Assembly (NCBI RefSeq): GCF_010501075.1
Contig: NZ_QVMN01000007.1
Coordinates: 251,511 to 315,510, forward strand
Length of the DNA: 64,000 nt
Direction: 5' to 3'
From: Dysgonomonas sp. 25
Lineage (GTDB): Bacteria; Bacteroidota; Bacteroidia; Bacteroidales; Dysgonomonadaceae
Shown here: in pieces, positions 1 through 64,000 of the stretch
How positions within the stretch are numbered: position 1 is the first letter of the stretch
Layout: each line of letters starts with the position of its first letter
Notes under the pieces: generated by a model
What the model was told of the DNA's origin: nothing
Database searches by the model: none
What the model saw: the letters and a program-made list of their open reading frames with translations, nothing else
Position numbers and translations under genes: made by a program

Positions 1-197
1 AGTTTGCCGGAGGCCCCGATGTGGGCAACTGGAATGTCCCTGCCGGAACAAACGTACATACATCTGTGACCAATTCGATAGATGCAGCCTATCACGCAGG
101 AAACGGTTACTTCCTTTTCGACCTGATTCATGTGAAGAAGTCCGATTTCTGGAACGACCTGAAACAGGGATTCGACAAATTAGAACCTAAAAAATAA
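1..197 (+). CDS. C-terminal end of a GHL10-like glycosidase paralogue (5' cut by window edge)
   Basis: The frame is open from base 3 to the TAA at 195-197, giving about 64 residues that end in GFDKLEPKK. The stretch GNGYFLFDLIHVKKSDFW aligns with GVMVFDIVHIIEKNLWKE at the end of the next gene, including the LFDLIH/VFDIVH core and the trailing amphipathic helix. I therefore read it as the end of a paralogue of the 220-1539 gene, lying 22 bp upstream in the same direction and probably in the same transcript. The family is a TIM-barrel glycoside-hydrolase-like group. Nothing can be said about its catalytic residues because the 5' part is outside the window. Confidence 0.7.
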   Translation, partial: FAGGPDVGNWNVPAGTNVHTSVTNSIDAAYHAGNGYFLFDLIHVKKSDFWNDLKQGFDKLEPKK

Positions 198-219
198 TCA
201 TAAAATCGACAATAATATA

Positions 220-1539
220 ATGAAAAAAATATTTTTACTCCTCGCACTCGTACCACTCCTTTTTGCTTCGTGCGACCAAAAAGAAGAAAAAACGCATGGC
301 AAAGAAGCCCTGATGTGGTTCGATGCCACAGCCAATTTCGAACGCTTTGGCAATCCCGATTCTATCGACTATTACCTCGAGAAAGTACATTCTCTCGGCT
401 TCACGCATGCAGTGGTAGACATTCGTCCCATATCGGGCGAAGTATTGTACGACAGCAAAATAGTGCCGCAGATGCTCGAATACAAAGGATTCACGAGAGA
501 TAAAAATTTCGATTTTCTGCAACATTTTATCGACAAGGCACATAGTCTGGGAATGGAAGTACACGCATCGCTGAATACTTTTGTTGCCGGTCACAATTAT
601 GTAGACAGAGGTTTGATTTACGACGGACATCCCGAATGGGCAACAATGGTATATACGCCCGAAAAAGGAATCGTATCCATCACCACACAAAAGCATAAAT
701 ATTCGGCGATGGTGAATCCTATCGATCAGGACTTTCAGCAACATATCCTCAGCGTATTCAAAGAAGTTGTGGCCAAATATCCGAAATTGGACGGATTGAT
801 TCTCGACCGCGTACGTTACGACGGCATTATGGCTGACTTCTCCGAGATGTCGAAGAAAGCATTCGAAGAATATGCAGGCGTGGAAGTGAAACGCTTCCCC
901 GAAGACATCTACGAATGGGCAAAAGGCGAAGATGGCAAATATACCCGTAAGGATGGCGTGCACTTCAAAAAATGGATTGAATGGCGTGCTAAAACGATTT
1001 ACGACTTTATGGCATTAGCCCGCAAAGAAGTGAAATCCGTCAACCCGGATATATCCTTCGGGACGTACACAGGTGCCTGGTATCCATCCTATTACGAAGC
1101 AGGCGTCAACTGGGCAAGCAACACCTATGATCCGAGCAAAGATTTCGACTGGGCTACACCGGAATACAAGAACTTCGGATATGCCGAATTGTTAGACCTT
1201 TATACGACAGGTAACTATTACACCGACATCACTATCGCCGACCGTCGCGCCAATCCGAACAGCGTATGGAACGAAACGGACAGCGAAGCGCAAAGCGGCG
1301 ACTGGTACTGTGTAGAAGGTTCGTGCGAGAAAATACGCGGAATCTTAGGCAATAAGACATTCAGCGGAGGAATATTGGTTGACCAGTTCTACAATAAGCC
1401 GGAAGATCTCACTCGCTCCATCGAAATGGATTTGGCGAAATCCGACGGAGTAATGGTATTCGACATCGTGCATATTATCGAGAAAAACCTTTGGAAAGAG
1501 GTGGAAACCGGTATGCGCAACGGTGGCATGATAGAATAA
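220..1539 (+). CDS. GHL10-type (DUF187-like) alpha-amylase-family lipoprotein
   Basis: 439 residues. The N terminus MKKIFLLLALVPLLFASC is a lipoprotein signal with the modified Cys at about residue 18, so the product is probably anchored in an envelope membrane. The body has the features of glycosyl-hydrolase-like family 10: an early strand THAVVDIRPISGEVLYDS, a conserved LDGLILDRVRYDG segment near residue 190, then FGTYTGAWYPSYYE and GGILVDQFYN. This is a TIM barrel; the Asp/Arg/Tyr in the LDRVRYD strand are likely active-site residues by family analogy. The substrate is unknown. It follows the related partial gene at 1-197 and precedes a phosphodiester glycosidase, so it probably acts outside the cytoplasm on a carbohydrate handled by this locus. 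The family call is good; the reaction is inference. Confidence 0.8.
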   Translation: MKKIFLLLALVPLLFASCDQKEEKTHGKEALMWFDATANFERFGNPDSIDYYLEKVHSLGFTHAVVDIRPISGEVLYDSKIVPQMLEYKGFTRDKNFDFLQHFIDKAHSLGMEVHASLNTFVAGHNYVDRGLIYDGHPEWATMVYTPEKGIVSITTQKHKYSAMVNPIDQDFQQHILSVFKEVVAKYPKLDGLILDRVRYDGIMADFSEMSKKAFEEYAGVEVKRFPEDIYEWAKGEDGKYTRKDGVHFKKWIEWRAKTIYDFMALARKEVKSVNPDISFGTYTGAWYPSYYEAGVNWASNTYDPSKDFDWATPEYKNFGYAELLDLYTTGNYYTDITIADRRANPNSVWNETDSEAQSGDWYCVEGSCEKIRGILGNKTFSGGILVDQFYNKPEDLTRSIEMDLAKSDGVMVFDIVHIIEKNLWKEVETGMRNGGMIE

Positions 1540-1544
1540 TATTC

Positions 1545-1584
1545 AGTTACAAGTTACTTCGCCCGTTGGGCAGTTACAAGTTAC
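1545..1584 (+). repeat. Dispersed 40-nt hairpin element, copy R1
   Basis: Two AGTTACAAGTTAC arms in direct orientation flank TTC and a small hairpin, GCCC-GTT-GGGC. Related copies lie at 5772-5811, 32896-32935 and, degraded and inverted, at about 16389-16430. It sits in the 71-bp gap between two genes of the same cluster, so it is likely transcribed. Confidence 0.75.
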
Positions 1585-1610
1585 AAAGTAACTAATTAAA
1601 ACAAAAGACG

Positions 1611-2825
1611 ATGAAGACGAAATTATACCTATTGCTGCTCTTTATTGCAAGCTCGGCTATGGCCGCTTGCGGGAGCGATAGCGACGACCCTGTAAAGGAA
1701 AAATACATTTCCTCGGTGGAAGTGATGAATAAAGAACGCGGGGAAATAGAAATCGATAATTTCAGCCGGACAATCAAAATAGAATTGGTTAAATGGCAGG
1801 ATTATTCGGACGTACGCCTGAAAATAGGATTGGAAAAGGGCGTTAGCATGTATTCCCCCGAAAGCGAGGAAGCAAGTTACGACCTTCGTGAGAGTGGAAC
1901 GTTAACCCTAATGTACAAAAAGCATCCGGTAACATTCCAGATACAAGTCGTACAAATCGACGAGCCTTTAGACACCTACAAAGGATGGCCTCAATCGGCC
2001 GATTTCGGTTCCCTTCCACAAGGATTGAAGGTGTATAAATCACCCGAAACGCTTCAGGGACAAAATGCTATCGCTTATATAGCCGTTGCCGATATGAGCA
2101 AAATCTCATTCGAAGTATTGGGCGAATCGGGCTACAAAACACCGAGCCAGTTCTACCAAGCCGGAGGGCAGCCAATCGTTATCAATGCCGGTTATTTCTG
2201 GGCAGGCGAAACGGTAAGCCTTATCGGTAAAGAAGGACAGATAGTCAAGACGAACGGCTATGTATATAGCGGAGGGGATGTTTATTATCCTACCCGCGGC
2301 GTATTCGGGCAGATGAACGACAACACCTTCCGCACCGACTGGGTATTCACGGTGGCATCGCCATTCACCACCAATACATACGCCTACCCTGCCCCATACG
2401 AAACGGCAGCCAATGTAGCCCCTACACCGGCAAATCCGGCAGGAGCATGGCCATACGAGGCTCGGACGGCTATCGGTGGAGGCCCTGTACTGGTTAAAGG
2501 TGGTGTATATAAAAATACCTGGGAAGAAGAACTATTCGGACCGTCGAGTGGTATCGGGGCAACAGCGCGTCATCCGCGTACGGCAATCGGCTACACGGCG
2601 GACAACAAGCTGATATTGTTCGTCTGCGAAGGTCGAAACATGACACCCGATGTTCCCGGATTTACATTGGAAGAAACCGCCAAAATATTGCTCGACTTAG
2701 GATGCGTGGAAGCGCTCAACCTCGACGGAGGCGGCTCTACCTGCATGTTAGTCAACGGACTGGAAACGATAAAACCAAGCGACGGCACACAACGTCAGGT
2801 TGTTACCGCCATTGGTCTTCAATAA
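1611..2825 (+). CDS. Phosphodiester glycosidase family lipoprotein (NAGPA/DUF2233 type)
   Basis: 404 residues with a lipoprotein signal ending AMAAC (Cys near residue 19), followed by an acidic linker. Residues of about 30-120 form a beta-rich N-terminal module. The C-terminal part from about residue 130 is the phosphodiester glycosidase domain known from the mammalian uncovering enzyme NAGPA: VINAGYFWAGE, IGGGPVLVKGG, RHPRTAIGYT and the family hallmark ALNLDGGGSTCMLVNG. The family cleaves sugar-phosphodiester bonds such as GlcNAc-1-phosphodiesters; the exact bacterial substrate is not known. It lies 71 bp after a GHL10 gene and before a ROK regulator, supporting a role in an envelope or host glycan breakdown route. 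A strong hairpin terminator follows the stop. Confidence 0.85.
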   Translation: MKTKLYLLLLFIASSAMAACGSDSDDPVKEKYISSVEVMNKERGEIEIDNFSRTIKIELVKWQDYSDVRLKIGLEKGVSMYSPESEEASYDLRESGTLTLMYKKHPVTFQIQVVQIDEPLDTYKGWPQSADFGSLPQGLKVYKSPETLQGQNAIAYIAVADMSKISFEVLGESGYKTPSQFYQAGGQPIVINAGYFWAGETVSLIGKEGQIVKTNGYVYSGGDVYYPTRGVFGQMNDNTFRTDWVFTVASPFTTNTYAYPAPYETAANVAPTPANPAGAWPYEARTAIGGGPVLVKGGVYKNTWEEELFGPSSGIGATARHPRTAIGYTADNKLILFVCEGRNMTPDVPGFTLEETAKILLDLGCVEALNLDGGGSTCMLVNGLETIKPSDGTQRQVVTAIGLQ

Positions 2826-2853
2826 CCGTTAAAATCAAAGTAAAACAATTTTG

Positions 2854-2886
2854 AAAAATAGCGTCGCGATGACGCTATTTTTTTAT
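2854..2886 (+). terminator. Rho-independent terminator after the phosphodiester glycosidase gene
   Basis: A perfect 12-bp stem, AAAAATAGCGTC with GACGCTATTTTT, encloses the 5-nt loop GCGAT and runs directly into a T tract. It begins 29 bp after the stop of the upstream gene and separates it from the ROK regulator. Confidence 0.9.
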
Positions 2887-2914
2887 TAATAGGCTGAGTT
2901 ATTATTTATTTTTT

Positions 2915-2922
2915 TAAATTTG
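2915..2922 (+). promoter_or_regulatory. Bacteroidota-type -7 box for the ROK regulator gene
   Basis: TAAATTTG matches TAnnTTTG and lies 28 bp upstream of the ATG at 2950, just after the preceding terminator. No clear -33 element was seen. Confidence 0.6.
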
Positions 2923-2949
2923 TAACCTTAACTATACACATTATAGACC

Positions 2950-4182
2950 ATGAACCTGAAAACCGTATTGGGTAACTGCGAAGATAACAGCTTGTCGGGC
3001 ATAAAATGGCACGCTTTGAAGCAATCGATTGTCAAGAGCCTGCTATCGATGGGTGATGCTACCATTGCCGAATTGAGCACCGATCTGCAATCGAGTGTAC
3101 CGACCGTAACCAAAGCCCTGAACGAACTGTTAGCTTCCGGCTTGGTTATCGATTCGGGTAAAATATCCAATAGCGGAGGGCGTCGTCCGTCGTTGTATAG
3201 CATCGCTCCCGAAAGCGCTTATTTTCTGGGGGTGGAAGCCAATCGGTCAAGTATGTCGATAGGTATCCAGAACGTGAAAAACGAGTTTGTAAGCATCGAC
3301 CTCAACAGCTCCTTTATATTAGAGAACTCATACGAATCACTCCTCGAATTTTGCAAGCGTATCAATGACTTTATCGACGACAGTCAGGTCGACCGTTCGT
3401 TGATTATCGGCGCCTGCATCAACCTTTCGGGGCGTATTAACTCCAAAGAAGGCTTTAGTTACAACTATTTCTTCGACGAAAACCGCCCTTTGGTGGAAAT
3501 CATTTCGGAGCTTATCCATCTGCCTGTATTCCTCGAGAATGATACACGGGCAATGGCTTTCGGCGAATACTCGCAAGGGGTGGTCGAGGGCGAACAGAAT
3601 ATCGTTTTCCTTAATTACAGCTGGGGCGTGGGTACGGGAATCGTCACCAACGGAAAGCTGTATTATGGCAAATCGGGCTATTCGGGCGAACTCGGACACT
3701 GGCCAACTTTCGACAACAACAAGCTCTGCCATTGCGGCAAATCCGGCTGCCTCGAAACCGAAGCATCGGGATGGGCATTAGTGGAGCAGTTCAAAAAGGC
3801 CTTATCGGAAGGCAAGAAATCGCATATATCCATCGACCCGCATCAAAGCCCGATGCAGATGTACCACAAAATTATCTCCGGCGCACTTATACAAGAAGAC
3901 AATTTATGTATAGACCTCATTACCAAGCAGTGCGAGAATATCGGACGCATTCTGGCCGGTCTGATTAACCTGATAAATCCCGAATTACTCGTTATCGGAG
4001 GAGACTTCTCGCAACTGGGCGATTTCGTCTTATTACCTATCCAATCGAGCCTGAAAAAGTACTCATTAGGGCTTGTCAACAGAGACGTCGTACTAAAGAA
4101 ATCCATCCTCGGACGCCGCGCGGGAGTGATAGGGGCTTGCTATATCATCAAGAACAGGGTACTCTTCCCCGAAGACGCGTAA
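2950..4182 (+). CDS. ROK family transcriptional regulator (NagC/XylR type)
   Basis: 410 residues. The first 80 residues form a winged helix-turn-helix (LSMGDATIAELSTDLQSSVP then a recognition-helix-like TVTKALNELLASGLV), so this is a regulator rather than a plain sugar kinase. The rest is the ROK ATPase-like fold: LGVEANRSSMSIG, GACINLSGRIN, ENDTRAMAFGEY and GVGTGIVTNGKLYYGKSGYSGELGH (both in pieces). The zinc motif CHCGKSGC occupies residues 260-267. Regulators of this type sense a sugar or sugar phosphate, often an amino sugar. The gene has its own promoter and terminator surroundings and sits between the glycosidase genes and the DUF5009-DUF4434-MFS group, so these are its probable targets. 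The ligand is unknown. Confidence 0.9.
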   Translation: MNLKTVLGNCEDNSLSGIKWHALKQSIVKSLLSMGDATIAELSTDLQSSVPTVTKALNELLASGLVIDSGKISNSGGRRPSLYSIAPESAYFLGVEANRSSMSIGIQNVKNEFVSIDLNSSFILENSYESLLEFCKRINDFIDDSQVDRSLIIGACINLSGRINSKEGFSYNYFFDENRPLVEIISELIHLPVFLENDTRAMAFGEYSQGVVEGEQNIVFLNYSWGVGTGIVTNGKLYYGKSGYSGELGHWPTFDNNKLCHCGKSGCLETEASGWALVEQFKKALSEGKKSHISIDPHQSPMQMYHKIISGALIQEDNLCIDLITKQCENIGRILAGLINLINPELLVIGGDFSQLGDFVLLPIQSSLKKYSLGLVNRDVVLKKSILGRRAGVIGACYIIKNRVLFPEDA

Positions 4183-4224
4183 AAGCATCCTTTGAGAATT
4201 ATTAAAATATTTTATTAATAAAGC

Positions 4225-4255
4225 TTGTTATTTAAAAATATTAATAATATATTTG
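4225..4255 (+). promoter_or_regulatory. Promoter of the DUF5009-DUF4434-MFS operon
   Basis: A TTG at 4225-4227 and TATATTTG at 4248-4255 are separated by 20 bp, the spacing expected for Bacteroidota -33 and -7 boxes. The start codon is about 90 bp downstream, so there is a leader that could hold an operator; no clear dyad was found. Confidence 0.65.
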
Positions 4256-4343
4256 TCTTATTATAGAAATCGTTCAATAATAACCTGAAAAACACGCGGC
4301 CAATATCTGATAAAAAGATACCGCCCGAATAAGACAATATAAC

Positions 4344-5768
4344 ATGAATACCAGAGCTTTATCCTTAGATGCCTTGCGTGGGTTCGCCATTATCATTATG
4401 GTCTTATCCGGCTCGATGTACATGGCAGACTTACCTGCCTGGATGGCACATGCGCAAGTTCCGCCCGGCAAAGGCTTCGACCCCTCAATATACGGCATTA
4501 CTTGGGTAGACCTGGTTTTTCCGTTCTTTTTGTTCTCTATGGGCGCGGCTTTTCCGTTCTCTATCGGCAGAAAGATAGACAACGGGATAAGGAAGCCCAA
4601 ATTATACTTCGATATTGTTTTACGAGGCATATTCCTCGGATTTTTCGCCATATTCTATATGCATTTGCATCCGCTCACACTGGGACAGGAAAGGGGTATA
4701 ACTTCCAGCCTGTTGTCATTATCAGCCTTCGCTTTGATGTTCCCGATGTTCATGCATATAGATGTGCCGAAGCTTAAAAACACCAAGTATGCATCGGCAG
4801 CCAGCTGGACAGTCAAAATACTGGCTTTCGTAGCCGCTTTCATACTGATGAAAGTTACCTATTACGAAAAAGCTCCTCACGAATTCAGCCCCTACCGCAG
4901 CGATATTATACTCATGGTATTGGCTAATATGGCGCTTTTCGGAAGTATTATCTATTCGCTGACATGGAAGAAGCCTGTCGCCCGCATGGGCGTACTGGTC
5001 GTATTGGCGGCTGTTTTCCTTGCCGGAAAAGGCGGAGAGGGATGGGTAAAAGATGTATTCGACTACTCCCCTTTGCCATGGGCCTACCGCTTCGATTTTC
5101 TCAAATACCTCTTCATTGTCCTGCCGGGCAGTATCGCCGGCGATTATCTTTATCAATGGATAAACAAACGGAAAAGCCTGCAAAGCGAAGAGCCGAAGAA
5201 CAATCCGCAAGCCATAGCAATGGTTATACTGCCGTTGCTGCTTATTATCAGTAATGTAGCCTTATTATTCGCGCGACACTTGATTCTTAACTTAGTTATA
5301 ACAGCAATATTGCTTGTCATTTGCTACCTTGCATTGAGGAAGCAGAGCAACTCATTCTCAACCTTTTGGAAGCAGCTTTTCACAGGAGGGGCGTTTTGCC
5401 TGCTGGTAGGCTTGATATTGGAATCTTACCAGGGAGGTATCCGCAAGGATGACGCTACATTCAGCTACTTCTTCGTGACGGCCGGACTGGCATTCTTTAT
5501 GCTTATGCTGTTATCGTCGCTTTGCGATTACTTCAAATGCGCCCGTTCGACGAAATTCCTCGTCATGTCGGGGCAAAATCCAATGGTTGCTTATACCAGC
5601 CTTTGGCTTGTAGTGATGCCGATATTAACGATTACGCATCTGAAAGGGCATCTCGACATATTCTATCATGGAGCATTCTTGGGATTCCTGCAAGGGGTCT
5701 TCCTGACGACGCTCTGCGTACTGATTACGATGTTCTTTACCTATAAGAAATGGTTCTGGAGAACATAA
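4344..5768 (+). CDS. DUF5009 / heparan-alpha-glucosaminide N-acetyltransferase-like membrane protein
   Basis: 474 residues with about a dozen hydrophobic segments, an integral inner-membrane protein. The start LSLDALRGFAIIIMVLSG and the segment WVDLVFPFFLFSMGAAFPF are the signature of the HGSNAT/COG4299 family, which in the human lysosome acetylates terminal glucosamine using cytoplasmic acetyl-CoA. In the human enzyme the proposed catalytic His lies in a short HASWNGL motif just before the DLVFP motif. Here a HA pair is followed by a longer, different stretch (VPPGKGFDPSIYGIT), so catalysis may differ. From memory and unverified, a DUF5009-type protein of Tannerella (MurT) has been reported as an N-acetylmuramic acid importer, so transport is a real alternative. 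It heads an operon with a DUF4434 protein and an MFS porter. Confidence 0.8.
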   Translation: MNTRALSLDALRGFAIIIMVLSGSMYMADLPAWMAHAQVPPGKGFDPSIYGITWVDLVFPFFLFSMGAAFPFSIGRKIDNGIRKPKLYFDIVLRGIFLGFFAIFYMHLHPLTLGQERGITSSLLSLSAFALMFPMFMHIDVPKLKNTKYASAASWTVKILAFVAAFILMKVTYYEKAPHEFSPYRSDIILMVLANMALFGSIIYSLTWKKPVARMGVLVVLAAVFLAGKGGEGWVKDVFDYSPLPWAYRFDFLKYLFIVLPGSIAGDYLYQWINKRKSLQSEEPKNNPQAIAMVILPLLLIISNVALLFARHLILNLVITAILLVICYLALRKQSNSFSTFWKQLFTGGAFCLLVGLILESYQGGIRKDDATFSYFFVTAGLAFFMLMLLSSLCDYFKCARSTKFLVMSGQNPMVAYTSLWLVVMPILTITHLKGHLDIFYHGAFLGFLQGVFLTTLCVLITMFFTYKKWFWRT

Positions 5769-5771
5769 TTT

Positions 5772-5811
5772 AGTTACGAGTTACTTCGCCCTTCAGGCAG
5801 TTACAAGTTAC
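5772..5811 (+). repeat. Dispersed 40-nt hairpin element, copy R2
   Basis: Same layout as the copy at 1545: AGTTACGAGTTAC, TTC, an inner GCC-CTTCA-GGC hairpin, then AGTTACAAGTTAC. It lies in the 86-bp gap between the DUF5009 and DUF4434 genes, 3 bp after the upstream stop. Confidence 0.75.
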
Positions 5812-5854
5812 ATTACATTATAAAGACATAAAAAACAACTTAAATATAATACTT

Positions 5855-6964
5855 ATGAAAAAGAATAACAGGCGGGACTTCCTGAAAACGATGAGTATAG
5901 GAGCTGCTGCCATGGCGAGCGCCCCTATACTGAATGCCTGCAATGGAACAACCAGCGCAGCAACCAATTCCGAACGTCCAATTTTCACATCGGATGCCGA
6001 AACCAAACTTATCGTTCCTCATGCCGAAGGGCTACCGCTCTCGGGTGCATTTCTGGACGAGATTTCGCACGATATACCGCACCAAAACTGGGGCGAAAAG
6101 GAATGGGAGCAGGATTTCATGTATATGAAAGCTATCGGCATCGACACGGTTATTATGATACGCTCGGGATACCGCAAATTCATCACCTATCCATCGGAAT
6201 ACCTGCTAAAAAAAGGCTGTTATAAACCATCCGTCGACCTACTCGATATGTTCCTGCGCCTTGCCGACAAGCACGGGATGAAGTTCTACTTCGGGCTGTA
6301 CGACTCGGGGCATTACTGGGACACGGGCGATATGTCGCACGAAGTGGAAGATAACCGCTTTGTGATAGACGAAGTATGGGAGAAATACGGACAACACCAC
6401 AAGAGTTTCCAAGGGTGGTATATCAGCGGCGAGATAAGCCGCGCCACCAAAGGGGCTATCGACTCGTTCTACAAGATGGGTAAACAATGCAAGGACGTAT
6501 CAAATAACCTGCCTACTTTCATTTCTCCGTGGATTGACGGAAAAAAAGCCGTGATGGCCTCATCGAGCCAGATATCCCGCGCCGAATCGGTATCTATCCA
6601 ACAGCACGAAAAAGAATGGAACGAAATATTCGACGGCATAAAGGGAGCAGTAGATGCCTGCGCCTTTCAGGATGGGCAAATCGACTACGACGAACTGGAT
6701 GCCTTTTTCACCATCAACAAGCAATTAGCCGACAAACACGGCCTGCAATGCTGGACAAACGCCGAATCGTTCGACCGCGATATGCCTATCAAATTCCTGC
6801 CTATCAAGTTCGATAAACTTCGCATGAAATTAGAGGCAGCCAAACGTGCCGGATACGACAAGGCCATTACCTTCGAGTTTTCTCACTTTATGAGCCCACA
6901 ATCGGCTTATATACAGGCCGGACACTTATACGACCGCTACCGCGAATATTTCAATATCAAATAA
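5855..6964 (+). CDS. DUF4434 domain protein with twin-arginine leader
   Basis: 369 residues. The N terminus MKKNNRRDFLKTMSIGAAAM carries a twin-arginine motif (NRRDFLK) followed by a hydrophobic stretch and the sequence LNACNG with a possible lipobox Cys, so it is probably exported folded by Tat and may be lipidated. The mature region resembles DUF4434, a TIM-barrel family related to glycosidases: PLSGAFLDEISHDIPHQNW at the start, KFYFGLYDSGHYWDTG, GWYISGEISRAT (a likely acidic catalytic Glu) and a late segment with NAESFDRDMPIKF. The function has not been established. It is 12 bp upstream of the MFS porter gene, so the pair is almost certainly co-transcribed, consistent with a periplasmic hydrolase feeding a sugar importer. 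Confidence 0.75.
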   Translation: MKKNNRRDFLKTMSIGAAAMASAPILNACNGTTSAATNSERPIFTSDAETKLIVPHAEGLPLSGAFLDEISHDIPHQNWGEKEWEQDFMYMKAIGIDTVIMIRSGYRKFITYPSEYLLKKGCYKPSVDLLDMFLRLADKHGMKFYFGLYDSGHYWDTGDMSHEVEDNRFVIDEVWEKYGQHHKSFQGWYISGEISRATKGAIDSFYKMGKQCKDVSNNLPTFISPWIDGKKAVMASSSQISRAESVSIQQHEKEWNEIFDGIKGAVDACAFQDGQIDYDELDAFFTINKQLADKHGLQCWTNAESFDRDMPIKFLPIKFDKLRMKLEAAKRAGYDKAITFEFSHFMSPQSAYIQAGHLYDRYREYFNIK

Positions 6965-6976
6965 CAACTATAACCC

Positions 6977-8377
6977 ATGGAATCAACCGCAAATCTTAAA
7001 TACGTCAGCTTTCTGGCTCTTGCCGCAGCTTTGGGAGGCTTCTTGTTCGGGTACGATGCCGCTGTTATCTCGGGAACTATTAGCCAGATAACCAGCCAAT
7101 TTCAACTGGATGCCATCTCTCAAGGCTGGTATGTGGGCTGCGCCCTTATCGGCTCTATTTTCGGAGTGGCAATAGGCGGTTTTCTGAGTGATAACTTCGG
7201 ACGGAAGAAAACGTTGCTCGTCTCAGCCACCCTGTTTGCCGTATCGTCGGTATGGTGCGCTTCGGCATCGGACTTCGACCATCTTGTATGGGCACGGATG
7301 ATGGGTGGTGTCGGCATCGGAGTAGTATCCATCGTATCACCACTGTATATCTCCGAAATATCCGTTGCCCAATATCGCGGGCGTATGGTTTCGCTATATC
7401 AGTTGGCGGTAACAATCGGATTCTTAGGGGCATACCTTGTCAACTTCGGCTTACTCAACTATTCGCGAGGAGGCGCGACAGAGTTAACAACTCCTTGGCT
7501 GGCAACTATATTCCACGACGAGGTGTGGCGAAGCATGCTGGGCATGGCAGCCGTGCCGTCCGTGTTGTTTTTCATCATCGTATTGCTTATCCCTGAAAGT
7601 CCGAGATGGTTGATTCTAAAGAACAAGGAAGAAAAATCGCTTTCTATCCTGCAACATATCTACGGTTCGATGCAAACGGCCAAATATGAGTTGAACGAGA
7701 CAAAGACAAGCATCGGCAACGAAACCAAAGCCAATTGGCGCGAACTATTGAAACCGGGCATTATGAAAGCCGTACTCATCGGGGCGGCAATCGCTATACT
7801 CGGACAATTTATGGGCGTCAATGCTGTATTGTATTACGGTCCGTCTATCTTCGAGAGTAGCGGATTATCGGGCGACGATTCGCTGTTCTATCAGGTGATT
7901 GTCGGATTGGTAAACGTACTGACAACCATCTTAGCGGTATTTATCATCGACAAGGTCGGACGGAAGAAACTCGTCTACTTCGGGGTGACAGGGATGATCG
8001 TTTCGCTTATCCTGATTGCCGTTTACTTCTCTTTCGGTGCATCGCTGGGAATACCAAGCGCTTTGATGCTGGTTTTCTTCCTCGCCTACGTCTTTTTCTG
8101 CGCCATCTCTATCAGCGCCGTCATTTGGGTATTGCTATCCGAGATGTATCCTATCAAAGTGCGCGGATTGGCCATGTCTATAGCGGGATTTTCGCTGTGG
8201 GTAGGAACATACCTCATCGGTCAGCTGACGCCATGGCTACTCCAAAACCTGACGCCGACAGGAACATTCCTTCTGTTTGCCGCTATGTGCCTGCCATATA
8301 TGCTTATCATCTGGAAGTTAGTTCCCGAGACGACCGGCAAATCGCTGGAGGAGATAGAGAAAATGTGGGAGAAGTGA
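6977..8377 (+). CDS. Sugar porter family MFS transporter
   Basis: 466 residues with 12 predicted membrane segments. Family signatures are all present: FGYDAAVISGTI in helix 1, DNFGRKKTLL between helices 2 and 3, the inter-domain PESPRWLILK, a second DKVGRKKL in the C-terminal half, and PETTGKSLEEIE at the end. This is the XylE/GLUT-like sugar:proton symport group of the inner membrane. It starts 12 bp after the DUF4434 gene and is the last gene of the operon; a long palindrome follows its stop. The transported sugar cannot be told from sequence; context suggests the product of the upstream glycosidases. Confidence 0.9.
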   Translation: MESTANLKYVSFLALAAALGGFLFGYDAAVISGTISQITSQFQLDAISQGWYVGCALIGSIFGVAIGGFLSDNFGRKKTLLVSATLFAVSSVWCASASDFDHLVWARMMGGVGIGVVSIVSPLYISEISVAQYRGRMVSLYQLAVTIGFLGAYLVNFGLLNYSRGGATELTTPWLATIFHDEVWRSMLGMAAVPSVLFFIIVLLIPESPRWLILKNKEEKSLSILQHIYGSMQTAKYELNETKTSIGNETKANWRELLKPGIMKAVLIGAAIAILGQFMGVNAVLYYGPSIFESSGLSGDDSLFYQVIVGLVNVLTTILAVFIIDKVGRKKLVYFGVTGMIVSLILIAVYFSFGASLGIPSALMLVFFLAYVFFCAISISAVIWVLLSEMYPIKVRGLAMSIAGFSLWVGTYLIGQLTPWLLQNLTPTGTFLLFAAMCLPYMLIIWKLVPETTGKSLEEIEKMWEK

Positions 8378-8385
8378 GAATTATA

Positions 8386-8449
8386 AATTATGAGTTATGG
8401 ATGATGAATAAAGCTATTGATACTAATTCATCATCCATAATTCTTAATT
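8386..8449. terminator. Long palindrome between convergent genes, probable bidirectional terminator
   Basis: Two 24-nt arms (8386-8409 and 8426-8449) pair with two mismatches around a 16-nt loop. The right arm overlaps the stop codon of the minus-strand gene at 8448. The AT-rich arms could end transcription in both directions; the length also fits a decayed dispersed palindrome. Confidence 0.65.
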
Positions 8450-9560
8450 AATCTTTCAGCCGCTCATAATAGCGAGGCGTATAAGCAGGAAACAACTCCG
8501 GGTGAAAAGCTGCTGCCATATCTTTCAAAATCCAATCGGGATGGATAGGTAAATCGCCGAAATAATCGTTTCGGATAGTATTGCAACCGTATATCTTTTT
8601 GTCCTTCCATGCCTTGAAATGGACATACTTGGCATTCTCCTTTTTCAGGCTTTGATAGGTAAGATCTTCCGGCGAATAGTACTTTATCAGCCACATATCG
8701 GCATCGCCCGCCTTATCCAGAACAGCCTCGAACGGCAACGGATGGAATTTGGTCGATTCATCGTCCGCCCAAACGTAATTAGCACCCGCATCTTTCAGCA
8801 TTACCGCTACGTAGCTCTTTCCCCCGGGCATATTCCAGTTGCCCTGATAGGGCGTATCCATAAAGACAGAGGGGTGTTTTTTTCCATCCCTAACCAGTTC
8901 TTTTACCTCATTATAATTGCTTTCGGTAAGGCTGAACAAGGAATCAGCCCTTTGCCGCGTATTGGTAAAGAATGAATAAAAACGTATCCATTCGGCACGC
9001 GCCAGCGGTTCATTTTCGAGATAATCGATAGTTTGGATAATCGGTATCTTTGTCTTTTCCACCTGCCCGAATCCTTGCCCAGCAATAGGCGAAGCAAATA
9101 TCACTTCGGGATCGAGTTCGATTATTTTCTCCACATCAGGGTTATGCCCTGCACCGACATCCGCGATTGTGCCATTTTTAACGCCTTCCTGTATCTGCGG
9201 GATTTTTATGTAGTGAGGTTCACAAACACCTTTAATTATATCGAGGGAGTTGAGCTCGTCCAACGTCGTACAATTCACCGTAGAATAAGCTACAGCCGAG
9301 CGGATCGGGGTACGTACAAGTACTCCTGCAGGGAGATTTTCGGGTAGCTCTTTGTTTCTATCCACCAACACATAGGTTTGTAATAAGCGGGTTGTGTCCC
9401 ACGGATCTATCAGTTTGATAAGGGTATAATCCTCTTGCTCGTCTACTGTAAATGCTTTGGCATAACGAAGTTCGAAATTCCCCCCAACATTCTGAGGAGT
9501 TTTGTTGCAAGCTGTAGCAAACAGCAGTGCACATGAAAGAATAAGCATGATTTTGTTCAT
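8448..9560 (-). CDS. BtuF-like cobalamin/siderophore ABC substrate-binding lipoprotein
   Basis: 370 residues from the ATG at 9560; a TTG three codons upstream is less likely. The leader MNKIMLILSCALLFATAC gives a lipoprotein. The body is a class III periplasmic binding protein (FecB/BtuF/peripla_BP_2): TPIRSAVAYSTVNCTTLDEL, GVCEPHYIK, DVGAGHNPDVEKIIELDPEVIF, NEPLARAEWIRFYSFF and a C-terminal lobe with WADDEST. The gene has a cobalamin riboswitch in its leader, so its ligand is most likely B12 or a corrinoid, perhaps a relay between an outer-membrane BtuB and an inner-membrane importer. No permease or ATPase gene is next to it; the rest of the system must be elsewhere. Confidence 0.85.
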   Translation of the reverse strand: MNKIMLILSCALLFATACNKTPQNVGGNFELRYAKAFTVDEQEDYTLIKLIDPWDTTRLLQTYVLVDRNKELPENLPAGVLVRTPIRSAVAYSTVNCTTLDELNSLDIIKGVCEPHYIKIPQIQEGVKNGTIADVGAGHNPDVEKIIELDPEVIFASPIAGQGFGQVEKTKIPIIQTIDYLENEPLARAEWIRFYSFFTNTRQRADSLFSLTESNYNEVKELVRDGKKHPSVFMDTPYQGNWNMPGGKSYVAVMLKDAGANYVWADDESTKFHPLPFEAVLDKAGDADMWLIKYYSPEDLTYQSLKKENAKYVHFKAWKDKKIYGCNTIRNDYFGDLPIHPDWILKDMAAAFHPELFPAYTPRYYERLKD

Positions 9561-9630
9561 TTCCTGCAAAGTTAAAATAGTAAGTAAATTTCTTTTTGCC
9601 TTGTCTTAATCCCGAGACGTACAGCAAAAA

Positions 9631-9789
9631 TGGCAGGTTTTCTGACTTCTCCTTTCCAAACAGACCTTCCCGGCGGGATGCCAGTGGTTGCAGATTTGTT
9701 CCTCGTAGCGAGGGGAGTTACAGCAACGGGTATTGTTCCGGACTTGCACCGGATTCCCTCTCATCGCCGCCGGATGCTAAGCGATTCAC
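9631..9789 (-). ncRNA. Cobalamin (AdoCbl) riboswitch
   Basis: Read on the minus strand the leader contains GAGGGAATCCGGTGCAAGTC followed by CCGGAAC, a GCTGTAAC segment, the B12-box-like AACCACTGG, CGGGAAGGTCTG and finally GTCAGAAAACCTGCC. These are the conserved blocks of the cobalamin riboswitch in the right order and spacing. It ends about 70 bp before the start codon of the BtuF-like gene and begins just after a TATCTTTG promoter box. Confidence 0.93.
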
Positions 9790-9801
9790 CATAATCAACA
9801 G

Positions 9802-9809
9802 CAAAGATA
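9802..9809 (-). promoter_or_regulatory. -7 box of the BtuF-like gene
   Basis: On the minus strand TATCTTTG matches TAnnTTTG exactly and sits about 12 bp before the first conserved riboswitch base, as expected for the start of the leader. Confidence 0.7.
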
Positions 9810-9813
9810 CTAT

Positions 9814-10233
9814 TTATTGCCCGAAAACGATCTCCATCACGATATAATCATGTCCGTCGCGCGAGAATCGTTCTTCCGTTTCGCGAAAACCTTCGCTTCG
9901 GTAAAATCCAGTGGCTTCGGCACGGGCATTGCACCACAAACGATTGAGTTTTACATCTTTGGCATAATCAACCAGCCATCGGAGCAAAGCGCCTCCATAA
10001 CCTTTCCCCTGCATATCCTTACGGATAGCCAGCTTGCGAAACTGTACACTTCGATTGGGATGCATAAACAGCGAAACAACACCAACCAAGGTGCTGCCCT
10101 CGTAAGCGCCCATATGGATTCCCATATCGTCGTCGGGCAGTTTTACAAAGTCGATAGCTTCTTCAGGGTACATTACCTGTCGGCGCATGGCAAGCACGTC
10201 GTTATAATTGGCTTCGGTGATTGTTATATTCAT
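9814..10233 (-). CDS. GNAT family N-acetyltransferase
   Basis: 139 residues, a single GNAT domain. The acetyl-CoA pyrophosphate loop is visible as RKDMQGKGYGGALLRW near residue 75 (Q/RxxGxG/A form), preceded by the beta-4 strand VQFRKLAIR and followed by LNRLWCNARAEATGFYRSEGF, the usual helix and Y-G-F region. It acetylates an amine on an unknown small molecule or protein. It stands alone, divergent from the 10317 gene, and its 3' end abuts the promoter of the BtuF-like gene downstream; a functional link to B12 is not implied. Confidence 0.85.
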   Translation of the reverse strand: MNITITEANYNDVLAMRRQVMYPEEAIDFVKLPDDDMGIHMGAYEGSTLVGVVSLFMHPNRSVQFRKLAIRKDMQGKGYGGALLRWLVDYAKDVKLNRLWCNARAEATGFYRSEGFRETEERFSRDGHDYIVMEIVFGQ

Positions 10234-10276
10234 ATCTTTTCTGCTAAATTCAGCGATAAAGATACCATATTTTCTT

Positions 10277-10284
10277 TACATTTG
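10277..10284 (+). promoter_or_regulatory. -7 box of the 10317 membrane protein gene
   Basis: TACATTTG matches TAnnTTTG and lies 32 bp upstream of the ATG at 10317, in the divergent gap shared with the GNAT gene. Confidence 0.55.
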
Positions 10285-10316
10285 CAGATAATAATCCGAG
10301 GAGAGATTACACAAAT

Positions 10317-12032
10317 ATGAAATATCTGAATCGTTTTGCCGATAAGATTTCCAACAGCAGCCGCCTGCAGCTATGGCTGGCTATTGCTTTAGTCACTGCC
10401 CTATCGGGCATTATGCTGATTGCCTACAATCCGATTTATCTTATTCCGGATTCGGTTTTCCATATGAACAGGATGCTGGTCTTGGCAGAAGCTATACAAA
10501 ACGGTGATTTCCCTACTTATTTAGACTATAATTCGATCGAAGGATATGGCTATTTCTCTAAGGCTTTTTATCCCGATTTCACATTAATACCCTTTGCGGT
10601 ACTTGCTCTCTTTACAGATGTCGTTTTTGCCTATAAGTTTTTGTTGTTTTCGACATCTGTTATTTGCGGAATAACAACTTATATGGCAGTCAAACGGATT
10701 TACAAAAGCGCTTATTGTGCTATTCTTGTATCGTTGCTGTTTACTTTTTCGTCCTATAAAATATTTCAGACATTCTACTTTTCCGTTATTCAGGAAGTGT
10801 TGACCTTCATGTTTATCCCCCTCGTTATCTGGGGAGTATATGAAATTATTGCAGGTAATTACAAAAAATGGTATATCCTCACCATCGGCTTTGTATTTAT
10901 AACCCTTACACACCTGATGACCACCGTTTTGCTGGCGATGTTTGTCTTGCTGTTCCTCATCATTTATTACAAAAGATTCATAGCCGAACCTGCAAGAATC
11001 AAGTATCTGGCAATTGCGACAGCTATCTGCATTGTACTGTGTGCCTATTTCATCTTTCCCATGCTGGAACAAATGTTGTCCAATTCGTTCTACTACCAAG
11101 ACAAACCGCTTTTTACCACTATGGGCTATGGCGCTACCATTAAGCAGCTTTTCGAAGGTATTACCAACAATATGGCCAACGCCGACCACTCGTATATCCT
11201 GCCTAAAATCGGCGGACTTCTAACCGGTCTTATCTGTTTGAGGTTTTTCATTAAGGGAAAATCGAAATCGCTCAGAAGTGTCGATATTATGGTTGTTTTC
11301 GGATTAGTATTAGTTATGCTGAATCTTCACAATATCAACTGGAATATTTTTCCTTTAAACAAATTTATCTTCATTCAATTTCCGTGGCGATTTCTGAAAT
11401 ACGCGACAATCTTTTTTGCTATTGCAGGAGGTTTCTATTTGAGTCGATTGGTAACGGACAATAAGCGAAAAATGGCATCGGTACTGTTTCTTTCTGTCTT
11501 TTTATCGGCGACTTTCGTATTCGATGCCGTCGACTACCGCGACATGCGTTCTTGGGAAGGGATAGCTCTCAGCGACCTGACGTCAAAGGGAAAGGTAAAA
11601 GAGCAACTGACATTGGGTGGCGGAGCGGAATATCTCCCCTCGAAAATGCCGACGCAAAACTATCCGTTCGAGAGAGGCGTAATAGTAACCAAACAGCAGG
11701 AAGAAACCTTATTGAGTAATTTCAAGCGGGAAAAAGGCAACATCACTGTCGATGTAATTACCCAAGGAGATAAACTAGAAATGCCTCTGACTTACTACAA
11801 AGGTTATAAAGCAAGCTTGGATGGAAAGACTATAACTGTCCAACAAAGTGAAAACGGCTTAATAGAAGTACCTATCGACAGGTCGGGAGAGATAAAAGTA
11901 TGGTATGGTGGCACTACAATACAGACAATCAGTTGGATTATTTCTCTTATTTGCGCAATTCTGTTTTGTGCCTATATCTTTTATTTCCAATATATACGAC
12001 AAAAGGCAACGATGCAAAAAGCTATAGCGTAA
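10317..12032 (+). CDS. GT-C-like polytopic membrane protein (PTPS-related / YfhO-like)
   Basis: 571 residues with roughly 11-12 hydrophobic helices in the first 390 residues and a final one near residue 545, around a soluble region. The segment LIPDSVFHMNRMLVLAEAIQ followed by NGDFPTYLDYN and YGYFSKAFYPDFTL in the first extracytoplasmic loop is typical of the membrane family annotated as 6-pyruvoyl-tetrahydropterin-synthase-related, which resembles GT-C lipid-linked sugar transferases. The Asp in PDSVFH is a candidate catalytic residue by analogy. It probably glycosylates an envelope component, but no substrate is known. The 3' end overlaps the convergent ATL gene by 11 bp. Confidence 0.7.
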   Translation: MKYLNRFADKISNSSRLQLWLAIALVTALSGIMLIAYNPIYLIPDSVFHMNRMLVLAEAIQNGDFPTYLDYNSIEGYGYFSKAFYPDFTLIPFAVLALFTDVVFAYKFLLFSTSVICGITTYMAVKRIYKSAYCAILVSLLFTFSSYKIFQTFYFSVIQEVLTFMFIPLVIWGVYEIIAGNYKKWYILTIGFVFITLTHLMTTVLLAMFVLLFLIIYYKRFIAEPARIKYLAIATAICIVLCAYFIFPMLEQMLSNSFYYQDKPLFTTMGYGATIKQLFEGITNNMANADHSYILPKIGGLLTGLICLRFFIKGKSKSLRSVDIMVVFGLVLVMLNLHNINWNIFPLNKFIFIQFPWRFLKYATIFFAIAGGFYLSRLVTDNKRKMASVLFLSVFLSATFVFDAVDYRDMRSWEGIALSDLTSKGKVKEQLTLGGGAEYLPSKMPTQNYPFERGVIVTKQQEETLLSNFKREKGNITVDVITQGDKLEMPLTYYKGYKASLDGKTITVQQSENGLIEVPIDRSGEIKVWYGGTTIQTISWIISLICAILFCAYIFYFQYIRQKATMQKAIA

Positions 12033-12363
12033 TTTCTTCCATCGGATCCCAGAAAATAGTTTTCCATTTACAGATGCGATTATTGGACACTGCGACACCT
12101 TCCTCTTTCAGCAGTTCCCGTTGCAGGGAAAATACATTGCCGGCAGACAGCACTCCCTGACTATTGACTACACGATGAGCAGGAATATTGGAAGCATCAG
12201 CATCGCACTCGCACATCACCCGCCCTACAAAACGCGACATATTGGGATAGCCAACGGCTCTGGCAATAGCACCGTAGCTTGTAGCCCTTCCGCGAGGAAT
12301 TGTTTTGACAATATCATAGACTGCCTGCGTAAAAGCTTGCTTATCCTCAACCCGTGTCCTCAT
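12022..12363 (-). CDS. Alkyltransferase-like protein (MGMT family, Cys replaced by Ala)
   Basis: 113 residues from the ATG at 12363 (a GTG one codon upstream is possible). It is the O6-alkylguanine-DNA alkyltransferase C-terminal domain: IPRGRATSYGAIARAVGYP (arginine finger and helix-turn-helix), SRFVGRVM, then NIPAHRVVNSQG. In true MGMT the motif is PCHR with the methyl-accepting Cys; here residue 62 is Ala. Such proteins (ATLs) bind O6-alkylguanine without repairing it and hand it to nucleotide excision repair. It is the third gene of a probable operon with rsmD and a DUF3822 gene. Confidence 0.88.
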   Translation of the reverse strand: MRTRVEDKQAFTQAVYDIVKTIPRGRATSYGAIARAVGYPNMSRFVGRVMCECDADASNIPAHRVVNSQGVLSAGNVFSLQRELLKEEGVAVSNNRICKWKTIFWDPMEEITL

Positions 12364-12366
12364 CAC

Positions 12367-12900
12367 TTATTTTTCGAATATACTGAAATGGACGCTGCCA
12401 TATTCCCGTTTTTCGCGGAACAAGGGAAGTGTAGAAAAATCATACTCTTTGGAATGTTCCTGCACGAAAACTCCGCCTTCATTTAATAAATCTTTCTCCA
12501 AAACGAGGCAGGGAACATCGGCGAAATTCTTTAAATCGTAAGGAGGATCGGCAAATATAAAGTCGAATTTTGTAGAGATTGACTCCAAATATCTGAATAC
12601 ATCCAATTTCAAGACCTTCATATTGCTGATTTTCAATTCGGCTTTCACTTTCTCTATAAAGGCTGCATGGTTGTGTTGCTTTTCTACGCAAGTCACGAAA
12701 GGGCATCCGCGCGAAATAAGTTCAAAACTGATGCTACCCGTACCGCCGAAAAGGTCGAGAGCTGTCGTTTCTTCCCAATCGATTTCATTGTTTAGGATAT
12801 TGAACAGGTTCTCTTTGGCAAAATCGGTTGTCGGTCTTGCTTTGAAGTTGGAAGGAGGAGAAAAACGCCTTCCTTTATATTTACCGCTGACTATTCTCAT
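12367..12900 (-). CDS. rsmD: 16S rRNA (guanine(966)-N(2))-methyltransferase
   Basis: 177 residues from the ATG at 12900; this start gives the family's normal MRIVSGKYKGRRF N terminus and overlaps the upstream stop as ATGA, whereas an upstream start would add 26 unrelated residues. The Rossmann methyltransferase motifs are ALDLFGGTGSISFELISRG (SAM-binding loop), CVEKQ and the catalytic FIFADPPYDL. It methylates G966 of 16S rRNA during small-subunit assembly. It is translationally coupled to the DUF3822 gene and followed 3 bp later by the ATL gene. Confidence 0.95.
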   Translation of the reverse strand: MRIVSGKYKGRRFSPPSNFKARPTTDFAKENLFNILNNEIDWEETTALDLFGGTGSISFELISRGCPFVTCVEKQHNHAAFIEKVKAELKISNMKVLKLDVFRYLESISTKFDFIFADPPYDLKNFADVPCLVLEKDLLNEGGVFVQEHSKEYDFSTLPLFREKREYGSVHFSIFEK

Positions 12901-13703
12901 AAGGCTAATAATAATAAATCCAAAGGAGCTTTTTCGGCATCCTCGTTCCAAAGATAAGCTTCCGTCGGGAAGTTGCAAGTTTCGATACTGAGGACGTAAT
13001 CCTTGAAGCCATCCATCACCTGTTCATCGGGATGCCCGAGAACATACAGGATGTCTGTTTTCTGGTCAAATTCGCATTTCTCCCAAAGCTTCAATATATA
13101 ATACAGTTGATTAGCCGGTTTCTCCCCTTGATAAGTGATGCAATGCAATAACCGGTTGGTCGAAAAGCAAAGCACATCTACCATATCGTCGTGAAAATTG
13201 ACAATCATACGCGAAGTAAGATTTACATTCTTACCCTTACTCTCGAAACGGCTTATCACCGGAGTTGTATGATGCAGAAACTCGGGATTATAAAGGCTGC
13301 GCGCCAGAAACTCGTACAACTCCTTATCTATATTGAAAAGGGTTACCGTTTCTTGCTGCTCGTTTCTGTTTATCATAATATGGCTCGATTGATTATAGTG
13401 GACGAAATCATAAATGAGTGATTTCTGCTTCTCCACAAAATAAGCCGACGGCACAATATCATACTCCTTCGAAACAAAGATTACATTCGTTTGCCGGTAT
13501 TGCTGCGTCAGAAAATTCAGGTCGAAGATAATCCGTTGAATGTTCTGAAACAACGAATCTTCCGAGAAAGTCGTTTCCCGCAAGCAATAGTTCCTGCCAT
13601 CCTCTGGGTCGGCAATAGCAAACATAAACCCATCGGGGCGTATGCGGATGGATAAGTCGTATTTCTCTGACTGACCGAGGTCTATGGTTTCGGGAATGAA
13701 CAT
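12897..13703 (-). CDS. DUF3822 family protein
   Basis: 268 residues, no signal peptide or membrane helix, so cytoplasmic. The sequence fits the DUF3822 family, which has an actin/ASKHA-like look: SIRIRPDGFMFAIADPEDG at the start, VIFVSKEYDIVPSAYF in the middle, MIVNFHDDMVDVLCFSTNRL and DILYVLGHPDE late. In Bacteroidota this family commonly sits directly before rsmD, as here with a 4-bp ATGA overlap, suggesting a role linked to ribosome or nucleic-acid metabolism, but no activity is known. Its promoter box is at 13723-13730. Confidence 0.85.
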   Translation of the reverse strand: MFIPETIDLGQSEKYDLSIRIRPDGFMFAIADPEDGRNYCLRETTFSEDSLFQNIQRIIFDLNFLTQQYRQTNVIFVSKEYDIVPSAYFVEKQKSLIYDFVHYNQSSHIMINRNEQQETVTLFNIDKELYEFLARSLYNPEFLHHTTPVISRFESKGKNVNLTSRMIVNFHDDMVDVLCFSTNRLLHCITYQGEKPANQLYYILKLWEKCEFDQKTDILYVLGHPDEQVMDGFKDYVLSIETCNFPTEAYLWNEDAEKAPLDLLLLAL

Positions 13704-13722
13704 AGTTGCTTTTTAGTTCAGG

Positions 13723-13730
13723 CAAAGTTA
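13723..13730 (-). promoter_or_regulatory. -7 box of the DUF3822-rsmD-ATL operon
   Basis: On the minus strand TAACTTTG matches TAnnTTTG, 19 bp upstream of the ATG at 13703. Confidence 0.55.
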
Positions 13731-13799
13731 AAGATATTCTATTGAAGTTCGAAAATTTTATTATAATATTGCGTCGAAGTTTATAATAAACAATCATAC

Positions 13800-14432
13800 A
13801 TGAAAAAAAATCTATTTTACCTATGCATTATACTATTTTTCGGAAGCTGTGCTTCCGGGAAAATAAAAACAACAGATACTAAAACTGATGAAGTTTTTAT
13901 TTTTGGCAAACTTTCTATAAATGAGGAAGAGGCTCGCAGCTACGAGAAAGTATTCCTTTATTTCAATACTCCTGACGGGTTAGATAGTGAAGCTAAAAAG
14001 ATAAGAGTAGATTCTACAGGTTTTTTTTCGAAGAAACTGCCTAAAGGAGAGTATTTCATTTCAGTTCTCGGCTATGGAAAAAAAACAAAAAAAATAGCAA
14101 AAGGCTATATAGTTATAAATACCATGGAAACAACCAATTGCCTCTATATTGGCGATATTTTTATTGACTGGAAACCTACATTTCGAAACAATCAATACTT
14201 AGCAACTGCGGCTGGTGGGGTTATTGGATACGCCTTCATAGCTTACGAAGACGGAGAAGCTCTTCCTGCTAAGGTAATAAATTCCGATACTACAATTCAA
14301 TATTTTAAGGGGCAATACCCAAGCAATACGAAGGAAATTGAAACTCAACTAGCAGTAATAAATGAGACAAAAAAGAAAGAAAAGCAATCTGACCATAAGC
14401 GGTCTGTAAGAGATAGAAGAGGTGTTAAGTAA
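13800..14432 (+). CDS. Hypothetical lipoprotein, AT-rich
   Basis: 210 residues, not recognised. The leader MKKNLFYLCIILFFGSC gives a lipoprotein with Cys at residue 17. The mature part starts with about 100 residues of beta-rich sequence (VFIFGKLSINEEEARSYEKV, ADS-like turn, FFSKKLPKGEYFISVLGYGK) that looks like a carboxypeptidase-regulatory or transthyretin-like fold, then a short hydrophobic AAGGVIGYAFIAY, and ends in a very basic tail (KKKEKQSDHKRSVRDRRG). Base composition is visibly more AT-rich than the neighbours. The 3' end overlaps the start of the helicase gene by 11 bp. Confidence 0.65.
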   Translation: MKKNLFYLCIILFFGSCASGKIKTTDTKTDEVFIFGKLSINEEEARSYEKVFLYFNTPDGLDSEAKKIRVDSTGFFSKKLPKGEYFISVLGYGKKTKKIAKGYIVINTMETTNCLYIGDIFIDWKPTFRNNQYLATAAGGVIGYAFIAYEDGEALPAKVINSDTTIQYFKGQYPSNTKEIETQLAVINETKKKEKQSDHKRSVRDRRGVK

Positions 14433-15834
14433 ATTCTTTCTGACAAAAGTAGTCGAGAACTTCCCGTTCGAACCGACGACGGAGCAATACGCAGTCTTAC
14501 AAAAGGTTGTGGATTTCCTCTTTTATCCGAAAGAAGAAGCTTTATTCCTATTGAAAGGATATGCCGGAACGGGTAAATCGTCTTTGTTGGGGACATTGGT
14601 GAAAACCATGACCGAGTTTAAGCAGAAAACCGTACTTTTAGCCCCCACCGGACGCGCCGCCAAAGTTTTTTCGTCTTACTCCAACCATCCGGCATTTACC
14701 ATCCACAAAAAAATATACCGCCAGCGCAAGTTCTCGGAAGATGTAGGCAATTTTTCGATTATGGATAATCTGCACAAAGATACCTTATTCATTGTCGACG
14801 AGGCCTCCATGATAAGTAACGACGGGCTGGATTCGGCTGTTTTCGGGACGGGGCGATTGTTAGACGATTTGATTCATTATGTCTACACGGGCGAGAATTG
14901 CCGTTTGTTGCTGATTGGCGATACGGCGCAGCTTCCTCCTGTGATGCAGGAAGATAGCCCTGCCCTGCAAAAGGAAAATCTGGAAGGTTACGACTTGGAA
15001 GTTTTCGAAGCAACTATGACACAGATTGTCCGTCAGGCAGAAAGTTCGGGGATTGTATTCAACGCCACCGCCATCCGCAATGCGCTGCATAACGACACAA
15101 CAGAGGATTACCCGAAGCTGACATTAGCCGGCTTTGATGATATTGTAAAAATCACAGGCGAAGAACTGATCGACGAAATTTCCTCTGCCTACGACCGCGA
15201 CGGGATAGAAAACACGATGATTATCTCCCGCTCCAACAAGCGTTCGAATATCTATAATCAGGGTGTTCGGGCACGAATCCTTTGGCGCGAAGAAGAACTA
15301 TCGTCGGGCGATTTGCTGATGGTAACCAAAAACAACTATTTCTGGACGGAAAAATTGGAGGGGATAGAGTTTCTTGCCAATGGCGAGATTTTAGAGGTCG
15401 TACGCATCCGCAAGATGCAGGAGCTATACGGTTTCCGTTTCTGCGACGTATTGGTTCGCAGCATCGACTACGATATGGAACTGGAAATAAAAATCCTGCT
15501 GGATACGCTCACTTCCGAAACGGCAGGCTTATCGCGCGAGAAATCGCAGGAGCTTTTTTATAATGTCATGGAGGATTACAACGACCTCTCGACCAAAGCC
15601 GCCAAAATGCGGAAGATGAAGGCCGATCCGTTTTACAACGCGGTGCAGGTGAAATTCGCTTATGCCGTTACCTGCCACAAGGCACAAGGTGGCGAATGGA
15701 AAAATGTTTTTGTGGATTTGGGGTATGTGCCGCAGGAATATCTGGGTATCAACTTCTACCGCTGGCTTTATACAGCCTTTACGCGGGCAAGCAGCAAATT
15801 ATATCTGGTCAATCTGCCGGATGAGTTTTTATAA
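14422..15834 (+). CDS. RecD/Pif1-like ATP-dependent DNA helicase (AAA_30)
   Basis: 470 residues from a GTG at 14422, chosen because the homologous N terminus (about 15 residues before the EPTTEQ motif) requires it. Superfamily 1B helicase motifs are clear: Walker A GYAGTGKSS (residues 46-54), motif Ia LLAPTGRAAKVF, Walker B LFIVDEASMIS, motif III LLIGDTAQLPPV, motif V TCHKAQGGEWKNVFVD and motif VI YTAFTRASSKLYLV. It lacks the long N-terminal part of RecD2, so it is the short Bacteroidota form. It likely unwinds 5' to 3' in repair or recombination. It overlaps the upstream lipoprotein gene by 11 bp, which suggests co-transcription but not a shared job. Confidence 0.9.
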   Translation: MLSKFFLTKVVENFPFEPTTEQYAVLQKVVDFLFYPKEEALFLLKGYAGTGKSSLLGTLVKTMTEFKQKTVLLAPTGRAAKVFSSYSNHPAFTIHKKIYRQRKFSEDVGNFSIMDNLHKDTLFIVDEASMISNDGLDSAVFGTGRLLDDLIHYVYTGENCRLLLIGDTAQLPPVMQEDSPALQKENLEGYDLEVFEATMTQIVRQAESSGIVFNATAIRNALHNDTTEDYPKLTLAGFDDIVKITGEELIDEISSAYDRDGIENTMIISRSNKRSNIYNQGVRARILWREEELSSGDLLMVTKNNYFWTEKLEGIEFLANGEILEVVRIRKMQELYGFRFCDVLVRSIDYDMELEIKILLDTLTSETAGLSREKSQELFYNVMEDYNDLSTKAAKMRKMKADPFYNAVQVKFAYAVTCHKAQGGEWKNVFVDLGYVPQEYLGINFYRWLYTAFTRASSKLYLVNLPDEFL

Positions 15835-15837
15835 CCG

Positions 15838-16335
15838 TTAGTCTCTTTCGTTCAGTTCGATAACTTCCAAATCGCGGATATTTCCCTCATCCAAGACGAA
15901 ACGTATAAGCGTCCGCACGCGATGAAAGCCGTATTTACCCGCAGCCCCCGGATTGATATGCAGGCAGTTGAGCTTTTTATCGAACATCACTTTCAGTATA
16001 TGCGAGTGCCCGTCTATAAATAGTTTAGGAGGGTTAGCGAACAGCATATTCTTGACTTTCGGATCATATTTGCCGGGATAGCCACCGATGTGAGTCATCA
16101 GTACATCTACCCCTTCGAGCGTGAAACGCAGAAATTCGGGGAAAGCGGCACGCACCTTGCTATCGTCTATATTGCCATATACTGCACGAAACGGTTTGAA
16201 TGCCTCGAACTTTAGCGCCAAATCCATCGAGCCGATGTCGCCGGCATGCCACACTTCGTCGCAGTCGGCAAAGTAGGTCGTATATTTTTCATCCCACCAG
16301 CCGTGGGTATCGGAGAGTAAGCCTATTTTTTTCAT
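15838..16335 (-). CDS. YfcE/MJ0936-type metallophosphoesterase
   Basis: 165 residues, a single calcineurin-like phosphoesterase domain. Metal ligands are seen in order: LLSDTHG (residues 6-12), WHAGDIG, VYGNID, LMTHIGG and FIDGHSH; the last part HINPGAAGKYG is typical of this small subfamily. These enzymes hydrolyse phosphodiesters with Mn or Ni; physiological substrates are mostly unknown. It ends 3 bp from the convergent helicase gene and is followed upstream by an intergenic element and menA. Confidence 0.92.
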   Translation of the reverse strand: MKKIGLLSDTHGWWDEKYTTYFADCDEVWHAGDIGSMDLALKFEAFKPFRAVYGNIDDSKVRAAFPEFLRFTLEGVDVLMTHIGGYPGKYDPKVKNMLFANPPKLFIDGHSHILKVMFDKKLNCLHINPGAAGKYGFHRVRTLIRFVLDEGNIRDLEVIELNERD

Positions 16336-16388
16336 AATTATTTTCTCAATACCACTTTTTCATTACTTAACCACGAAGTACACAAAGT

Positions 16389-16430
16389 TTTTCCTCGTAA
16401 CCGTGCGAAACGCAAGGTAACTTGTCACTT
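16389..16430 (-). repeat. Degenerate copy R4 of the dispersed 40-nt hairpin element
   Basis: On the minus strand it reads as AAGTGACAAGTTACC, an inner TGCG-TTT-CGCA hairpin, and GGTTACGAGG. The arms have decayed relative to the copies at 1545, 5772 and 32896, but the inner stem still pairs fully. It touches the stop of menA. Confidence 0.55.
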
Positions 16431-17335
16431 TACACATTTATACTGATTACAAATGCCAAAGACAACAAAAACGCCGACATAGACGTAAACTTGAGATAAG
16501 GATCTAAGCGGGCATTTTCCTGCGTATTCAGCACCTTTGCCAATATAGCGATAAGCAGCAAAAAGACAAGCACATAGAGATATTGCCACCAGTGCGAAGT
16601 GTATAAGATATTGAATAGCACAAAGCAAGCAATCGCCCCCAACAGGAGGAAAGCATGATAAGCCTTTGCACCCTTTATGCCGAGGCGGACGGGGATAGTT
16701 ATTTTACCTGACTTGCGGTCGTTTTCCAAATCGCGCATATTATTGGTATTCAATACGGCAGCCGAAAGGAATCCCAATGCTATTGCCGGCAGCCAAGGCA
16801 CAAAATCCAGTTGCTGCGTGTGCAGAAAGTATGTACCCACTACGGGTACAGGCCCGAAGAAAATAAAAGAGAACACATCGCCCAACCCTTTGTAGCCATA
16901 CGGATTCTTGCCTGCTGTATATTTAACGGCTGCAACGATTGCCAGTAAGCCAAGAAGAATGAAAACAACAATATAGATAATATTGATAAATTGCAAAGCA
17001 ATATAGACAAGCAACAATCCTACAATAGCCGATAGAATAGCTGCCACGAGTACAGCCCGTTTCATCTCCTGCTCGGTAATGGCTCCGCTCTGAACGGCAC
17101 GCTTAGGCCCTACCCTTTCGCCGGTAGTATCTGTACCATGCTGGAAATCGCCCAAATCGTTGGCAAAATTGGAGAGGATTTGCAGGACGGATGCCGTCAG
17201 TAAGGTCAGAATGAAAACCCGGACACTGAAATGCCCAGTGTAATATGCCAGCCCACTCCCGCAGATAGCCGTTCCCACAGCCAGAAAGAGTGTACGCGGA
17301 CGCGCCGCCGAAATCCATGCGTTGATAAATGCCAT
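16430..17335 (-). CDS. menA: 1,4-dihydroxy-2-naphthoate polyprenyltransferase
   Basis: 301 residues with eight or nine membrane helices, a UbiA-superfamily prenyltransferase. The first Asp-rich motif is NFANDLGDFQHGTD with the following GERVGPKRAVQSG, and the second is NNMRDLENDRKSGK; together they mark MenA. It attaches the polyprenyl chain to DHNA to make demethylmenaquinone, the step that places menaquinone in the inner membrane. It starts 21 bp downstream of the DUF5686 gene, so the two may be co-transcribed, though no other men genes are here. Confidence 0.95.
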   Translation of the reverse strand: MAFINAWISAARPRTLFLAVGTAICGSGLAYYTGHFSVRVFILTLLTASVLQILSNFANDLGDFQHGTDTTGERVGPKRAVQSGAITEQEMKRAVLVAAILSAIVGLLLVYIALQFINIIYIVVFILLGLLAIVAAVKYTAGKNPYGYKGLGDVFSFIFFGPVPVVGTYFLHTQQLDFVPWLPAIALGFLSAAVLNTNNMRDLENDRKSGKITIPVRLGIKGAKAYHAFLLLGAIACFVLFNILYTSHWWQYLYVLVFLLLIAILAKVLNTQENARLDPYLKFTSMSAFLLSLAFVISINV

Positions 17336-17356
17336 GTAGTTGAATTGTCTTTACTT

Positions 17357-19801
17357 CTATTTGTCCAATTTCATCGTGAACCTGAGCCCGACGCTCTCAT
17401 AATGTCCTTTCTTAAACGAAGCAAAGATACCTAAATTCATCGAACGGACGAAATCGACCGAGTAGCCAATTTCGGTATAAAGTTTAAAATCGGGAGTATA
17501 CAGATTCTTCACATGCAGGCTTTCGGTAAACATCTTGCCTTGTAGGAAAGGCAGGCGTTTCAGCAGCAAATAGTGGTCGTTATAATTGAATGCCGTACGC
17601 AGCCACCAGTCGTTGGTCGAGGCTTCGTAATTGTCGAGCAGCATAAACGACTGATATGGTGACTTAAAGGTAAACATCAGATTGGCTGTATTGAAATGCT
17701 TGAAGTCGGTAAAATGAATACGGCTTTTGTCTCCAAGAAAAGCGCCCCCTTCGACTAAATAGTCGAACCTGCGGAAGAAGCCTATCGGAATTTCCTGTTT
17801 GACACCTCCCATCAGCAGGCGGAAGCGGGAGTTATCCCTCTGCGAAGTACCTATCGCCTCCCTGTAACCAACCATAAATATAGGTGAAGTGATTTTCCGG
17901 TAATATTTCTTCCCTTTCCATTTGGAGTAATAAGCAAAAGGGGCATAGTTAAGCGAAACCATATAGGACGTTCGGTCGAAACGTTCGCCGGAGAATGGAT
18001 TCTGCTTTATATAGCGTCTCTTGCCCCATGTATAGTCGGTCTGATTCTCCAGCCCTTCGCGGCGGGCTATATCAAATTCGGTGCGCAACACCAATCCATT
18101 GACCAAGTCGATCTGATTACGGAAAGCGATAAAATCTTTCTGGTAGAAAAAGTTTTCGTTCTTACCCCGCATCAGCGAGCGCAAAGCATTATTCAGACGG
18201 GGAATACCATCGGGATTGAAGTCCTCGGATAACGAACCGCCTTCTATCTCGAAGCGTCCCTGTCGCATAGGAGCATAATCGTACTGAAACTTTCCACCCC
18301 CCATCAACTTCTTGCGGGAAGTGGTATAATAGAGGTAAGGTTCGATTCTGATATTGTTTACACTATCGCGCTTAATGTTGACTTCGAATTTCTGTCCTAC
18401 CCATAGCCCATCTACGAAATTGAAATCCCGTAAGGCATGGAAAAGACCGCCATACTTAAACGTAACCGTTGATGAATCGTGTCCGACTTGCCCACCCGTG
18501 AGCAAATCATCCCATTCGAATTTATGAGATTGATGCTTATCGCGAATGGAATCGACACGCTGTTGAATAGAATCCCGGCGGTTGAGGCTGGTTATCTCAT
18601 CTATTTCCAGCGGCACAACGCGCACCTGCTCCCAGTAGAGCGAATCGCGTTTTTTAGCCAGCGAATCTGATTCTATTTTGTATCTGTCGCTATAATTTTT
18701 CAGCTCTAACTCTCGCTTTTTCTTTCCTTCGGACTGCAATGCTGCTAAAGGATTCTCTTTGACCTTTACATCTTTATAAGTCAGCGAAGCATAATAATCC
18801 AACAGTCCATGAATCCCCATAAAATCGACTTTATAGTTGACCTGATAAGTCACAGGCAAATATGCTGCATCGCCCAGCATCATATAGGTGATATGGTAGT
18901 TTGGCTTGATACCGTAAATGTCGCCCGAAAGTTCGGCATAGGTCACATGCCACGTATCATCGGCAATGTAGAGGTAGCCATTGAAAAGCTGCGGGTCTTT
19001 CACCTTGGCTATCACCTGTATTTTGTTGATGGTCATCCCATCTTCTTCGGTATATCCTTCGTATCGGAAGCGGTAATAGGAGAAAGTCCCTTTGCACAAG
19101 GGCGATGCCTGCCCATTGAAGCGTTCGTTATATATCGAACCACCCATTACGCCCATTACATCTTTGGCATCCAGATTATCGGGGAAGCTGCTCGTAAAGG
19201 CGTTCACCTTTTGCTGATACATATCGGGAGCCGTGAACTGAATCTCGTTGTAAGATTCCTGCACAAAAGTCTGGTTCTTAAAGTCTGCCATCTTCACCCC
19301 ATCATCGGATTTGGAGGACATAAATTCCATAAACTTGGACATGCCCGTCAGGATGGCGTTGCCTTTGATATAGGCATCAGCCGAATAGCTTTCGACGGCT
19401 GCCGCGTAATAAGGAGCCTTCTCTATGGCTTTGCGCATAATGGGATAAGCGGGATCTTCCTGTGCCGAGACTTCCACCTGTGCCAGTTCAAAGGGCTTTT
19501 CTTCCAATACGAAGTCCAGAACAGTACTTCCGCCTTGTGGGACGGTGACAGATTTAGTTGCAGGCTTGTAGCCAATACACCGCGCTTCGAAGGTATAGCT
19601 CCCTGCTTTGAGCGTTGCCTGATAAAGCCCGTCTTCGTTGCAGAGCAATCCTTGATTCGTTTCTTTAATATAAATGGTTGCGCCGGGAACAGCCTCATTC
19701 TTGGCATCGACAACCTTCCCTGTCAATTTCTGCGCCGAAAGCGTGTGTATGAATGTAAATGATAAGAGTATTAGTATAAGCCTGATTCGTAATATTTTCA
19801 T
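17357..19801 (-). CDS. DUF5686 outer-membrane protein with carboxypeptidase-regulatory-like domain
   Basis: 814 residues from the ATG at 19801, which puts a normal signal peptide (ILILLSFTFIHTLSAQ) first; an upstream start would add 14 residues before it. After the signal, residues of about 20-105 form a CarboxypepD_reg-like beta-sandwich (GKVVDAKNEAVPGATIYIKE, TFEARCIGYKPATKSV). The rest matches DUF5686, a large beta-strand-rich region with alternating aromatic/polar strands and a C-terminal Lys at LRFTMKLDK, which looks like an outer-membrane barrel. The fold resembles SusC-type proteins without a plug, but the function is unknown. It lies upstream of menA. Confidence 0.85.
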   Translation of the reverse strand: MKILRIRLILILLSFTFIHTLSAQKLTGKVVDAKNEAVPGATIYIKETNQGLLCNEDGLYQATLKAGSYTFEARCIGYKPATKSVTVPQGGSTVLDFVLEEKPFELAQVEVSAQEDPAYPIMRKAIEKAPYYAAAVESYSADAYIKGNAILTGMSKFMEFMSSKSDDGVKMADFKNQTFVQESYNEIQFTAPDMYQQKVNAFTSSFPDNLDAKDVMGVMGGSIYNERFNGQASPLCKGTFSYYRFRYEGYTEEDGMTINKIQVIAKVKDPQLFNGYLYIADDTWHVTYAELSGDIYGIKPNYHITYMMLGDAAYLPVTYQVNYKVDFMGIHGLLDYYASLTYKDVKVKENPLAALQSEGKKKRELELKNYSDRYKIESDSLAKKRDSLYWEQVRVVPLEIDEITSLNRRDSIQQRVDSIRDKHQSHKFEWDDLLTGGQVGHDSSTVTFKYGGLFHALRDFNFVDGLWVGQKFEVNIKRDSVNNIRIEPYLYYTTSRKKLMGGGKFQYDYAPMRQGRFEIEGGSLSEDFNPDGIPRLNNALRSLMRGKNENFFYQKDFIAFRNQIDLVNGLVLRTEFDIARREGLENQTDYTWGKRRYIKQNPFSGERFDRTSYMVSLNYAPFAYYSKWKGKKYYRKITSPIFMVGYREAIGTSQRDNSRFRLLMGGVKQEIPIGFFRRFDYLVEGGAFLGDKSRIHFTDFKHFNTANLMFTFKSPYQSFMLLDNYEASTNDWWLRTAFNYNDHYLLLKRLPFLQGKMFTESLHVKNLYTPDFKLYTEIGYSVDFVRSMNLGIFASFKKGHYESVGLRFTMKLDK

Positions 19802-19925
19802 AACTGAGCGTTTAGGTGGTACGGTACGGCAAGTATAAGTCAATTGTTAATCCTGACCTCAAAAATAATCGTTTCTACTTATGTAGCAATAGCCAGTTAT
19901 GAATAATAACGTACCCGAAGCAAAA

Positions 19926-21707
19926 TTATTCCAATGTCCGGGATATTTTGTCGATATTCAGGCTGCGCGCCATGGCATCGAAGATGTCTTTGTACACCCC
20001 TTCCTGCGCATAAACTTCTTCGTGTGTACCCGATTCCACCACCATTCCGTCTTTCATGACATATATGCGGTCGGAGTCGATAATCTGCGAAATGCTGTGC
20101 GAAATAATGATTACCGTACGATTTTTCTTGATAGCATCGAGGCTGTTCTTTATCTGCTCGGTGGAGACTGCATCGAGGCTTGCCGTAGGTTCGTCCAGAA
20201 AGATTATCGGCGGATTTTTCAGGAACATGCGAGCAATGGCTATCTTCTGCTGCTGCCCGCCCGAAAGGGCAAGCGCCGAGGTTTGGTACTGTTCGGGGAG
20301 CAACATTATCTGATCGTGAATATAGGATTGGCGGGCGGCATTTTCGACTTCCCCGAAGGTGGCATCGGGTTTCCCGTAGCGGATGTTTTCCTCTATCGTC
20401 CCGCTGAATATATGATTCTTTTGCAGCACCAATCCAATATTTTCGCGCAAGAAAGTGGTGTCGTATTCATCTAACGGCACTCCATCCAACAGGATTTTCC
20501 CCGAATCGGGCTTATAGAACTTGTCCAGCAGGTTGATTAAAGTACTCTTGCCCGCACCGGACAATCCGACCAACGCCGTAATCTTGCCCGGCTGTATATG
20601 CATATTAATATAATGTAGTGTACGTGTTGCATTGCCGGGATAGGTGAAGTTAACGTTTTCCAGCTGAAATTCCCCTTTTATCCGTGCGGGCTTATACGAA
20701 CCCGAATCTTCGATCTGATGATCGGCATGCAACACTTCGAAGAATCCTTCGGAGTAAATCAAAGCATCGTTCATCTGGTCGTATATCCGATGCAGTTGGC
20801 GGATAGGAGCCGAAACGTTATTAAACAACAGGATGTGAAACATAATCGCCCCTATCGTCATCTGCCCTGTCAGGACGAAATAGGCGGTCAGTATAATAAT
20901 TATCACCACGCCGATTTGCTCGATAAAGCTTTTCAGCCCGTCGAAGAAAAAGCTTGTCTTGCGGGTTTTCATCTGCGTATCAGTCAATGCCGTCTGCAAT
21001 CCCATCTGTTTCTCGCCCTCGATATGCTCGCGGATAAAGGACTTGATGACAGGGATAGATTCTATTATGCTCAGTATTCCCTGACTTTTGTTCTCTCGCA
21101 ACTCTTTGATTGTCCGCCTTGCATTTTTCAGCTTTTTGGCTTGCAGTTGGCTGACATAATAATAGATAGGCACGATACACAATCCCACGAGCCCGACATA
21201 AAAATTCGCATTGAACATCATTATCAAAGCGACTATGGAATTGGCAAAGAGGGGTAATATATCGATAAAGAAATTCTGCACAAGGCGCGTCAGACTTTCC
21301 ACACCCCGGTCTATCCGCGTTTGCAGTTTTCCGGCCTGATTTCCTCCCGATGTGAAGAATGCCATCTGATAGGTCAATACCTTTTCGACTACTGCCTGCG
21401 CCAAGTCGCGCGAAATAAATATACGCAGTTTCTCGCCGTAATATTTCTGCCCGAACTGGATGAAAGAGTTTATGATTTCCTTACTAATCAAGATAACGGA
21501 TATCATTATCAATACATTCAGTCCTTCCTGCAACATGCGATGCTGTTCGACCAAACCGTTTATCTCGTCTACCGTATATCGCAATACCCACGCGTTGACC
21601 TGCGCCGTCAACGAGCCGATAAACGTCAGCACCAATGCAAATACAACCAGCCACCTGTATGGTTTCACATACGGCCAAAGGTTCTTGAATAATTGTAACA
21701 AATTCAT
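19926..21707 (-). CDS. ABC exporter, fused membrane and ATPase domains
   Basis: 593 residues. Six membrane helices occupy about residues 15-310 (type I exporter fold), followed by the nucleotide-binding domain: Walker A GLSGAGKSTLINLL near residue 380, Q-loop LVLQKNHIFSG, signature LSGGQQQKIAIARMFL, Walker B IIFLDEPTASLD and the H-loop IISHS. This is the homodimer-forming MsbA/lipid-multidrug-like group. A substrate cannot be named. The gene stands alone, divergent from the aspartate kinase. Confidence 0.92.
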   Translation of the reverse strand: MNLLQLFKNLWPYVKPYRWLVVFALVLTFIGSLTAQVNAWVLRYTVDEINGLVEQHRMLQEGLNVLIMISVILISKEIINSFIQFGQKYYGEKLRIFISRDLAQAVVEKVLTYQMAFFTSGGNQAGKLQTRIDRGVESLTRLVQNFFIDILPLFANSIVALIMMFNANFYVGLVGLCIVPIYYYVSQLQAKKLKNARRTIKELRENKSQGILSIIESIPVIKSFIREHIEGEKQMGLQTALTDTQMKTRKTSFFFDGLKSFIEQIGVVIIIILTAYFVLTGQMTIGAIMFHILLFNNVSAPIRQLHRIYDQMNDALIYSEGFFEVLHADHQIEDSGSYKPARIKGEFQLENVNFTYPGNATRTLHYINMHIQPGKITALVGLSGAGKSTLINLLDKFYKPDSGKILLDGVPLDEYDTTFLRENIGLVLQKNHIFSGTIEENIRYGKPDATFGEVENAARQSYIHDQIMLLPEQYQTSALALSGGQQQKIAIARMFLKNPPIIFLDEPTASLDAVSTEQIKNSLDAIKKNRTVIIISHSISQIIDSDRIYVMKDGMVVESGTHEEVYAQEGVYKDIFDAMARSLNIDKISRTLE

Positions 21708-21843
21708 CCCGAAACGTCTTTTAGTATATAAAACGATTGGCAGAGATTTTTGTTTTAAACCGAAATCTGTTGTTTCATGCTATTAAAATGTCAACAATAT
21801 ACAGCTTTTCACTTCATTCTATTCCTTTTACATCAAAAACCGA

Positions 21844-21872
21844 TTGATTTATAATATTTATTTATATTTTTG
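21844..21872 (+). promoter_or_regulatory. Promoter of the aspartate kinase gene
   Basis: TTG at 21844-21846 and TATTTTTG at 21865-21872 (TAnnTTTG) with 18 bp between them, 36 bp upstream of the ATG at 21909. Confidence 0.55.
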
Positions 21873-21908
21873 CGCTGGTAAAATAACAGCCAAGTTAAAA
21901 CAAAACAA

Positions 21909-23297
21909 ATGTTGACAGTAGAAAAGATTGGCGGAACTTCCATGTCTCAATTCAACGAAGTTCTGAATAATATAATAATCGGCAAGCGGAAACCCGACGA
22001 ATTATATAACCGTATATTCGTCGTCTCGGCCTATAATAATGTAACTAACTGGCTACTGGAACATAAAAAAACGGGCGAACCGGGAGTATATGTCCAATTC
22101 CTCGAGAATGCCGATTACAGTATCGGCCTCGATAGCGTTTGCATGCGATTGCTCGAAATAAACCAGCAATTTGCTGAAATAGGATTAGATCTGGTGGCTG
22201 CCGAAGAGTTTATCTCGCACCGTATAAAGATGGCCAAGACTATGCTTTACAGCCTGAGTGGCGTGATGGCATCCGGTTACGTAAAAACCGAAGATATCTG
22301 CCTTGCTGCCCGCGAAATACTCGCCTCCATCGGCGAATCGCATTCGGCATGGAACTCGGCGAATATCCTCCAGAACAACGGCATAGAGGCTCGCTTTATA
22401 GACCTCTGCGGATTCAACGATTCGTTGCCGCTGACTATCGACGAGCGCATCCACAAAGCTTTCAAAGGAATCGATTTCAGCCAGACGCTTTGCATCGCTA
22501 CCGGCTACACCAAAGGTATAGAAGGCATTATGCGTGCTTTCGACCGTGGCTATACGGAAGTCACTTTCAGCAAGATTGCCGTAGAAGTCAAGGCCGACGA
22601 AGCGATTATCCATAAGGAATACCACCTTTCGAGCGCCGATCCTAACATTGTAGGAGTCAATAAGGTTGTTCCGGTGGGACAAACCAACTTTATCATTGCC
22701 GATCAGCTGGCCGATATAGGTATGGAAGCCATTCACCCGAAAGCATCGAAACCCCTCGAACGGGCAAATATAAATATACGTATCAAAAACACGTTCGAGC
22801 CGGAACATCCGGGAACACTTATCTCTAAGGATTATGTTTCGGAAGTGCCGAAAATAGAAATCGTATCGGGAACAAATAAGGTATTAGGAATTGAAATTCA
22901 CGATCCGATGATGGTAGGCGAGGTAGGTTTCGACTTGCGCATCATGCAGCTCTTTGAGAAGCATGGCGTCAGCTATATTCTGAAATCGACCAATGCGAAC
23001 TCTATCACCATGATCGTTTGGGACAACTATAAATCGAGGGAACTGATAGCCGATCTCGAGCGTAATTTTTATCAGGTAACCACCGAACGGGTAGCCATCG
23101 TGTGCGTAATGGGGACTAATATTGCCATCCCCGGATTCCTTTACAGGGCAGCCAAAGCGCTATACGAAGGAGGTATCAACGTCGAGAGTTTCGGTCAATC
23201 GCTCCGGCAGGTCAATATGCAGTTCGTTATCAGGCGCGAGCATTACGAAAATGCCGTCAGATCGCTCAACGACGCCTTGTGCCTCGGACAAAATTGA
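21909..23297 (+). CDS. Aspartate kinase, ectoine-type (Ask_Ect-like)
   Basis: 462 residues. It starts VEKIGGTSMSQF rather than the usual KFGGTSV, followed by the phosphate-binding IFVVSAYNNVTNWLLEHKKTGEPGVY. Further blocks are SHSAWNSANIL, ATGYTKGIEGIMRAFDRGY, IIHKEYHLSSADPN, NFIIADQLADIGMEAIHPKA and FEPEHPGTLIS, then two ACT-type domains from about residue 315. From memory these blocks match the aspartokinase found in ectoine gene clusters (Ask_Ect) far better than LysC or ThrA. It phosphorylates aspartate in the first step toward lysine, threonine, methionine or ectoine. No ectABC or other aspartate-pathway gene is in the window, so the pathway served is open. Confidence 0.88.
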   Translation: MLTVEKIGGTSMSQFNEVLNNIIIGKRKPDELYNRIFVVSAYNNVTNWLLEHKKTGEPGVYVQFLENADYSIGLDSVCMRLLEINQQFAEIGLDLVAAEEFISHRIKMAKTMLYSLSGVMASGYVKTEDICLAAREILASIGESHSAWNSANILQNNGIEARFIDLCGFNDSLPLTIDERIHKAFKGIDFSQTLCIATGYTKGIEGIMRAFDRGYTEVTFSKIAVEVKADEAIIHKEYHLSSADPNIVGVNKVVPVGQTNFIIADQLADIGMEAIHPKASKPLERANINIRIKNTFEPEHPGTLISKDYVSEVPKIEIVSGTNKVLGIEIHDPMMVGEVGFDLRIMQLFEKHGVSYILKSTNANSITMIVWDNYKSRELIADLERNFYQVTTERVAIVCVMGTNIAIPGFLYRAAKALYEGGINVESFGQSLRQVNMQFVIRREHYENAVRSLNDALCLGQN

Positions 23298-23676
23298 TGT
23301 TTTTTTCTAATAAAAAAGCGCATAATATCGAATTTTATTTTAAATTTGTCTCTCGACAAAAAAATGATGGATGCTGTTGATACCTGTAAAACGCTGTTAT
23401 ATTATTATATCATTGGAATATATTATACTAAGTGAGGACGAATTCCGTTTAGAATGAGATGGAATATGAAAGGTTCCGAGTTAGCTTTAAACAGTTAAAA
23501 ATATTACTAAATATTGCAATAATGCGGAACCAAGCCATTGAAAAACAAAATGGATTCGTATATTTGTATGTTTTAATGCGTTAAAAATACAAATTTCAGC
23601 AATAGCAAACTGAATATCAAAACAATAAACTAAACTATAAAATTAATTTACTAAACTAATTTATTTTTTTATCACT
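23298..23676. other. Gene-free AT-rich region and leader upstream of exbB
   Basis: 379 bp without a credible gene. It holds two promoter-like boxes (23341-23348 and 23559-23566) and a GGTTCCG/CGGAACC inverted pair at 23472-23478 and 23525-23531 with a 46-nt spacer. If the upstream box is used, exbB would have a leader of more than 300 nt. No known riboswitch motif was recognised. Confidence 0.5.
23538..23566 (+). promoter_or_regulatory. Proximal promoter of the exbB-exbD-exbD-tonB operon
   Basis: TTG at 23538-23540 and TATATTTG at 23559-23566 with 18 bp between them. The ATG of exbB is 110 bp downstream. Confidence 0.6.
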
Positions 23677-24489
23677 ATGGAAGCTAATAAAAAACCAACA
23701 AAAGCAAGATCAAAAGGTCTTTCATCAGGATGGATTATCGTTGGATGCGCTATTGTCGCAGCCGTATTTTTCTTCGGATATTGTGGTCATCCGATGCACA
23801 TGGACGAAAGAGGTATACATCCAATCGACCTATTCGGTACATTGTACCAGGGTGGAGTCGTTATTCCTTGCGTATTAACACTCCTCTTCACAGTAATATG
23901 TCTTGCTGTAGAAAGATTTTTTGCACTTAACAGAGCGAGCGGTAAAGGTAGCATTGCTAAATTTGTCGTAGCTGCTAAACACAAACTCGAAAAAGGCGAC
24001 ATCGACGGAGCAAGCAAACTTTGCGACGAACAAAAAGGATCTGTAGCTAATATCCTCAAAGCAGGATTAGTAAGATATAAAGATGTTGAAACAATTACAG
24101 ACAAAAACAACGCTGAAAAAGCTGAAATGATTCAGAAAGAAATCGAGGAAGCAACTACTTTGGAATTGCCTTACCTTGAAAAGAACCTGAACATCATCGC
24201 TGCTATTTCATCTTTGGGTACACTCTTCGGACTCTTCGGAACGGTAGTCGGTATGATCAAATCATTCCAGGCGATGGGACAAGACGGAGCTCCGGATTCA
24301 ACTCAGTTGGCGATTGGTATCTCTGAGGCCTTGATGAACACGGCTGCAGGTATCGGTACTGGTGCGCTTGCTATCATTTTCTATACATATTTTACAGGTA
24401 GAATTGCCAGCATGACAAATGCTGTTGACGAAATTGGTTTCGCTATCGGTCAGACTTATACTGAAAAACACGGTGGTATAACTAAATAA
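23677..24489 (+). CDS. exbB: ExbB/MotA/TolQ proton channel protein
   Basis: 270 residues with three membrane segments: about residues 17-33 and 55-80, then a cytoplasmic loop to about 165 and a third segment through GTLFGLFGTVVGMIKSF and NTAAGIGTGALAIIFYTYF. These last two blocks are the MotA_ExbB signature. ExbB pentamers with ExbD use the proton gradient to energise TonB. A 20-residue basic cytoplasmic N terminus and a short periplasmic CGHPMHMDERGIHPID loop are lineage features. It is the first gene of the exbB-exbD-exbD-tonB operon. Confidence 0.93.
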   Translation: MEANKKPTKARSKGLSSGWIIVGCAIVAAVFFFGYCGHPMHMDERGIHPIDLFGTLYQGGVVIPCVLTLLFTVICLAVERFFALNRASGKGSIAKFVVAAKHKLEKGDIDGASKLCDEQKGSVANILKAGLVRYKDVETITDKNNAEKAEMIQKEIEEATTLELPYLEKNLNIIAAISSLGTLFGLFGTVVGMIKSFQAMGQDGAPDSTQLAIGISEALMNTAAGIGTGALAIIFYTYFTGRIASMTNAVDEIGFAIGQTYTEKHGGITK

Positions 24490-24565
24490 TTTCAATTAAC
24501 AAAGTTTCACACTTTCGGGTGTGGAATCGATTAATAATTCTACTCAATAAAACAAAAAGAGAAAT

Positions 24566-25189
24566 ATGGCAAAAGGAAAAAAACACGATATATTCATCGA
24601 CATGACAGCCATGAGCGATGTGTGTGTACTCTTGCTTACTTTCTTCATGTTGACAGCAACATTTAAACCGAAAGAGCCAGTTGAAATTATTGCACCTCAA
24701 TCTGTATCGGAAACAAAGGTACCTGAACATAATGTCGTAACAATTCTTATCGACATTGAAGGCCAAGTGTTTATGCAGGTAGATGGCGACAATAACAAAA
24801 GTGCCCTTCTCAATAAAGTAGCTGCCGCTTACGGTCTTAAATTGAATGAGAAACAGCGTAAATCATTTATCACACAACCTTCGATAGGTGTTGCGATAAA
24901 AGATCTTCCCGCTTTTCTGAATTTGAGTATGACAGAGCAGGATCAGGCAATGAAGAAATTAGGGATCCCTACGGATACAGCAGGTGGCGCTCGTAACGAG
25001 TTAGCCGACTGGATTCGTTTCGCAAGAGAAATAAACGAAGATGAAATAAAATTCGGTATCAAAGCAGACGCCAATACACCTTATCCTAAGGTGGACCTCG
25101 TGATGAAGACAATGGTAGCTCAAAAAGCGAACCGTTACAGCCTCATGACAAGTTTGAGAGCGATGCCGGATATTGCAGCGTCTAATTAG
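24566..25189 (+). CDS. exbD: ExbD/TolR biopolymer transport protein (first copy)
   Basis: 207 residues. A short cytoplasmic N terminus leads into one membrane helix, IDMTAMSDVCVLLLTFFMLT, in which Asp18 matches the proton-carrying Asp25 of Escherichia coli ExbD. The periplasmic part is longer than usual (E. coli ExbD has 141 residues), with an insertion of roughly 60 residues around residues 85-150 before the final strand region (IKADANTPYPKVDLVMKTM). It works with ExbB and TonB at the inner membrane. A second, different exbD follows 25 bp downstream. Confidence 0.9.
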   Translation: MAKGKKHDIFIDMTAMSDVCVLLLTFFMLTATFKPKEPVEIIAPQSVSETKVPEHNVVTILIDIEGQVFMQVDGDNNKSALLNKVAAAYGLKLNEKQRKSFITQPSIGVAIKDLPAFLNLSMTEQDQAMKKLGIPTDTAGGARNELADWIRFAREINEDEIKFGIKADANTPYPKVDLVMKTMVAQKANRYSLMTSLRAMPDIAASN

Positions 25190-25214
25190 TAACAAAACAT
25201 AAAAGAACAGAAAA

Positions 25215-25883
25215 ATGGCAAGTGTAGATACTGGCGGTGGGGAACAGAAAAAAGGTAAACCCCAACAGAAAACACTTCGGGTAGATTTTACGCCGATGGT
25301 GGACATGCTGATGTTGCTTATTACTTTCTTCATGTTTTGTACTACTTTGGCAAAACCGCAGGTAATGGATATTGTGATGCCATCGGACGATAAAACCCTG
25401 AAAGAAGAAGAAAAAGATCAGGTGAAAGCGTCTAAAGCTATTACAGTATTGCTCGGACAGGATGATAAAGTTTATTATTACACCGGACAAATTACCACTG
25501 ACTCTTATAGCGATTATACTACGCTTAAAGAAACAGACTTTTCGGCAAAAGGGGTTCGTTCCGTTCTCCTTAGTCGCAATGCGGATGCTGTAAGAAAAAT
25601 GCAAGAACTGAAAGAGAAAAAAGCAAATGACAGAAGGATGACGGAGGAAGACTTTAAAAAGCAAGCCAACGAAATCAAAAACGACAAAGAGGCTCAGGTT
25701 GTTATCATAAAAGCGACAGAAGAAGCGAAATATGAAAACCTGGTCGACATTCTCGATGAAATGCAGATTTGCAGTATAGGTAAATATGCAATTGTGGATA
25801 TTACTGATGGAGACAAATTTTTGATAGAGAACCTGAAGACCAAAGGAGAATATGGTAGTCAGCATCTTGCTCCTAAGCAATAA
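25215..25883 (+). CDS. exbD: ExbD/TolR biopolymer transport protein (second copy)
   Basis: 222 residues. The cytoplasmic tail is Gly/Lys/Gln-rich (GGGEQKKGKPQQKT), then VDFTPMVDMLMLLITFFMF forms the single membrane helix with the key Asp at residue 30. The periplasmic domain contains a Lys/Glu-rich, probably coiled insertion (residues about 130-170, MQELKEKKANDRRM) and ends with a normal ExbD strand region (EAKYENLVDILDEMQICSI). Two different ExbD proteins in one operon suggest a hetero-oligomeric stator rather than a simple duplicate. tonB follows 24 bp downstream. Confidence 0.9.
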   Translation: MASVDTGGGEQKKGKPQQKTLRVDFTPMVDMLMLLITFFMFCTTLAKPQVMDIVMPSDDKTLKEEEKDQVKASKAITVLLGQDDKVYYYTGQITTDSYSDYTTLKETDFSAKGVRSVLLSRNADAVRKMQELKEKKANDRRMTEEDFKKQANEIKNDKEAQVVIIKATEEAKYENLVDILDEMQICSIGKYAIVDITDGDKFLIENLKTKGEYGSQHLAPKQ

Positions 25884-25907
25884 AGAATCGTGTTAAAATA
25901 AGAAACT

Positions 25908-26741
25908 ATGGGAAAAGATATTAATATTGATTCTAGTGAATGGGTAGACCTTGTCTTCGACGGAAGAAACAAGCAATACGGAGCATACCACTTGCGTCAG
26001 ACATCGGACAAACGTTATGTAGTAGCATACATTGCAGTGATTATATTTGTCATCCTTTTGGCTGTAGTGCCAAGATTGATAAGTGCTGTAAGTGAGCTCG
26101 CTAACAGAAACAGGGTTGAGAACATAGACGAAGACTTCGCTCTCTCGAAAGTTGAGATGGACCAACAGGTTCCGGAAGAAAACATCGTGAAAGAAGAAGT
26201 TGCTCCTCCGCCTCCACCTTTGAAATCGACTATCAAATTTACGCCTCCTGTTATCAAGAAGGACGAAGAGGTAGCCGAAGACAAAGAAATGAAAGCGGTG
26301 AGTGAAGTTCTCGAAACCAAACTTCAAGTTTCGATGGCAGACGTAAAAGGTACCGACGAAAAATTTGGTGTGGACATTGCAACACTGAAAGACCATAAGG
26401 TTGTGATGCAAGAGAAACCCCAAGAAAAACCGTTCACTACTGTAGAACAGATGCCAACTTTCCCTGGCGGAGAAGGTGAAATGAACAAATTTATCCGTAA
26501 CAACCTGAAATACCCTATCTCTGCACAAGAGAACAGTATCCAGGGACGTGTAACAGTTCGTTTCGTTGTAACTGCTTCAGGAGAGATTTCAGATGTAAGA
26601 GTATTGAAGGGTATCGACCCTGCCTGCGACAGAGAAGCTGTGCGCGTGGTGAAATCGATGCCGAAATGGATCCCGGGTAAGCAAAATGGACGTCAAGTAG
26701 CCGTTTATTTTACATTGCCTATCGTATTCAAACTTCAATAA
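25908..26741 (+). CDS. tonB: Energy transducer TonB
   Basis: 277 residues. An N-terminal cytoplasmic stretch of about 38 residues (WVDLVFDGRNKQYGAYHLR, a conserved Bacteroidota TonB motif) precedes a membrane helix near residues 40-58. A spacer with APPPPPLKST and FTPPVI follows, then the TonB C-terminal domain from about residue 178: PTFPGGEGEMNKFIRNNLKY, GRVTVRFVVTASGEI, DREAVRVVKSMPKW and YFTLPIVFKL. It links the ExbBD motor to outer-membrane TonB-dependent receptors. A 12-bp hairpin terminator follows the stop, separating it from the next three genes. Confidence 0.93.
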   Translation: MGKDINIDSSEWVDLVFDGRNKQYGAYHLRQTSDKRYVVAYIAVIIFVILLAVVPRLISAVSELANRNRVENIDEDFALSKVEMDQQVPEENIVKEEVAPPPPPLKSTIKFTPPVIKKDEEVAEDKEMKAVSEVLETKLQVSMADVKGTDEKFGVDIATLKDHKVVMQEKPQEKPFTTVEQMPTFPGGEGEMNKFIRNNLKYPISAQENSIQGRVTVRFVVTASGEISDVRVLKGIDPACDREAVRVVKSMPKWIPGKQNGRQVAVYFTLPIVFKLQ

Positions 26742-26800
26742 TTATTCAATGTTTTCAAACTGAGGTCTGAAAATGACATTAGAATAGAAATACAAAGTAG

Positions 26801-26840
26801 AAAGAAGAGAAGCTGGATAACATCTTCTCTTCTTTTTCGA
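26801..26840 (+). terminator. Terminator or attenuator after tonB
   Basis: A perfect 12-bp stem AAAGAAGAGAAG / CTTCTCTTCTTT (26801-26812 and 26824-26835) with an 11-nt loop runs into TTTTTC. The next start codon is only 10 bp later, so part of the transcript may read through to the downstream genes. Confidence 0.8.
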
Positions 26841-26849
26841 ATTTAGAAA

Positions 26850-27059
26850 ATGGACAATAACAAAGAAAAAGACAAAAAAAGTTTCAGATTTATATGGAGT
26901 TTACTCATGGTATTCATCTATATGGGTATAGCATACCTATTCACAATGACACCGATTTTTGAGGATAAAATAGATTGGAATATACGAGTAGGAATAGCTA
27001 TATTGGTCACAATATATGCAATAATCAGAGGATATCGTCTCTGGAAATTAGGAAAATAA
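26850..27059 (+). CDS. Small two-helix membrane protein
   Basis: 69 residues: a charged cytoplasmic start (MDNNKEKDKKSFRF), a first membrane segment (SLLMVFIYMGIAYLFTM), a short loop with acidic residues, a second segment (VGIAILVTIYAIIRGYRL) and a basic end. I do not recognise a named family. It lies between tonB and the PstS-like gene, 37 bp before the latter, and small proteins in this slot are common in related loci, so it may be an accessory of the TonB motor. Coding status is supported by length, codon use and position. Confidence 0.7.
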   Translation: MDNNKEKDKKSFRFIWSLLMVFIYMGIAYLFTMTPIFEDKIDWNIRVGIAILVTIYAIIRGYRLWKLGK

Positions 27060-27096
27060 AATCTGAAAAACAAAAATCTTTATAAATAAGACGCTT

Positions 27097-28074
27097 ATGA
27101 AAAAACTTGGATTCATTCTATGTATTTCGACTATAATTGTTTTTTTCACCTCCTGTTACGAAAACAAGTCGACACGGACTGATACTATGACCAGCGGTAT
27201 AGCTGAAATAGTAGTGGACGAGTGTATGGCGCCCATCATAGACGAACAGATAAACGTATTCGAGGCACTATACCCGAATGCGACAATTATCCCTACCTAC
27301 ACCAACGAGTACGATGCATACCAGATGTTAGTAAACGACAGTATGCGCCTCATCATCGGAGCACGCGAACTTACTCCGGGAGAAGAGGCAAAAATAAAAG
27401 CACGCGAACAGCGTGTATTAACTCACAAAATAGCTGTCGACGGGGTAGCAATCATTGTAAATCCTCAGAACAAGTTATCATACCTCTCGACTGCCGATCT
27501 AAAAAAAGTATTTACCGGGCAAGCAACCAATTGGAAAGATATACACCCAGGTTCGAAATTGGGTAATATATCTGTCGTATTCGACAGCCCCAACTCAAGT
27601 ACTGTCCGCTTCATACAAGACTCGATATGCCGCAAAGATCCGCTCGGATCGAATGTAAAAGCCATATCTAAAGATACAGCCACTATAAATATCAATGAAA
27701 AAACCCCCAACCAGAGGGTATTGGATTACGTTTCATCTACGCCTAATGCAATGGGTGTAATAGGGGTAAACTGGATAAGCAACCCGACGGACACTACAAG
27801 CCTCAGCTTCATAAACGGCATAAAAGTGCTGGCTGTGAGCAAGGACGAAGTAGCAACGCCGGACAACAGCTACCAGCCTTATCCGTATCAGTTTGCATTA
27901 AATCAATATCCACTGCAAAGAGATATTTATATAATAATAACAGATCCCAGTGGTGGATTACCCTCAGGATTTGTTAATTTTGTTACAAAAGAAAAAGGAC
28001 AACGCATCATACTCAAGGCTGGATTACTTCCGGCAACACAATTAACGCGTTTGGTCCGCATAACAACCGATTAG
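27097..28074 (+). CDS. PstS-like substrate-binding lipoprotein
   Basis: 325 residues with a lipoprotein leader ending FFTSC (Cys near residue 20). The body is a PstS-type periplasmic binding domain: GIAEIVVDECMAPIIDEQ, VDGVAIIVNPQNKLSYLS and DLKKVFTGQATNWKDI (the usual LsxxqlkxIFsGxixnW motif), then VFDSPNSSTVRFIQDS in place of the phosphate-binding RsdgSGT loop, and GVIGVNWIS. The changed loop and the absence of pstCAB make classical phosphate import doubtful. It is followed 50 bp later by a TPR protein, and preceded by the TonB motor genes; a signalling or scaffold role is possible. Confidence 0.82.
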   Translation: MKKLGFILCISTIIVFFTSCYENKSTRTDTMTSGIAEIVVDECMAPIIDEQINVFEALYPNATIIPTYTNEYDAYQMLVNDSMRLIIGARELTPGEEAKIKAREQRVLTHKIAVDGVAIIVNPQNKLSYLSTADLKKVFTGQATNWKDIHPGSKLGNISVVFDSPNSSTVRFIQDSICRKDPLGSNVKAISKDTATININEKTPNQRVLDYVSSTPNAMGVIGVNWISNPTDTTSLSFINGIKVLAVSKDEVATPDNSYQPYPYQFALNQYPLQRDIYIIITDPSGGLPSGFVNFVTKEKGQRIILKAGLLPATQLTRLVRITTD

Positions 28075-28124
28075 AAATTAAATTTATTAAACCTGAAATA
28101 ATAACCTTGAAAATAAATAAAAGT

Positions 28125-29780
28125 ATGAAGATGAAATTTTTATTTGGCGCAATACTTAGCTTAGCTTTCAGTATCGGCGCATTCGCTCAGAGCCCGGGGG
28201 TAGACTATTACAGACTTGGGGAGAAAAAATTGGCTAAAGAGGTATTAACGAAAGAAATCAGCCAGAATCCGGCACAGGCATATTATTACTTAGGTCAGTT
28301 AGCTTTTCAGGCAGGTAACATGGCCGAAGCTAAAGCCAACTACGAAAAAGGATTGGCTGCCAATGCCGAAAGTGCAATCAATCAGATAGGTATTGCTAAA
28401 ATGGATCTGAAAAGCAATACTAAAGAAGCGGCTAAAACGCTGAACAATATTGCAAAAAAGAACAAAAAGGATGTAGTTGTCCTTACTGAAATCGCACAAG
28501 CATACCTGGATAACGGTATGATAAAAGAAGCTTTGGAAAAAGCGGAAGAAGTGCGCAAAGCAGACAAAAAATCAGCATTAGGATACATCATCGAAGGTGA
28601 TATTTATGCTAAAGAAAACAAAGCGGGTGATGCTGCAACTCAATACGAGCAGGCATATACATTCGATCCTTCAAGCACAATTGCTTATGTGAAATATGCA
28701 AAGGTATATGAAGGAATCAATTCGGAATCATCTAAAAGCATGCTCCGCAAAGCACTCGAAATCAATCCTAAATTCGCTATCATCAACAAGTATCTGGGAG
28801 ATTTGAACTACTCTACCGGACACTATGCGCTTGCTATCGACTCGTACAGCAAATACTTTGCTGCCGGTGACTACTCTATCGACGACCTTACGCGCTATGC
28901 TGGAGCTTATTTCTTCACCGATAATTATACTGAAGCTGAACGCTTGATTTCGGAAGGGATGAAAAAAGAGCCGAACAACTTCGTGTTGAACCGCCTGTTG
29001 ATGTATACACAAGCCAGCACCAAAGATTACGACAATGCACTGGCTACCGCTGATAAATTCTTTAACCGTCAACTGGCAGGAGATGAGAAATACATCCCTC
29101 GCGACTACGAAACGTATGGCGAAATCCTGCTCGAATCAGGCGATGTACAAGGAGCTTTGGCGCAATATGCTAAATTGATAGAATTGGATGAAACTAAACA
29201 ATCTATCTACAAAGATGTAGCGACAAGACTTGCCAACGAAGATAAAAACGCCGAAGCTGCTGCCGTATATGCTAAGTATATCGAAACTGCAGGCGAAGCT
29301 GTAGAATCACTCGACTTCTATCAATTGGGACGCTACTACTATCTGGCAGCGCAAAACCTTATCAAAGAAGAAGACGAAGATATGGTTGCTCTCCGCAACT
29401 CGTATATCGAAGCGGGAGACAAAGCATTCACAACTGTGACAGAACGTCTTCCTGACAATTTCTTAGGCTACTTCTGGAGAGCCCGTATCCACACTCTGGC
29501 AGACCCTAACACTACCGAAGGTTTAGCTAAACCTTATTACGAAGATACTGCCCGTGTGATTACTGAAAGCGGCGAAGTCGAAGAAAATGCAGGTATACTT
29601 GTCGAAGCATATACTTATCTCGCATACTACAACTATCTGCAATGGGTAGAAAATACCAATGCGAAAAAAACGACTGCTGCCAACGAAGCTAAAGCAAACA
29701 TGAAGAAATACACCGAAGCATTGTTGGAAGTAGATCCGACGAATGCAACAGGACAGCAATTCATGGAAGTATTGAAATAA
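28125..29780 (+). CDS. Periplasmic tetratricopeptide-repeat protein
   Basis: 551 residues from the ATG at 28125; a TTG six codons upstream is less likely. The signal peptide is FLFGAILSLAFSIGAFAQ, so the protein is exported. It contains about ten TPR-like helix pairs, recognisable by A/Y/A-spaced units such as AYYYLGQLAFQAGNMAEAKANYEKGL (in part), AGDAATQYEQAYTFDPSS, GHYALAIDSYSKYFAAG and NYTEAERLISEGMKKEPNN. It ends with a helix-rich EAKANMKKYTEALLEVDP unit. TPR arrays bind proteins. Its place after the PstS-like gene in the TonB locus suggests a scaffold for the envelope machinery. A strong terminator follows. Confidence 0.88.
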   Translation: MKMKFLFGAILSLAFSIGAFAQSPGVDYYRLGEKKLAKEVLTKEISQNPAQAYYYLGQLAFQAGNMAEAKANYEKGLAANAESAINQIGIAKMDLKSNTKEAAKTLNNIAKKNKKDVVVLTEIAQAYLDNGMIKEALEKAEEVRKADKKSALGYIIEGDIYAKENKAGDAATQYEQAYTFDPSSTIAYVKYAKVYEGINSESSKSMLRKALEINPKFAIINKYLGDLNYSTGHYALAIDSYSKYFAAGDYSIDDLTRYAGAYFFTDNYTEAERLISEGMKKEPNNFVLNRLLMYTQASTKDYDNALATADKFFNRQLAGDEKYIPRDYETYGEILLESGDVQGALAQYAKLIELDETKQSIYKDVATRLANEDKNAEAAAVYAKYIETAGEAVESLDFYQLGRYYYLAAQNLIKEEDEDMVALRNSYIEAGDKAFTTVTERLPDNFLGYFWRARIHTLADPNTTEGLAKPYYEDTARVITESGEVEENAGILVEAYTYLAYYNYLQWVENTNAKKTTAANEAKANMKKYTEALLEVDPTNATGQQFMEVLK

Positions 29781-29802
29781 TACGCCTTAAAATATATGAC
29801 AG

Positions 29803-29836
29803 AACCGGTATTATTGTTAATACCGGTTTTTCTTTT
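29803..29836 (+). terminator. Terminator of the TonB locus
   Basis: An 11-bp perfect stem AACCGGTATTA / TAATACCGGTT with loop TTGT (29803-29828) is followed by TTTCTTTTTG. It lies 23 bp after the TPR gene. Confidence 0.9.
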
Positions 29837-29867
29837 TGTCCGAATCAAAGAAAATATTGTATCTTTG
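29836..29867 (+). promoter_or_regulatory. Promoter of metK
   Basis: TTG at 29836-29838 and TATCTTTG at 29860-29867 with 21 bp spacing. The predicted start is shortly before the SAM-II-like element, leaving a leader of about 120 nt. Confidence 0.7.
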
Positions 29868-29882
29868 CACCAGAATTAAATT

Positions 29883-29935
29883 ACGTGGATAGATTTGTAT
29901 GATTGCAACCACAGGAAAAAATGCTAAAACATGTT
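29883..29935 (+). ncRNA. SAM-II-type riboswitch in the metK leader
   Basis: The leader reads ACGTGG, ATAGATTTGTATG, ATTGCAACCAC, a purine-rich link, and ATGCTAAAACATG. The order matches the SAM-II (metA motif) consensus: stem P1 (here GTGG/CCAC), an invariant GATTT, an invariant ATTGCA just before the P1 return strand, and GCTAAAA in the pseudoknot strand. ATG in the loop can pair with CAT after the GCTAAAA. The element sits about 60 bp before the start codon, close enough to control translation or a further fold. Confidence 0.82.
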
Positions 29936-29994
29936 TCTCCCCTGCAAACATATACTCATCCTCCTATTTATTATTAATAATTTAATAACAGATT

Positions 29995-31263
29995 ATGAGT
30001 TATTTATTTACATCCGAATCGGTATCGGAAGGGCATCCTGACAAAGTTGCCGACCAAATTTCCGACGCCTTGCTTGACGAGTTTCTGGCTTACGACCCGA
30101 ACTCTAAAGTAGCTTGCGAAACATTAGTAACAACCGGACAGGTCATATTGGCCGGAGAAGTAAAATCCAACGCTTACATCGACATTCCCGAAACGGCCCG
30201 CAAAGTAATCAGCCACATAGGTTACACCAAAAGCGAATATCGCTTCGATGCAGATTCGTGCGGAGTATTGTCAGCCATCCACGAACAGTCGGACGACATC
30301 AACCGTGGTGTGGACGGAAAAACAGATCCGATGGATCAAGGTGCCGGCGACCAAGGGATGATGTTCGGCTATGCCACAAACGAAACAGACAATTACATGC
30401 CATTGGCGCTGGACTTGTCGCACGCTTTATTGTTGGAATTGGCTGCTATCCGTAAGAACGAATTGCACCTGATGCCTTATCTCCGTCCCGATGCCAAATC
30501 GCAGGTAACGATAGAATATGACGACAACGGAACGCCTTTGCGTATCGACACAATCGTTATCTCTACACAACACGACGATTTCGGCGATGACGAAACCATG
30601 CAGCAGAAAATCCGCGAAGATGTTATCAACATCCTTATCCCGCGCGTGAAAGAGAAATATAAATTCCGCGAAGATGTATTGAAACTTTTCTCGGGAGATA
30701 TCAAATATTACGTCAACCCTACGGGACGATTCGTTATCGGCGGCCCTCACGGCGACACAGGTCTGACAGGCCGCAAAATCATCGTAGACACTTATGGTGG
30801 AAAAGGCGCGCACGGCGGTGGAGCTTTCTCGGGCAAAGACCCATCGAAGGTAGACCGTTCGGCAGCGTATGCAGCCCGCCATATTGCGAAAAACTTAGTG
30901 GCCGCCGGAATAGCATCCGAGGTATTGGTACAGGTTTCGTATGCGATAGGTGTTGCCCGCCCGATGAATATCTACGTGAATACGTACGGAAAAAGCAATG
31001 TAAACCTCTCTGACGGCGAAATAGCCAAGAAGGTGGAAGCCTTATTCGATATGCGCCCGAAAGCGATAGAGGAACGCCTGAAACTGCGTAATCCTATCTA
31101 CTCGGAAACGGCTGCATACGGACATATGGGACGCGAACCGAAAGTGGTGAAAAAGCATTTTACTTCGCGCTACAACCCGGAAGGGATAACCTGCGAGGTG
31201 GAGTTGTTTACATGGGAGAAACTCGACTATGTAAATGAAATAAAATCAGCCTTTTCGCTCTGA
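29995..31263 (+). CDS. metK: S-adenosylmethionine synthetase
   Basis: 422 residues, longer than the 384 of Escherichia coli MetK. Motifs: [20 protein letters not shown] with the catalytic His, [40 protein letters not shown] and the P-loop [19 protein letters not shown]. The extra length is partly between about residues 170 and 210 ([20 protein letters not shown]) and matches other Bacteroidota enzymes. It makes SAM from methionine and ATP in the cytoplasm. The gene is alone in its promoter unit behind a SAM-II-like riboswitch, giving feedback by its own product. Confidence 0.97.
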
Positions 31264-31291
31264 TAAATAATAAATTCCCCAACAAGGATTT

Positions 31292-32041
31292 ATGATGACC
31301 GGACTAAAACATATATGCTCAATGGCTAACGGGATAACCACACACGAAGGAATCCCGTTACCATTTAGTCTGGATCAGACAAACGCCGCTTTTATACTGG
31401 TTCTCATCTGCTTAATATCCTTTGCTTTTATTTACAAAGGGGATTTTGCCACGATGAAAGTCAACCTGTATGCGCTCGTTTCTTTCAACAGGAATAAGCG
31501 GATAGAGACCGAATATACGGTAAAAAACACCTGGCATACGTACTACCTCATCCTGCAATTTACCATTCTCAGTTCGATAAGTATCTACAGCATACTCAGC
31601 GAACAAATGGGATATGAAGCAGAACATCACCCTTTGAGGACAATCGCCCTATTTGGCCTGTTCGTAAGCCTCTTTATATTCGCCAAATTTCTGATATATA
31701 ATCTGGTAGGATTCATATACAACATGCAGGAAGAAATAACGCTTTTCAAGCACTGGAGCATCGTTCTCATGGAGTTTCTGGGCATCAGTTATTTCATACC
31801 TACGCTTTTGCTGCTATATGCCGATTACTGGCATACAGAAATTGCCCTATTTATGATCGCACTGTTCATTATAGCGCAATTAATTCTTTTTTGCAGGCTA
31901 ATTGTATATTTTGTCCGGGAAAAATTAAACTTTTTGTTTTTGATTGCCTACCTTTGCAGTGTGGAAATTATACCATGCATATTCTTAGCCTCAGGGCTAC
32001 TATTTTTGTACAAAACAGATGAGTTGACTGTATTATGGTGA
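31292..32041 (+). CDS. DUF4271 family membrane protein
   Basis: 249 residues with six membrane helices (first at about residues 32-48, last at about 223-240). The family is DUF4271, found in Bacteroidota only as far as I know and regularly adjacent to hemD, as here. No function is known. The ATG at 31292 is followed by a second ATG at 31295, and either could be used. Its last 7 bp overlap the start of hemD, so the two are translationally linked. Confidence 0.85.
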   Translation: MMTGLKHICSMANGITTHEGIPLPFSLDQTNAAFILVLICLISFAFIYKGDFATMKVNLYALVSFNRNKRIETEYTVKNTWHTYYLILQFTILSSISIYSILSEQMGYEAEHHPLRTIALFGLFVSLFIFAKFLIYNLVGFIYNMQEEITLFKHWSIVLMEFLGISYFIPTLLLLYADYWHTEIALFMIALFIIAQLILFCRLIVYFVREKLNFLFLIAYLCSVEIIPCIFLASGLLFLYKTDELTVLW

Positions 32042-32790
32042 AAGTGAAAAAAATTCTTATCTCGCAGCCAAGCCCCAAAACCGAGAAATCCCCTTATTTC
32101 GATATTGCCGAAAAATATAAGGTTCAAATGGATTTCAGACCGTTTATCAGGGTAGAAGGTATTGATGCCAAAGAATTCAGAGCTCAAAAGATAAATATAC
32201 CTGACTATACGGCTGTTATATTTACCGCTAAAGTTGCTATCGACCACTTCTTTGCCTTGTGCGAAGAGCTGCGTATAGCAATGCCCGAGACTATGAAATA
32301 TTTTTGTATCTCCGAAGCGGTGGCTCTATACCTGCAAAAATATACCGTATATCGTAAACGCAAAATATTTTTCAGTACGACAGGCAAAATGGACGGATTG
32401 TCTACTGCGCTGACTAAACATAGTAAGGACAAATACCTGTTGCCGGTTTCGGATGTACATCAGGAGGATTTGACCGTTGTGCTGAACGAAAAGAAAATAG
32501 ATTATACCAAAGCCGTGATGTACCGCACGGTAAGCAACGACATCACCGAAGACGAAATAATGTCTTACGACATGCTTATATTCTTCAGCCCTTCGGGTAT
32601 TGCGTCTTTGCTCAAAAATGCACCGAACTTCAAACAGGAGGAACGGGCTATCGGATGTTTCGGGGCGGCGACTGCCAAAGCTATCAAAGATGCCGGACTA
32701 CGGTTAGATTGCGAGGCTCCTCTGCCGGGAATGCCGTCGATGACTGCTGCTTTGGAAGCGTTCCTGAAAGAGAATCATAAGAAGAAATAA
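32035..32790 (+). CDS. hemD: Uroporphyrinogen-III synthase
   Basis: 251 residues of the HemD fold, two Rossmann-like lobes joined by linkers: KKILISQPSPKTEKSPYFDI at the start, DYTAVIFTAKVAIDHFFAL, YFCISEAVALYL, then YDMLIFFSPSGIASLL, the most conserved block, and GCFGAATAKAIKDAGLRLD. HemD proteins diverge strongly, so the family is called on order and these blocks. It closes the tetrapyrrole ring in haem, sirohaem and B12 synthesis. It shares an operon with the DUF4271 gene. A terminator follows. Confidence 0.88.
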   Translation: MVKVKKILISQPSPKTEKSPYFDIAEKYKVQMDFRPFIRVEGIDAKEFRAQKINIPDYTAVIFTAKVAIDHFFALCEELRIAMPETMKYFCISEAVALYLQKYTVYRKRKIFFSTTGKMDGLSTALTKHSKDKYLLPVSDVHQEDLTVVLNEKKIDYTKAVMYRTVSNDITEDEIMSYDMLIFFSPSGIASLLKNAPNFKQEERAIGCFGAATAKAIKDAGLRLDCEAPLPGMPSMTAALEAFLKENHKKK

Positions 32791-32815
32791 TTTTTCTACA
32801 TATAATAGTGTATCA

Positions 32816-32852
32816 AAGGCTTAACGTTGCATTGTCAGGGTTAAGCTTTTTT
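32816..32852 (+). terminator. Terminator after hemD
   Basis: AGGCTTAAC (32817-32825) pairs with GTTAAGCTT (32840-32848) with one G-T, around a 14-nt loop, and continues into TTTTTTA. It lies 26 bp after the hemD stop. Confidence 0.75.
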
Positions 32853-32895
32853 ATTAAGAATGTGAATCGGTTTGTGATAGGTTTATCTATGTTTT

Positions 32896-32935
32896 AGTTA
32901 CAAGTTACTTCGTGCTTCGCACAGTTACGAGTTAC
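32896..32935 (+). repeat. Dispersed 40-nt hairpin element, copy R3
   Basis: AGTTACAAGTTAC, TTC, inner hairpin GTGC-TTC-GCAC, then AGTTACGAGTTAC. It lies at the left end of the 300-bp tandem-repeat region. The inner stem differs from the GCCC/GGGC of the copy at 1545 at both paired positions. Confidence 0.75.
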
Positions 32936-33007
32936 TAGTAAATAAGTTTACGAGAAAAGGGTAACACTGAGTTTCTCAGAGGAGACACTGAGGTACACTG
33001 AGAAAAA

Positions 33008-33780
33008 GTAACTCCATAAAAAAAATACTCCAGAGCGATGGAGGTAAGTAGAGAAATGTTACTTTTTATTGTCACTTCGAACGAAGGAGAGAAGTCTCTT
33101 CCCGATAAAGCGACGAGATGCTTCGGTTCACTCAGCATGACAAGAACCATTGAGCTGCACTGAGAAAAAGTAACTCGATAGAAAACGCCCGAAAGAAGTA
33201 TACTTGTGTTACTTTTTGAGAAAGTGTCCTTAGAAAGACTTGGTGCTCGTGGTGGTTAAGTAATTATTCAGTTGACGAGTAAACAAGTTTACAAGTAGAC
33301 AAGAAAAGTAACTCCATAGAAAAAATACTCCAGAGCGATGGAGGGAAGTAGAGAAATGTTACTTTTTTATTGTCACTTCGAACGAAGGTGAGAAGTCTTT
33401 TCCCGATAAAGCGGCGAGATGCTTCGTTTCACTCAGCATGACAAGAACCATTGAGCTGTACTGAGAAAAAGTAACTCGATAGAAAACGCCCGAAAGAAGT
33501 ATACTTGTGTTACTTTTTGGGAAAGTGTCCTTAGAAAGACTTGGTGCTCGTGGCGGTTAAGTAATTATTCAGTTGACGAGTAAACAAGTTGACAAGTAAA
33601 GTAACTCTATAGGAAAATACTCCAAAGCGATGGAGAGAAGTAGAGAAATGTTACTTTTTTATTGTCACTTCGAACGAAGGTGAGAAGTCTCTTCCCGATA
33701 AAGCGGCGAGATGCTTCGTTTCACTCAGCATGACAAGAACCATTAAGCTGTACTAAGAAAAAGTAACTCGATAGAAAATA
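33008..33780. repeat. Tandem array of a 300-bp non-coding unit, 2.6 copies
   Basis: Units start at 33008, 33308 and 33601 (periods 300 and 293 bp) and the third stops near 33780. Each starts GTAACTC(C/T)ATA and contains a CTCC-GGAG hairpin, AAATGTTACTTTTT, a long imperfect inverted repeat from TTGTCACTTCGAACGAAGG to GCTTCGTTTCACTCAGCATG, AAAAAGTAACTCGATAG, AAGTATACTT and GTTACTTTTT. Units differ by scattered single substitutions and short indels. A partial unit end (ACTGAGAAAAAGTAACTC) precedes the first. No ORF is conserved across the units. Confidence 0.92.
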
Positions 33781-33940
33781 TCGTTTCTTTGCACCGGTTT
33801 TCGAAATATTACACACTGATAATCAGAAAAATAAACATCTAAAGACGCTAAAAAAAGTAACAAAAAGTAATACGAAAAAGCGACACATATGTCACCTTTT
33901 AGGGGGATAAAAGAAGTCACTGATTCGCATAAATGGCTAT

Positions 33941-34633
33941 ATGACTAAGGAATTAGATAAATTAGGAAAAGTAACACTGAAACCGAATGCCCGGGCGCGA
34001 CGCGTTATCGTCCGCTACCGGGAGAATGCGTTCGTTGCAACTTACCCTGCCAAGATGAAAATCCCGGAGGTGGAAAAGACGTTGGAAAGGATGCTGCCCG
34101 ATTTACTAAGCCTAAAAGAGAGAACCCCGCAAAACCATTTATTTACACCCGAAGCCGAATTCAGGACATATCCATTTGAGGTGAGGATTATAGCCGAAGG
34201 GGCGAGATTTTACCTGACTTTGAAGGAAAAGGTATTGTATATTGTCTGTCCGGCACAAAGCGACTTCCAAGACACGGCACTTCAAAACCGCATCCGCGAA
34301 GGCATAGAGGCGGTATTGCGCAGCGAAGCCAAACGGATATTGCCCGCTTGGACCAAGTTATTGGCCGGCAAGCATGGCTTCGAAATCAATCAGGTAAAGA
34401 TAAACAAGAGCCGTTCGCGCTGGGGAAGCTGCTCCATGCAGAAGAATATCAACCTCTCCTACTTTTGCCTGCTCCTACCCGAACATTTGATAGAATTGGT
34501 TATTCTCCACGAGCTTTGCCACACAAGGGTTATGAACCACGGAGAGGCATTTTGGGTACTCCTGGATAAAGTCACGGATGGGAAAGCACAAATGCTGACC
34601 AAAGAATTGGACAAGCACCACACGCGCTTTTAA
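33941..34633 (+). CDS. YgjP-type M48/SprT-like metallopeptidase
   Basis: 230 residues without a signal peptide. The C-terminal half holds the zinc motif HELCHTRVMNHGEAFW (HExxH plus the downstream H and acidic residue) and the conserved KINKSRSRWGSCSMQKNINLSYF block typical of the YgjP/DUF45 family. The N-terminal 120 residues are beta-rich and family-specific. The family is a group of cytoplasmic gluzincins with little known physiology. Its stop overlaps that of the convergent cytidine deaminase gene by 4 bp. Confidence 0.92.
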   Translation: MTKELDKLGKVTLKPNARARRVIVRYRENAFVATYPAKMKIPEVEKTLERMLPDLLSLKERTPQNHLFTPEAEFRTYPFEVRIIAEGARFYLTLKEKVLYIVCPAQSDFQDTALQNRIREGIEAVLRSEAKRILPAWTKLLAGKHGFEINQVKINKSRSRWGSCSMQKNINLSYFCLLLPEHLIELVILHELCHTRVMNHGEAFWVLLDKVTDGKAQMLTKELDKHHTRF

Positions 34634-35115
34634 ATCATCGAATCCGCACCGAAGCTAAGAGGTAAGAGGTCTTTGGCAGAATCGACTTCGTAAACGTATT
34701 CGTCGCTGCACATCAGCACTTTAAACGGGGCGCCTCCTTTGTTCTCGAACTCGGTCATCACCTGACGGCAAGCACCACATGGCGTGCAAACTTCGCGCGA
34801 GAAGCTGTTATTGAAGGATGCTGCTATGGCAACGGCCACTACCCTATCGGCGGGATATTGCGCATTGGCATAGAAAAGGGTTGTCCGCTCGGCGCAAAGC
34901 CCTGAAGGATAGGCGGCATTCTCTTGGTTATTCCCGGTCACCACAATGCCGCTGGACAAGAGAACCGCACAGCCTACATGATAGTGGGAATAAGGGGCGT
35001 AAGCCTTTTGTGTAGCCTCCTGCGCCTTTTCTATCAGCATTTTCTTCTCATTATCGCATTCCGCTATCTTATAAATCCGTATTTTTGTAGAAATAGTTTT
35101 AACATTCATCTTCAT
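34630..35115 (-). CDS. cdd: Cytidine deaminase
   Basis: 161 residues from the ATG at 35115; an ATG at 35109 is equally possible, while a start at 35145 would overlap the divergent neighbour and add unrelated residues. Motifs are YAPYSHYHVGCAVLLSSG, GNNQENAAYPSGLCAERTTL (the zinc ligand Cys and catalytic Glu in CAE) and CTPCGACRQVM (two further Cys ligands). The enzyme deaminates cytidine and deoxycytidine for pyrimidine salvage. It is divergent from the glucosaminidase gene with only 13 bp between starts, so their promoters must overlap coding DNA. Confidence 0.95.
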   Translation of the reverse strand: MKMNVKTISTKIRIYKIAECDNEKKMLIEKAQEATQKAYAPYSHYHVGCAVLLSSGIVVTGNNQENAAYPSGLCAERTTLFYANAQYPADRVVAVAIAASFNNSFSREVCTPCGACRQVMTEFENKGGAPFKVLMCSDEYVYEVDSAKDLLPLSFGADSMI

Positions 35116-35128
35116 CGAGTTTGAGTAT

Positions 35129-36085
35129 ATGAGACAAAAATACATATCAAATAGGATATTCTGCCTGCTATCAGTGCTTTTTTTTATTGCCGGCGCCCAT
35201 TATACGGCATCCGCCCAAGTGAAGAAAAGCAAGGTCAACGAAGACTATATCAGGGACTACAAGGATTTAGCTATAACCCAGATGAAGAAATATAAGATTC
35301 CCGCAAGTATCACCTTAGCCCAAGGGATTCTGGAATCGGGCGCAGGGAAAAGCGATTTGGCAAAACGGTCGAACAATCACTTCGGGATAAAATGCCACAA
35401 CGACTGGAAAGGCGAGAAGGTCTATCACAACGACGATGCCCGCAATGAATGCTTCCGCAAATACAAGAAGGTATCGGAATCGTTCGAAGACCATTCCAAG
35501 TTCTTAGTCGGAAAGCAGCGCTATGCATCGCTTTTCAGCCTGAAGATAACCGATTACCGCGGTTGGGCCAAAGGACTGCAGAATGCAGGATACGCCACTA
35601 ATAAAGCTTATGCCAACAGGCTGATAAAGTTGATAGAAGACTACGAACTTTATCAATACGACAAGGGCTATTCGGGAGGCAAGACAGATAGCAAGAATAC
35701 ACAAGTCTCGCCGGCAAATAATACGCCCAAGAAGACTTATCTGAACAAGCATACTCCATACCGCACACACAATCTGGTATACGTCATAGCGCAGGAGGGT
35801 GATACTTACGAGGATATAGCGGGCGAATTCGACTTCAAGGCGAAAGACTTAGCCAACTGGAACGAAGTTCCGCAAGGCTTCCCGCTGAAAAAAGGAGATT
35901 TAGTATATTTCCAGAAAAAGAAAAGCAAGGCCGACAAGCCATACTACGAGCACGTTGTGCAAGTGGGGGAATCTATGCACAGCATCTCTCAACTCTATGG
36001 TATCAAAGTGAAGAACTTATATAAAATGAACAAGAAAGACCAAGAATATGTTCCTACAGAGGGAGATGTACTGAAATTACGATGA
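35129..36085 (+). CDS. Secreted N-acetylglucosaminidase with two LysM domains
   Basis: 318 residues. A signal peptide (residues about 12-30, ending TASAQ) is followed by a GH73-type glucosaminidase domain, about residues 35-180: ITLAQGILESGAGKSDLAKR with the likely catalytic Glu, SNNHFGIKCH, FEDHSKFLVGKQRY and GLQNAGYATNKAYANRLI. After a Ser/Asn/Thr linker come two LysM units near residues 212-258 (VYVIAQEGDTYEDIAGEF) and 272-317 (VQVGESMHSISQLYGIKV). It should cut the GlcNAc-MurNAc bond of peptidoglycan during wall remodelling. It precedes the DUF3078 gene by 23 bp. Confidence 0.93.
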   Translation: MRQKYISNRIFCLLSVLFFIAGAHYTASAQVKKSKVNEDYIRDYKDLAITQMKKYKIPASITLAQGILESGAGKSDLAKRSNNHFGIKCHNDWKGEKVYHNDDARNECFRKYKKVSESFEDHSKFLVGKQRYASLFSLKITDYRGWAKGLQNAGYATNKAYANRLIKLIEDYELYQYDKGYSGGKTDSKNTQVSPANNTPKKTYLNKHTPYRTHNLVYVIAQEGDTYEDIAGEFDFKAKDLANWNEVPQGFPLKKGDLVYFQKKKSKADKPYYEHVVQVGESMHSISQLYGIKVKNLYKMNKKDQEYVPTEGDVLKLR

Positions 36086-36108
36086 CTTGAACTAAATTAA
36101 CAATTATA

Positions 36109-36996
36109 ATGAAAAAGTTTTTTTTAATTGTAACACTCTTTGTTACAACGCTCTGTGCTGCAGCACAAGACAAAACAGAAGAAGATGTCGACGGTAAATG
36201 GATATTGGATGGGGTAACAGGCCTCAATATATCGCAGACATCATTTAGTAACTGGTCAGGAGGAGGAGAAAATTCCTTAGCTGGAAATATCTATCTAAAC
36301 GGCTCATTGAAACGGAAGAGCGGCAACTGGCTGTGGGTAAACACTCTGGCTCTTGACTATGGTTTAACGAAAAACAAATCGGATGGTATGCGCAAAACCA
36401 ATGATAAGATAGACTTATCTACCCAGCTCGGCTATTCGACAGACAACAAGTGGTTCTATACGGCAATGGCCGACCTGAAAACCCAGTTCTACAAAGGATA
36501 TGATTACCCGAATAAGGATAATTACATCTCCAAGTTCTTCGCGCCTGCTTACGTAAACGTTTCGCTCGGTATGGAATACCGCAAAGACTGGTTCTCGGTT
36601 TACCTATCGCCTGCCGCGGGCAAAATGACATTTGTCGAAGATTCCTATCTATCCAATAGGCCGGGAGGAAGCTTCGGTGTAGATGAGGGCGACCGTTTCA
36701 AAGCTGAATTGGGTGCATACCTGAAAGGACGTCTCGAGAGAACTATAATGGAGAATGTGAAGGTTATCTCTACTGCCGACTTCTTTACAGCTTATGACGA
36801 CTCGTTCGGCAATGTCGATATCAACTGGGATGTTATGATAAGCATGAAGATCAATAAGTTCTTGTCGGCATCTTTGAATACGACGCTCAAATACGACGAT
36901 GATGTGAAAACATACGACAGCGCAGGTAACTGGAAAAGCGGCGCCAAAGTACAGTTCAAAGAAGTGCTGGGTATAGGGCTTGCATATAACTTCTAA
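36109..36996 (+). CDS. DUF3078 family outer-membrane-type protein
   Basis: 295 residues. Signal peptide FLIVTLFVTTLCAAAQ, then a short segment WILDGVTGLNISQTSFSNWS with the GGENS motif that marks DUF3078, and about ten amphipathic beta strands with aromatic ends (for example NWLWVNTLALDYGL, WFYTAMADLKTQF, VYLSPAAGKMTF), finishing in an aromatic residue (GIGLAYNF). This is consistent with a small outer-membrane barrel. The function is unknown. It is in tandem with the glucosaminidase gene and followed by a terminator at 37020. Confidence 0.85.
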   Translation: MKKFFLIVTLFVTTLCAAAQDKTEEDVDGKWILDGVTGLNISQTSFSNWSGGGENSLAGNIYLNGSLKRKSGNWLWVNTLALDYGLTKNKSDGMRKTNDKIDLSTQLGYSTDNKWFYTAMADLKTQFYKGYDYPNKDNYISKFFAPAYVNVSLGMEYRKDWFSVYLSPAAGKMTFVEDSYLSNRPGGSFGVDEGDRFKAELGAYLKGRLERTIMENVKVISTADFFTAYDDSFGNVDINWDVMISMKINKFLSASLNTTLKYDDDVKTYDSAGNWKSGAKVQFKEVLGIGLAYNF

Positions 36997-37019
36997 GGAG
37001 AAGATAGCTTAATATAGGG

Positions 37020-37052
37020 TAAGTAGCGGGATAACTTCCTGCTACTTTTTTT
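37020..37052 (+). terminator. Terminator after the DUF3078 gene
   Basis: AAGTAGCGGGA pairs with TCCTGCTACTT (one G-T) around a TAACT loop and runs into a long T tract, 25 bp after the stop. Confidence 0.85.
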
Positions 37053-37189
37053 ATACCATATTCTTACTAACATAGCAAAACGGTCTATCGCCTATTGAGA
37101 AGCCCTACACACTGGTTAGCATAGGGCTCTATGATAGCGGCACGATTTCTACTGCGTCATCGTTATACTACCTTCCTATAAGGCACAAA

Positions 37190-37218
37190 AAAACTGCCCC
37201 TCTCGGAGGGGCAGTTTT
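37190..37218. terminator. Perfect bidirectional terminator upstream-side of the ompA-like 3' end
   Basis: A 13-bp perfect stem, AAAACTGCCCCTC / GAGGGGCAGTTTT, around the 3-nt loop TCG. It lies 26 bp beyond the stop of the minus-strand OmpA gene, and with A and T tracts on both sides can end transcription from either direction. Confidence 0.92.
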
Positions 37219-37244
37219 CTATTTCGTTACCTTGTAGTACTTTA

Positions 37245-38402
37245 TTAGTCTTGAACAACAAATATAGCTACACGGTTCCATTCGTTAGTTGAATATGGCT
37301 GTACATTAGAGCCTTTGTACTCAACATCTACACGGCTGCTGTTGATGTTATGTTTCTTGATCAATCTGTCAGCTACGTTCTTAGCACGTCTTTCAGACAA
37401 TCTTTCGTTGTAAGAAGCAGTACCAGTTTTCTTATCAGCGTATCCAACAACTTTGATCTTAACGTTAGGGTTATCTTGCAGATATTTAGCAACGTTGTAG
37501 ATAGTCACTTCTTGTCCGCGGTCGATAGTAGAGCTGTTCAAACGGAAGAATACTACGTTAACCGGAGCTGAACCTTTCACTTCTTTCACGATAGTTTGAG
37601 CTTCAGGACACTTAGGACAACGCTCAGGACGAGTAGAGAGTTCAGCATTTTCGCGACGAAGTCTGTTGATTTCATCGTTCATTCTATCAATCTCAGCCTG
37701 ATCTCTCAACAATGCTTCAGAGAATCCTGTTTTACCAAGTTTGTAAACCAAGCTTGCCGAAACACCTGCGATAGCATCGTAGTTAACTTTTCCAGGACCC
37801 ATTTTATCCAAGTTGTCTTTTACCAATGTAGCATAAAGCTCAACATCGAGAGACAATCTGTTAGAGAAACGGAAGTTGTTGATGATACCGGCATTAGTAG
37901 TGATACTTCTTGTTTTAGCATCTTCCAATCCCATTACAGCATAGTTGTCATAATCCCATGCGTGAAGGTATCCGATACCTACATAAGGAATAAAGCTATA
38001 GAAACGTTTTTCGTTGTAACGTCCGAATGTATTCGATACATTCCACATGAAGTCAACGTGTCCGTTTACATAGTTGTTTTTCAACATCGTGTTACCATTG
38101 TTCATGAAGTTGTGAAGTCTTCCGCCTTCTACCTTCAAACGAGATCCCCACATTGGGCTAAACCATTTACCTACCTGTACTGTAGGAACAAAGTTTATAC
38201 GACTTTGGAAATCAGCTTCAGCACCTTTGTCACCGAGTGATACATTGGCAGCAGCACCGGCTCCGATAAACCAGTTATCCCAGAATCCATTTTTCTCAAA
38301 TACAGTCTTGCGTCCAGCCTGAGCACTTTGCCCAGATGTTTCTTGAGCAGAAACAGTCAGCGTGGCAAGAATCAAAATTAAAAGCAAACTTACTTTTTTC
38401 AT
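37245..38402 (-). CDS. OmpA family outer-membrane protein
   Basis: 385 residues. Signal peptide LLLILILATLTVSAQ, then an eight-strand-type barrel region to about residue 210 (NWFIGAGAAANVSLGD, YSFIPYVGIGYLHAWDY), a coiled stretch with EIDRMNDEINRLRRENAEL, and a Cys pair in RPERCPKCPEA. The C-terminal OmpA domain, about residues 280-385, has NSSTIDRGQEVTIYNVAKYL, VVGYADKKTGTASYNERLS and NRVAIFVV and binds peptidoglycan. It is an abundant envelope protein type: codon use is strongly biased, suggesting high expression. It stands alone behind its own leader of 60 bp after fcl. Confidence 0.95.
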   Translation of the reverse strand: MKKVSLLLILILATLTVSAQETSGQSAQAGRKTVFEKNGFWDNWFIGAGAAANVSLGDKGAEADFQSRINFVPTVQVGKWFSPMWGSRLKVEGGRLHNFMNNGNTMLKNNYVNGHVDFMWNVSNTFGRYNEKRFYSFIPYVGIGYLHAWDYDNYAVMGLEDAKTRSITTNAGIINNFRFSNRLSLDVELYATLVKDNLDKMGPGKVNYDAIAGVSASLVYKLGKTGFSEALLRDQAEIDRMNDEINRLRRENAELSTRPERCPKCPEAQTIVKEVKGSAPVNVVFFRLNSSTIDRGQEVTIYNVAKYLQDNPNVKIKVVGYADKKTGTASYNERLSERRAKNVADRLIKKHNINSSRVDVEYKGSNVQPYSTNEWNRVAIFVVQD

Positions 38403-38462
38403 AACCGTTCAATTTTTATTAATTAATTAATTTAGTTCTATGTTTAAGTTCTTAGTTCAGAA

Positions 38463-39566
38463 TTAGTTGTTATTGTATTGTATGTACCATCTATAAATTC
38501 TCTCCAACCCTTCTTCGACTTCGACTTTGTGTTTCCATCCTAACGAATGCAGTTTGGAGACATCTGTCAGTTTACGCATCGTACCATCAGGTTTTTGGGG
38601 ATTAAACCAGATTTCACCTTTAAATCCTATAATTCTTTCTATTAGGCCGGCTACATCTTTTATGGAAATCTCTTTCCCTGTTCCGATGTTTATATGCGTA
38701 TTTCGGATTTCTTTGTTATTTATAACACCCGCTAAGTCCGAAAAGTTTACGTGTTCCATGATAAATATGGTTGCGTCTGCCATTTCTTCACTCCAAAGAA
38801 ATTCACGCATCGGATTGCCTGTCCCCCAGAGTTCTACCTGAACAGTTCCGTCCGGTTTATGCCTGATACCATATTTAGATAACACCTCCACGATTTCCTC
38901 TTTAGTGGATTTATCGGAGACTCCTTCTATCGGGCGCTTTTTCAAATCCTTCGCAATCGTCTCCCAGTCGTTATTCTCGAGGCATTTACCTAAATGTATT
39001 TTGCGTACCATTGCCGGTAAGACATGGGAAGTTTCGAGATTGAAGTTATCATTCGGGCCGTACAGATTCGTTGGCATCACAGCTATAAAGTTGGTTCCAT
39101 ACTGGATATTATAGCTTTCGCACATCTTTATACCGGCTATTTTGGCAATAGCATACGGTTCGTTGGTATATTCGAGCGGAGATGTAAGCAAAGAGTCCTC
39201 GCGCATCGGCTGAGGCGCTTCTTTCGGGTAAATGCAGGTACTTCCGAGGAAGACCAGCTTTTTCACGCCATTTTTATATGCCTGATGGATAACGTTGTTT
39301 TGTATCATCAGGTTTTCGTATATAAATTGTGCTCTGTACTTATTGTTGGCGACAATGCCACCCACTTTGGCAGCAGCCAGAATGACACAGTCGGGCTTTT
39401 CTTCTTTGAAGAAAGCTGCAACAGCTTCCTGAGAAGTCAAATCCAATTCAGCATGAGTACGGACGACAAAATTTCTGTAGCCTTTGGATTGTAAGTTTTT
39501 TAATATAGCCGAACCGACTAAACCCCGGTGACCAGCTATATATATTTTCGCATTTTTATCGATCAT
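38463..39566 (-). CDS. fcl: GDP-L-fucose synthase
   Basis: 367 residues, an extended SDR enzyme. NADP loop IYIAGHRGLVGSAI, the Ser/Tyr/Lys active site in FLGSTCIYPKEAPQPM and YTNEPYAIAKIAGIKM, PTNLYGPNDNFN, and the substrate block GTGNPMREFLWSEEMAD. It is about 45 residues longer than the Escherichia coli enzyme because of an insertion at roughly residues 197-245 (DLKKRPIEGVSDKSTKEEIV), which I believe is common in Bacteroidota. It converts GDP-4-keto-6-deoxymannose to GDP-L-fucose for capsule and O-glycan synthesis. It is 5 bp downstream of gmd. Confidence 0.97.
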   Translation of the reverse strand: MIDKNAKIYIAGHRGLVGSAILKNLQSKGYRNFVVRTHAELDLTSQEAVAAFFKEEKPDCVILAAAKVGGIVANNKYRAQFIYENLMIQNNVIHQAYKNGVKKLVFLGSTCIYPKEAPQPMREDSLLTSPLEYTNEPYAIAKIAGIKMCESYNIQYGTNFIAVMPTNLYGPNDNFNLETSHVLPAMVRKIHLGKCLENNDWETIAKDLKKRPIEGVSDKSTKEEIVEVLSKYGIRHKPDGTVQVELWGTGNPMREFLWSEEMADATIFIMEHVNFSDLAGVINNKEIRNTHINIGTGKEISIKDVAGLIERIIGFKGEIWFNPQKPDGTMRKLTDVSKLHSLGWKHKVEVEEGLERIYRWYIQYNNN

Positions 39567-39571
39567 CCAAT

Positions 39572-40723
39572 TTATTCAAAATAATTCAAGATCCTGTAGC
39601 CGCCATCCTTCAGATACTCTTCTTTTTTCATCAGGTTCAAATCGTTAGCGACCATGTCCTGACAAAGAGCTTTCAGGTCGTATTCAGGAGTCCAGTTCAG
39701 TTTTGTTCGTGCTTTTGTACTATCTCCAATCAAAATATCTACTTCAGTAGGTCGGAAGTAAGCAGGATCTACTCCTACTACAACCTCTCCGATTCTCTTC
39801 TTAAACATTGCCAGCTGTTCTTCACCGACAAGCTTAGCAAATTTAGCCTCATCTATCGATGCTATTATGCCGACTTCGTCGACGCCCTCTCCTTTGAAAG
39901 CGACTTCGACACCGACTTCATTGAAAGCCATCTTGATAAAATCGCGGATAGTCGTTGTCACGCCGGTTGATATTACGTAGTCATCCGATTCTTCTTGCTG
40001 AAGGATCAGATACATAGCTTTTATATAGTCTTTGGCATGTCCCCAGTCGCGCTGGCTCGAAAGATTTCCCATAAAGACTTCCTTCTGCAAGCCAAGTACA
40101 ATGCGCGCTACAGCACGGGTTACCTTACGGGTAACGAATGTTTCGCCGCGCAAAGGCGATTCGTGGTTGAACAGTATTCCGTTGCTTGCATGCATGCCAT
40201 AAGCTTCGCGATAGTTCACTGTTATCCAGTAAGCATATAGCTTAGCTACAGCGTATGGGCTGCGCGGATAGAACGGAGTTGTTTCTTTTTGAGGTATCTC
40301 TTGTACCAAGCCATATAACTCGGAAGTTGAGGCCTGATATATTCTTGTTTTCTTCACCAAGTCCAACAGGCGGACAGCTTCCAATATGCGAAGCGTACCT
40401 ATACCATCGGCATTTGCTGTATATTCGGGTGTATCAAAGCTAACCTTCACATGGCTCATGGCTGCGAGGTTGTATATCTCATCCGGTTTTACATCACCAA
40501 TAATACGTGTTATATTCATACTATCGGTCATATCTCCGTAGTGAAGAATCAAATTACGGTGAGACTCATGCGGATCCTGATAGAGGTGATCTATCCTGTC
40601 GGTATTGAAAAGCGACGAACGACGCTTGATACCATGCACTGTATAACCTTTTTTAATTAAGTATTCAGCCAGATAAGCTCCATCTTGTCCTGTAACACCT
40701 GTGATAAGGGCAACTTTTCCCAT
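39572..40723 (-). CDS. gmd: GDP-mannose 4,6-dehydratase
   Basis: 383 residues. [19 protein letters not shown] is the cofactor loop; [44 protein letters not shown] and [22 protein letters not shown] supply the catalytic Thr/Ser, Tyr and Lys. [20 protein letters not shown] is the usual substrate block. It makes GDP-4-keto-6-deoxy-mannose, and with fcl immediately downstream gives de novo GDP-L-fucose. In Bacteroidales GDP-fucose decorates capsule and secreted glycoproteins. A TACCTTTG promoter box lies at 40781-40788. Confidence 0.98.
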
Positions 40724-40780
40724 GTAAATCAGTCTTTTTTTTAGTATATATTAATTTTGTATATAACGCTATGTTTGGGG

Positions 40781-40788
40781 CAAAGGTA
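40781..40788 (-). promoter_or_regulatory. -7 box of gmd-fcl
   Basis: On the minus strand TACCTTTG matches TAnnTTTG, 57 bp upstream of the gmd ATG. Confidence 0.6.
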
Positions 40789-40880
40789 CGTTTTTTTAGA
40801 AAAACAGATCTATTTTCTTTTCTATTTTCACGTTTTATCAGAGTTTAATACTTTTTATAATATCTTTTAACATAAAAATA

Positions 40881-42056
40881 TCAAAAACTCATCGCATCTA
40901 ATGACCCATAACGTCCAATCACTTTATTATCTTTATCCAAAAGGAAATAAGTAGGGGTTCCTATGATACCATAGTTCGTATAATTAGTCCCGCCAAATCC
41001 CTTGAAATCACATAGTTTATCCTTCCACTGAAATCTGGAAGCCATAGTCTTATATTCATTCTCGTCATGATCTGCCGAAATCGAAATCAGCCGTACATTT
41101 TTCTCCTTGATAGATGGATACCGGGCTATCAGCTTTTCCAATTCCAATTTGCAATTCGGACAATCAGACTCGTAGAAAAATAGAATCGTATGCGCATATT
41201 TCCCCGCAACCATCGGTGCCTGCAAACCTTCCAATTCGGGAACAAGCATCCCTTTGCGCAACTTGGCAAGCGTGAAAGCAGCATACATATTCCCCTGAGG
41301 GTGCTCTATCCTACCCGATTCCACTACGTAAGGGATAATGATATCGAAAGCATCGTCCCAGGCATATTGGTTGACAATGGTCAGCAAATCGTCTGCCAAT
41401 GCTTCAAAAACAAGTTGGGATTTTATCCTGTCCAAAAGCTTTACCATATCCTGTCCAAAAGCTTTCTGTCCTCCTATCCTCGACAACGGATCGATGATAA
41501 AATACCATAGGCTACTGGTATATAAAGCCTCTGCATTCAATTCATTTTGAGCATATTGATGTATTTGGTAAAGAGTTTCCAGATTTCGCTGTTGCTGTCC
41601 CGAAGCCATCCCGCTGAGCATATTCATGTACTGCAATAGTTCGATGAATTTATCGGCATACAGGCTCGTATCCCTCTGCGCCGGCCCTGTCTGCTTCAGG
41701 TAAGCATACAAATAATCGTTCTCCGGCGAGTTCTTGAATACAAACTGATTGTCGGCATAGTTGACAGAAAAGTTTTCCTTGTTGACAATAAACATTGCCG
41801 ATTTCTTACCTGAAACCTGCAAAGAAGCCATACCGGCATAATCCTTATATTTGTTGGGGATGGTGATAGTAGCGCTGCCGCCAAAACTGAACATTCCGGA
41901 CTGAACGGTATCTTGTTTCAACCCTTTATTGAATATCAGGTAATATTGCGAATTGGCATCTTCGGGGATGGTGACGTTTATCTGTTGCGCAAATACGCTA
42001 CTTGAAGTAAATAATAGAGCTAAGAGAACAAATAAAAATATTGTTATTCTTTTCAT
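40881..42056 (-). CDS. Thioredoxin-like (TlpA/DUF5106-type) periplasmic protein
   Basis: 391 residues with a signal peptide (FLFVLLALLFTSSSVFA). Residues of about 25-110 are a beta-rich DUF4369-like module (NVTIPEDANSQYYLIFNKG), followed by a helical DUF5106-like region to about residue 285. The end is a thioredoxin fold with the redox pair in YESDCPNCKLELEKLI and the cis-Pro motif GIIGTPTYFLLD. It is probably a disulphide reductase or oxidase of the periplasm. The C terminus stops soon after the last strand (GRYGSLDAMSF), a little short for the family. It is 13 bp downstream of the cardiolipin synthase gene, so the two are co-transcribed. Confidence 0.82.
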   Translation of the reverse strand: MKRITIFLFVLLALLFTSSSVFAQQINVTIPEDANSQYYLIFNKGLKQDTVQSGMFSFGGSATITIPNKYKDYAGMASLQVSGKKSAMFIVNKENFSVNYADNQFVFKNSPENDYLYAYLKQTGPAQRDTSLYADKFIELLQYMNMLSGMASGQQQRNLETLYQIHQYAQNELNAEALYTSSLWYFIIDPLSRIGGQKAFGQDMVKLLDRIKSQLVFEALADDLLTIVNQYAWDDAFDIIIPYVVESGRIEHPQGNMYAAFTLAKLRKGMLVPELEGLQAPMVAGKYAHTILFFYESDCPNCKLELEKLIARYPSIKEKNVRLISISADHDENEYKTMASRFQWKDKLCDFKGFGGTNYTNYGIIGTPTYFLLDKDNKVIGRYGSLDAMSF

Positions 42057-42069
42057 TTAAATTCAATTT

Positions 42070-43500
42070 TTAGAGTAACGGCGAAAACAGCCGCACAATT
42101 GATTCTGCAAATTTACGGAAATTTGACCGTTTTGCCCAATCTTCGGGGTACAATAATGATGCCATCACCATATCCTGTTCGAATATCCGGCGTGCACTAC
42201 GCGCCGAACCTTCATTATAGATAAACGCATCTATCTCGAAATTATGTTCGAAGCTGCGCACATCCATATTAGCCGAACCTGTTATGGTCAACGAATCGTC
42301 GATGACAGTCATCTTGGAATGAAGGAAGCCTCCTTCGAAAAGGTAAACGCTGACACCCGCCTCCTGCAACTCCTTGATAAAAGACATGGTAGCGATATGC
42401 ACAAAAGTAGTATCGGAGTTTCGCGGAATCATCAACCTGACATCTACGCCCCGCATGGCAGCCGTCTGAATAGCCGACATCAACTGATCGGTCGGGACGA
42501 AATAAGGGGTTTGGATATAAATATAATCCTTGGCATTATAGATGGCTTGTATAATACCGATGTGGATGCTTTTGTATTGCCCCATAGGGCCACTCGTCAC
42601 AAACTGGACGAGGTTATCTCCTTGTGTGGCAATCTTCGGAAAATAGCTATCATCGGACAGAAATTCCTTCCGCGAATAATTCCAGTCGATAATAAAAGAG
42701 GTCTGCAAGCCGGCTACGGCTTTGCCTTCCACTTTGATATGGTTATCGCGCCATATGCCATAATCCACTCCTTTTATGTAGCGGTCGGCAACATTCATAC
42801 CGCCCATAAAACCGACTTTGCCATCAATCACAACTATTTTGCGATGGTTGCGGTAGTTGACGCGGCTGGCTAAGAAACGGAATGTCACTTTCAGGAAGGC
42901 TTGTGTTTCTATTCCTTGTTGTTGCAACTCTTCAAAGAATTTCCGCTTGGCATTCCACGAACCCACATCGTCGTACATCAAACGCACGGTGACGCCTTGC
43001 TTCGCTTTTTCGAGAAGGAGGTTTGCCAGTCGATGCCCCATATCATCATCCATAAAGATATAATACTGGATATGAATATGATGTTCGGCCTTTCTTATTT
43101 CTTCGAACAGGGCGTCGAATTTGCTTACGCCATCCGAATAGAAAGTTATTTTATTGCCGGAATACAGGGCTGCCCTATCCATACGATACAGCAAACTGAT
43201 AAGATTCGAATATTTCTCGGGCGGAGGGATTAACTCTTTGGGTTCTATGCGGTTTATGGCTTTCTTGCTCAGTTTCCGAAACATCCTGTGCGAGATAAGG
43301 CGTTTCTTTCGCCCGTCTTCGCCGAAAAAATAATAGATAATCAGCCCGACAAGGGGAAGGAAAACCAGAATAAGTATCCACGAAACGGTCTTGACCGGAT
43401 TGCGGTTCTGCGTGATAATAACCACTATCACCCCAATTGCCGTAATTACATAAAACAATTGCAGGAACAGGATAAGATTATCAGACGTAAAATCTATCAT
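42070..43500 (-). CDS. cls: Cardiolipin synthase (phospholipase D family)
   Basis: 476 residues. Two N-terminal membrane helices (about residues 8-28 and 37-57) precede two phospholipase D domains with HKD motifs: HRKIVVIDGKVGFMGGMN near residue 220 and HSKMTVIDDSLTITGSAN near residue 400. The conserved PVKTVSWILILVFLPLVGL between the helices is typical of ClsA. It condenses two phosphatidylglycerol molecules, or PG with another donor, at the inner membrane. It is the upstream gene of the pair with the thioredoxin-like protein. Confidence 0.95.
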   Translation of the reverse strand: MIDFTSDNLILFLQLFYVITAIGVIVVIITQNRNPVKTVSWILILVFLPLVGLIIYYFFGEDGRKKRLISHRMFRKLSKKAINRIEPKELIPPPEKYSNLISLLYRMDRAALYSGNKITFYSDGVSKFDALFEEIRKAEHHIHIQYYIFMDDDMGHRLANLLLEKAKQGVTVRLMYDDVGSWNAKRKFFEELQQQGIETQAFLKVTFRFLASRVNYRNHRKIVVIDGKVGFMGGMNVADRYIKGVDYGIWRDNHIKVEGKAVAGLQTSFIIDWNYSRKEFLSDDSYFPKIATQGDNLVQFVTSGPMGQYKSIHIGIIQAIYNAKDYIYIQTPYFVPTDQLMSAIQTAAMRGVDVRLMIPRNSDTTFVHIATMSFIKELQEAGVSVYLFEGGFLHSKMTVIDDSLTITGSANMDVRSFEHNFEIDAFIYNEGSARSARRIFEQDMVMASLLYPEDWAKRSNFRKFAESIVRLFSPLL

Positions 43501-43523
43501 GCCGACCGATTAGTTTAGTGTGT

Positions 43524-43916
43524 TCAACTTTCGTCTAAAAGCCGCAATATATCTTCTTTCAGCACGGTGCGATCCCACGAATAGGTAGCATCGGCGTGTT
43601 CGATATATTCTACCAAAGATAAGGCTTTTCTTAAATTTTCGTCATATTTTATGTCAACAGTTTGATATTCATCGGTTAGTATGCGTGCATACTGCTCTAT
43701 CAACCCGAAGTCTTCCAGCAAATTAATTATTTCGACAGCCGAATCGGAACGCTCCACATGGTAATAGTCCCGATACAGTTCGAAGCATTTCTGCAATATC
43801 CTTTTCTGCTCTTCTTTAGGCGCTTTCGGCCTTTTGAGATAAAGCTGGTTCAGCTTGGCAAAAAACTCCTGTAAAATACGCTGTATGTAGTCATCTTTTC
43901 GTATCTGTTGTACCAT
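43524..43916 (-). CDS. Small helical protein, tentatively DUF6483-like
   Basis: 130 residues, almost all predicted helix, no signal or membrane segment. The first block [20 protein letters not shown] and the later VEIINLLEDFGLIEQYARIL suggest a TPR-like or DUF6483-like helical bundle; the family name is a weak call. The gene overlaps the DUF2809 gene by 26 bp, and that gene overlaps rsgA by 20 bp, so it is the last of a tightly packed three-gene set. Confidence 0.65.
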   Translation of the reverse strand: MVQQIRKDDYIQRILQEFFAKLNQLYLKRPKAPKEEQKRILQKCFELYRDYYHVERSDSAVEIINLLEDFGLIEQYARILTDEYQTVDIKYDENLRKALSLVEYIEHADATYSWDRTVLKEDILRLLDES

Positions 43917-44310
43917 ACAATTTCCTTCCGTCTATCAAATAGCAAATAAATGCTCCTATCGTATAACAAAGTATGTCTCCCCAACTAAAGGAAGAACCGA
44001 GAACTGTTCGCAAAATAGCATTATCCTGCACTCCCAAGGCCTCCACCATGCGAAAATATTGAGCTATCTCCACCGCATAGGCGAAAAGGAGTGTAGGGAT
44101 TATCAAATATAAGGATTTTGTCTGAATAAATGTTTTCAGGAAATAATATATCAGTATGACAACAATTATATCCCCTCCGTAGGGGCGGACAAACGAATCG
44201 TTGACAAACAGGGCAATAAGCACCTCAACCAAGAACAGGAGCACGAAAACAATAAATGAACGGATACTGAACCGGAAGCGGAAAAGCGGGTTATTTGCGG
44301 TATTTTTCAT
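43891..44310 (-). CDS. DUF2809 (VanZ-like) membrane protein
   Basis: 139 residues with four membrane helices. The sequence pattern [51 protein letters not shown] and [14 protein letters not shown] fits DUF2809, a VanZ-like family with conserved D, E and D residues inside or near the membrane. The function is unknown. It starts inside the last 20 bp of rsgA, so it depends on translational coupling or reinitiation. Confidence 0.85.
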
Positions 44311-45220
44311 CTACTTCTTCCTCCATGATGTTGAGATATGACTTGTAGCGGCTCTCGCTTATATAGTGATTTTCGACAGCTTCGCGGACAGCACATCCGG
44401 GCTCGTTCAGGTGCAGGCAGTTATTGAAACGGCAATTTGCCGATGCTTCGAATATTTCGGGGAAGTAATGCGAGATTTCTTCTTTCTCCATATTCACCGT
44501 CCCGAAGCCTTTTATACCAGGCGTATCGATGATATAGCCCCCTTCGGGCAATTCTATCATCTCGGAAAAAGTTGTGGTATGCATCCCTTTCTTATGATAA
44601 TCGGAGATAGCGCCCGTCTTCAGGTTTACATCGGGGATAAGGGCGTTTATCAACGTCGATTTACCAACCCCGGAATGCCCTGAGAAAGCGGTAACTTTTC
44701 CCTTTATCTTTTCGTGGATAGCTTCGAGGTTCTGCTTGTTCAAAGCCGAAATACAGATACACGGGTAACCGATATGCTCGTAGAGATGAACCAAGCCATC
44801 CATGTATTCCTTGTCATCCTCGTCGTAGAGGTCTGTTTTATTCAGTATCAGATTGACGGGTATGCGGTATGCTTCGGCCATAGCTAGAAAGCGGTCGATA
44901 AACACCGTAGAAGTCACCGGATGATCGACTGTCACCATCAAGAAGCATAAATCCACATTGGCGGCGATGATATGCGATTGTTTCGACAAGTTCGATGCCC
45001 GGCGGATAATGTAATTTTTGCGGTCTGTTATGTCGGTGATAAGCGCCGTGCCTTCGGCATTCCGTTCGATAGAAACGATGTCGCCCACCACCACCGGATT
45101 AGTACTGCGAATGCCTTTCAGACGGAAGTTTCCTTTCACCTTGCACTCTACATCCTGCCCCTCGTCGGTGCGGACAATATACCAGCTTCCCGTATTTTTT
45201 ATTACCAGACCTTTTGTCAT
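44291..45220 (-). CDS. rsgA: Ribosome small-subunit-dependent GTPase A
   Basis: 309 residues from the ATG at 45220; the ATG 11 codons upstream adds residues unlike the family. An OB-fold N-terminal part ([15 protein letters not shown]) leads to a circularly permuted GTPase: G4 [10 protein letters not shown]1 [14 protein letters not shown] near residue 175, G3 DTPGIKGFG, and a C-terminal zinc site [14 protein letters not shown]. It acts late in 30S ribosome maturation. It heads the overlapping rsgA-DUF2809-helical protein set. Confidence 0.97.
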
Positions 45221-45244
45221 GTACGCCTTTCTATTAAAAATGGT

Positions 45245-45276
45245 AAAACTCAAAGTTCTGTAAAACCTTGAGTTTT
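45245..45276 (-). terminator. Possible terminator after frr
   Basis: AAAACTCAA pairs with TTGAGTTTT across a 14-nt loop, 30-60 bp beyond the frr stop and just before rsgA. The T tract is short. Confidence 0.5.
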
Positions 45277-45305
45277 AAACCGAAAACAGTCAAACAAATG
45301 TTCGA

Positions 45306-45860
45306 TTATACGGTCATTATTTCTTTTTCCTTAGCTGCAAAAACTTCGTCTATCTTCTTGATATACTTGTCATGCATTTTCTGCATATCATTTTCCGCAT
45401 CTTTGGCTACATCCTCAGGCGTACCGTCTTTCACCGATTTCTTGATAGCATCGATAGCATCGCGGCGGGCATTGCGAACACTGATTTTCGCTTCCTCGGC
45501 CTCACCCTTAGCTTGCTTAGCCAATTGCTTACGGCGCTCCTCTGTCAATGGGGGAATGCTCAGGCGGATGACCTCTCCGTTGTTATCCGGCGTAATGCCG
45601 ACATCGGAATCCATGATAGCTTTCTCCACATCGCGCATCATTTGCTTTTCCCAAGGCTGTACCACAATCGTACGGGCATCGGGGGTACTGATAGAGGCGA
45701 CTCCGCTCAATGGCGTCAATGTTCCGTAATAGTCGAGCTTGATTCCGTCGAGGATACGCGGATTCGCTTTTCCGGCACGGATATGTGCCAACGATTCGTC
45801 GAGATACTCGATAGCACCTTGCATCTTTTTCTCTGCTTTTTGCTGTATTTCTTTTATCAT
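45306..45860 (-). CDS. frr: Ribosome recycling factor
   Basis: 184 residues, the normal length. It begins [20 protein letters not shown] and carries the conserved [45 protein letters not shown], and [20 protein letters not shown] blocks of the three-helix bundle. It splits the post-termination ribosome with EF-G. It lies 42 bp downstream of pyrH, the common order pyrH-frr. Confidence 0.98.
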
Positions 45861-45902
45861 AGTCTATATCGTTTATATTTTTTCTTTCTCTTTCCGAATA
45901 CT

Positions 45903-46613
45903 TTACGCATGCACGTATGTACCGATATTTTCGCCACGCATCACCTTTTCGAGATTGCCCGGGGTATCCATATCGAATACGACTATCGGCAGGTTATTTT
46001 CTTTGCACATCACGGTTGCTGTCAAGTCCATCACTTTCAGTCCGCGTTGCAATACTTCGTCGTACGAAATAGTGTCGAATTTGGTCGCAGTAGGATCTTT
46101 CTCCGGATCGGCCGTATAGATACCATCCACGCGCGTGCCTTTCAGCATCACATCGGCCTCAATCTCGATCCCCCGCAAGGAAGAACCGGTATCGGTCGTA
46201 AAAAACGGATTGCCCGTTCCGCACGAAAAGATGGCTACCTCGCCATTTTCCATCGTCTCTATAGCTTTCCATTTGGTATATAATTCGCCTATCGGCTCCA
46301 TACGGATAGCTGTCAGGACGCGGGCTTTTACGCCTGCTGCCACAAGTGCCGAACTGAGCGCCAAGCTGTTAATCACCGTAGCCAGCATACCCATCTGATC
46401 GCCTTTCACCCGGTCAAAACCTTTAGAGGCGCCACTCAAACCCCGGAAGATATTTCCGCCGCCGATGACAATACCTATCTGCACACCCATTTCGGCTATA
46501 TGCTTAATCTGTTGGGCATATTCGTTCAACCGGTTGGTGTCGATACCGTATTGCTGGCCGCCCATGAGCGACTCGCCGCTTAGCTTGAGAAGTATTCTTT
46601 TATATTTTGCCAT
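45903..46613 (-). CDS. pyrH: UMP kinase
   Basis: 236 residues of the amino-acid-kinase fold. KRILLKLSGESLMG, VIGGGNIFRG, GDQMGMLATVINSLAL and TGNPFFTTDTGSSLRGIEI are the signature blocks, ending with LPIVVFDMDTPGNLEKVMRG. It phosphorylates UMP to UDP in pyrimidine synthesis. Promoter box at 46633-46640; it is followed by frr. Confidence 0.98.
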   Translation of the reverse strand: MAKYKRILLKLSGESLMGGQQYGIDTNRLNEYAQQIKHIAEMGVQIGIVIGGGNIFRGLSGASKGFDRVKGDQMGMLATVINSLALSSALVAAGVKARVLTAIRMEPIGELYTKWKAIETMENGEVAIFSCGTGNPFFTTDTGSSLRGIEIEADVMLKGTRVDGIYTADPEKDPTATKFDTISYDEVLQRGLKVMDLTATVMCKENNLPIVVFDMDTPGNLEKVMRGENIGTYVHA

Positions 46614-46632
46614 TTCGTTATTTCGTGATATG

Positions 46633-46640
46633 CAAAACTA
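46633..46640 (-). promoter_or_regulatory. -7 box of pyrH-frr
   Basis: On the minus strand TAGTTTTG matches TAnnTTTG, 19 bp upstream of the pyrH ATG. Confidence 0.5.
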
Positions 46641-46660
46641 ACATTTTTTCGTAACAAAAC

Positions 46661-46691
46661 AAAAGCGGCGACGTCAATCGTCCCGCTTTTT
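46661..46691 (-). terminator. Terminator overlapping the end of the S41 protease gene
   Basis: On the minus strand AAAAGCGGGACG pairs with CGTCGCCGCTTTT (one bulged base) and runs into TGTTTTG. The stop codon TGA of the S41 gene falls in the loop, so the last six codons form the rising arm. Confidence 0.75.
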
Positions 46692-48281
46692 AGTCAGTAA
46701 GCTATTATATAATGTCGTATTTTTTATTATTTCGAATCCTTTACCGAATACAGGGTTCTCATGGTTCGAAACCTTAAAGTAAGCGGCATTATCGAACAAA
46801 TCCCTTGCTATCAAGGATTTCAGATCCGATTTTATCAACTCCTCGGAACGCTTATATTCCGCCTCATCGAATTCTATTTTTTCCGCCTCACCTGCTGCTA
46901 TCAAATTATCCAGCAACTTCTGCGGAACGGTATATCCTTTGATAAAGCTATCTATCGTTGGATATTGCTGCAACAGTTTTTTGCGGTGCAGATCCACCTC
47001 GGTCAAAGCGGTCTTGTTCAATGCGCCATGCCAAATCAATTTGCTGCGATAAGTCGTATACATCGTTGTATCGAACGGAACAAAGTAATCCGGCATAATG
47101 CCGCCACCACCGTAGACAGTACGCTCGTTAACCAACGTTTTGAATTTCAATGAATCCGGGAAGTGAATGCTATCGCTGCTTTGCAGTTCGCCCCTGTTAT
47201 AGCGTTCGTAGAAATCGGCAGCATAAGCCTCTTGATTTCCTTTCTCATACGGACGTTGGATAGAACGTCCTGTAGGCGTATAATAGCGGGCTGTTGTCAG
47301 GCGCATTTCCGAACCGTCGGGCAATGGGAACGGCCGTTGCACCAATCCTTTCCCAAAGCTGCGGCGACCGACAATCACGCCTCTGTCCCAGTCTTGTATT
47401 GCTCCCGAAACGATTTCGCTTGCCGATGCCGACGACTCGTTTATCAGGACAACCAATTTACCTTTCTTGAAAATTCCTTTATTGTCCGATGCTGCTTGCT
47501 GACGGTTTTGATGTGCTCCTTCGGTATAGACTATCAAATGATTCGCTCCCAAAAACTGGTTCGAAACTTCGATAGCGGCTCCCATATAACCGCCGCCGTT
47601 TTGTTGCAGGTCGAGAATCAGATCGACCATTCCTTCTCCCTGCAATTTCTTGCACGATTCCAGAAACTCGGCTCCTGTCTTCGCTCCGAAGCGGCTCAAA
47701 CGAATATAGCCTATCGTCGGCGTCACCATATAAGCGGCATCTATGCTGGTGATAGGAATACGGTCACGTGTTATCTTGAAGGTAAGCAATTCGGGCATTC
47801 CGCGACGGACAACTTTCACGTTTACGATAGTCCCTTTTTTACCTTTCAATCGTTTCATAATAGCCTTTTGCGGCATTTTTACCCCTGCAATAGACGTATC
47901 GTTCACCTGCACAATGCGGTCGCCGGGCATAATCCCTACCCTCTCGGACGGGCCTCCCGAAACGGTCTCGATAACATACAGCGTATCCGCCATCATATTG
48001 AACGAGATACCGATGCCATCGAAGTCGCCTTCTAATGGTTCGTTGGCTTCTTTCAATTCTTCCGCACTCAGATACGAAGAGTGAGGATCCAACGTTTGCA
48101 GAATGGATTTGACGGCATCTTCCGCCAGCTGGTCTTCGTCTACTTTATCTACATAAAAGTTTTCGACAAAAGTCATGGCCGTAGCCACTTTGCGTGTAGC
48201 ATCGCTGGTTCGCAGCTGCTGAGCTGTAAGTGAGGATAGCGCTACCACGAGCGCAAACAGAGTGGTATATATCTTTTTCAT
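46674..48281 (-). CDS. S41 family C-terminal processing peptidase
   Basis: 535 residues from the ATG at 48281 (an ATG two codons upstream is possible). Signal peptide IYTTLFALVVALSSLTAQ, then a PDZ domain at about residues 85-165 (FDGIGISFNMMADTLYVIET, GIMPGDRIVQVND), and the S41 core with LDLQQNGGGYM and NESSASASEIVSG. Ser286 and Lys311 (in FGKGLVQ) correspond to the catalytic Ser-Lys dyad of Tsp. A helical C-terminal part follows. It cleaves exported proteins in the periplasm. It is 67 bp downstream of coaD. Confidence 0.95.
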   Translation of the reverse strand: MKKIYTTLFALVVALSSLTAQQLRTSDATRKVATAMTFVENFYVDKVDEDQLAEDAVKSILQTLDPHSSYLSAEELKEANEPLEGDFDGIGISFNMMADTLYVIETVSGGPSERVGIMPGDRIVQVNDTSIAGVKMPQKAIMKRLKGKKGTIVNVKVVRRGMPELLTFKITRDRIPITSIDAAYMVTPTIGYIRLSRFGAKTGAEFLESCKKLQGEGMVDLILDLQQNGGGYMGAAIEVSNQFLGANHLIVYTEGAHQNRQQAASDNKGIFKKGKLVVLINESSASASEIVSGAIQDWDRGVIVGRRSFGKGLVQRPFPLPDGSEMRLTTARYYTPTGRSIQRPYEKGNQEAYAADFYERYNRGELQSSDSIHFPDSLKFKTLVNERTVYGGGGIMPDYFVPFDTTMYTTYRSKLIWHGALNKTALTEVDLHRKKLLQQYPTIDSFIKGYTVPQKLLDNLIAAGEAEKIEFDEAEYKRSEELIKSDLKSLIARDLFDNAAYFKVSNHENPVFGKGFEIIKNTTLYNSLLTKKRDD

Positions 48282-48354
48282 ACACATTCGGGTAAAGCCT
48301 CGAGAGCTTTCTTTTGAATTATCTTTACTCAGATAGTCCTATTTATAATTAGTT

Positions 48355-48825
48355 TCAATCTCGTTTGGTTATGTCGAGCCCTTCGGGTATAAAACGGCTG
48401 ACATCGTGCCCATATTGTATCAATTCGCGCACGATGGAGGAACTGATATGTGTCAATTCGGGTTCGGTAAATAGTATAACAGTTTCTACCCCCGATAATG
48501 TTCGGTTTATGTCGGCAATATTTTTCTCGTATTCGAAATCGTTCACCGAGCGGATGCCCCGTATTATGATAGAAGCGTCTATCTCGCGGGCAAAATCGAT
48601 TGTCAAAGTCCGGTATGCTTCGACCGATATGCGCGGTTCGTCGCGATATAATTCGCGAATCATAGCCAGACGCCTTTCGGAGGTGAATAAACTTTTTTTC
48701 GCGTCGTTCACCCCGATAGCAATAACAAGCTCATCGACAAGTGCCAATGAGCGTTTTACTAATGAATAGTGCCCGATAGTGAACGGATCGAATGTACCGG
48801 GAAAAATACCTTTTCTTTTCTTCAT
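48355..48825 (-). CDS. coaD: Phosphopantetheine adenylyltransferase
   Basis: 156 residues. [20 protein letters not shown] holds the TxGH nucleotide-binding motif, [19 protein letters not shown] and the C-terminal [20 protein letters not shown] complete the family pattern. It makes dephospho-CoA, the fourth step of CoA synthesis. Its ATG lies 3 bp after the recQ stop, so both are in one operon. Confidence 0.97.
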
Positions 48826-48828
48826 CGT

Positions 48829-51024
48829 TTAGTTTCCTACATCGGAGAGGAATTTGATGCGTACCAGACGGATTTCTTCTTCGGTATATTCACCCAATTC
48901 GTTGATTGCATCTTCCAGATTGTCCGATTCGGCTTCATTAAAATATTGAAATATATCTTCCAGGTGATCTTCGTCGATCACTTCGTGCAGGAAGTAGTCG
49001 ATATTGATTTTCGTTCCCGAATATACGATAGCTTCTACTTCGTCGAGCAGTTCGTGGAATTCTATCCCTTTCGATTCGGCAAGGTCGTCTAATGCCACTT
49101 TGCGGTCGATACCCTGCACGATGGCTACTTTCAGTTTCGACTTGTTGGCTACGGTTTTTACGCGTAGGTCTTCGGGACGTTCTATTTCGTTTTCTTCGAC
49201 GTGCTTTTTGATGATAGTTACGAATTCGGGACCGTAACGTTTCGCCTTCCCGGCTCCTACACCCGGTATATTCTGCAGTTCTTCCAGATTTATCGGGTAG
49301 ATAGTCGCCATCGCTTCGAGCGAAGGATCCTGAAAGATTACGTACGGAGGGACGTTCAGTTTCTTGGCCATTTTCTTCCGCAAATCTTTCATTATCGAGA
49401 AGAGTACGGGATCGACGGCCGAACCGCCACCGCCACCTTTTACTACCACATCGTCTACATCTTCGGTGTCGTCATCGTCATCATCGCCCACCTTGGTGAT
49501 CTTGAACGAAGTCGGTTTTTTAAGGAATTTATCTCCTTTTTTCGTCACCTTCAGCAGTCCATAATTTTCGATGTCTTTTTCGAGGTAACCTTCGATAATA
49601 GCCTGACGGAAAACTTCGTTCCACACTTGCTCGTCCGTGTCGTCACCCGAACCGAAGACTTCGATATCCTGATGGTTATAGGTTTCTATTTCTGATGTTT
49701 CTTTTCCTCGTAGAATATTAATTACATATTCTGTCTTGAATTTTCCTTTTAATGCGATCACGGCTTCGATCGCTGTTTGTAACAATTCTTTCGCTTCCAC
49801 TAAAGTTTTTGGATTAACACAGTTATCACAATTTCCACAATTCTTTTCTTTATATTCTTCCCCGAAGTAATGCAACAACACCTTTTTGCGGCACATAGCC
49901 GTTTCGGCATAAGTTGCAGTTTCGAGTAACAGTTGTTTTCCGATTTCTTGTTCGGCAATAGGCTTGCCCTGCATAAACTTTTCGAGTTTCAGCAGGTCCT
50001 TGCTCGAATAGAATGCTATACAGCGTCCTTCGCCACCATCGCGTCCGGCACGCCCGGTCTCCTGATAATAGCCTTCGAGGCTCTTAGGCATATCGTAATG
50101 GATAACGAAGCGTACATCCGGCTTATCAATTCCCATCCCGAAGGCGATAGTCGCTACAATGACATCGACTTCTTCCATGAGGAAGGCGTCCTGATTCCCC
50201 GATCGTGTAGAGGCATCCAGCCCGGCATGATAGGGGCGGGCATTGATATCGTTTGCTTGCAGAATTTCGGCAAATTCTTCTACTTTCTTTCTGCTGAGGC
50301 AGTAAACGATACCCGATTTTCCAGCTTGAGATTTGATGTATTTAATGATGTCCTTGTCGACATCTTTTGTTTTCGAACGTATTTCGTAATAAAGGTTCGC
50401 CCTGTTGAAAGACGATTTAAAGACGTCGGCCTCGACCATACCGAGGCTTTTTTGTATGTCATATTGTACCTTCGGCGTAGCGGTGGCTGTGAGCGCGACA
50501 ATAGGATGCTTGCCTATTTCGTTCACAATGGGACGGATGCGGCGGTATTCGGGACGGAAATCGTGCCCCCATTCCGAGATACAATGCGCTTCGTCTATGG
50601 CATAGAAAGAGATAGGTATTTCACGGAGAAATTCGACGTTTTCTTCTTTTGTCAACGATTCAGGTGCTACATACAGGAGTTTTGTCTTTCCCTCGCGGAT
50701 ATCGTTTTTTACTTTTTCTATCGCTGTTTTGTTGAGCGACGAATTCAGAAAATGGGCGACGCCTTCGGTCTCGCTGAAGTTCCGCATGGCATCGACCTGA
50801 TTTTTCATCAAGGCGATGAGAGGGGATATAACAATAGCCGTTCCATTCATCATCAGCGCGGGAAGCTGGTAGCAAAGCGACTTACCTCCCCCGGTCGGCA
50901 TCAACACAAACGTATCTTTCCCATCCAGCAGATTCTGGATGATCTGTTGTTGGTTTCCTTTGAACTTATCGAAGCCAAAGTTCGTTTTCAACGAGCGGAT
51001 TAATACGTCTTCCTGAGCAGACAT
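48829..51024 (-). CDS. recQ: ATP-dependent DNA helicase RecQ
   Basis: 731 residues. Walker A PTGGGKSLC at residues 43-51, the DEAH box in FYAIDEAHCISEWGHDFRP, motif V/VI in ATIAFGMGIDKPDVRFVIHY and QETGRAGRDG, then the RQC zinc site (CRKKVLLHYFGEEY, NCGNCDNC) and an HRDC-like helical segment near residues 560-640 (PPYVIFQDPSLEAMATIYPI). An acidic Asp/Glu run near residue 515 and a short Gly run near 533 separate these domains. The last 80 residues are a lineage-specific acidic extension. It acts in recombination and fork repair. It leads the recQ-coaD pair. Confidence 0.97.
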   Translation of the reverse strand: MSAQEDVLIRSLKTNFGFDKFKGNQQQIIQNLLDGKDTFVLMPTGGGKSLCYQLPALMMNGTAIVISPLIALMKNQVDAMRNFSETEGVAHFLNSSLNKTAIEKVKNDIREGKTKLLYVAPESLTKEENVEFLREIPISFYAIDEAHCISEWGHDFRPEYRRIRPIVNEIGKHPIVALTATATPKVQYDIQKSLGMVEADVFKSSFNRANLYYEIRSKTKDVDKDIIKYIKSQAGKSGIVYCLSRKKVEEFAEILQANDINARPYHAGLDASTRSGNQDAFLMEEVDVIVATIAFGMGIDKPDVRFVIHYDMPKSLEGYYQETGRAGRDGGEGRCIAFYSSKDLLKLEKFMQGKPIAEQEIGKQLLLETATYAETAMCRKKVLLHYFGEEYKEKNCGNCDNCVNPKTLVEAKELLQTAIEAVIALKGKFKTEYVINILRGKETSEIETYNHQDIEVFGSGDDTDEQVWNEVFRQAIIEGYLEKDIENYGLLKVTKKGDKFLKKPTSFKITKVGDDDDDDTEDVDDVVVKGGGGGSAVDPVLFSIMKDLRKKMAKKLNVPPYVIFQDPSLEAMATIYPINLEELQNIPGVGAGKAKRYGPEFVTIIKKHVEENEIERPEDLRVKTVANKSKLKVAIVQGIDRKVALDDLAESKGIEFHELLDEVEAIVYSGTKINIDYFLHEVIDEDHLEDIFQYFNEAESDNLEDAINELGEYTEEEIRLVRIKFLSDVGN

Positions 51025-51224
51025 AATGAATTTGTTTTATTCTATTATTCTTATTATTTAAGTATCAAGTTGCCCCTTTTTTTGCGGGGTATTCTTCAGA
51101 ATCCTGTAATAAGCAATTCTACCGTGCAATTAGAGTATCTCTATACGAAGATATATCCTTATTCTTTAAACATCAAAGGTTATTGGAATATTTTTTTAGT
51201 TCTGCCCACATTTTTAACATGAAG

Positions 51225-52466
51225 CTACGACGCTTTCAGCCTGTCAAGATTCGACGAAGCCAGTTGTTGTTCGGCATATTGCTTGGTTATGTGCAGCTTG
51301 TCTCCTCCATCCGACGGCATGGTGAACATGGCATCCATCATAATGGTTTCGACAATCGAACGTAGTCCGCGTGCCCCGAGTTTGTATTCGATCGCTTTAT
51401 CGACAATGTATTCGAATACTTCCTTGTCGAAAGAGAGGTCGATATTATCCATCCTGAAGAGTTTGAGGTACTGCTTTATGATGGAATTCTTCGGTTCGGT
51501 CAGAATACGCAGCAAAGCATCCCTATCCAGCGCATCGAGGTGGGTAAGGATAGGCAATCGCCCGATGATTTCGGGGATTAACCCGAAGGATTTCAAATCC
51601 TGCGGCGTAACGTATTGCAACATATTGTCGCGGTCGATATCGGCTGTCTGGCTTGCTGTGGCATATCCTACCACGCGCGTATTGAGGCGCTGTGCAATCT
51701 TCCGTTCGATTCCGTCGAATGCTCCTCCACAGATGAACAGAATATTTTTGGTATCGACAGGTATCATCTTCTGATCGGGATGTTTACGTCCTCCCTGCGG
51801 CGGCACGTTGACAATAGAGCCTTCGAGCAGCTTCAACAATCCTTGCTGAACACCTTCGCCGCTAACGTCGCGCGTGATGGAAGGGTTATCGCTCTTGCGG
51901 GCAATTTTGTCTATCTCATCTATGAAGACAATCCCTTTTTCGGCTGCTGCAGTATCATAGTCGGCGGCCTGCAACAAACGCGTAAGGATGCTTTCGATAT
52001 CCTCGCCGACATATCCGGCTTCGGTCAATACGGTGGCATCTACAATAGCAAAGGGGACGTGCAGCCTTTTGGCTATGGTGCGGGCAAGCATCGTCTTCCC
52101 TGTCCCGGTAGGGCCTACCATGATGATGTTGGATTTTTCTATCTCCACATCATCGTCGATATGCTGTATCAGGCGCTTGTAGTGGTTATAAACGGCAACG
52201 GACAAAGACCGCTTGGCGCTGTCCTGTCCGATGATGTATTCGTCTAAATAGGCTTTTATTTCTTTAGGAGTAGGGAGTTTGTCCTTCTCCAGTTTTCCGC
52301 TGTTGGTTGTCTGCTTTTTTGCCTCGAGGTTCTCTTTTACTATCTGATAGGCCTGTTCGGCACAGCTATCGCAAATCTGGGCAGAGATACCCGAGATGAG
52401 AAAATTCACATCCCGGTCACTTCTTCCACAAAACGAGCAATAGTCGCTGGTTTCTTTTTTAGCCAT
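51225..52466 (-). CDS. clpX: ClpX ATPase subunit of ClpXP
   Basis: 413 residues. The N-terminal zinc domain [16 protein letters not shown]...CDSC supplies four Cys (CxxC pairs near residues 12 and 34). AAA+ motifs: Walker [17 protein letters not shown], pore loop [10 protein letters not shown], Walker [14 protein letters not shown] and the SRH region ending [11 protein letters not shown]. The ClpP-docking loop, IGF in Escherichia coli, reads VVGYATA here. It unfolds substrates for ClpP. The gene starts 17 bp after clpP in the usual clpP-clpX order. Confidence 0.98.
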
Positions 52467-52483
52467 GTATTATTCTACTGGTT

Positions 52484-53155
52484 TTACTTTTTTTCTTTGG
52501 TTAATATTTTATCCACCATTCCGTAATCTAATGCTTCGCTCGACGTCATCCAGTAGTCACGATCCGAATCGCGCTCTACTTGCTCGAACGGTTTGCCCGA
52601 ATGTTCCGAGATAATAGTATAAAGCTCTTTCTTCACTTTACCTATTTCGCGGGCGGTGATTTCGATATCGGATGCCTGTCCCTGTGCTCCTCCGAGCGGC
52701 TGGTGAATCATTACGCGGGAATGTTTCAAGGCAAAGCGTTTTCCTTTTTCGCCGGCAACGAGCAACACGGCTGCCATAGAAGCGGCGATACCTGTACAGA
52801 TAGTAGATACGTCGCAACCGATATATTGCATCGTATCATAAATTCCGTATCCTGCATATACCGATCCTCCGGGAGAGTTGATATAAATAGAGATATCCTT
52901 GCCCGGATCGGAGGTATCGAGGTAGAGCAACTGCGCCTGAATAACATTGGCAGTATAGTCATCGACTTGCGTGCCGAGGAAGATGATACGATCCATCATC
53001 AAACGCGAAAACACGTCCATCTGCGCCACATTCAACTGGCGTTCTTCAATAATCGTCGGAGAGATATAACTGCTGGTTATATCCATATATTTTTCAAGCC
53101 CTAAACTATTCAGTCCTAAATGCTTGGTAGCATATTTTTTAAAATCGTTATTCAT
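52484..53155 (-). CDS. clpP: ClpP protease subunit
   Basis: 223 residues. Catalytic Ser126 in GIAASMAAV, His151 in MIHQPLGG, and Asp200 in DSDRDYW. The strand [20 protein letters not shown] is the usual oligomer interface. It forms tetradecamers that degrade proteins fed by ClpX. A trigger-factor gene, often upstream of clpP in Bacteroidales as I recall, is not present; instead a terminator and a FISUMP gene lie there. Confidence 0.98.
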
Positions 53156-53254
53156 CGTCTTTTATTTTTTAGTGATTAATCTGAAAATACAGTATATAAA
53201 GCCCTACAAGTTTTATGCCACATATTAACAGATTAAGCTATTGTTGTTCTCAAA

Positions 53255-53262
53255 CAAAAGTA
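53255..53262 (-). promoter_or_regulatory. -7 box of clpP-clpX
   Basis: On the minus strand TACTTTTG matches TAnnTTTG, about 100 bp upstream of the clpP ATG. No -33 element was seen clearly. Confidence 0.45.
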
Positions 53263-53286
53263 TAACAAAAAAACGGAAACGCATAA

Positions 53287-53331
53287 AAAAACAGGCAGCA
53301 AGATTTTTTTCATCTGCGGCTGCCTGTTTTT
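53287..53331 (-). terminator. Terminator between the FISUMP gene and clpP
   Basis: AAAAACAGGCAGC (53287-53299) pairs perfectly with GCTGCCTGTTTTT (53319-53331) over a 19-nt loop. A and T tracts on both sides allow use in either direction. It lies 49 bp beyond the FISUMP stop. Confidence 0.88.
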
Positions 53332-53379
53332 AGTATCTTATTCAGCGTATATTACCCGTCTTTTTTTCGCTATACTCTC

Positions 53380-54531
53380 TCAATCCCGGACACAACGGAC
53401 CGAAAGCCCGTTCCAGACGAAAGGAGAAGGAACAATAGTCCCATCAGTAAGCGAAGGCGTATTATTTATCAATTGGCGGTAGCGGTAAGACGTTCCGACG
53501 ATAGTAGACGACCACCAATAGGCATGCCTACCAAACCAAGTAGCATAGAGATGACTGTAGTCGACATCGCCGGACGGCACGGCGTCAAAGCCGGATGGCT
53601 CCGGAGTACCGCCGTCGCAGCAGCCCCACGAAAGAATAGCATTTCCATTGGCATCGGTGTAAAACTTTCCATATTTGTCCGCTTTGCGCATTTTCCGGGC
53701 GGCATCAGCTGCACCACCAAATACATCAGCCAGCTTATCCCACTCGTCATCGTCGGGCACGTGCCAGCCGGTAGGACACACAGACTCAAATAATGGTAAA
53801 CCAAAGACGAAGTAATGCAATCCATATTCTTTCGCAAAATCCAGATAGCTTGTTTCTGGGTTGTTCTGAAGCACACCCCAGGTATCGCCTATCCCCCAGA
53901 TATTGGCAGGGATATTGTTTCCCGTCAGGTCTGATACGCTACTAATAACCGCTGTTGTACCGCCTGCAATACTCAACTTGGCTCTATTACCTAAGGGATT
54001 CCCGTCTCTGTTGCGGGTAACGTACAAGTTGCTGGTAGTCCAATAAGCGCCATCGCACAGGTCTACACCAAACCACCGGGCATTGTAGACGTTGCCGTCG
54101 ATGTCCGTCATCGTTATATCTCTTCTTCCCTGATAGGGCGGTATAAGCGGTTCCCACTTTTCACCATCCCAGATAAATATACCCGGATCGACCGCCGGCT
54201 GGAAAACATTCGCTATACATGTAGGTTCCATCTCCTGCATGTTGTAGACCAACAGGCCGAGGTGCTCGTCTTTGTCCCAACTGTCACTGGCTTCTGTGCC
54301 GTCGATGGTTTGTGCCAGCGTCTTGCCGGCAGGGATAGTCAGTGATGTCAATTTCACCCGCGGAAGCGCAAGGCCTTTGTCAGCATTGCCTCCAGCTAAA
54401 TTTTTCAGGTCGAGCAAAGCGCCGGCATTAGGCTGTTGCCCGCTACCGATAGTCACCTGCGCTTGCAGGTTGATTGTTGTTGTGAATAAGGCTAACAGTA
54501 CGATAGCCTGCGTTAAGATTCTTTTTTTCAT
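53380..54531 (-). CDS. FISUMP-domain surface or secreted protein
   Basis: 383 residues from the ATG at 54531, which gives a signal peptide (AIVLLALFTTTINLQAQ); the frame continues upstream through palindromic repeat DNA without meaning. After the signal comes VTIGSGQQPNAGALLDLKNL, the N-terminal motif of Bacteroidota surface proteins of this type, and a linker. The C-terminal half from about residue 160 is a fibrobacter-succinogenes-major-paralogous domain: ARWFGVDLCDGAYWTTSNLY, CPTGWHVPDDDEWDKLA, AYWWSSTIVGT and NGLSVRCVRD. This domain is related to formylglycine-generating-like and C-type-lectin-like folds. The role is unknown. It is a lone gene between two repeat-rich or terminator regions. 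Confidence 0.88.
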   Translation of the reverse strand: MKKRILTQAIVLLALFTTTINLQAQVTIGSGQQPNAGALLDLKNLAGGNADKGLALPRVKLTSLTIPAGKTLAQTIDGTEASDSWDKDEHLGLLVYNMQEMEPTCIANVFQPAVDPGIFIWDGEKWEPLIPPYQGRRDITMTDIDGNVYNARWFGVDLCDGAYWTTSNLYVTRNRDGNPLGNRAKLSIAGGTTAVISSVSDLTGNNIPANIWGIGDTWGVLQNNPETSYLDFAKEYGLHYFVFGLPLFESVCPTGWHVPDDDEWDKLADVFGGAADAARKMRKADKYGKFYTDANGNAILSWGCCDGGTPEPSGFDAVPSGDVDYSHLYATWFGRHAYWWSSTIVGTSYRYRQLINNTPSLTDGTIVPSPFVWNGLSVRCVRD

Positions 54532-54774
54532 GTTATAAAAGAATAAGCCACCTCCCCCTGCCCCCACAAGAGGGGGTAACAGAAAAAGATGAAGTGAATA
54601 ATATGTTTGATTGAGCCCCACCAAACCTCCCCGTGGGGGAGGCTAAGAGAAGGATATATTTTCGTTTTTTGTTGAATGGTGGTGCAAACCCATTTCCCCC
54701 TCTGGGGGATAAAGGGGGCCGGTTATTGTCATCCCGATACGGAGCGAGGGATCTCGGTGCGTTCTTACTAATTG

Positions 54775-54794
54775 CCTCCACTTTTAAGTGGAGG
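54775..54794. repeat. 20-bp perfect palindrome
   Basis: CCTCCACTT and AAGTGGAGG are separated by TT. It has the same 9-2-9 form as the palindrome at 54873. Confidence 0.8.
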
Positions 54795-54872
54795 TCTCGA
54801 AAGGTTGGTTCAAAAATGGCTTTAGCCAAATATCTTTTGACTAAAGTCATCTCCTGAAAGATGCAATCATAT

Positions 54873-54892
54873 CCACGCCTTAAAAGGCGTGG
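54873..54892. repeat. 20-bp perfect palindrome
   Basis: CCACGCCTT and AAGGCGTGG are separated by AA, the same 9-2-9 geometry with a different outer sequence. Confidence 0.8.
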
Positions 54893-54912
54893 CAACATTA
54901 GACTATTAGCTT

Positions 54913-55010
54913 TGTAGGGGGCAATAAACATTGCCCCGTATATGTCGGATATTACGGGCGAATATTTATTGGCTCGACTACGCTTCGCCGAACGATGTTT
55001 CGCCCCTACA
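54913..55010. repeat. 98-bp inverted-repeat element (MITE-like)
   Basis: TGTAGGGG (54913-54920) and CCCCTACA (55003-55010) form terminal inverted repeats. Inside are GGGGCAAT-AAAC-ATTGCCCC (54918-54937), ACGGGCGAATATTTATTG and a GGCTCGACTACGCTTCGCC segment. No ORF; no clear target-site duplication was seen. Confidence 0.55.
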
Positions 55011-55305
55011 TGGATTTTGTTGTTGACTGTTGACTGATAACTGTTGACTGAATAGTGCTGCTCACTGTTGACTGAAAAATCCCGCTTCTCCTCACGGAGA
55101 AGACGGGACAAAATGGGGGTTCTTCCCCTGACATTAACACAAGCAATTTGGCACCCCCTCCCTGCCTCCCCCATTAGGGGAGGAGATAGGAAAAGGGTAT
55201 ATATTTTTACTCCCCCTCTGTTGGAGGGGGACGGGGGGAGGTGAATATTTTTTGAAAAAACTACCCTGAAAATTTGGTGGCCTAAGAAATAATCGCTAAA
55301 TTTTC

Positions 55306-55326
55306 GTGTGTGTGTGTGTGTGTGTG
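55306..55326. repeat. (GT)10 dinucleotide microsatellite
   Basis: Ten GT units plus a final G, 310 bp before rsfS and outside any gene. Confidence 0.95.
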
Positions 55327-55590
55327 CACGTAGATAACAGAATATATCATATTAGAATACAATATATTAACTGAAAAAATGGTCTTATTATATCTGTTTT
55401 TTAGCACGATATTTGTGTTGTATGATACTGCAAAGAAAGTACTTTTTATTGACAAATACACCATTTGAAAGAAAGAAAATAGTCAATCGTCACAATCAAA
55501 AGCCGGAAATTTATTATCTCAACCGATAGCTTTTTCCCTCTTATTCAACACTTATACCTGACATACAACTATTCATAATCAAAAAAAGAC

Positions 55591-55598
55591 TATATTTG
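55591..55598 (+). promoter_or_regulatory. -7 box of rsfS-ftsH-cdsA
   Basis: TATATTTG matches TAnnTTTG, 39 bp upstream of the rsfS ATG. It drives the first gene of a closely spaced three-gene cluster. Confidence 0.6.
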
Positions 55599-55636
55599 TA
55601 GGCTTAATTTAATAATATCGGAACAAAATATACTGA

Positions 55637-55996
55637 ATGGACAACGCTAAAATCATTGTAAACAACGTCGTGGCAGCTTGCCAGGAGAAAAAAGCCCGTA
55701 ACATTGTAATCGTAGACATGACAGAGATGATAGGAACCATCTGTCAATATTTCGTAATATGCGAAGGACGCAGCCCTACACAAGTATCGGCAATAGGTGA
55801 GGAAGTTATCGATTCACTCAAAAAGAACATGAAAGAACGCCCTATCGCAAGCGATGGTGTAGTGGAAGGACGTTGGGCAGGAATAGATTATGGTACGGTT
55901 ATTGTTCATATATTTTTACCCGAATTGCGCGAGTTTTATGACATCGAACATTTGTGGGCTGATGCGCAGTTGGAAACGATTCCCGATATCGACTGA
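55637..55996 (+). CDS. rsfS: Ribosomal silencing factor RsfS
   Basis: 119 residues, the standard length. The family blocks are AACQEKKARNIVIVDMTEM, YFVICEGRSPTQVSAIGEEV, VVEGRWAGIDYGTVIVHIF and FYDIEHLWADA. It binds ribosomal protein L14 and blocks subunit joining in poor growth conditions. ftsH follows 71 bp later and cdsA after that, the common Bacteroidales order. Confidence 0.96.
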   Translation: MDNAKIIVNNVVAACQEKKARNIVIVDMTEMIGTICQYFVICEGRSPTQVSAIGEEVIDSLKKNMKERPIASDGVVEGRWAGIDYGTVIVHIFLPELREFYDIEHLWADAQLETIPDID

Positions 55997-56067
55997 CAAC
56001 TTTTCATCTGAAAGTTTGTTCATTTAGTAGAATTATTTTGTCGAATTTTAATTTTTCCAGTTAACAT

Positions 56068-58107
56068 ATGGATAACTACAACAAAGAAGAAGGTCAGAAA
56101 AAGCCACGAATACCAACCCCCCAGAAACCGAAAAGCTCCTTTAATCTCAACTGGTTATTCCTGTTAATCTTTGCCGGAATAATCGGAGTTTATTTCTTTT
56201 CGCAGAGTGCATTCTCGAAAGAAGTTGCCTGGTCGGATTTTCAGGGGTATGTCAAGAAAGACTATATCAACAAGATTGTTGTTGACGGAAAATCGCGTAC
56301 CCTGCGCGCCTACGTGCGTAGCGAATCAATAAACGAGGTATTCAAAGACGAAGCTAAATCCGAAAACCTGCCAAAAAATCCTTTTATCTCCGTTAAGATT
56401 CCTTCGGCCGATAAATTTTCGGACTTCTACGACCAGATAAAGAAAGATCACAACTACAATATAGACGTCAGCTACGAAGAGAATGTCAGCATTTTCGACT
56501 TTCTCATCGGTGCACTGCCATTCCTGCTGCTTATCGGGCTGTGGGTATTTATGATGCGCCGTATGTCCGGCGGAGGAGCCGGTGGTGGCGGCGGAGTATT
56601 CAGCGTAGGAAAATCCAAAGCACAATTATACGACAAAGCGTCCGATCTGCGTGTGACATTCAAGGATGTTGCCGGATTGTCGGAAGCAAAAGAAGAAATA
56701 GAAGAGATAGTAGAATTTCTCAAAAACCCTTCGAGATATACCGAAATCGGGGGTAAAATACCGAAAGGCGCCTTGCTTGTAGGCCCTCCGGGAACAGGTA
56801 AAACGCTTTTGGCAAAAGCGGTTGCAGGCGAAGCCAATGTACCGTTTTTCTCGATGTCGGGTTCCGACTTTGTAGAGATGTTTGTCGGCGTTGGAGCTTC
56901 GCGTGTGCGCGACCTCTTCAAGCAGGCTAAGGAAAAATCGCCTTGTATCATCTTCATCGACGAGATAGACGCCATCGGCCGTGCCCGTGGCAAGAATCCG
57001 AACTTCGGCTCGAACGACGAACGCGAGAATACATTGAACCAGCTCCTGACCGAGATGGACGGCTTCGGTACCAATAGCGGTATCATCATCCTCGCGGCAA
57101 CTAACCGTGCCGATATTCTGGACAAAGCACTCCTGCGTGCGGGACGCTTCGACCGCCAGATAAATGTCGATTTACCTGACCTCAATGACAGAAAAGCGAT
57201 ATTCAAAGTACACCTTCGTCCTGTGAAAATAGACGACAGCGTAGATGTCGATTTCCTTGCCCGCCAGACGCCGGGATTCTCGGGAGCTGACATTGCCAAT
57301 GTGTGTAACGAAGCGGCTTTGATTGCTGCCCGTAAAGGAAAGAAAATAGTACAAAAAGAAGACTTCCTGAATGCTGTAGACCGCATCATCGGGGGGTTGG
57401 AAAAGAAAAATAAGGTTACAACACGCGACGAGCGCCGCACGATTGCTATTCACGAGGCGGGACACGCTACGTTGAGCTGGTTCCTCGAGCATGCCAATCC
57501 GTTGGTGAAAGTTACGATTGTTCCCCGCGGAAAAGCATTGGGAGCAGCATGGTATCTGCCGGAAGAAAGGCAAATCACCACCAAAGAGCAGATGCTGGAC
57601 GAAATGTGTGCCTTGCTCGGAGGACGCGCCGCTGAAGAGGTCTTTATCGGACAAATATCTTCGGGTGCAGTCAACGACCTCGAACGTGTAACGAAGCAGG
57701 CTTACGCGATGATTTCCTATATGGGGATGAGCGACAAGCTGCCAAATATCAGCTACTACGATTCGGCCGATAATTACGGCTTCACAAAGCCATACAGCGA
57801 CGATACGGCCCTGCTTATCGACCAGGAGGTGCAGGCGATGATTAGCGAACAGTACGAGCGTGCTAAGCAGTTGCTTCGCCAACATTCGGACGGACATCAT
57901 GCCTTGGCTGACAAACTGATGACCGAGGAAGTTATCTTTGCCGACGACCTGAAAAAGATTTTCGGTTTACGTCCGTGGGTATCCCGTTCGGATGAGATTA
58001 TGAAAGAAAACGAAGAAATCGTGAAAGAGGTTGAAGAAGAGAAAGCCAAAGGCGAAGATGCGCCGGGCATTCTCGCACAGCCGGGACAATCGGAAGAGAT
58101 AGAATAA
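56068..58107 (+). CDS. ftsH: ATP-dependent zinc metalloprotease FtsH
   Basis: 679 residues. Two membrane helices (about residues 27-48 and 147-165) flank the periplasmic domain. AAA+ region: Walker A GPPGTGKT at 239-246, Walker [37 protein letters not shown]. The zinc site is H462-E463-A-G-H466 with Asp537 as third ligand. A Gly-rich stretch ([10 protein letters not shown]) follows the second helix, and the acidic tail is [15 protein letters not shown]. It degrades membrane and some soluble proteins. cdsA follows 21 bp later. Confidence 0.98.
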
Positions 58108-58128
58108 TAATATAACAGTCATTATATT

Positions 58129-58980
58129 TTGAAGAAACTGCCAAATATTGTCGTCCGCATCCTTGCCGGAATCGTATTTGTAGGATTGTTGCTTGCCGGA
58201 ATCCTGATTAATGAATTCACTTTTGCTGCTATATTCGCCCTGCTCACAGGGTTGGCTCTGTACGAATTTTATGGGTTGATAGAAAAGGCCGCCAATGTCA
58301 AAGTATCGAAATGGCTGAATATCATCGGGGGGCTTCTTTTATTTGGCGGAGTGTTTTGGTATAGCAATTCGGTAACTTGCTTCAGACCGGATTTGTTTTT
58401 CTACCTTACACCTTATGCCATTTTCTTATTAGTCCTCTTCGTAAGCGAGTTGTATCGGAAGCATGCCAATCCGTTGCAATCGCTCGCCTATTCCTTCTTA
58501 GGGCAACTTTATATTGCTCTACCTTTTGCGTTGACTAATAAGTTGGTGCTGACTGCCTCTTTCTACACCAGTTACAACTATATCTTCCTTTTAGCTATTT
58601 TAGTTATTATCTGGGTCAACGATTCGTTCGCTTACCTCACGGGTATGACTTTCGGTAAACATCGCCTGTTCGAGCGCATATCGCCAAAAAAATCGTGGGA
58701 AGGATTCTTTGGAGGGTTAGCTTTCGCCATAGGAGCATCCTTGGTGCTGGCATATTTTTATCCCGAGTTGTCTACTCCTAAATGGATAGGCTTTGCAATT
58801 GTAACGGTTGTATCCGGCACATTCGGCGACTTGGTAGAATCGCTTTTCAAACGCACATTGGGTGTCAAAGATTCGGGTAACATGATTCCGGGGCATGGCG
58901 GTATCCTCGACCGCTTCGACAGCACCATTCTTGCCATTCCGGCTATTGTAATATATCTGGAGGTGATAAAGATTTTTTAA
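58129..58980 (+). CDS. cdsA: Phosphatidate cytidylyltransferase
   Basis: 283 residues from a TTG at 58129. No ATG occurs in frame until about residue 170, so a non-ATG start is required; the TTG gives a normal N terminus (KKLPNIVVRILAGIVF). Seven or eight membrane helices. The CDP-alcohol-type signature is SPKKSWEGFFGG followed by GTFGDLVESLFKRTLGVKDS and GHGGILDRFDS, with the key Asp residues. It makes CDP-diacylglycerol for all phospholipids. It closes the rsfS-ftsH-cdsA cluster. Confidence 0.95.
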   Translation: MKKLPNIVVRILAGIVFVGLLLAGILINEFTFAAIFALLTGLALYEFYGLIEKAANVKVSKWLNIIGGLLLFGGVFWYSNSVTCFRPDLFFYLTPYAIFLLVLFVSELYRKHANPLQSLAYSFLGQLYIALPFALTNKLVLTASFYTSYNYIFLLAILVIIWVNDSFAYLTGMTFGKHRLFERISPKKSWEGFFGGLAFAIGASLVLAYFYPELSTPKWIGFAIVTVVSGTFGDLVESLFKRTLGVKDSGNMIPGHGGILDRFDSTILAIPAIVIYLEVIKIF

Positions 58981-59050
58981 ATATCCGCTTTCTTCGTCCT
59001 CGCTCTTAAAAATGAGACTATTCCTTTTTCTCAGAAAATGCAAAACTTCT

Positions 59051-59917
59051 CTAACTCCTTATCTTATCGAACCCTTCGCCATAAACCCCACGCACGGTCG
59101 TTTGCGAGATAAAGGCTTTTTCATCGATTTTTTGTATCAGGCGGAACATCTGTATCGATTCGGAACGCTTAGCTAATACAACCACCACCTTTATCGGTTT
59201 ACCCGTATAAGCTCCCGTACCGTCCAACAGGGTACAACCTCTATGCAGTTCAAAATTAATAGCTTTCGCTATTGTCTCATACTTATCAGAGAAGATAAAG
59301 AACTGAACCGATTGACGGAATCCATTGATAACCATATCAATGGTGTATGTCATCACACCCATTACGATAAGGGCGATAATAATCTTCTGATAATCATGGA
59401 AAACAAAATAGGAGCAACAAATAATAGTAAAGTCGCAAAGTAACATTCCGCGACCGAAAGAGATATTCTTATATTTATTGATGATGGCAACAACAATATC
59501 CGTACCGCCCGTACTCCCGTTTGCGCTAAATACAAGCGCTATGCCGGCTCCACACATCATCCCCCCTACTACACCCGAAAGTGTCGGTTCAGAAGCCATC
59601 AGAGGCTCTTTAAAGATTAATTGAGCAATCGTAATGAGGGCCGTAAGAACTACTACCCCGTATATTGTTTTGGCGAGGAATTTTATGCCTAATATCTTCA
59701 AGGCAACCAAAAGCAAGGCGCAGTTAGTGAAAAAATATACATATTGCAGTGGTAATCCGGTACTGTATTCAATCAAGAGGGCGATACCGGTCAGTCCCCC
59801 TGTTACGATTCCACCGGGCTTGATAAAGCCTATCAATCCAACTGCGTATAAGACAAGACCGACAGTTATTAACAGATAGTCTTTCCAATAAAAATCTTTT
59901 AAGTATCTGCGAGGCAT
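59051..59917 (-). CDS. YitT family membrane protein (DUF161/DUF2179)
   Basis: 288 residues from the ATG at 59917. A start 28 codons upstream is ruled out by the TATCTTTG promoter box at 59943-59950, which lies inside that extension. Five or six membrane helices in the first 200 residues (YLLITVGLVLYAVGLIGF, GIVTGGLTGIALLIEYSTGL) form the YitT_membrane domain. The C-terminal DUF2179 domain (ELHRGCTLLDGTGAYTGKPI, VVLAKRSESIQMFRLI) is soluble. The function is unproven; transport or signalling is suspected in the family. Confidence 0.92.
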   Translation of the reverse strand: MPRRYLKDFYWKDYLLITVGLVLYAVGLIGFIKPGGIVTGGLTGIALLIEYSTGLPLQYVYFFTNCALLLVALKILGIKFLAKTIYGVVVLTALITIAQLIFKEPLMASEPTLSGVVGGMMCGAGIALVFSANGSTGGTDIVVAIINKYKNISFGRGMLLCDFTIICCSYFVFHDYQKIIIALIVMGVMTYTIDMVINGFRQSVQFFIFSDKYETIAKAINFELHRGCTLLDGTGAYTGKPIKVVVVLAKRSESIQMFRLIQKIDEKAFISQTTVRGVYGEGFDKIRS

Positions 59918-59942
59918 ATGGTTAGATATTATAATTTCGACG

Positions 59943-59950
59943 CAAAGATA
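59943..59950 (-). promoter_or_regulatory. -7 box of the YitT gene
   Basis: On the minus strand TATCTTTG, an exact match to TAnnTTTG, lies 26 bp upstream of the chosen ATG and decides the start. Confidence 0.7.
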
Positions 59951-60004
59951 AGTAGGATTTTCCATTTCATCTCTCAAAAAAGAGAGAAATAAGAACAACA
60001 ATAT

Positions 60005-60964
60005 TTATTTTTTATCCGAAATCAAACCATCCCTCATCAAGTCTTGTATCATCTTGTGCGTAAAGAGTTTGCTACCTCTGTTATTCATATGCATCGAGTT
60101 GTAGAAGTAGTCTTTATGATAACATATCGAATCATTGGAATAATCAAAAAACGGGATCGCATATTTGTCCGAAAATTTTTGATAGATAGCAATAACGGAG
60201 TCCTTATTTGATATAAATTTCTGTCCCTCGATATACTCGGGTGTATAAACAAAAATCAACGGAATATCTTCTTTTTTGGAATCGATAATAAAATCTTCAA
60301 ATAACCTTACAGAAGTCGTATCGATATAGGCTTTGTACGACTTCATATTGCCTTGTGCTCTCTCTAATGCGCCATCCCATTCTTTTTCGTATCCTTTATA
60401 TCCTTTCTCGCGGAAACGGGCATCAGGATTAACATAATAATTCAGTCCCGAACGGATAGCATCGAAACGCCCGATATAGCGGTATAAAGGGATAATGAAA
60501 TCGGGACAAGTAAAACCTTCGTATGTCAATGTTGTCTCTGCTACATCTTTGTTCCATAGCATATAAGGCAGGAATTGCCCCAAATTATATAAATCAGGAC
60601 GTTTCTCAAGCGTAAAGACATCCAAGGCATAAATAATTGCTTCCGGCTTCGGGTTATGTCGCAGATACTCACGATGTCTTAAACTTTGCAGATAGAAGTT
60701 ATGAGCATTCAGACCAAAATTATAGGCCGGGTGCCCGGTTTCTTTTTCTATCATCATAGGGTCAATATGGATCCATGCACGCGAAGAACCATAGATAAGA
60801 TAATCGGAATTGACCTGACCAGTATAAATATCTGTCCATGTTTCTATTTCACCATCTGAATAAACAGAATGAGCCAAGCCGTTTGAAATAAACCAATCGG
60901 CAGGATAAGCCAATACGATTATCGGGCAAACAAATATCAATAGTTTTTTTAGTAGCTTCTTCAT
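60005..60964 (-). CDS. SGNH-like exported acyl-transfer partner protein (module A)
   Basis: 319 residues. The first 29 form a membrane anchor or uncleaved signal (KKLLIFVCPIIVLAYPADWF), identical to that of the paralogue at 62414 except one residue. The extracytoplasmic part carries an SGNH-hydrolase-like nucleophile block YLIYGSSRAWIHIDP near residue 58 and a late His block YFYNSMHMNNRGSKLF, typical of AlgJ/DltD-like proteins that work with MBOAT acyltransferases. It lies 6 bp downstream of an MBOAT gene. I infer transfer of an acetyl group to an envelope or extracellular polysaccharide. Outside the anchor and these motifs it shares little with its paralogue. Confidence 0.75.
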   Translation of the reverse strand: MKKLLKKLLIFVCPIIVLAYPADWFISNGLAHSVYSDGEIETWTDIYTGQVNSDYLIYGSSRAWIHIDPMMIEKETGHPAYNFGLNAHNFYLQSLRHREYLRHNPKPEAIIYALDVFTLEKRPDLYNLGQFLPYMLWNKDVAETTLTYEGFTCPDFIIPLYRYIGRFDAIRSGLNYYVNPDARFREKGYKGYEKEWDGALERAQGNMKSYKAYIDTTSVRLFEDFIIDSKKEDIPLIFVYTPEYIEGQKFISNKDSVIAIYQKFSDKYAIPFFDYSNDSICYHKDYFYNSMHMNNRGSKLFTHKMIQDLMRDGLISDKK

Positions 60965-61576
60965 TCCTGCTTAGAATTGGAAATAGATGAATTGTTGCTC
61001 GCCTCCGGCAAATAAAATAATAAATACGATAATCATATAATAGAATGCCCACCGGAAGAAGCGGCTACGCTTCGCTCCGAAGAATTCCAAACCATACTTA
61101 TTTTCTCTACCTAACCATTCGACAATAAACATCAGCAAAAACATACCGATAGTTATCAAAGTTTTGGTATCATAATGAGGTGAGGTAAGTAATTCTTTAG
61201 GTATACTTGCAATGTATTCGAAAGCATGCGTCATGTTATCGGCACGGAAGAAAATCCAGGCAAAAGCAGCCAACGCAAATGTTATGCCCACATGCAGAAT
61301 ATCCTTGAACGAAGGTAATAACTTACCTTGCGCTACCACATCCAGATTCTTCCGGTTCTGCTTCATAATAATAGACGGCATAATAAACAAGGCATTCAGA
61401 CCGCCCCAGGCGATAAATGTCCAGTTAGCGCCGTGCCAGAAGCCACTGACAAGGAATATTATAAACGTGTTGCGTATCGTCTTTAACATCGTACCTCTGC
61501 TCCCTCCGAGTGGGAAATAGAGATAGTCGCGAAACCACGAAGACAAGGATATATGCCAACGCCGCCAGAACTCGGC
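60878..61576 (-). repeat. Duplicated segment, left copy (SGNH anchor, junction and MBOAT 3' part)
   Basis: This segment matches 63302-64000 at a constant offset of 2,424 bp with no indels in the parts compared. Bases 60980-61212 are identical over 233 bp; a patch at about 61280-61350 is much less similar; identity rises again after it. The left limit is where the SGNH genes diverge. The right limit is set by the window edge. Confidence 0.93.
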
Positions 61577-62407
61577 AATATCGCGCGAGAAATACGGAAA
61601 TTTGAAGTTCTGTAATAATTCAAAGCCAAGCATCCGCGCGGTTCCCAGCGCTATATCCGAATAACCCGAGAAGTCGCCGTATATCTGTATCGTAAAGAAA
61701 ATAGCCCCCAACACCAATGTACTCCCCGAGTGTTCGCCTCCATTAAAAGCCATATTGGCATATTCGGCACAGTTATCGGCTACAACAACTTTTTTGAACA
61801 AGCCCCAAAGGATTTGCTTCAAGCCATCTACCATCTTGGCGTAACGGAATGTACGTTCCTGTTCTATCTGAGGGAGTAGGTGTGTTGCCCGTTCGATAGG
61901 CCCAGCAACCAATAAGGGAAAGAAGCTGACGAACAAAGAATAGTCTACCCAGTTGCGGGTAGGCTTTATTCTATCGTTATAGATATCGAGCACATACGAG
62001 AGCCCGTGGAATGTATAGAACGATATACCAACCGGCAAAATAATACTTAGTGTGTGGATACTTGATGATAAACCGAATAGCTGCAGGAATTCCTGAAACT
62101 CGTGTATAAAGAAATTAAAATACTTAAAGAAGCCCAGAAAACAGATATTCACAATGACTGCGATAAACATCCAAGTCTTTCGTCCGCTCTTAGTCGTTGC
62201 CGTACTGACTCTTAGCCCTCCGTAATAGCAGAGAATAGTGGAAATAGCCAGCAGAAAAAGAAAACGCCAATCCCAGCAGCCATAGAAGAAATAACTGGCA
62301 ACAAGCAAGAAAACATTCTGTGCCTTTTTGTTATTCTTCAATACCAGCCAATAGATAAAAAAAACTATCGGAAAGAATATGGCAAAGTTGATTGAGTTAA
62401 AAAGCAT
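60971..62407 (-). CDS. MBOAT family O-acyltransferase, AlgI-like (module A)
   Basis: 478 residues with about 11 membrane helices. AlgI-type blocks: FNSINFAIFFPIVFFIYWLV at the start, LPVGISFYTFHGLSYVLDIY, PLLVAGPIERA, GDFSGYSDIALGTARMLG, FWRRWHISLSSWFRDYLYFP, and the invariant His in SGFWHGANWTFIAWG. The protein should move acyl groups from the cytoplasm across the inner membrane to a partner such as the SGNH protein encoded next to it. The last 200 residues are almost identical to the partial MBOAT at 63395. Confidence 0.95.
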   Translation of the reverse strand: MLFNSINFAIFFPIVFFIYWLVLKNNKKAQNVFLLVASYFFYGCWDWRFLFLLAISTILCYYGGLRVSTATTKSGRKTWMFIAVIVNICFLGFFKYFNFFIHEFQEFLQLFGLSSSIHTLSIILPVGISFYTFHGLSYVLDIYNDRIKPTRNWVDYSLFVSFFPLLVAGPIERATHLLPQIEQERTFRYAKMVDGLKQILWGLFKKVVVADNCAEYANMAFNGGEHSGSTLVLGAIFFTIQIYGDFSGYSDIALGTARMLGFELLQNFKFPYFSRDIAEFWRRWHISLSSWFRDYLYFPLGGSRGTMLKTIRNTFIIFLVSGFWHGANWTFIAWGGLNALFIMPSIIMKQNRKNLDVVAQGKLLPSFKDILHVGITFALAAFAWIFFRADNMTHAFEYIASIPKELLTSPHYDTKTLITIGMFLLMFIVEWLGRENKYGLEFFGAKRSRFFRWAFYYMIIVFIILFAGGEQQFIYFQF

Positions 62408-62413
62408 ATTTAG

Positions 62414-63388
62414 TTAATTTAATTTGAGTTGTTGCAATTCGATTCCCAATTCCCGAGAGAATTTACGGCTACCTTCAACATTAAGGTGAAGCACATTATA
62501 AAAGTATGCCGTATCGGAAGCCATAGGATCGTCAGCGTAATTGAAAAAAGGAACATCATACTCCCGGCTCACTTTCTCATAATATTGGTTTGCCTGTACC
62601 ACAGTAGCCACCACGTGATCTCTGTCCTTGTACTCGGGACTATAGACGAGTACCAATTCGATACCTGCAGCCTTACATTCTTCAATAAACTGAGTAAATA
62701 AATCTTTATATAACAAATGATTCTCGTAATCATCCTCCCATATATCACGTTTGTCATTGACGCTTTTATCGTAGGGCACCTTGCCATGAGAAAGTGTATA
62801 CCAGTGATAATACACAGGAACATAGCCCTTTCTCCTATATCTTTCTTTTTGAGGGATAAGATAATGTCTTATCGAGAATTTCAGGGCGCTGAAATCACCT
62901 ATATATCTCAGCATAGGAATATAATAATCGCATTTAGAGTAGTTAAGCCACTTGCCAATAGATTGTTGCATTTCCGAATTGAACAGCATAAACGGCAAAA
63001 AGCTCTTTTTGTCGACCTCTGATGGAGAGCGTATCGAAAGATTGTCGAGTGAAAGGACGATTGTTTTAGGCTTATCGTTATAACGTAAATATTCTTGCAA
63101 AAGCTCATATTGGATATTGAAGCGGGAGCCATCGAACGCTAAAACATAGGCTGACATATTCGTTTCCTGCTCCAATATATCCGGATCGACATGATATAAT
63201 GCCCTGGACGATCCCAGAACAAGAATATCTGTATTGATATCTCCGGAATACAAATCATTACAGATTTCGAAATTACCTACATTCTCATACGACTTTCGCA
63301 AGCCTTTAGAAATAAACCAGTCAGCAGGATAGGCCAATACAATTATCGGGCAAACAAATATCAATAGTTTTTTTAGTAGCTTCTTCAT
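62414..63388 (-). CDS. SGNH-like exported acyl-transfer partner protein (module B)
   Basis: 324 residues, paralogue of the 60005 gene. The anchor KKLLIFVCPIIVLAYPADWF is the same, then the sequences part. The nucleophile block reads ILVLGSSRALYHVDP and the late His block YFYNVLHLNVEGSRKF. Other shared points are LRYNDKPKTIVLSLD, FLPFMLFN, YIPMLRYIGDF and LVLVYSPEY, so the fold is the same although most surface residues differ. It lies 7 bp upstream of the module A MBOAT gene and 6 bp downstream of the partial MBOAT of module B. A different acceptor from module A is plausible. Confidence 0.75.
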   Translation of the reverse strand: MKKLLKKLLIFVCPIIVLAYPADWFISKGLRKSYENVGNFEICNDLYSGDINTDILVLGSSRALYHVDPDILEQETNMSAYVLAFDGSRFNIQYELLQEYLRYNDKPKTIVLSLDNLSIRSPSEVDKKSFLPFMLFNSEMQQSIGKWLNYSKCDYYIPMLRYIGDFSALKFSIRHYLIPQKERYRRKGYVPVYYHWYTLSHGKVPYDKSVNDKRDIWEDDYENHLLYKDLFTQFIEECKAAGIELVLVYSPEYKDRDHVVATVVQANQYYEKVSREYDVPFFNYADDPMASDTAYFYNVLHLNVEGSRKFSRELGIELQQLKLN

Positions 63389-64000
63389 TCCTACTTAGAA
63401 TTGGAAATAGATGAATTGTTGCTCGCCTCCGGCAAATAAAATAATAAATACGATAATCATATAATAGAATGCCCACCGGAAGAAGCGGCTACGCTTCGCT
63501 CCGAAGAATTCCAAACCATACTTATTTTCTCTACCTAACCATTCGACAATAAACATCAGCAAAAACATACCGATAGTTATCAAAGTTTTGGTATCATAAT
63601 GAGGTGAGGTAAGTAATTCTTTAGGTATACTTGCAATATATTCGAAAGCATGCGTCATGTTATCAGCACGGAAGAAAATCCAGGCAAAAGCAGCCAGCGC
63701 AAATGTTATTGTTACATGAAAAATCTCTTTTGGCGAAGGGAATAATTTACCTTGCGCCACGACATCCAGATTCTTCCGGTTCTGCTTCATTAGAATAGAC
63801 GGCATAATAAACAAGGCATTCAGACCGCCCCAGGCGATAAATGTCCAGTTAGCGCCATGCCAGAAGCCGCTGACAAGGAATATTATAAATGTGTTGCGTA
63901 TCGTCTTTAACATCGTTCCTCTGCTCCCCCCGAGTGGGAAATAGAGATAGTCGCGAAACCACGAAGACAAGGATATATGCCAACGCCGCCAGAACTCGGC
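63302..64000 (-). repeat. Duplicated segment, right copy (runs off window)
   Basis: Counterpart of 60878-61576. Differences outside the divergent patch at about 63705-63775 are scattered single substitutions, mostly silent. Confidence 0.93.
63395..64000 (-). CDS. MBOAT family O-acyltransferase (module B), 5' part outside window
   Basis: The frame is open to the right window edge, giving the C-terminal 201 residues. It begins in the RRWHISLSSWFRDYLYF block, so the Met that opens an apparent ORF at 63970 is internal. SGFWHGANWTFIAWGGLNAL with the invariant His is present. It differs from module A mainly at residues reading GKLFPSPKEIFHVTITF versus GKLLPSFKDILHVGITF. The remainder of the gene should contain the LPVGISF and GDFSGYSD blocks. 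Confidence 0.92.
   Translation of the reverse strand, partial: AEFWRRWHISLSSWFRDYLYFPLGGSRGTMLKTIRNTFIIFLVSGFWHGANWTFIAWGGLNALFIMPSILMKQNRKNLDVVAQGKLFPSPKEIFHVTITFALAAFAWIFFRADNMTHAFEYIASIPKELLTSPHYDTKTLITIGMFLLMFIVEWLGRENKYGLEFFGAKRSRFFRWAFYYMIIVFIILFAGGEQQFIYFQF

Follow-up and report, generated by a model that had tools for sequence, protein, structure and literature searches.

Organisation of the array

The window, a 64,000-nucleotide stretch of a Dysgonomonas sp. 25 contig, ends in two tandem modules (A and B) on the minus strand, each consisting of an MBOAT gene followed by an SGNH gene. The offset of 2,424 bp between them, given in the first-pass annotation, was reproduced on re-measurement. 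In module A, MBOAT-A (60971..62407; 478 aa) terminates in FIYFQF, an instance of the acyl-shuttle motif FXYXXF. Its stop codon is separated by a 6-bp junction (60965..60970; GCAGGA on the coding strand) from the start of SGNH-A (60005..60964; 319 aa), which comprises an N-terminal membrane helix and an SGNH body predicted to be periplasmic. Module B contains the C-terminal 201 codons of MBOAT-B (63395..64000), a junction between the MBOAT-B stop and the SGNH-B start (63389..63394; GTAGGA) and SGNH-B (62414..63388; 324 aa), in which an A-type anchor precedes a body from another clade, sister to a third SGNH (SGNH-C) on contig C3 of the same assembly. At the edge of the window, a run of 124 N interrupts MBOAT-B; 317 bp of its N-terminal part follow before the contig ends, 441 bp past the window. 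The run looks like a scaffold gap, because MBOAT-A holds 412 bp at that place. The downstream flank is formed by a YitT/DUF2179 membrane protein gene (59051..60001, minus strand; PF02588, E 7e-54) that is conserved in two relatives.

MBOAT-A matches PF03062 above the cut-off (E 9e-27), and a sequence search aligns it with DltB structures (6bug, E 1.5e-24); on the DltB equivalog TIGR04091 it scores 154 bits, below the cut-off of 375. His285, His325 and Tyr475 are invariant in 84/84 aligned MBOATs, and the two histidines align to the conserved RWH and FWHG segments of DltB 6bug. The ending FIYFQF is shared by MBOAT-B, and FXYXXF occupies the very end of all 88 other MBOATs of the phylum-wide set; one further MBOAT, at locus L155, ends in YIYFQF. 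The SGNH profile gave no match to PDB sequences at E up to 1. The AlphaFold2 models of SGNH-A (mean pLDDT 95) and SGNH-B (mean pLDDT 90) both exhibit a helix at residues 2–31 followed by an SGNH-like fold; the best Foldseek match of SGNH-A is DltD (3bma, E 2e-5), and SGNH-B matches acylhydrolases. Ser61 and His292 are invariant in 37/37 SGNH sequences. The position three before the His is Asn289 in 37/37 and Asp in P0007–P0009, and Asp278 (35/37) may be the acid of a Ser-His-Asp triad.

A near-identical tract ends within the SGNH anchor

A near-identical block shared by the two modules is real, although its uninterrupted run measures 244 bp (60970–61213) rather than the 233 bp first reported. 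With one mismatch allowed, at 60969 within the junction (GCAGGA versus GTAGGA), the tract grows to 296 bp (60918..61213, minus strand; B-side partner 63342..63637, minus strand) and covers MBOAT codons 399–478, the junction and SGNH codons 1–15. A run of at least 244 bp appeared in 2 of 100,000 random placements of 32 mismatches over the aligned 702 bp. The first-pass annotation extended the block over a 29-residue anchor. This holds for the protein, in which 28/29 residues are alike; codons 16–27 carry five synonymous changes, and the DNA tract therefore stops at SGNH codon 15.

Synonymous divergence plotted along the modules, a check suggested with the initial annotation, forms a step at the edge of the tract and not a slope. 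Between MBOAT-A and MBOAT-B, which differ at 25/606 positions, dS is 0.18 in codons 35–139, 0.25 in codons 278–398 and 0 in codons 399–478. In the SGNH genes, dS is 0 in codons 1–15, 0.82 in codons 16–30, a value that rests on 10 synonymous sites, and saturated from codon 31. The SGNH bodies are as far apart as first described despite these near-identical ends (dN 0.71, dS saturated), and overall SGNH identity is about 38–39%. At the protein level, the A/B join falls where the predicted helix ends. Included in the homogenised block are the acyl-shuttle tail (FXYXXF) and a large part of the helix predicted to dock.

Anchors and bodies have different histories

In the SGNH body tree, SGNH-B, SGNH-C and P0003 form a clade separate from SGNH-A (100/99). 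In the MBOAT tree, A and B are sisters with a path length of 0.029. The two sequence trees are thus in conflict. A second strain, the one other strain compared and at the protein level, offers a further view of the anchors. Its P0001 carries an SGNH-B body (4 differences in 295 residues) on a C-type anchor (9 differences in 29; Fisher P 5.8e-8 versus the body), and its first 21 residues match those of SGNH-C. P0005 of the same strain corresponds to SGNH-A, and its anchor is identical to the B anchor of the window (29/29). P0001 and P0005 each lie on a contig of 11,861 bp, presumably the same one. The B body is therefore joined to an A-type anchor here and to a C-type anchor in P0001, and on this sequence evidence anchors were exchanged between members of the array.

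These observations favour gene conversion by homologous recombination, one of two readings offered initially, as the process that keeps the MBOAT and anchor portion uniform in what is otherwise an ordinary array of MBOAT–SGNH acyltransferases (probability roughly 0.72). It is supported by the tract-like synonymous identity, by the conflict between the SGNH and MBOAT trees and by the occurrence of one B body with two anchors. Recent recombination between array members would have evened the MBOAT C-terminus and the SGNH anchor, and the old, diverged bodies would have stayed different. Such conversion would run while the sequences align and halt at the SGNH bodies, making a special recombinase unnecessary. 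The data do not distinguish conversion within the array from homologous import from another strain.

Exchange of SGNH cores as an unlikely alternative

The other initial reading was that SGNH cores are swapped between fixed ends: an A-type MBOAT and anchor would have been duplicated, and a foreign SGNH-B body recombined in beneath them. The A and B bodies do come from different clades although their MBOATs are near-identical, the B body occurs on two anchors, and the join coincides at the protein level with the end of the predicted helix. This explanation is nevertheless unlikely. Both relatives examined, PF1-14 and Marseille-P4361, have a single module (leuS-MBOAT-SGNH-yitT) with an A-type body, and a protein search with the anchor only (residues 1–40) returned the SGNH-A cluster and no third body. 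The drop in MBOAT dS from 0.18–0.25 beyond the tract to 0 within it would require an older event followed by a recent conversion. Site-specific shuffling systems such as shufflons, invertases and integrons rely on a recombinase acting at inverted repeats or other recombination sites. Inverted pairs of at least 30 bp, the size range covered by the search, number zero at 55000–64000, and reading through the ORF lists for this neighbourhood revealed no recombinase.

SGNH-A relatives occur in 3/25 genomes of the genus, the source genome included. A library of swapped cores was considered and set aside, the anchor-only search and the genus survey having yielded no further body on this anchor.

Contig C3 and the assembly of the locus

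The first-pass annotation expected a further module beyond the window. This was confirmed in part: a third, B-related SGNH exists on contig C3, apparently beside MBOAT-B. Contig C3 repeats 7.65 kb of the locus (54762..62412), with 13 mismatches in 7,651 bp, 11 of which fall in MBOAT codons at 62060–62234. Past the right end of the repeat, C3 has SGNH-C and leuS in place of SGNH-B; SGNH-C follows leuS directly, with no dedicated MBOAT preceding it. The arrangement of C3 looks like a deletion product lacking SGNH-B, as crossing-over inside the MBOAT would give. The near-exact repetition of the locus means that the true length of the array is limited by the assembly.

The duplication of the locus (C3/C56) raises the possibility that the array is partly misassembled. 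In that case, both the identical block and the C3 copy might stem from repeats that were collapsed or path-switched, or from the co-assembly of two strains. Several features are of the kind expected from such an artefact. The series ftsH-cdsA-yitT-SGNH-A-MBOAT is present twice, whereas 23/24 other genomes of the genus have one close ftsH copy (the remaining one, 55% complete, has none). The left edge of the duplication falls inside a dispersed intergenic repeat (54700..55640; 109 matches in the genome, both copies of the stretch itself counted), and the right edge coincides with the start of the MBOAT. Where MBOAT-A and MBOAT-B differ, the C3 MBOAT follows A towards the C-terminus and B towards the N-terminus, and MBOAT-B is interrupted by the N run. 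Against this, the 25/606 MBOAT differences and five synonymous anchor changes mark the B block as a separate sequence and not merely a copied piece of A. Relatives of SGNH-A and SGNH-B also recur with other residues on the 11,861-bp contigs, which come from another source. Neither leuS nor the clpX-side flank is duplicated, apart from a FISUMP paralogue, which speaks against a wholesale mixture of two strains. An artefact of the wider locus is judged improbable, more so than core exchange. The ftsH stretches of relatives have no yitT beside cdsA, and synteny therefore does not settle the left flank (C3 versus C56).

Constraint does not account for the identity

Purifying selection alone, acting since an old duplication, could keep the MBOAT tail and the anchor alike in protein: Phe473, Tyr475 and Phe478 of the FXYXXF tail are invariant in 84/84 MBOATs, and the second half of the anchor retains its protein sequence (one change) despite the synonymous changes. 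That reading is very improbable, with zero synonymous differences in MBOAT codons 399–478 and SGNH codons 1–15, a block that evolves fastest among the three MBOAT blocks when compared with both relatives. Synonymous sites between the window and PF1-14 or Marseille-P4361 have reached saturation in all blocks tested; dN peaks in MBOAT codons 399–478 (0.375 and 0.438, versus 0.157–0.215 in the other two MBOAT blocks). On these comparisons, constraint is therefore not the explanation of the A/B identity. Purifying selection is refuted for the 296-bp tract and could hold for SGNH codons 16–30.

Other multi-MBOAT loci and phylum-wide comparisons

At 13 other loci with at least two MBOATs, the MBOAT C-terminus is homogenised in 0/17 neighbouring pairs (48–61% nucleotide identity) and the anchor in 0/16 pairs with an SGNH partner (41–73%). 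Three of the 17 pairs instead show 91% identity across the N-terminal core of the MBOAT. The set combines five of seven multi-MBOAT loci from one list (L075 and L076 were left out, as they resemble L070) with eight stretches from another; pair G567 (8.3 kb spacing) was also left out. Pair spacings range between 2.4 and 13.8 kb, and some pairs are therefore not strict tandems.

Across the phylum, a first comparison of the MBOAT C-terminus with the whole SGNH gave no link (r 0.005, 418/999). The anchor appeared linked to the MBOAT C-terminus before near-duplicates were removed (r 0.176, 1/499). After removal (76/84 kept), the link was weak (r 0.110, 23/499 in the last of the 14 windows tried). 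The MBOAT region varied between these tests, from residues 360–470 to 400–470 and then to 40-residue windows. In the window scan, the SGNH body tracks MBOAT windows 41–160 and not the C-terminus. Phylum-wide co-inheritance of anchor and MBOAT C-terminus, thus weakened by de-duplication and the scan, is not relied on here.

Outside Dysgonomonas, SGNH-A-like modules lie between porZ and recO (L019) and between a sigma factor and an OmpA/PD40 protein near dnaB (L033). The gene neighbours at L019 and L033 point to no acceptor.

Proposed mechanism

The locus had been put forward as a candidate for an undescribed system. PMC12148441 already describes the mechanism, with an MBOAT as acyl exporter and an SGNH as transferase; it also reports a Tyr acyl shuttle in PatA and a model that places a PatB helix against helices 1 and 17 of PatA. 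By analogy with PatA/PatB and Dlt, the MBOAT would charge the Tyr in its C-terminal FIYFQF tail with an acyl group drawn from the cytoplasm, probably acetyl. The SGNH, docked on the MBOAT via its anchor helix, would take the acyl group onto its Ser and then hand it to a surface acceptor. Along this route, the homogenised block would thus be the predicted relay-and-dock part.

With a uniform block, each MBOAT copy might be able to work with each SGNH, the SGNH bodies acting on differing acceptors or sites. Taken further, one homogenised tail and anchor would serve interchangeable SGNH bodies, strains would trade anchors, and array size would change by crossing-over inside the MBOAT, giving strain-variable surface-glycan acylation. 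This extension is tentative, and its probability is well below even. Under gene conversion, recombination appears to delimit, near the base-pair scale, the common machinery (tail and anchor helix) from the specific SGNH body. The array provides a natural test of whether a single MBOAT can supply several SGNH transferases, and a concrete route by which surface acylation could come to differ between strains of Bacteroidota.

Comparison with known systems

The array most resembles PatA/PatB-type systems in pairing an MBOAT that itself carries a C-terminal FXYXXF tail with a separate SGNH bearing an N-terminal membrane helix. It differs in its two MBOATs and two to three SGNHs, with a homogenised relay and anchor and diverged bodies, and in the location of the module between leuS and yitT, outside a polymer gene cluster. 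This position is seen in the two Dysgonomonas relatives and in the species of the window, in the latter via contig C3. Other bacterial MBOAT–SGNH systems named in PMC12148441 are AlgIJFX, WssHIFG and PatA1B1. As in DltB/DltD/DltX, the MBOAT aligns with DltB and the SGNH-A model is closest to DltD; here, in contrast, the DltX tail is fused to the MBOAT. No DltA, DltC or DltX gene beside the array was noticed by eye in ORF lists with a minimum of 80 or 150 aa, which a DltX- or DltC-sized gene could escape.

Repeated MBOATs with diverged SGNH partners are also found in Flavobacterium psychrotolerans (L023) and F. anhuiense (L068). There, however, the MBOAT N-terminal core is most alike (91% of nucleotides in one L068 pair) and the C-terminus, anchor and body all diverge, whereas here the C-terminus and anchor are most alike.

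Bacterial paralogues such as the tuf and rRNA genes undergo concerted evolution by gene conversion. The array shares with them the tract-like homogenisation of repeats within one genome. It differs from them in that only the membrane part is homogenised, the enzymatic part being a paralogue that diverged long ago.

Layout and likeness of the two modules

Both MBOAT–SGNH modules lie on the minus strand. In module A, MBOAT-A (60971-62407) is located ahead of SGNH-A (60005-60964), and in module B, MBOAT-B (63395 onwards, truncated at the window end) is located ahead of SGNH-B (62414-63388). Self-comparison reproduces the module offset of 2,424 bp reported in the first-pass annotation, with 702 bp aligned at 95.4% identity; it also finds a near-identical (94%) tandem repeat at 33004-33778, offset by about 300 bp. 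The A/B mismatches are unevenly spread, with none within 60970-61213 (244 bp) and one within 60918-61213 (296 bp). When the 32 mismatches were placed at random 100,000 times, a run of at least 244 bp arose twice. The near-identical block noted at first pass is real, although its longest difference-free run is 244 bp instead of 233 bp. At the DNA level, the homogenised tract comprises the last 80 MBOAT residues, shuttle tail included, plus half of the SGNH helix, namely its N-terminal half. At the protein level, the likeness of the anchor (the 29-residue N-terminal membrane helix) reaches the helix end. The full SGNH-A and SGNH-B proteins share 38-39% identity.

The synonymous divergence along the modules, proposed earlier as a check, was obtained block by block from Nei-Gojobori counts and bears out a sharp change near the anchor. 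The A/B dS is 0.18, 0.25 and 0 for MBOAT codons 35-139, 278-398 and 399-478 (codons 140-277 correspond to an N run in MBOAT-B and fall outside the comparison). In SGNH, dS is 0 for codons 1-15 and 0.82 for codons 16-30, a block with just 10 synonymous sites; in the body, the rest of the protein, it reaches saturation and dN is 0.71. Comparison with two relatives, Dysgonomonas sp. PF1-14 and Dysgonomonas sp. Marseille-P4361, shows synonymous saturation in every block tested; of the MBOAT blocks, the C-terminal one evolves fastest (dN 0.375 and 0.438; 0.157-0.215 for the two others). Constraint does not account for the A/B identity, given this highest dN among the MBOAT blocks tested together with a dS of 0. 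The identical block is therefore a recent copy rather than a conserved segment, and the whole MBOATs (dS about 0.2) are much younger than the SGNH body split.

Origin of the modules

PF1-14 and Marseille-P4361 each carry one module in the order leuS-MBOAT-SGNH-yitT with an A-type body, which is 55-59% identical to A and 37-42% to B and to SGNH-C, a third SGNH on another contig (C3). Three of the 25 genomes of the genus, the window's own among them, encode SGNH-A-like proteins (E <= 0.001). In the body tree, SGNH-B, SGNH-C and the database protein P0003 form a clade apart (support 100/99), at a position that the program flags as a meeting point of long branches. Because the bodies are thus separated yet MBOAT-A and MBOAT-B are sisters (path 0.029), SGNH-B is probably an old paralogue or an arrival whose MBOAT and anchor were overwritten.

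Sequence beyond the window

The contig containing the window stops 441 bp past it, within MBOAT-B, following 124 N. The suspicion that a further module lies outside the window was partly borne out by SGNH-C. The segment 54762-62412, which includes ftsH, cdsA, yitT, SGNH-A and MBOAT, recurs on C3 at 11759-19409 of stretch L011 with 13 mismatches in 7,651 bp (7.29 kb difference-free); SGNH-C and then leuS follow its right end on C3. As 11 of the 13 mismatches fall in 62060-62234 and the 317 bp of MBOAT-B past the N run are identical to C3, the C3 MBOAT is a mosaic, A-type at C-terminal differences and B-type at N-terminal ones. This form is expected if the two MBOAT genes of the window recombined by crossing-over and SGNH-B was lost in the process, and also from an assembler path switch.

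The 7.65-kb repeat is alike compatible with a true duplication, heterogeneity or a misassembly. Its left edge is contained in a dispersed intergenic repeat (54700-55640) that gives 109 matches in the genome, some of which lie at the ends of contigs. ftsH is present twice in the assembly, with copies 100% alike. Of the 24 other genomes of the genus, 23 carry a single close copy (75-84%) and the remaining one, 55% complete, has none; one of the 24 (G003) has two more relatives at 51%. leuS is single-copy. Within the 9.7 kb that flank the repeat on its left side, second matches at E <= 1e-100 cover 1.26 kb over the FISUMP gene alone (86%). This FISUMP (Fib_succ_major) gene, at 53380-54624, has its 86% relative on contig C32, and further genes with a similar start are located beside the dispersed repeat on C3 (L011 9455-11463). 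The full order is likely leuS-SGNH-C-MBOAT-B-SGNH-B-MBOAT-A-SGNH-A-yitT.

Anchor exchange in a second strain

Two SGNH proteins from a second strain, P0001 and P0005, are each given with an 11,861-bp contig and presumably lie on one contig. P0001 differs from SGNH-B at 4/295 body and 9/29 anchor residues (Fisher P 5.8e-8), and its first 21 residues are identical to residues 1-21 of SGNH-C. P0001 thus joins a B body to a C-type anchor; therefore, at the protein level, body B bears different anchors in two strains, A-type in the window strain and C-type in the second. P0005 corresponds to SGNH-A at 97% (11/319 residues differ), and its anchor equals that of the window's SGNH-B (29/29). An anchor query (residues 1-40; E up to 10; 238 candidates) found the P0005 cluster alone among clusters built at 90%, which hide their internal variants; SGNH-B of the window, for example, is concealed under P0001.

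Comparison with other loci

A single MBOAT (E <= 1e-10) was found in 77 of the 84 loci examined. For 17 neighbouring pairs from 13 loci that contain at least two MBOATs (16 of these pairs have SGNH partners), nucleotide identities were 48-61% for the MBOAT C-terminus, 41-73% for anchors and 40-56% for bodies, versus 99.3%, 93% and 47% for the window pair. The window's pattern of alike C-terminus and anchor with unlike body was absent from these 17 pairs. The MBOAT N-terminal core is 91% alike in three pairs (L068, L151 and L156; L068 and L151 seem to come from one genome or from sister genomes). MBOAT homogenisation is thus found at some other loci as well, but there it affects another portion of the gene. 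Tests across the phylum for a link of the anchor with the MBOAT tail gave weak signals. In Flavobacterium sp. ASV13 (L019 7640-13175), an SGNH-A-like module has recO on one side and, on the other, a porZ-like gene of type IX secretion.

Relation to known acyltransferases

MBOAT-A matches PF03062 and DltB structures. His285, His325 and Tyr475 are invariant in 84/84 aligned MBOATs; the active-site residues of DltB include His289 and His336 (PMC11035591). The SGNH-A and SGNH-B models (pLDDT 95 and 90) exhibit a single helix (2-31) followed by an SGNH-like fold, nearest to DltD and to a Bacteroides fragilis acylhydrolase, respectively, with modest TM-scores. Asn occupies the position three before the catalytic-type His (SGNH-A 289, SGNH-B 298) in 37/37 aligned relatives, and Asp in the more distant P0007-P0009. 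The triad acid may lie elsewhere, at D278.

The locus appears to be an ordinary MBOAT–SGNH acyltransferase array with its membrane part homogenised by recombination, and the protein comparisons provide strain-level evidence that points to anchor exchange. The identity of the acyl group and of its acceptors, and the idea that the MBOATs are interchangeable, are inferences. A literature search of titles and abstract openings returned no published account of such an array. PatAB is among the closest known systems. There, acetylation takes place on the Tyr of the FXYXXF tail, PatB accepts a peptide with acetyl-Tyr as its donor, and a model packs the PatB helix against helices 1 and 17 of PatA (PMC12148441). 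This tail forms the very end of 88/88 MBOATs besides the window's, and one more (L155) ends in YIYFQF; the MBOATs of the array end in FXYXXF as PatA does.
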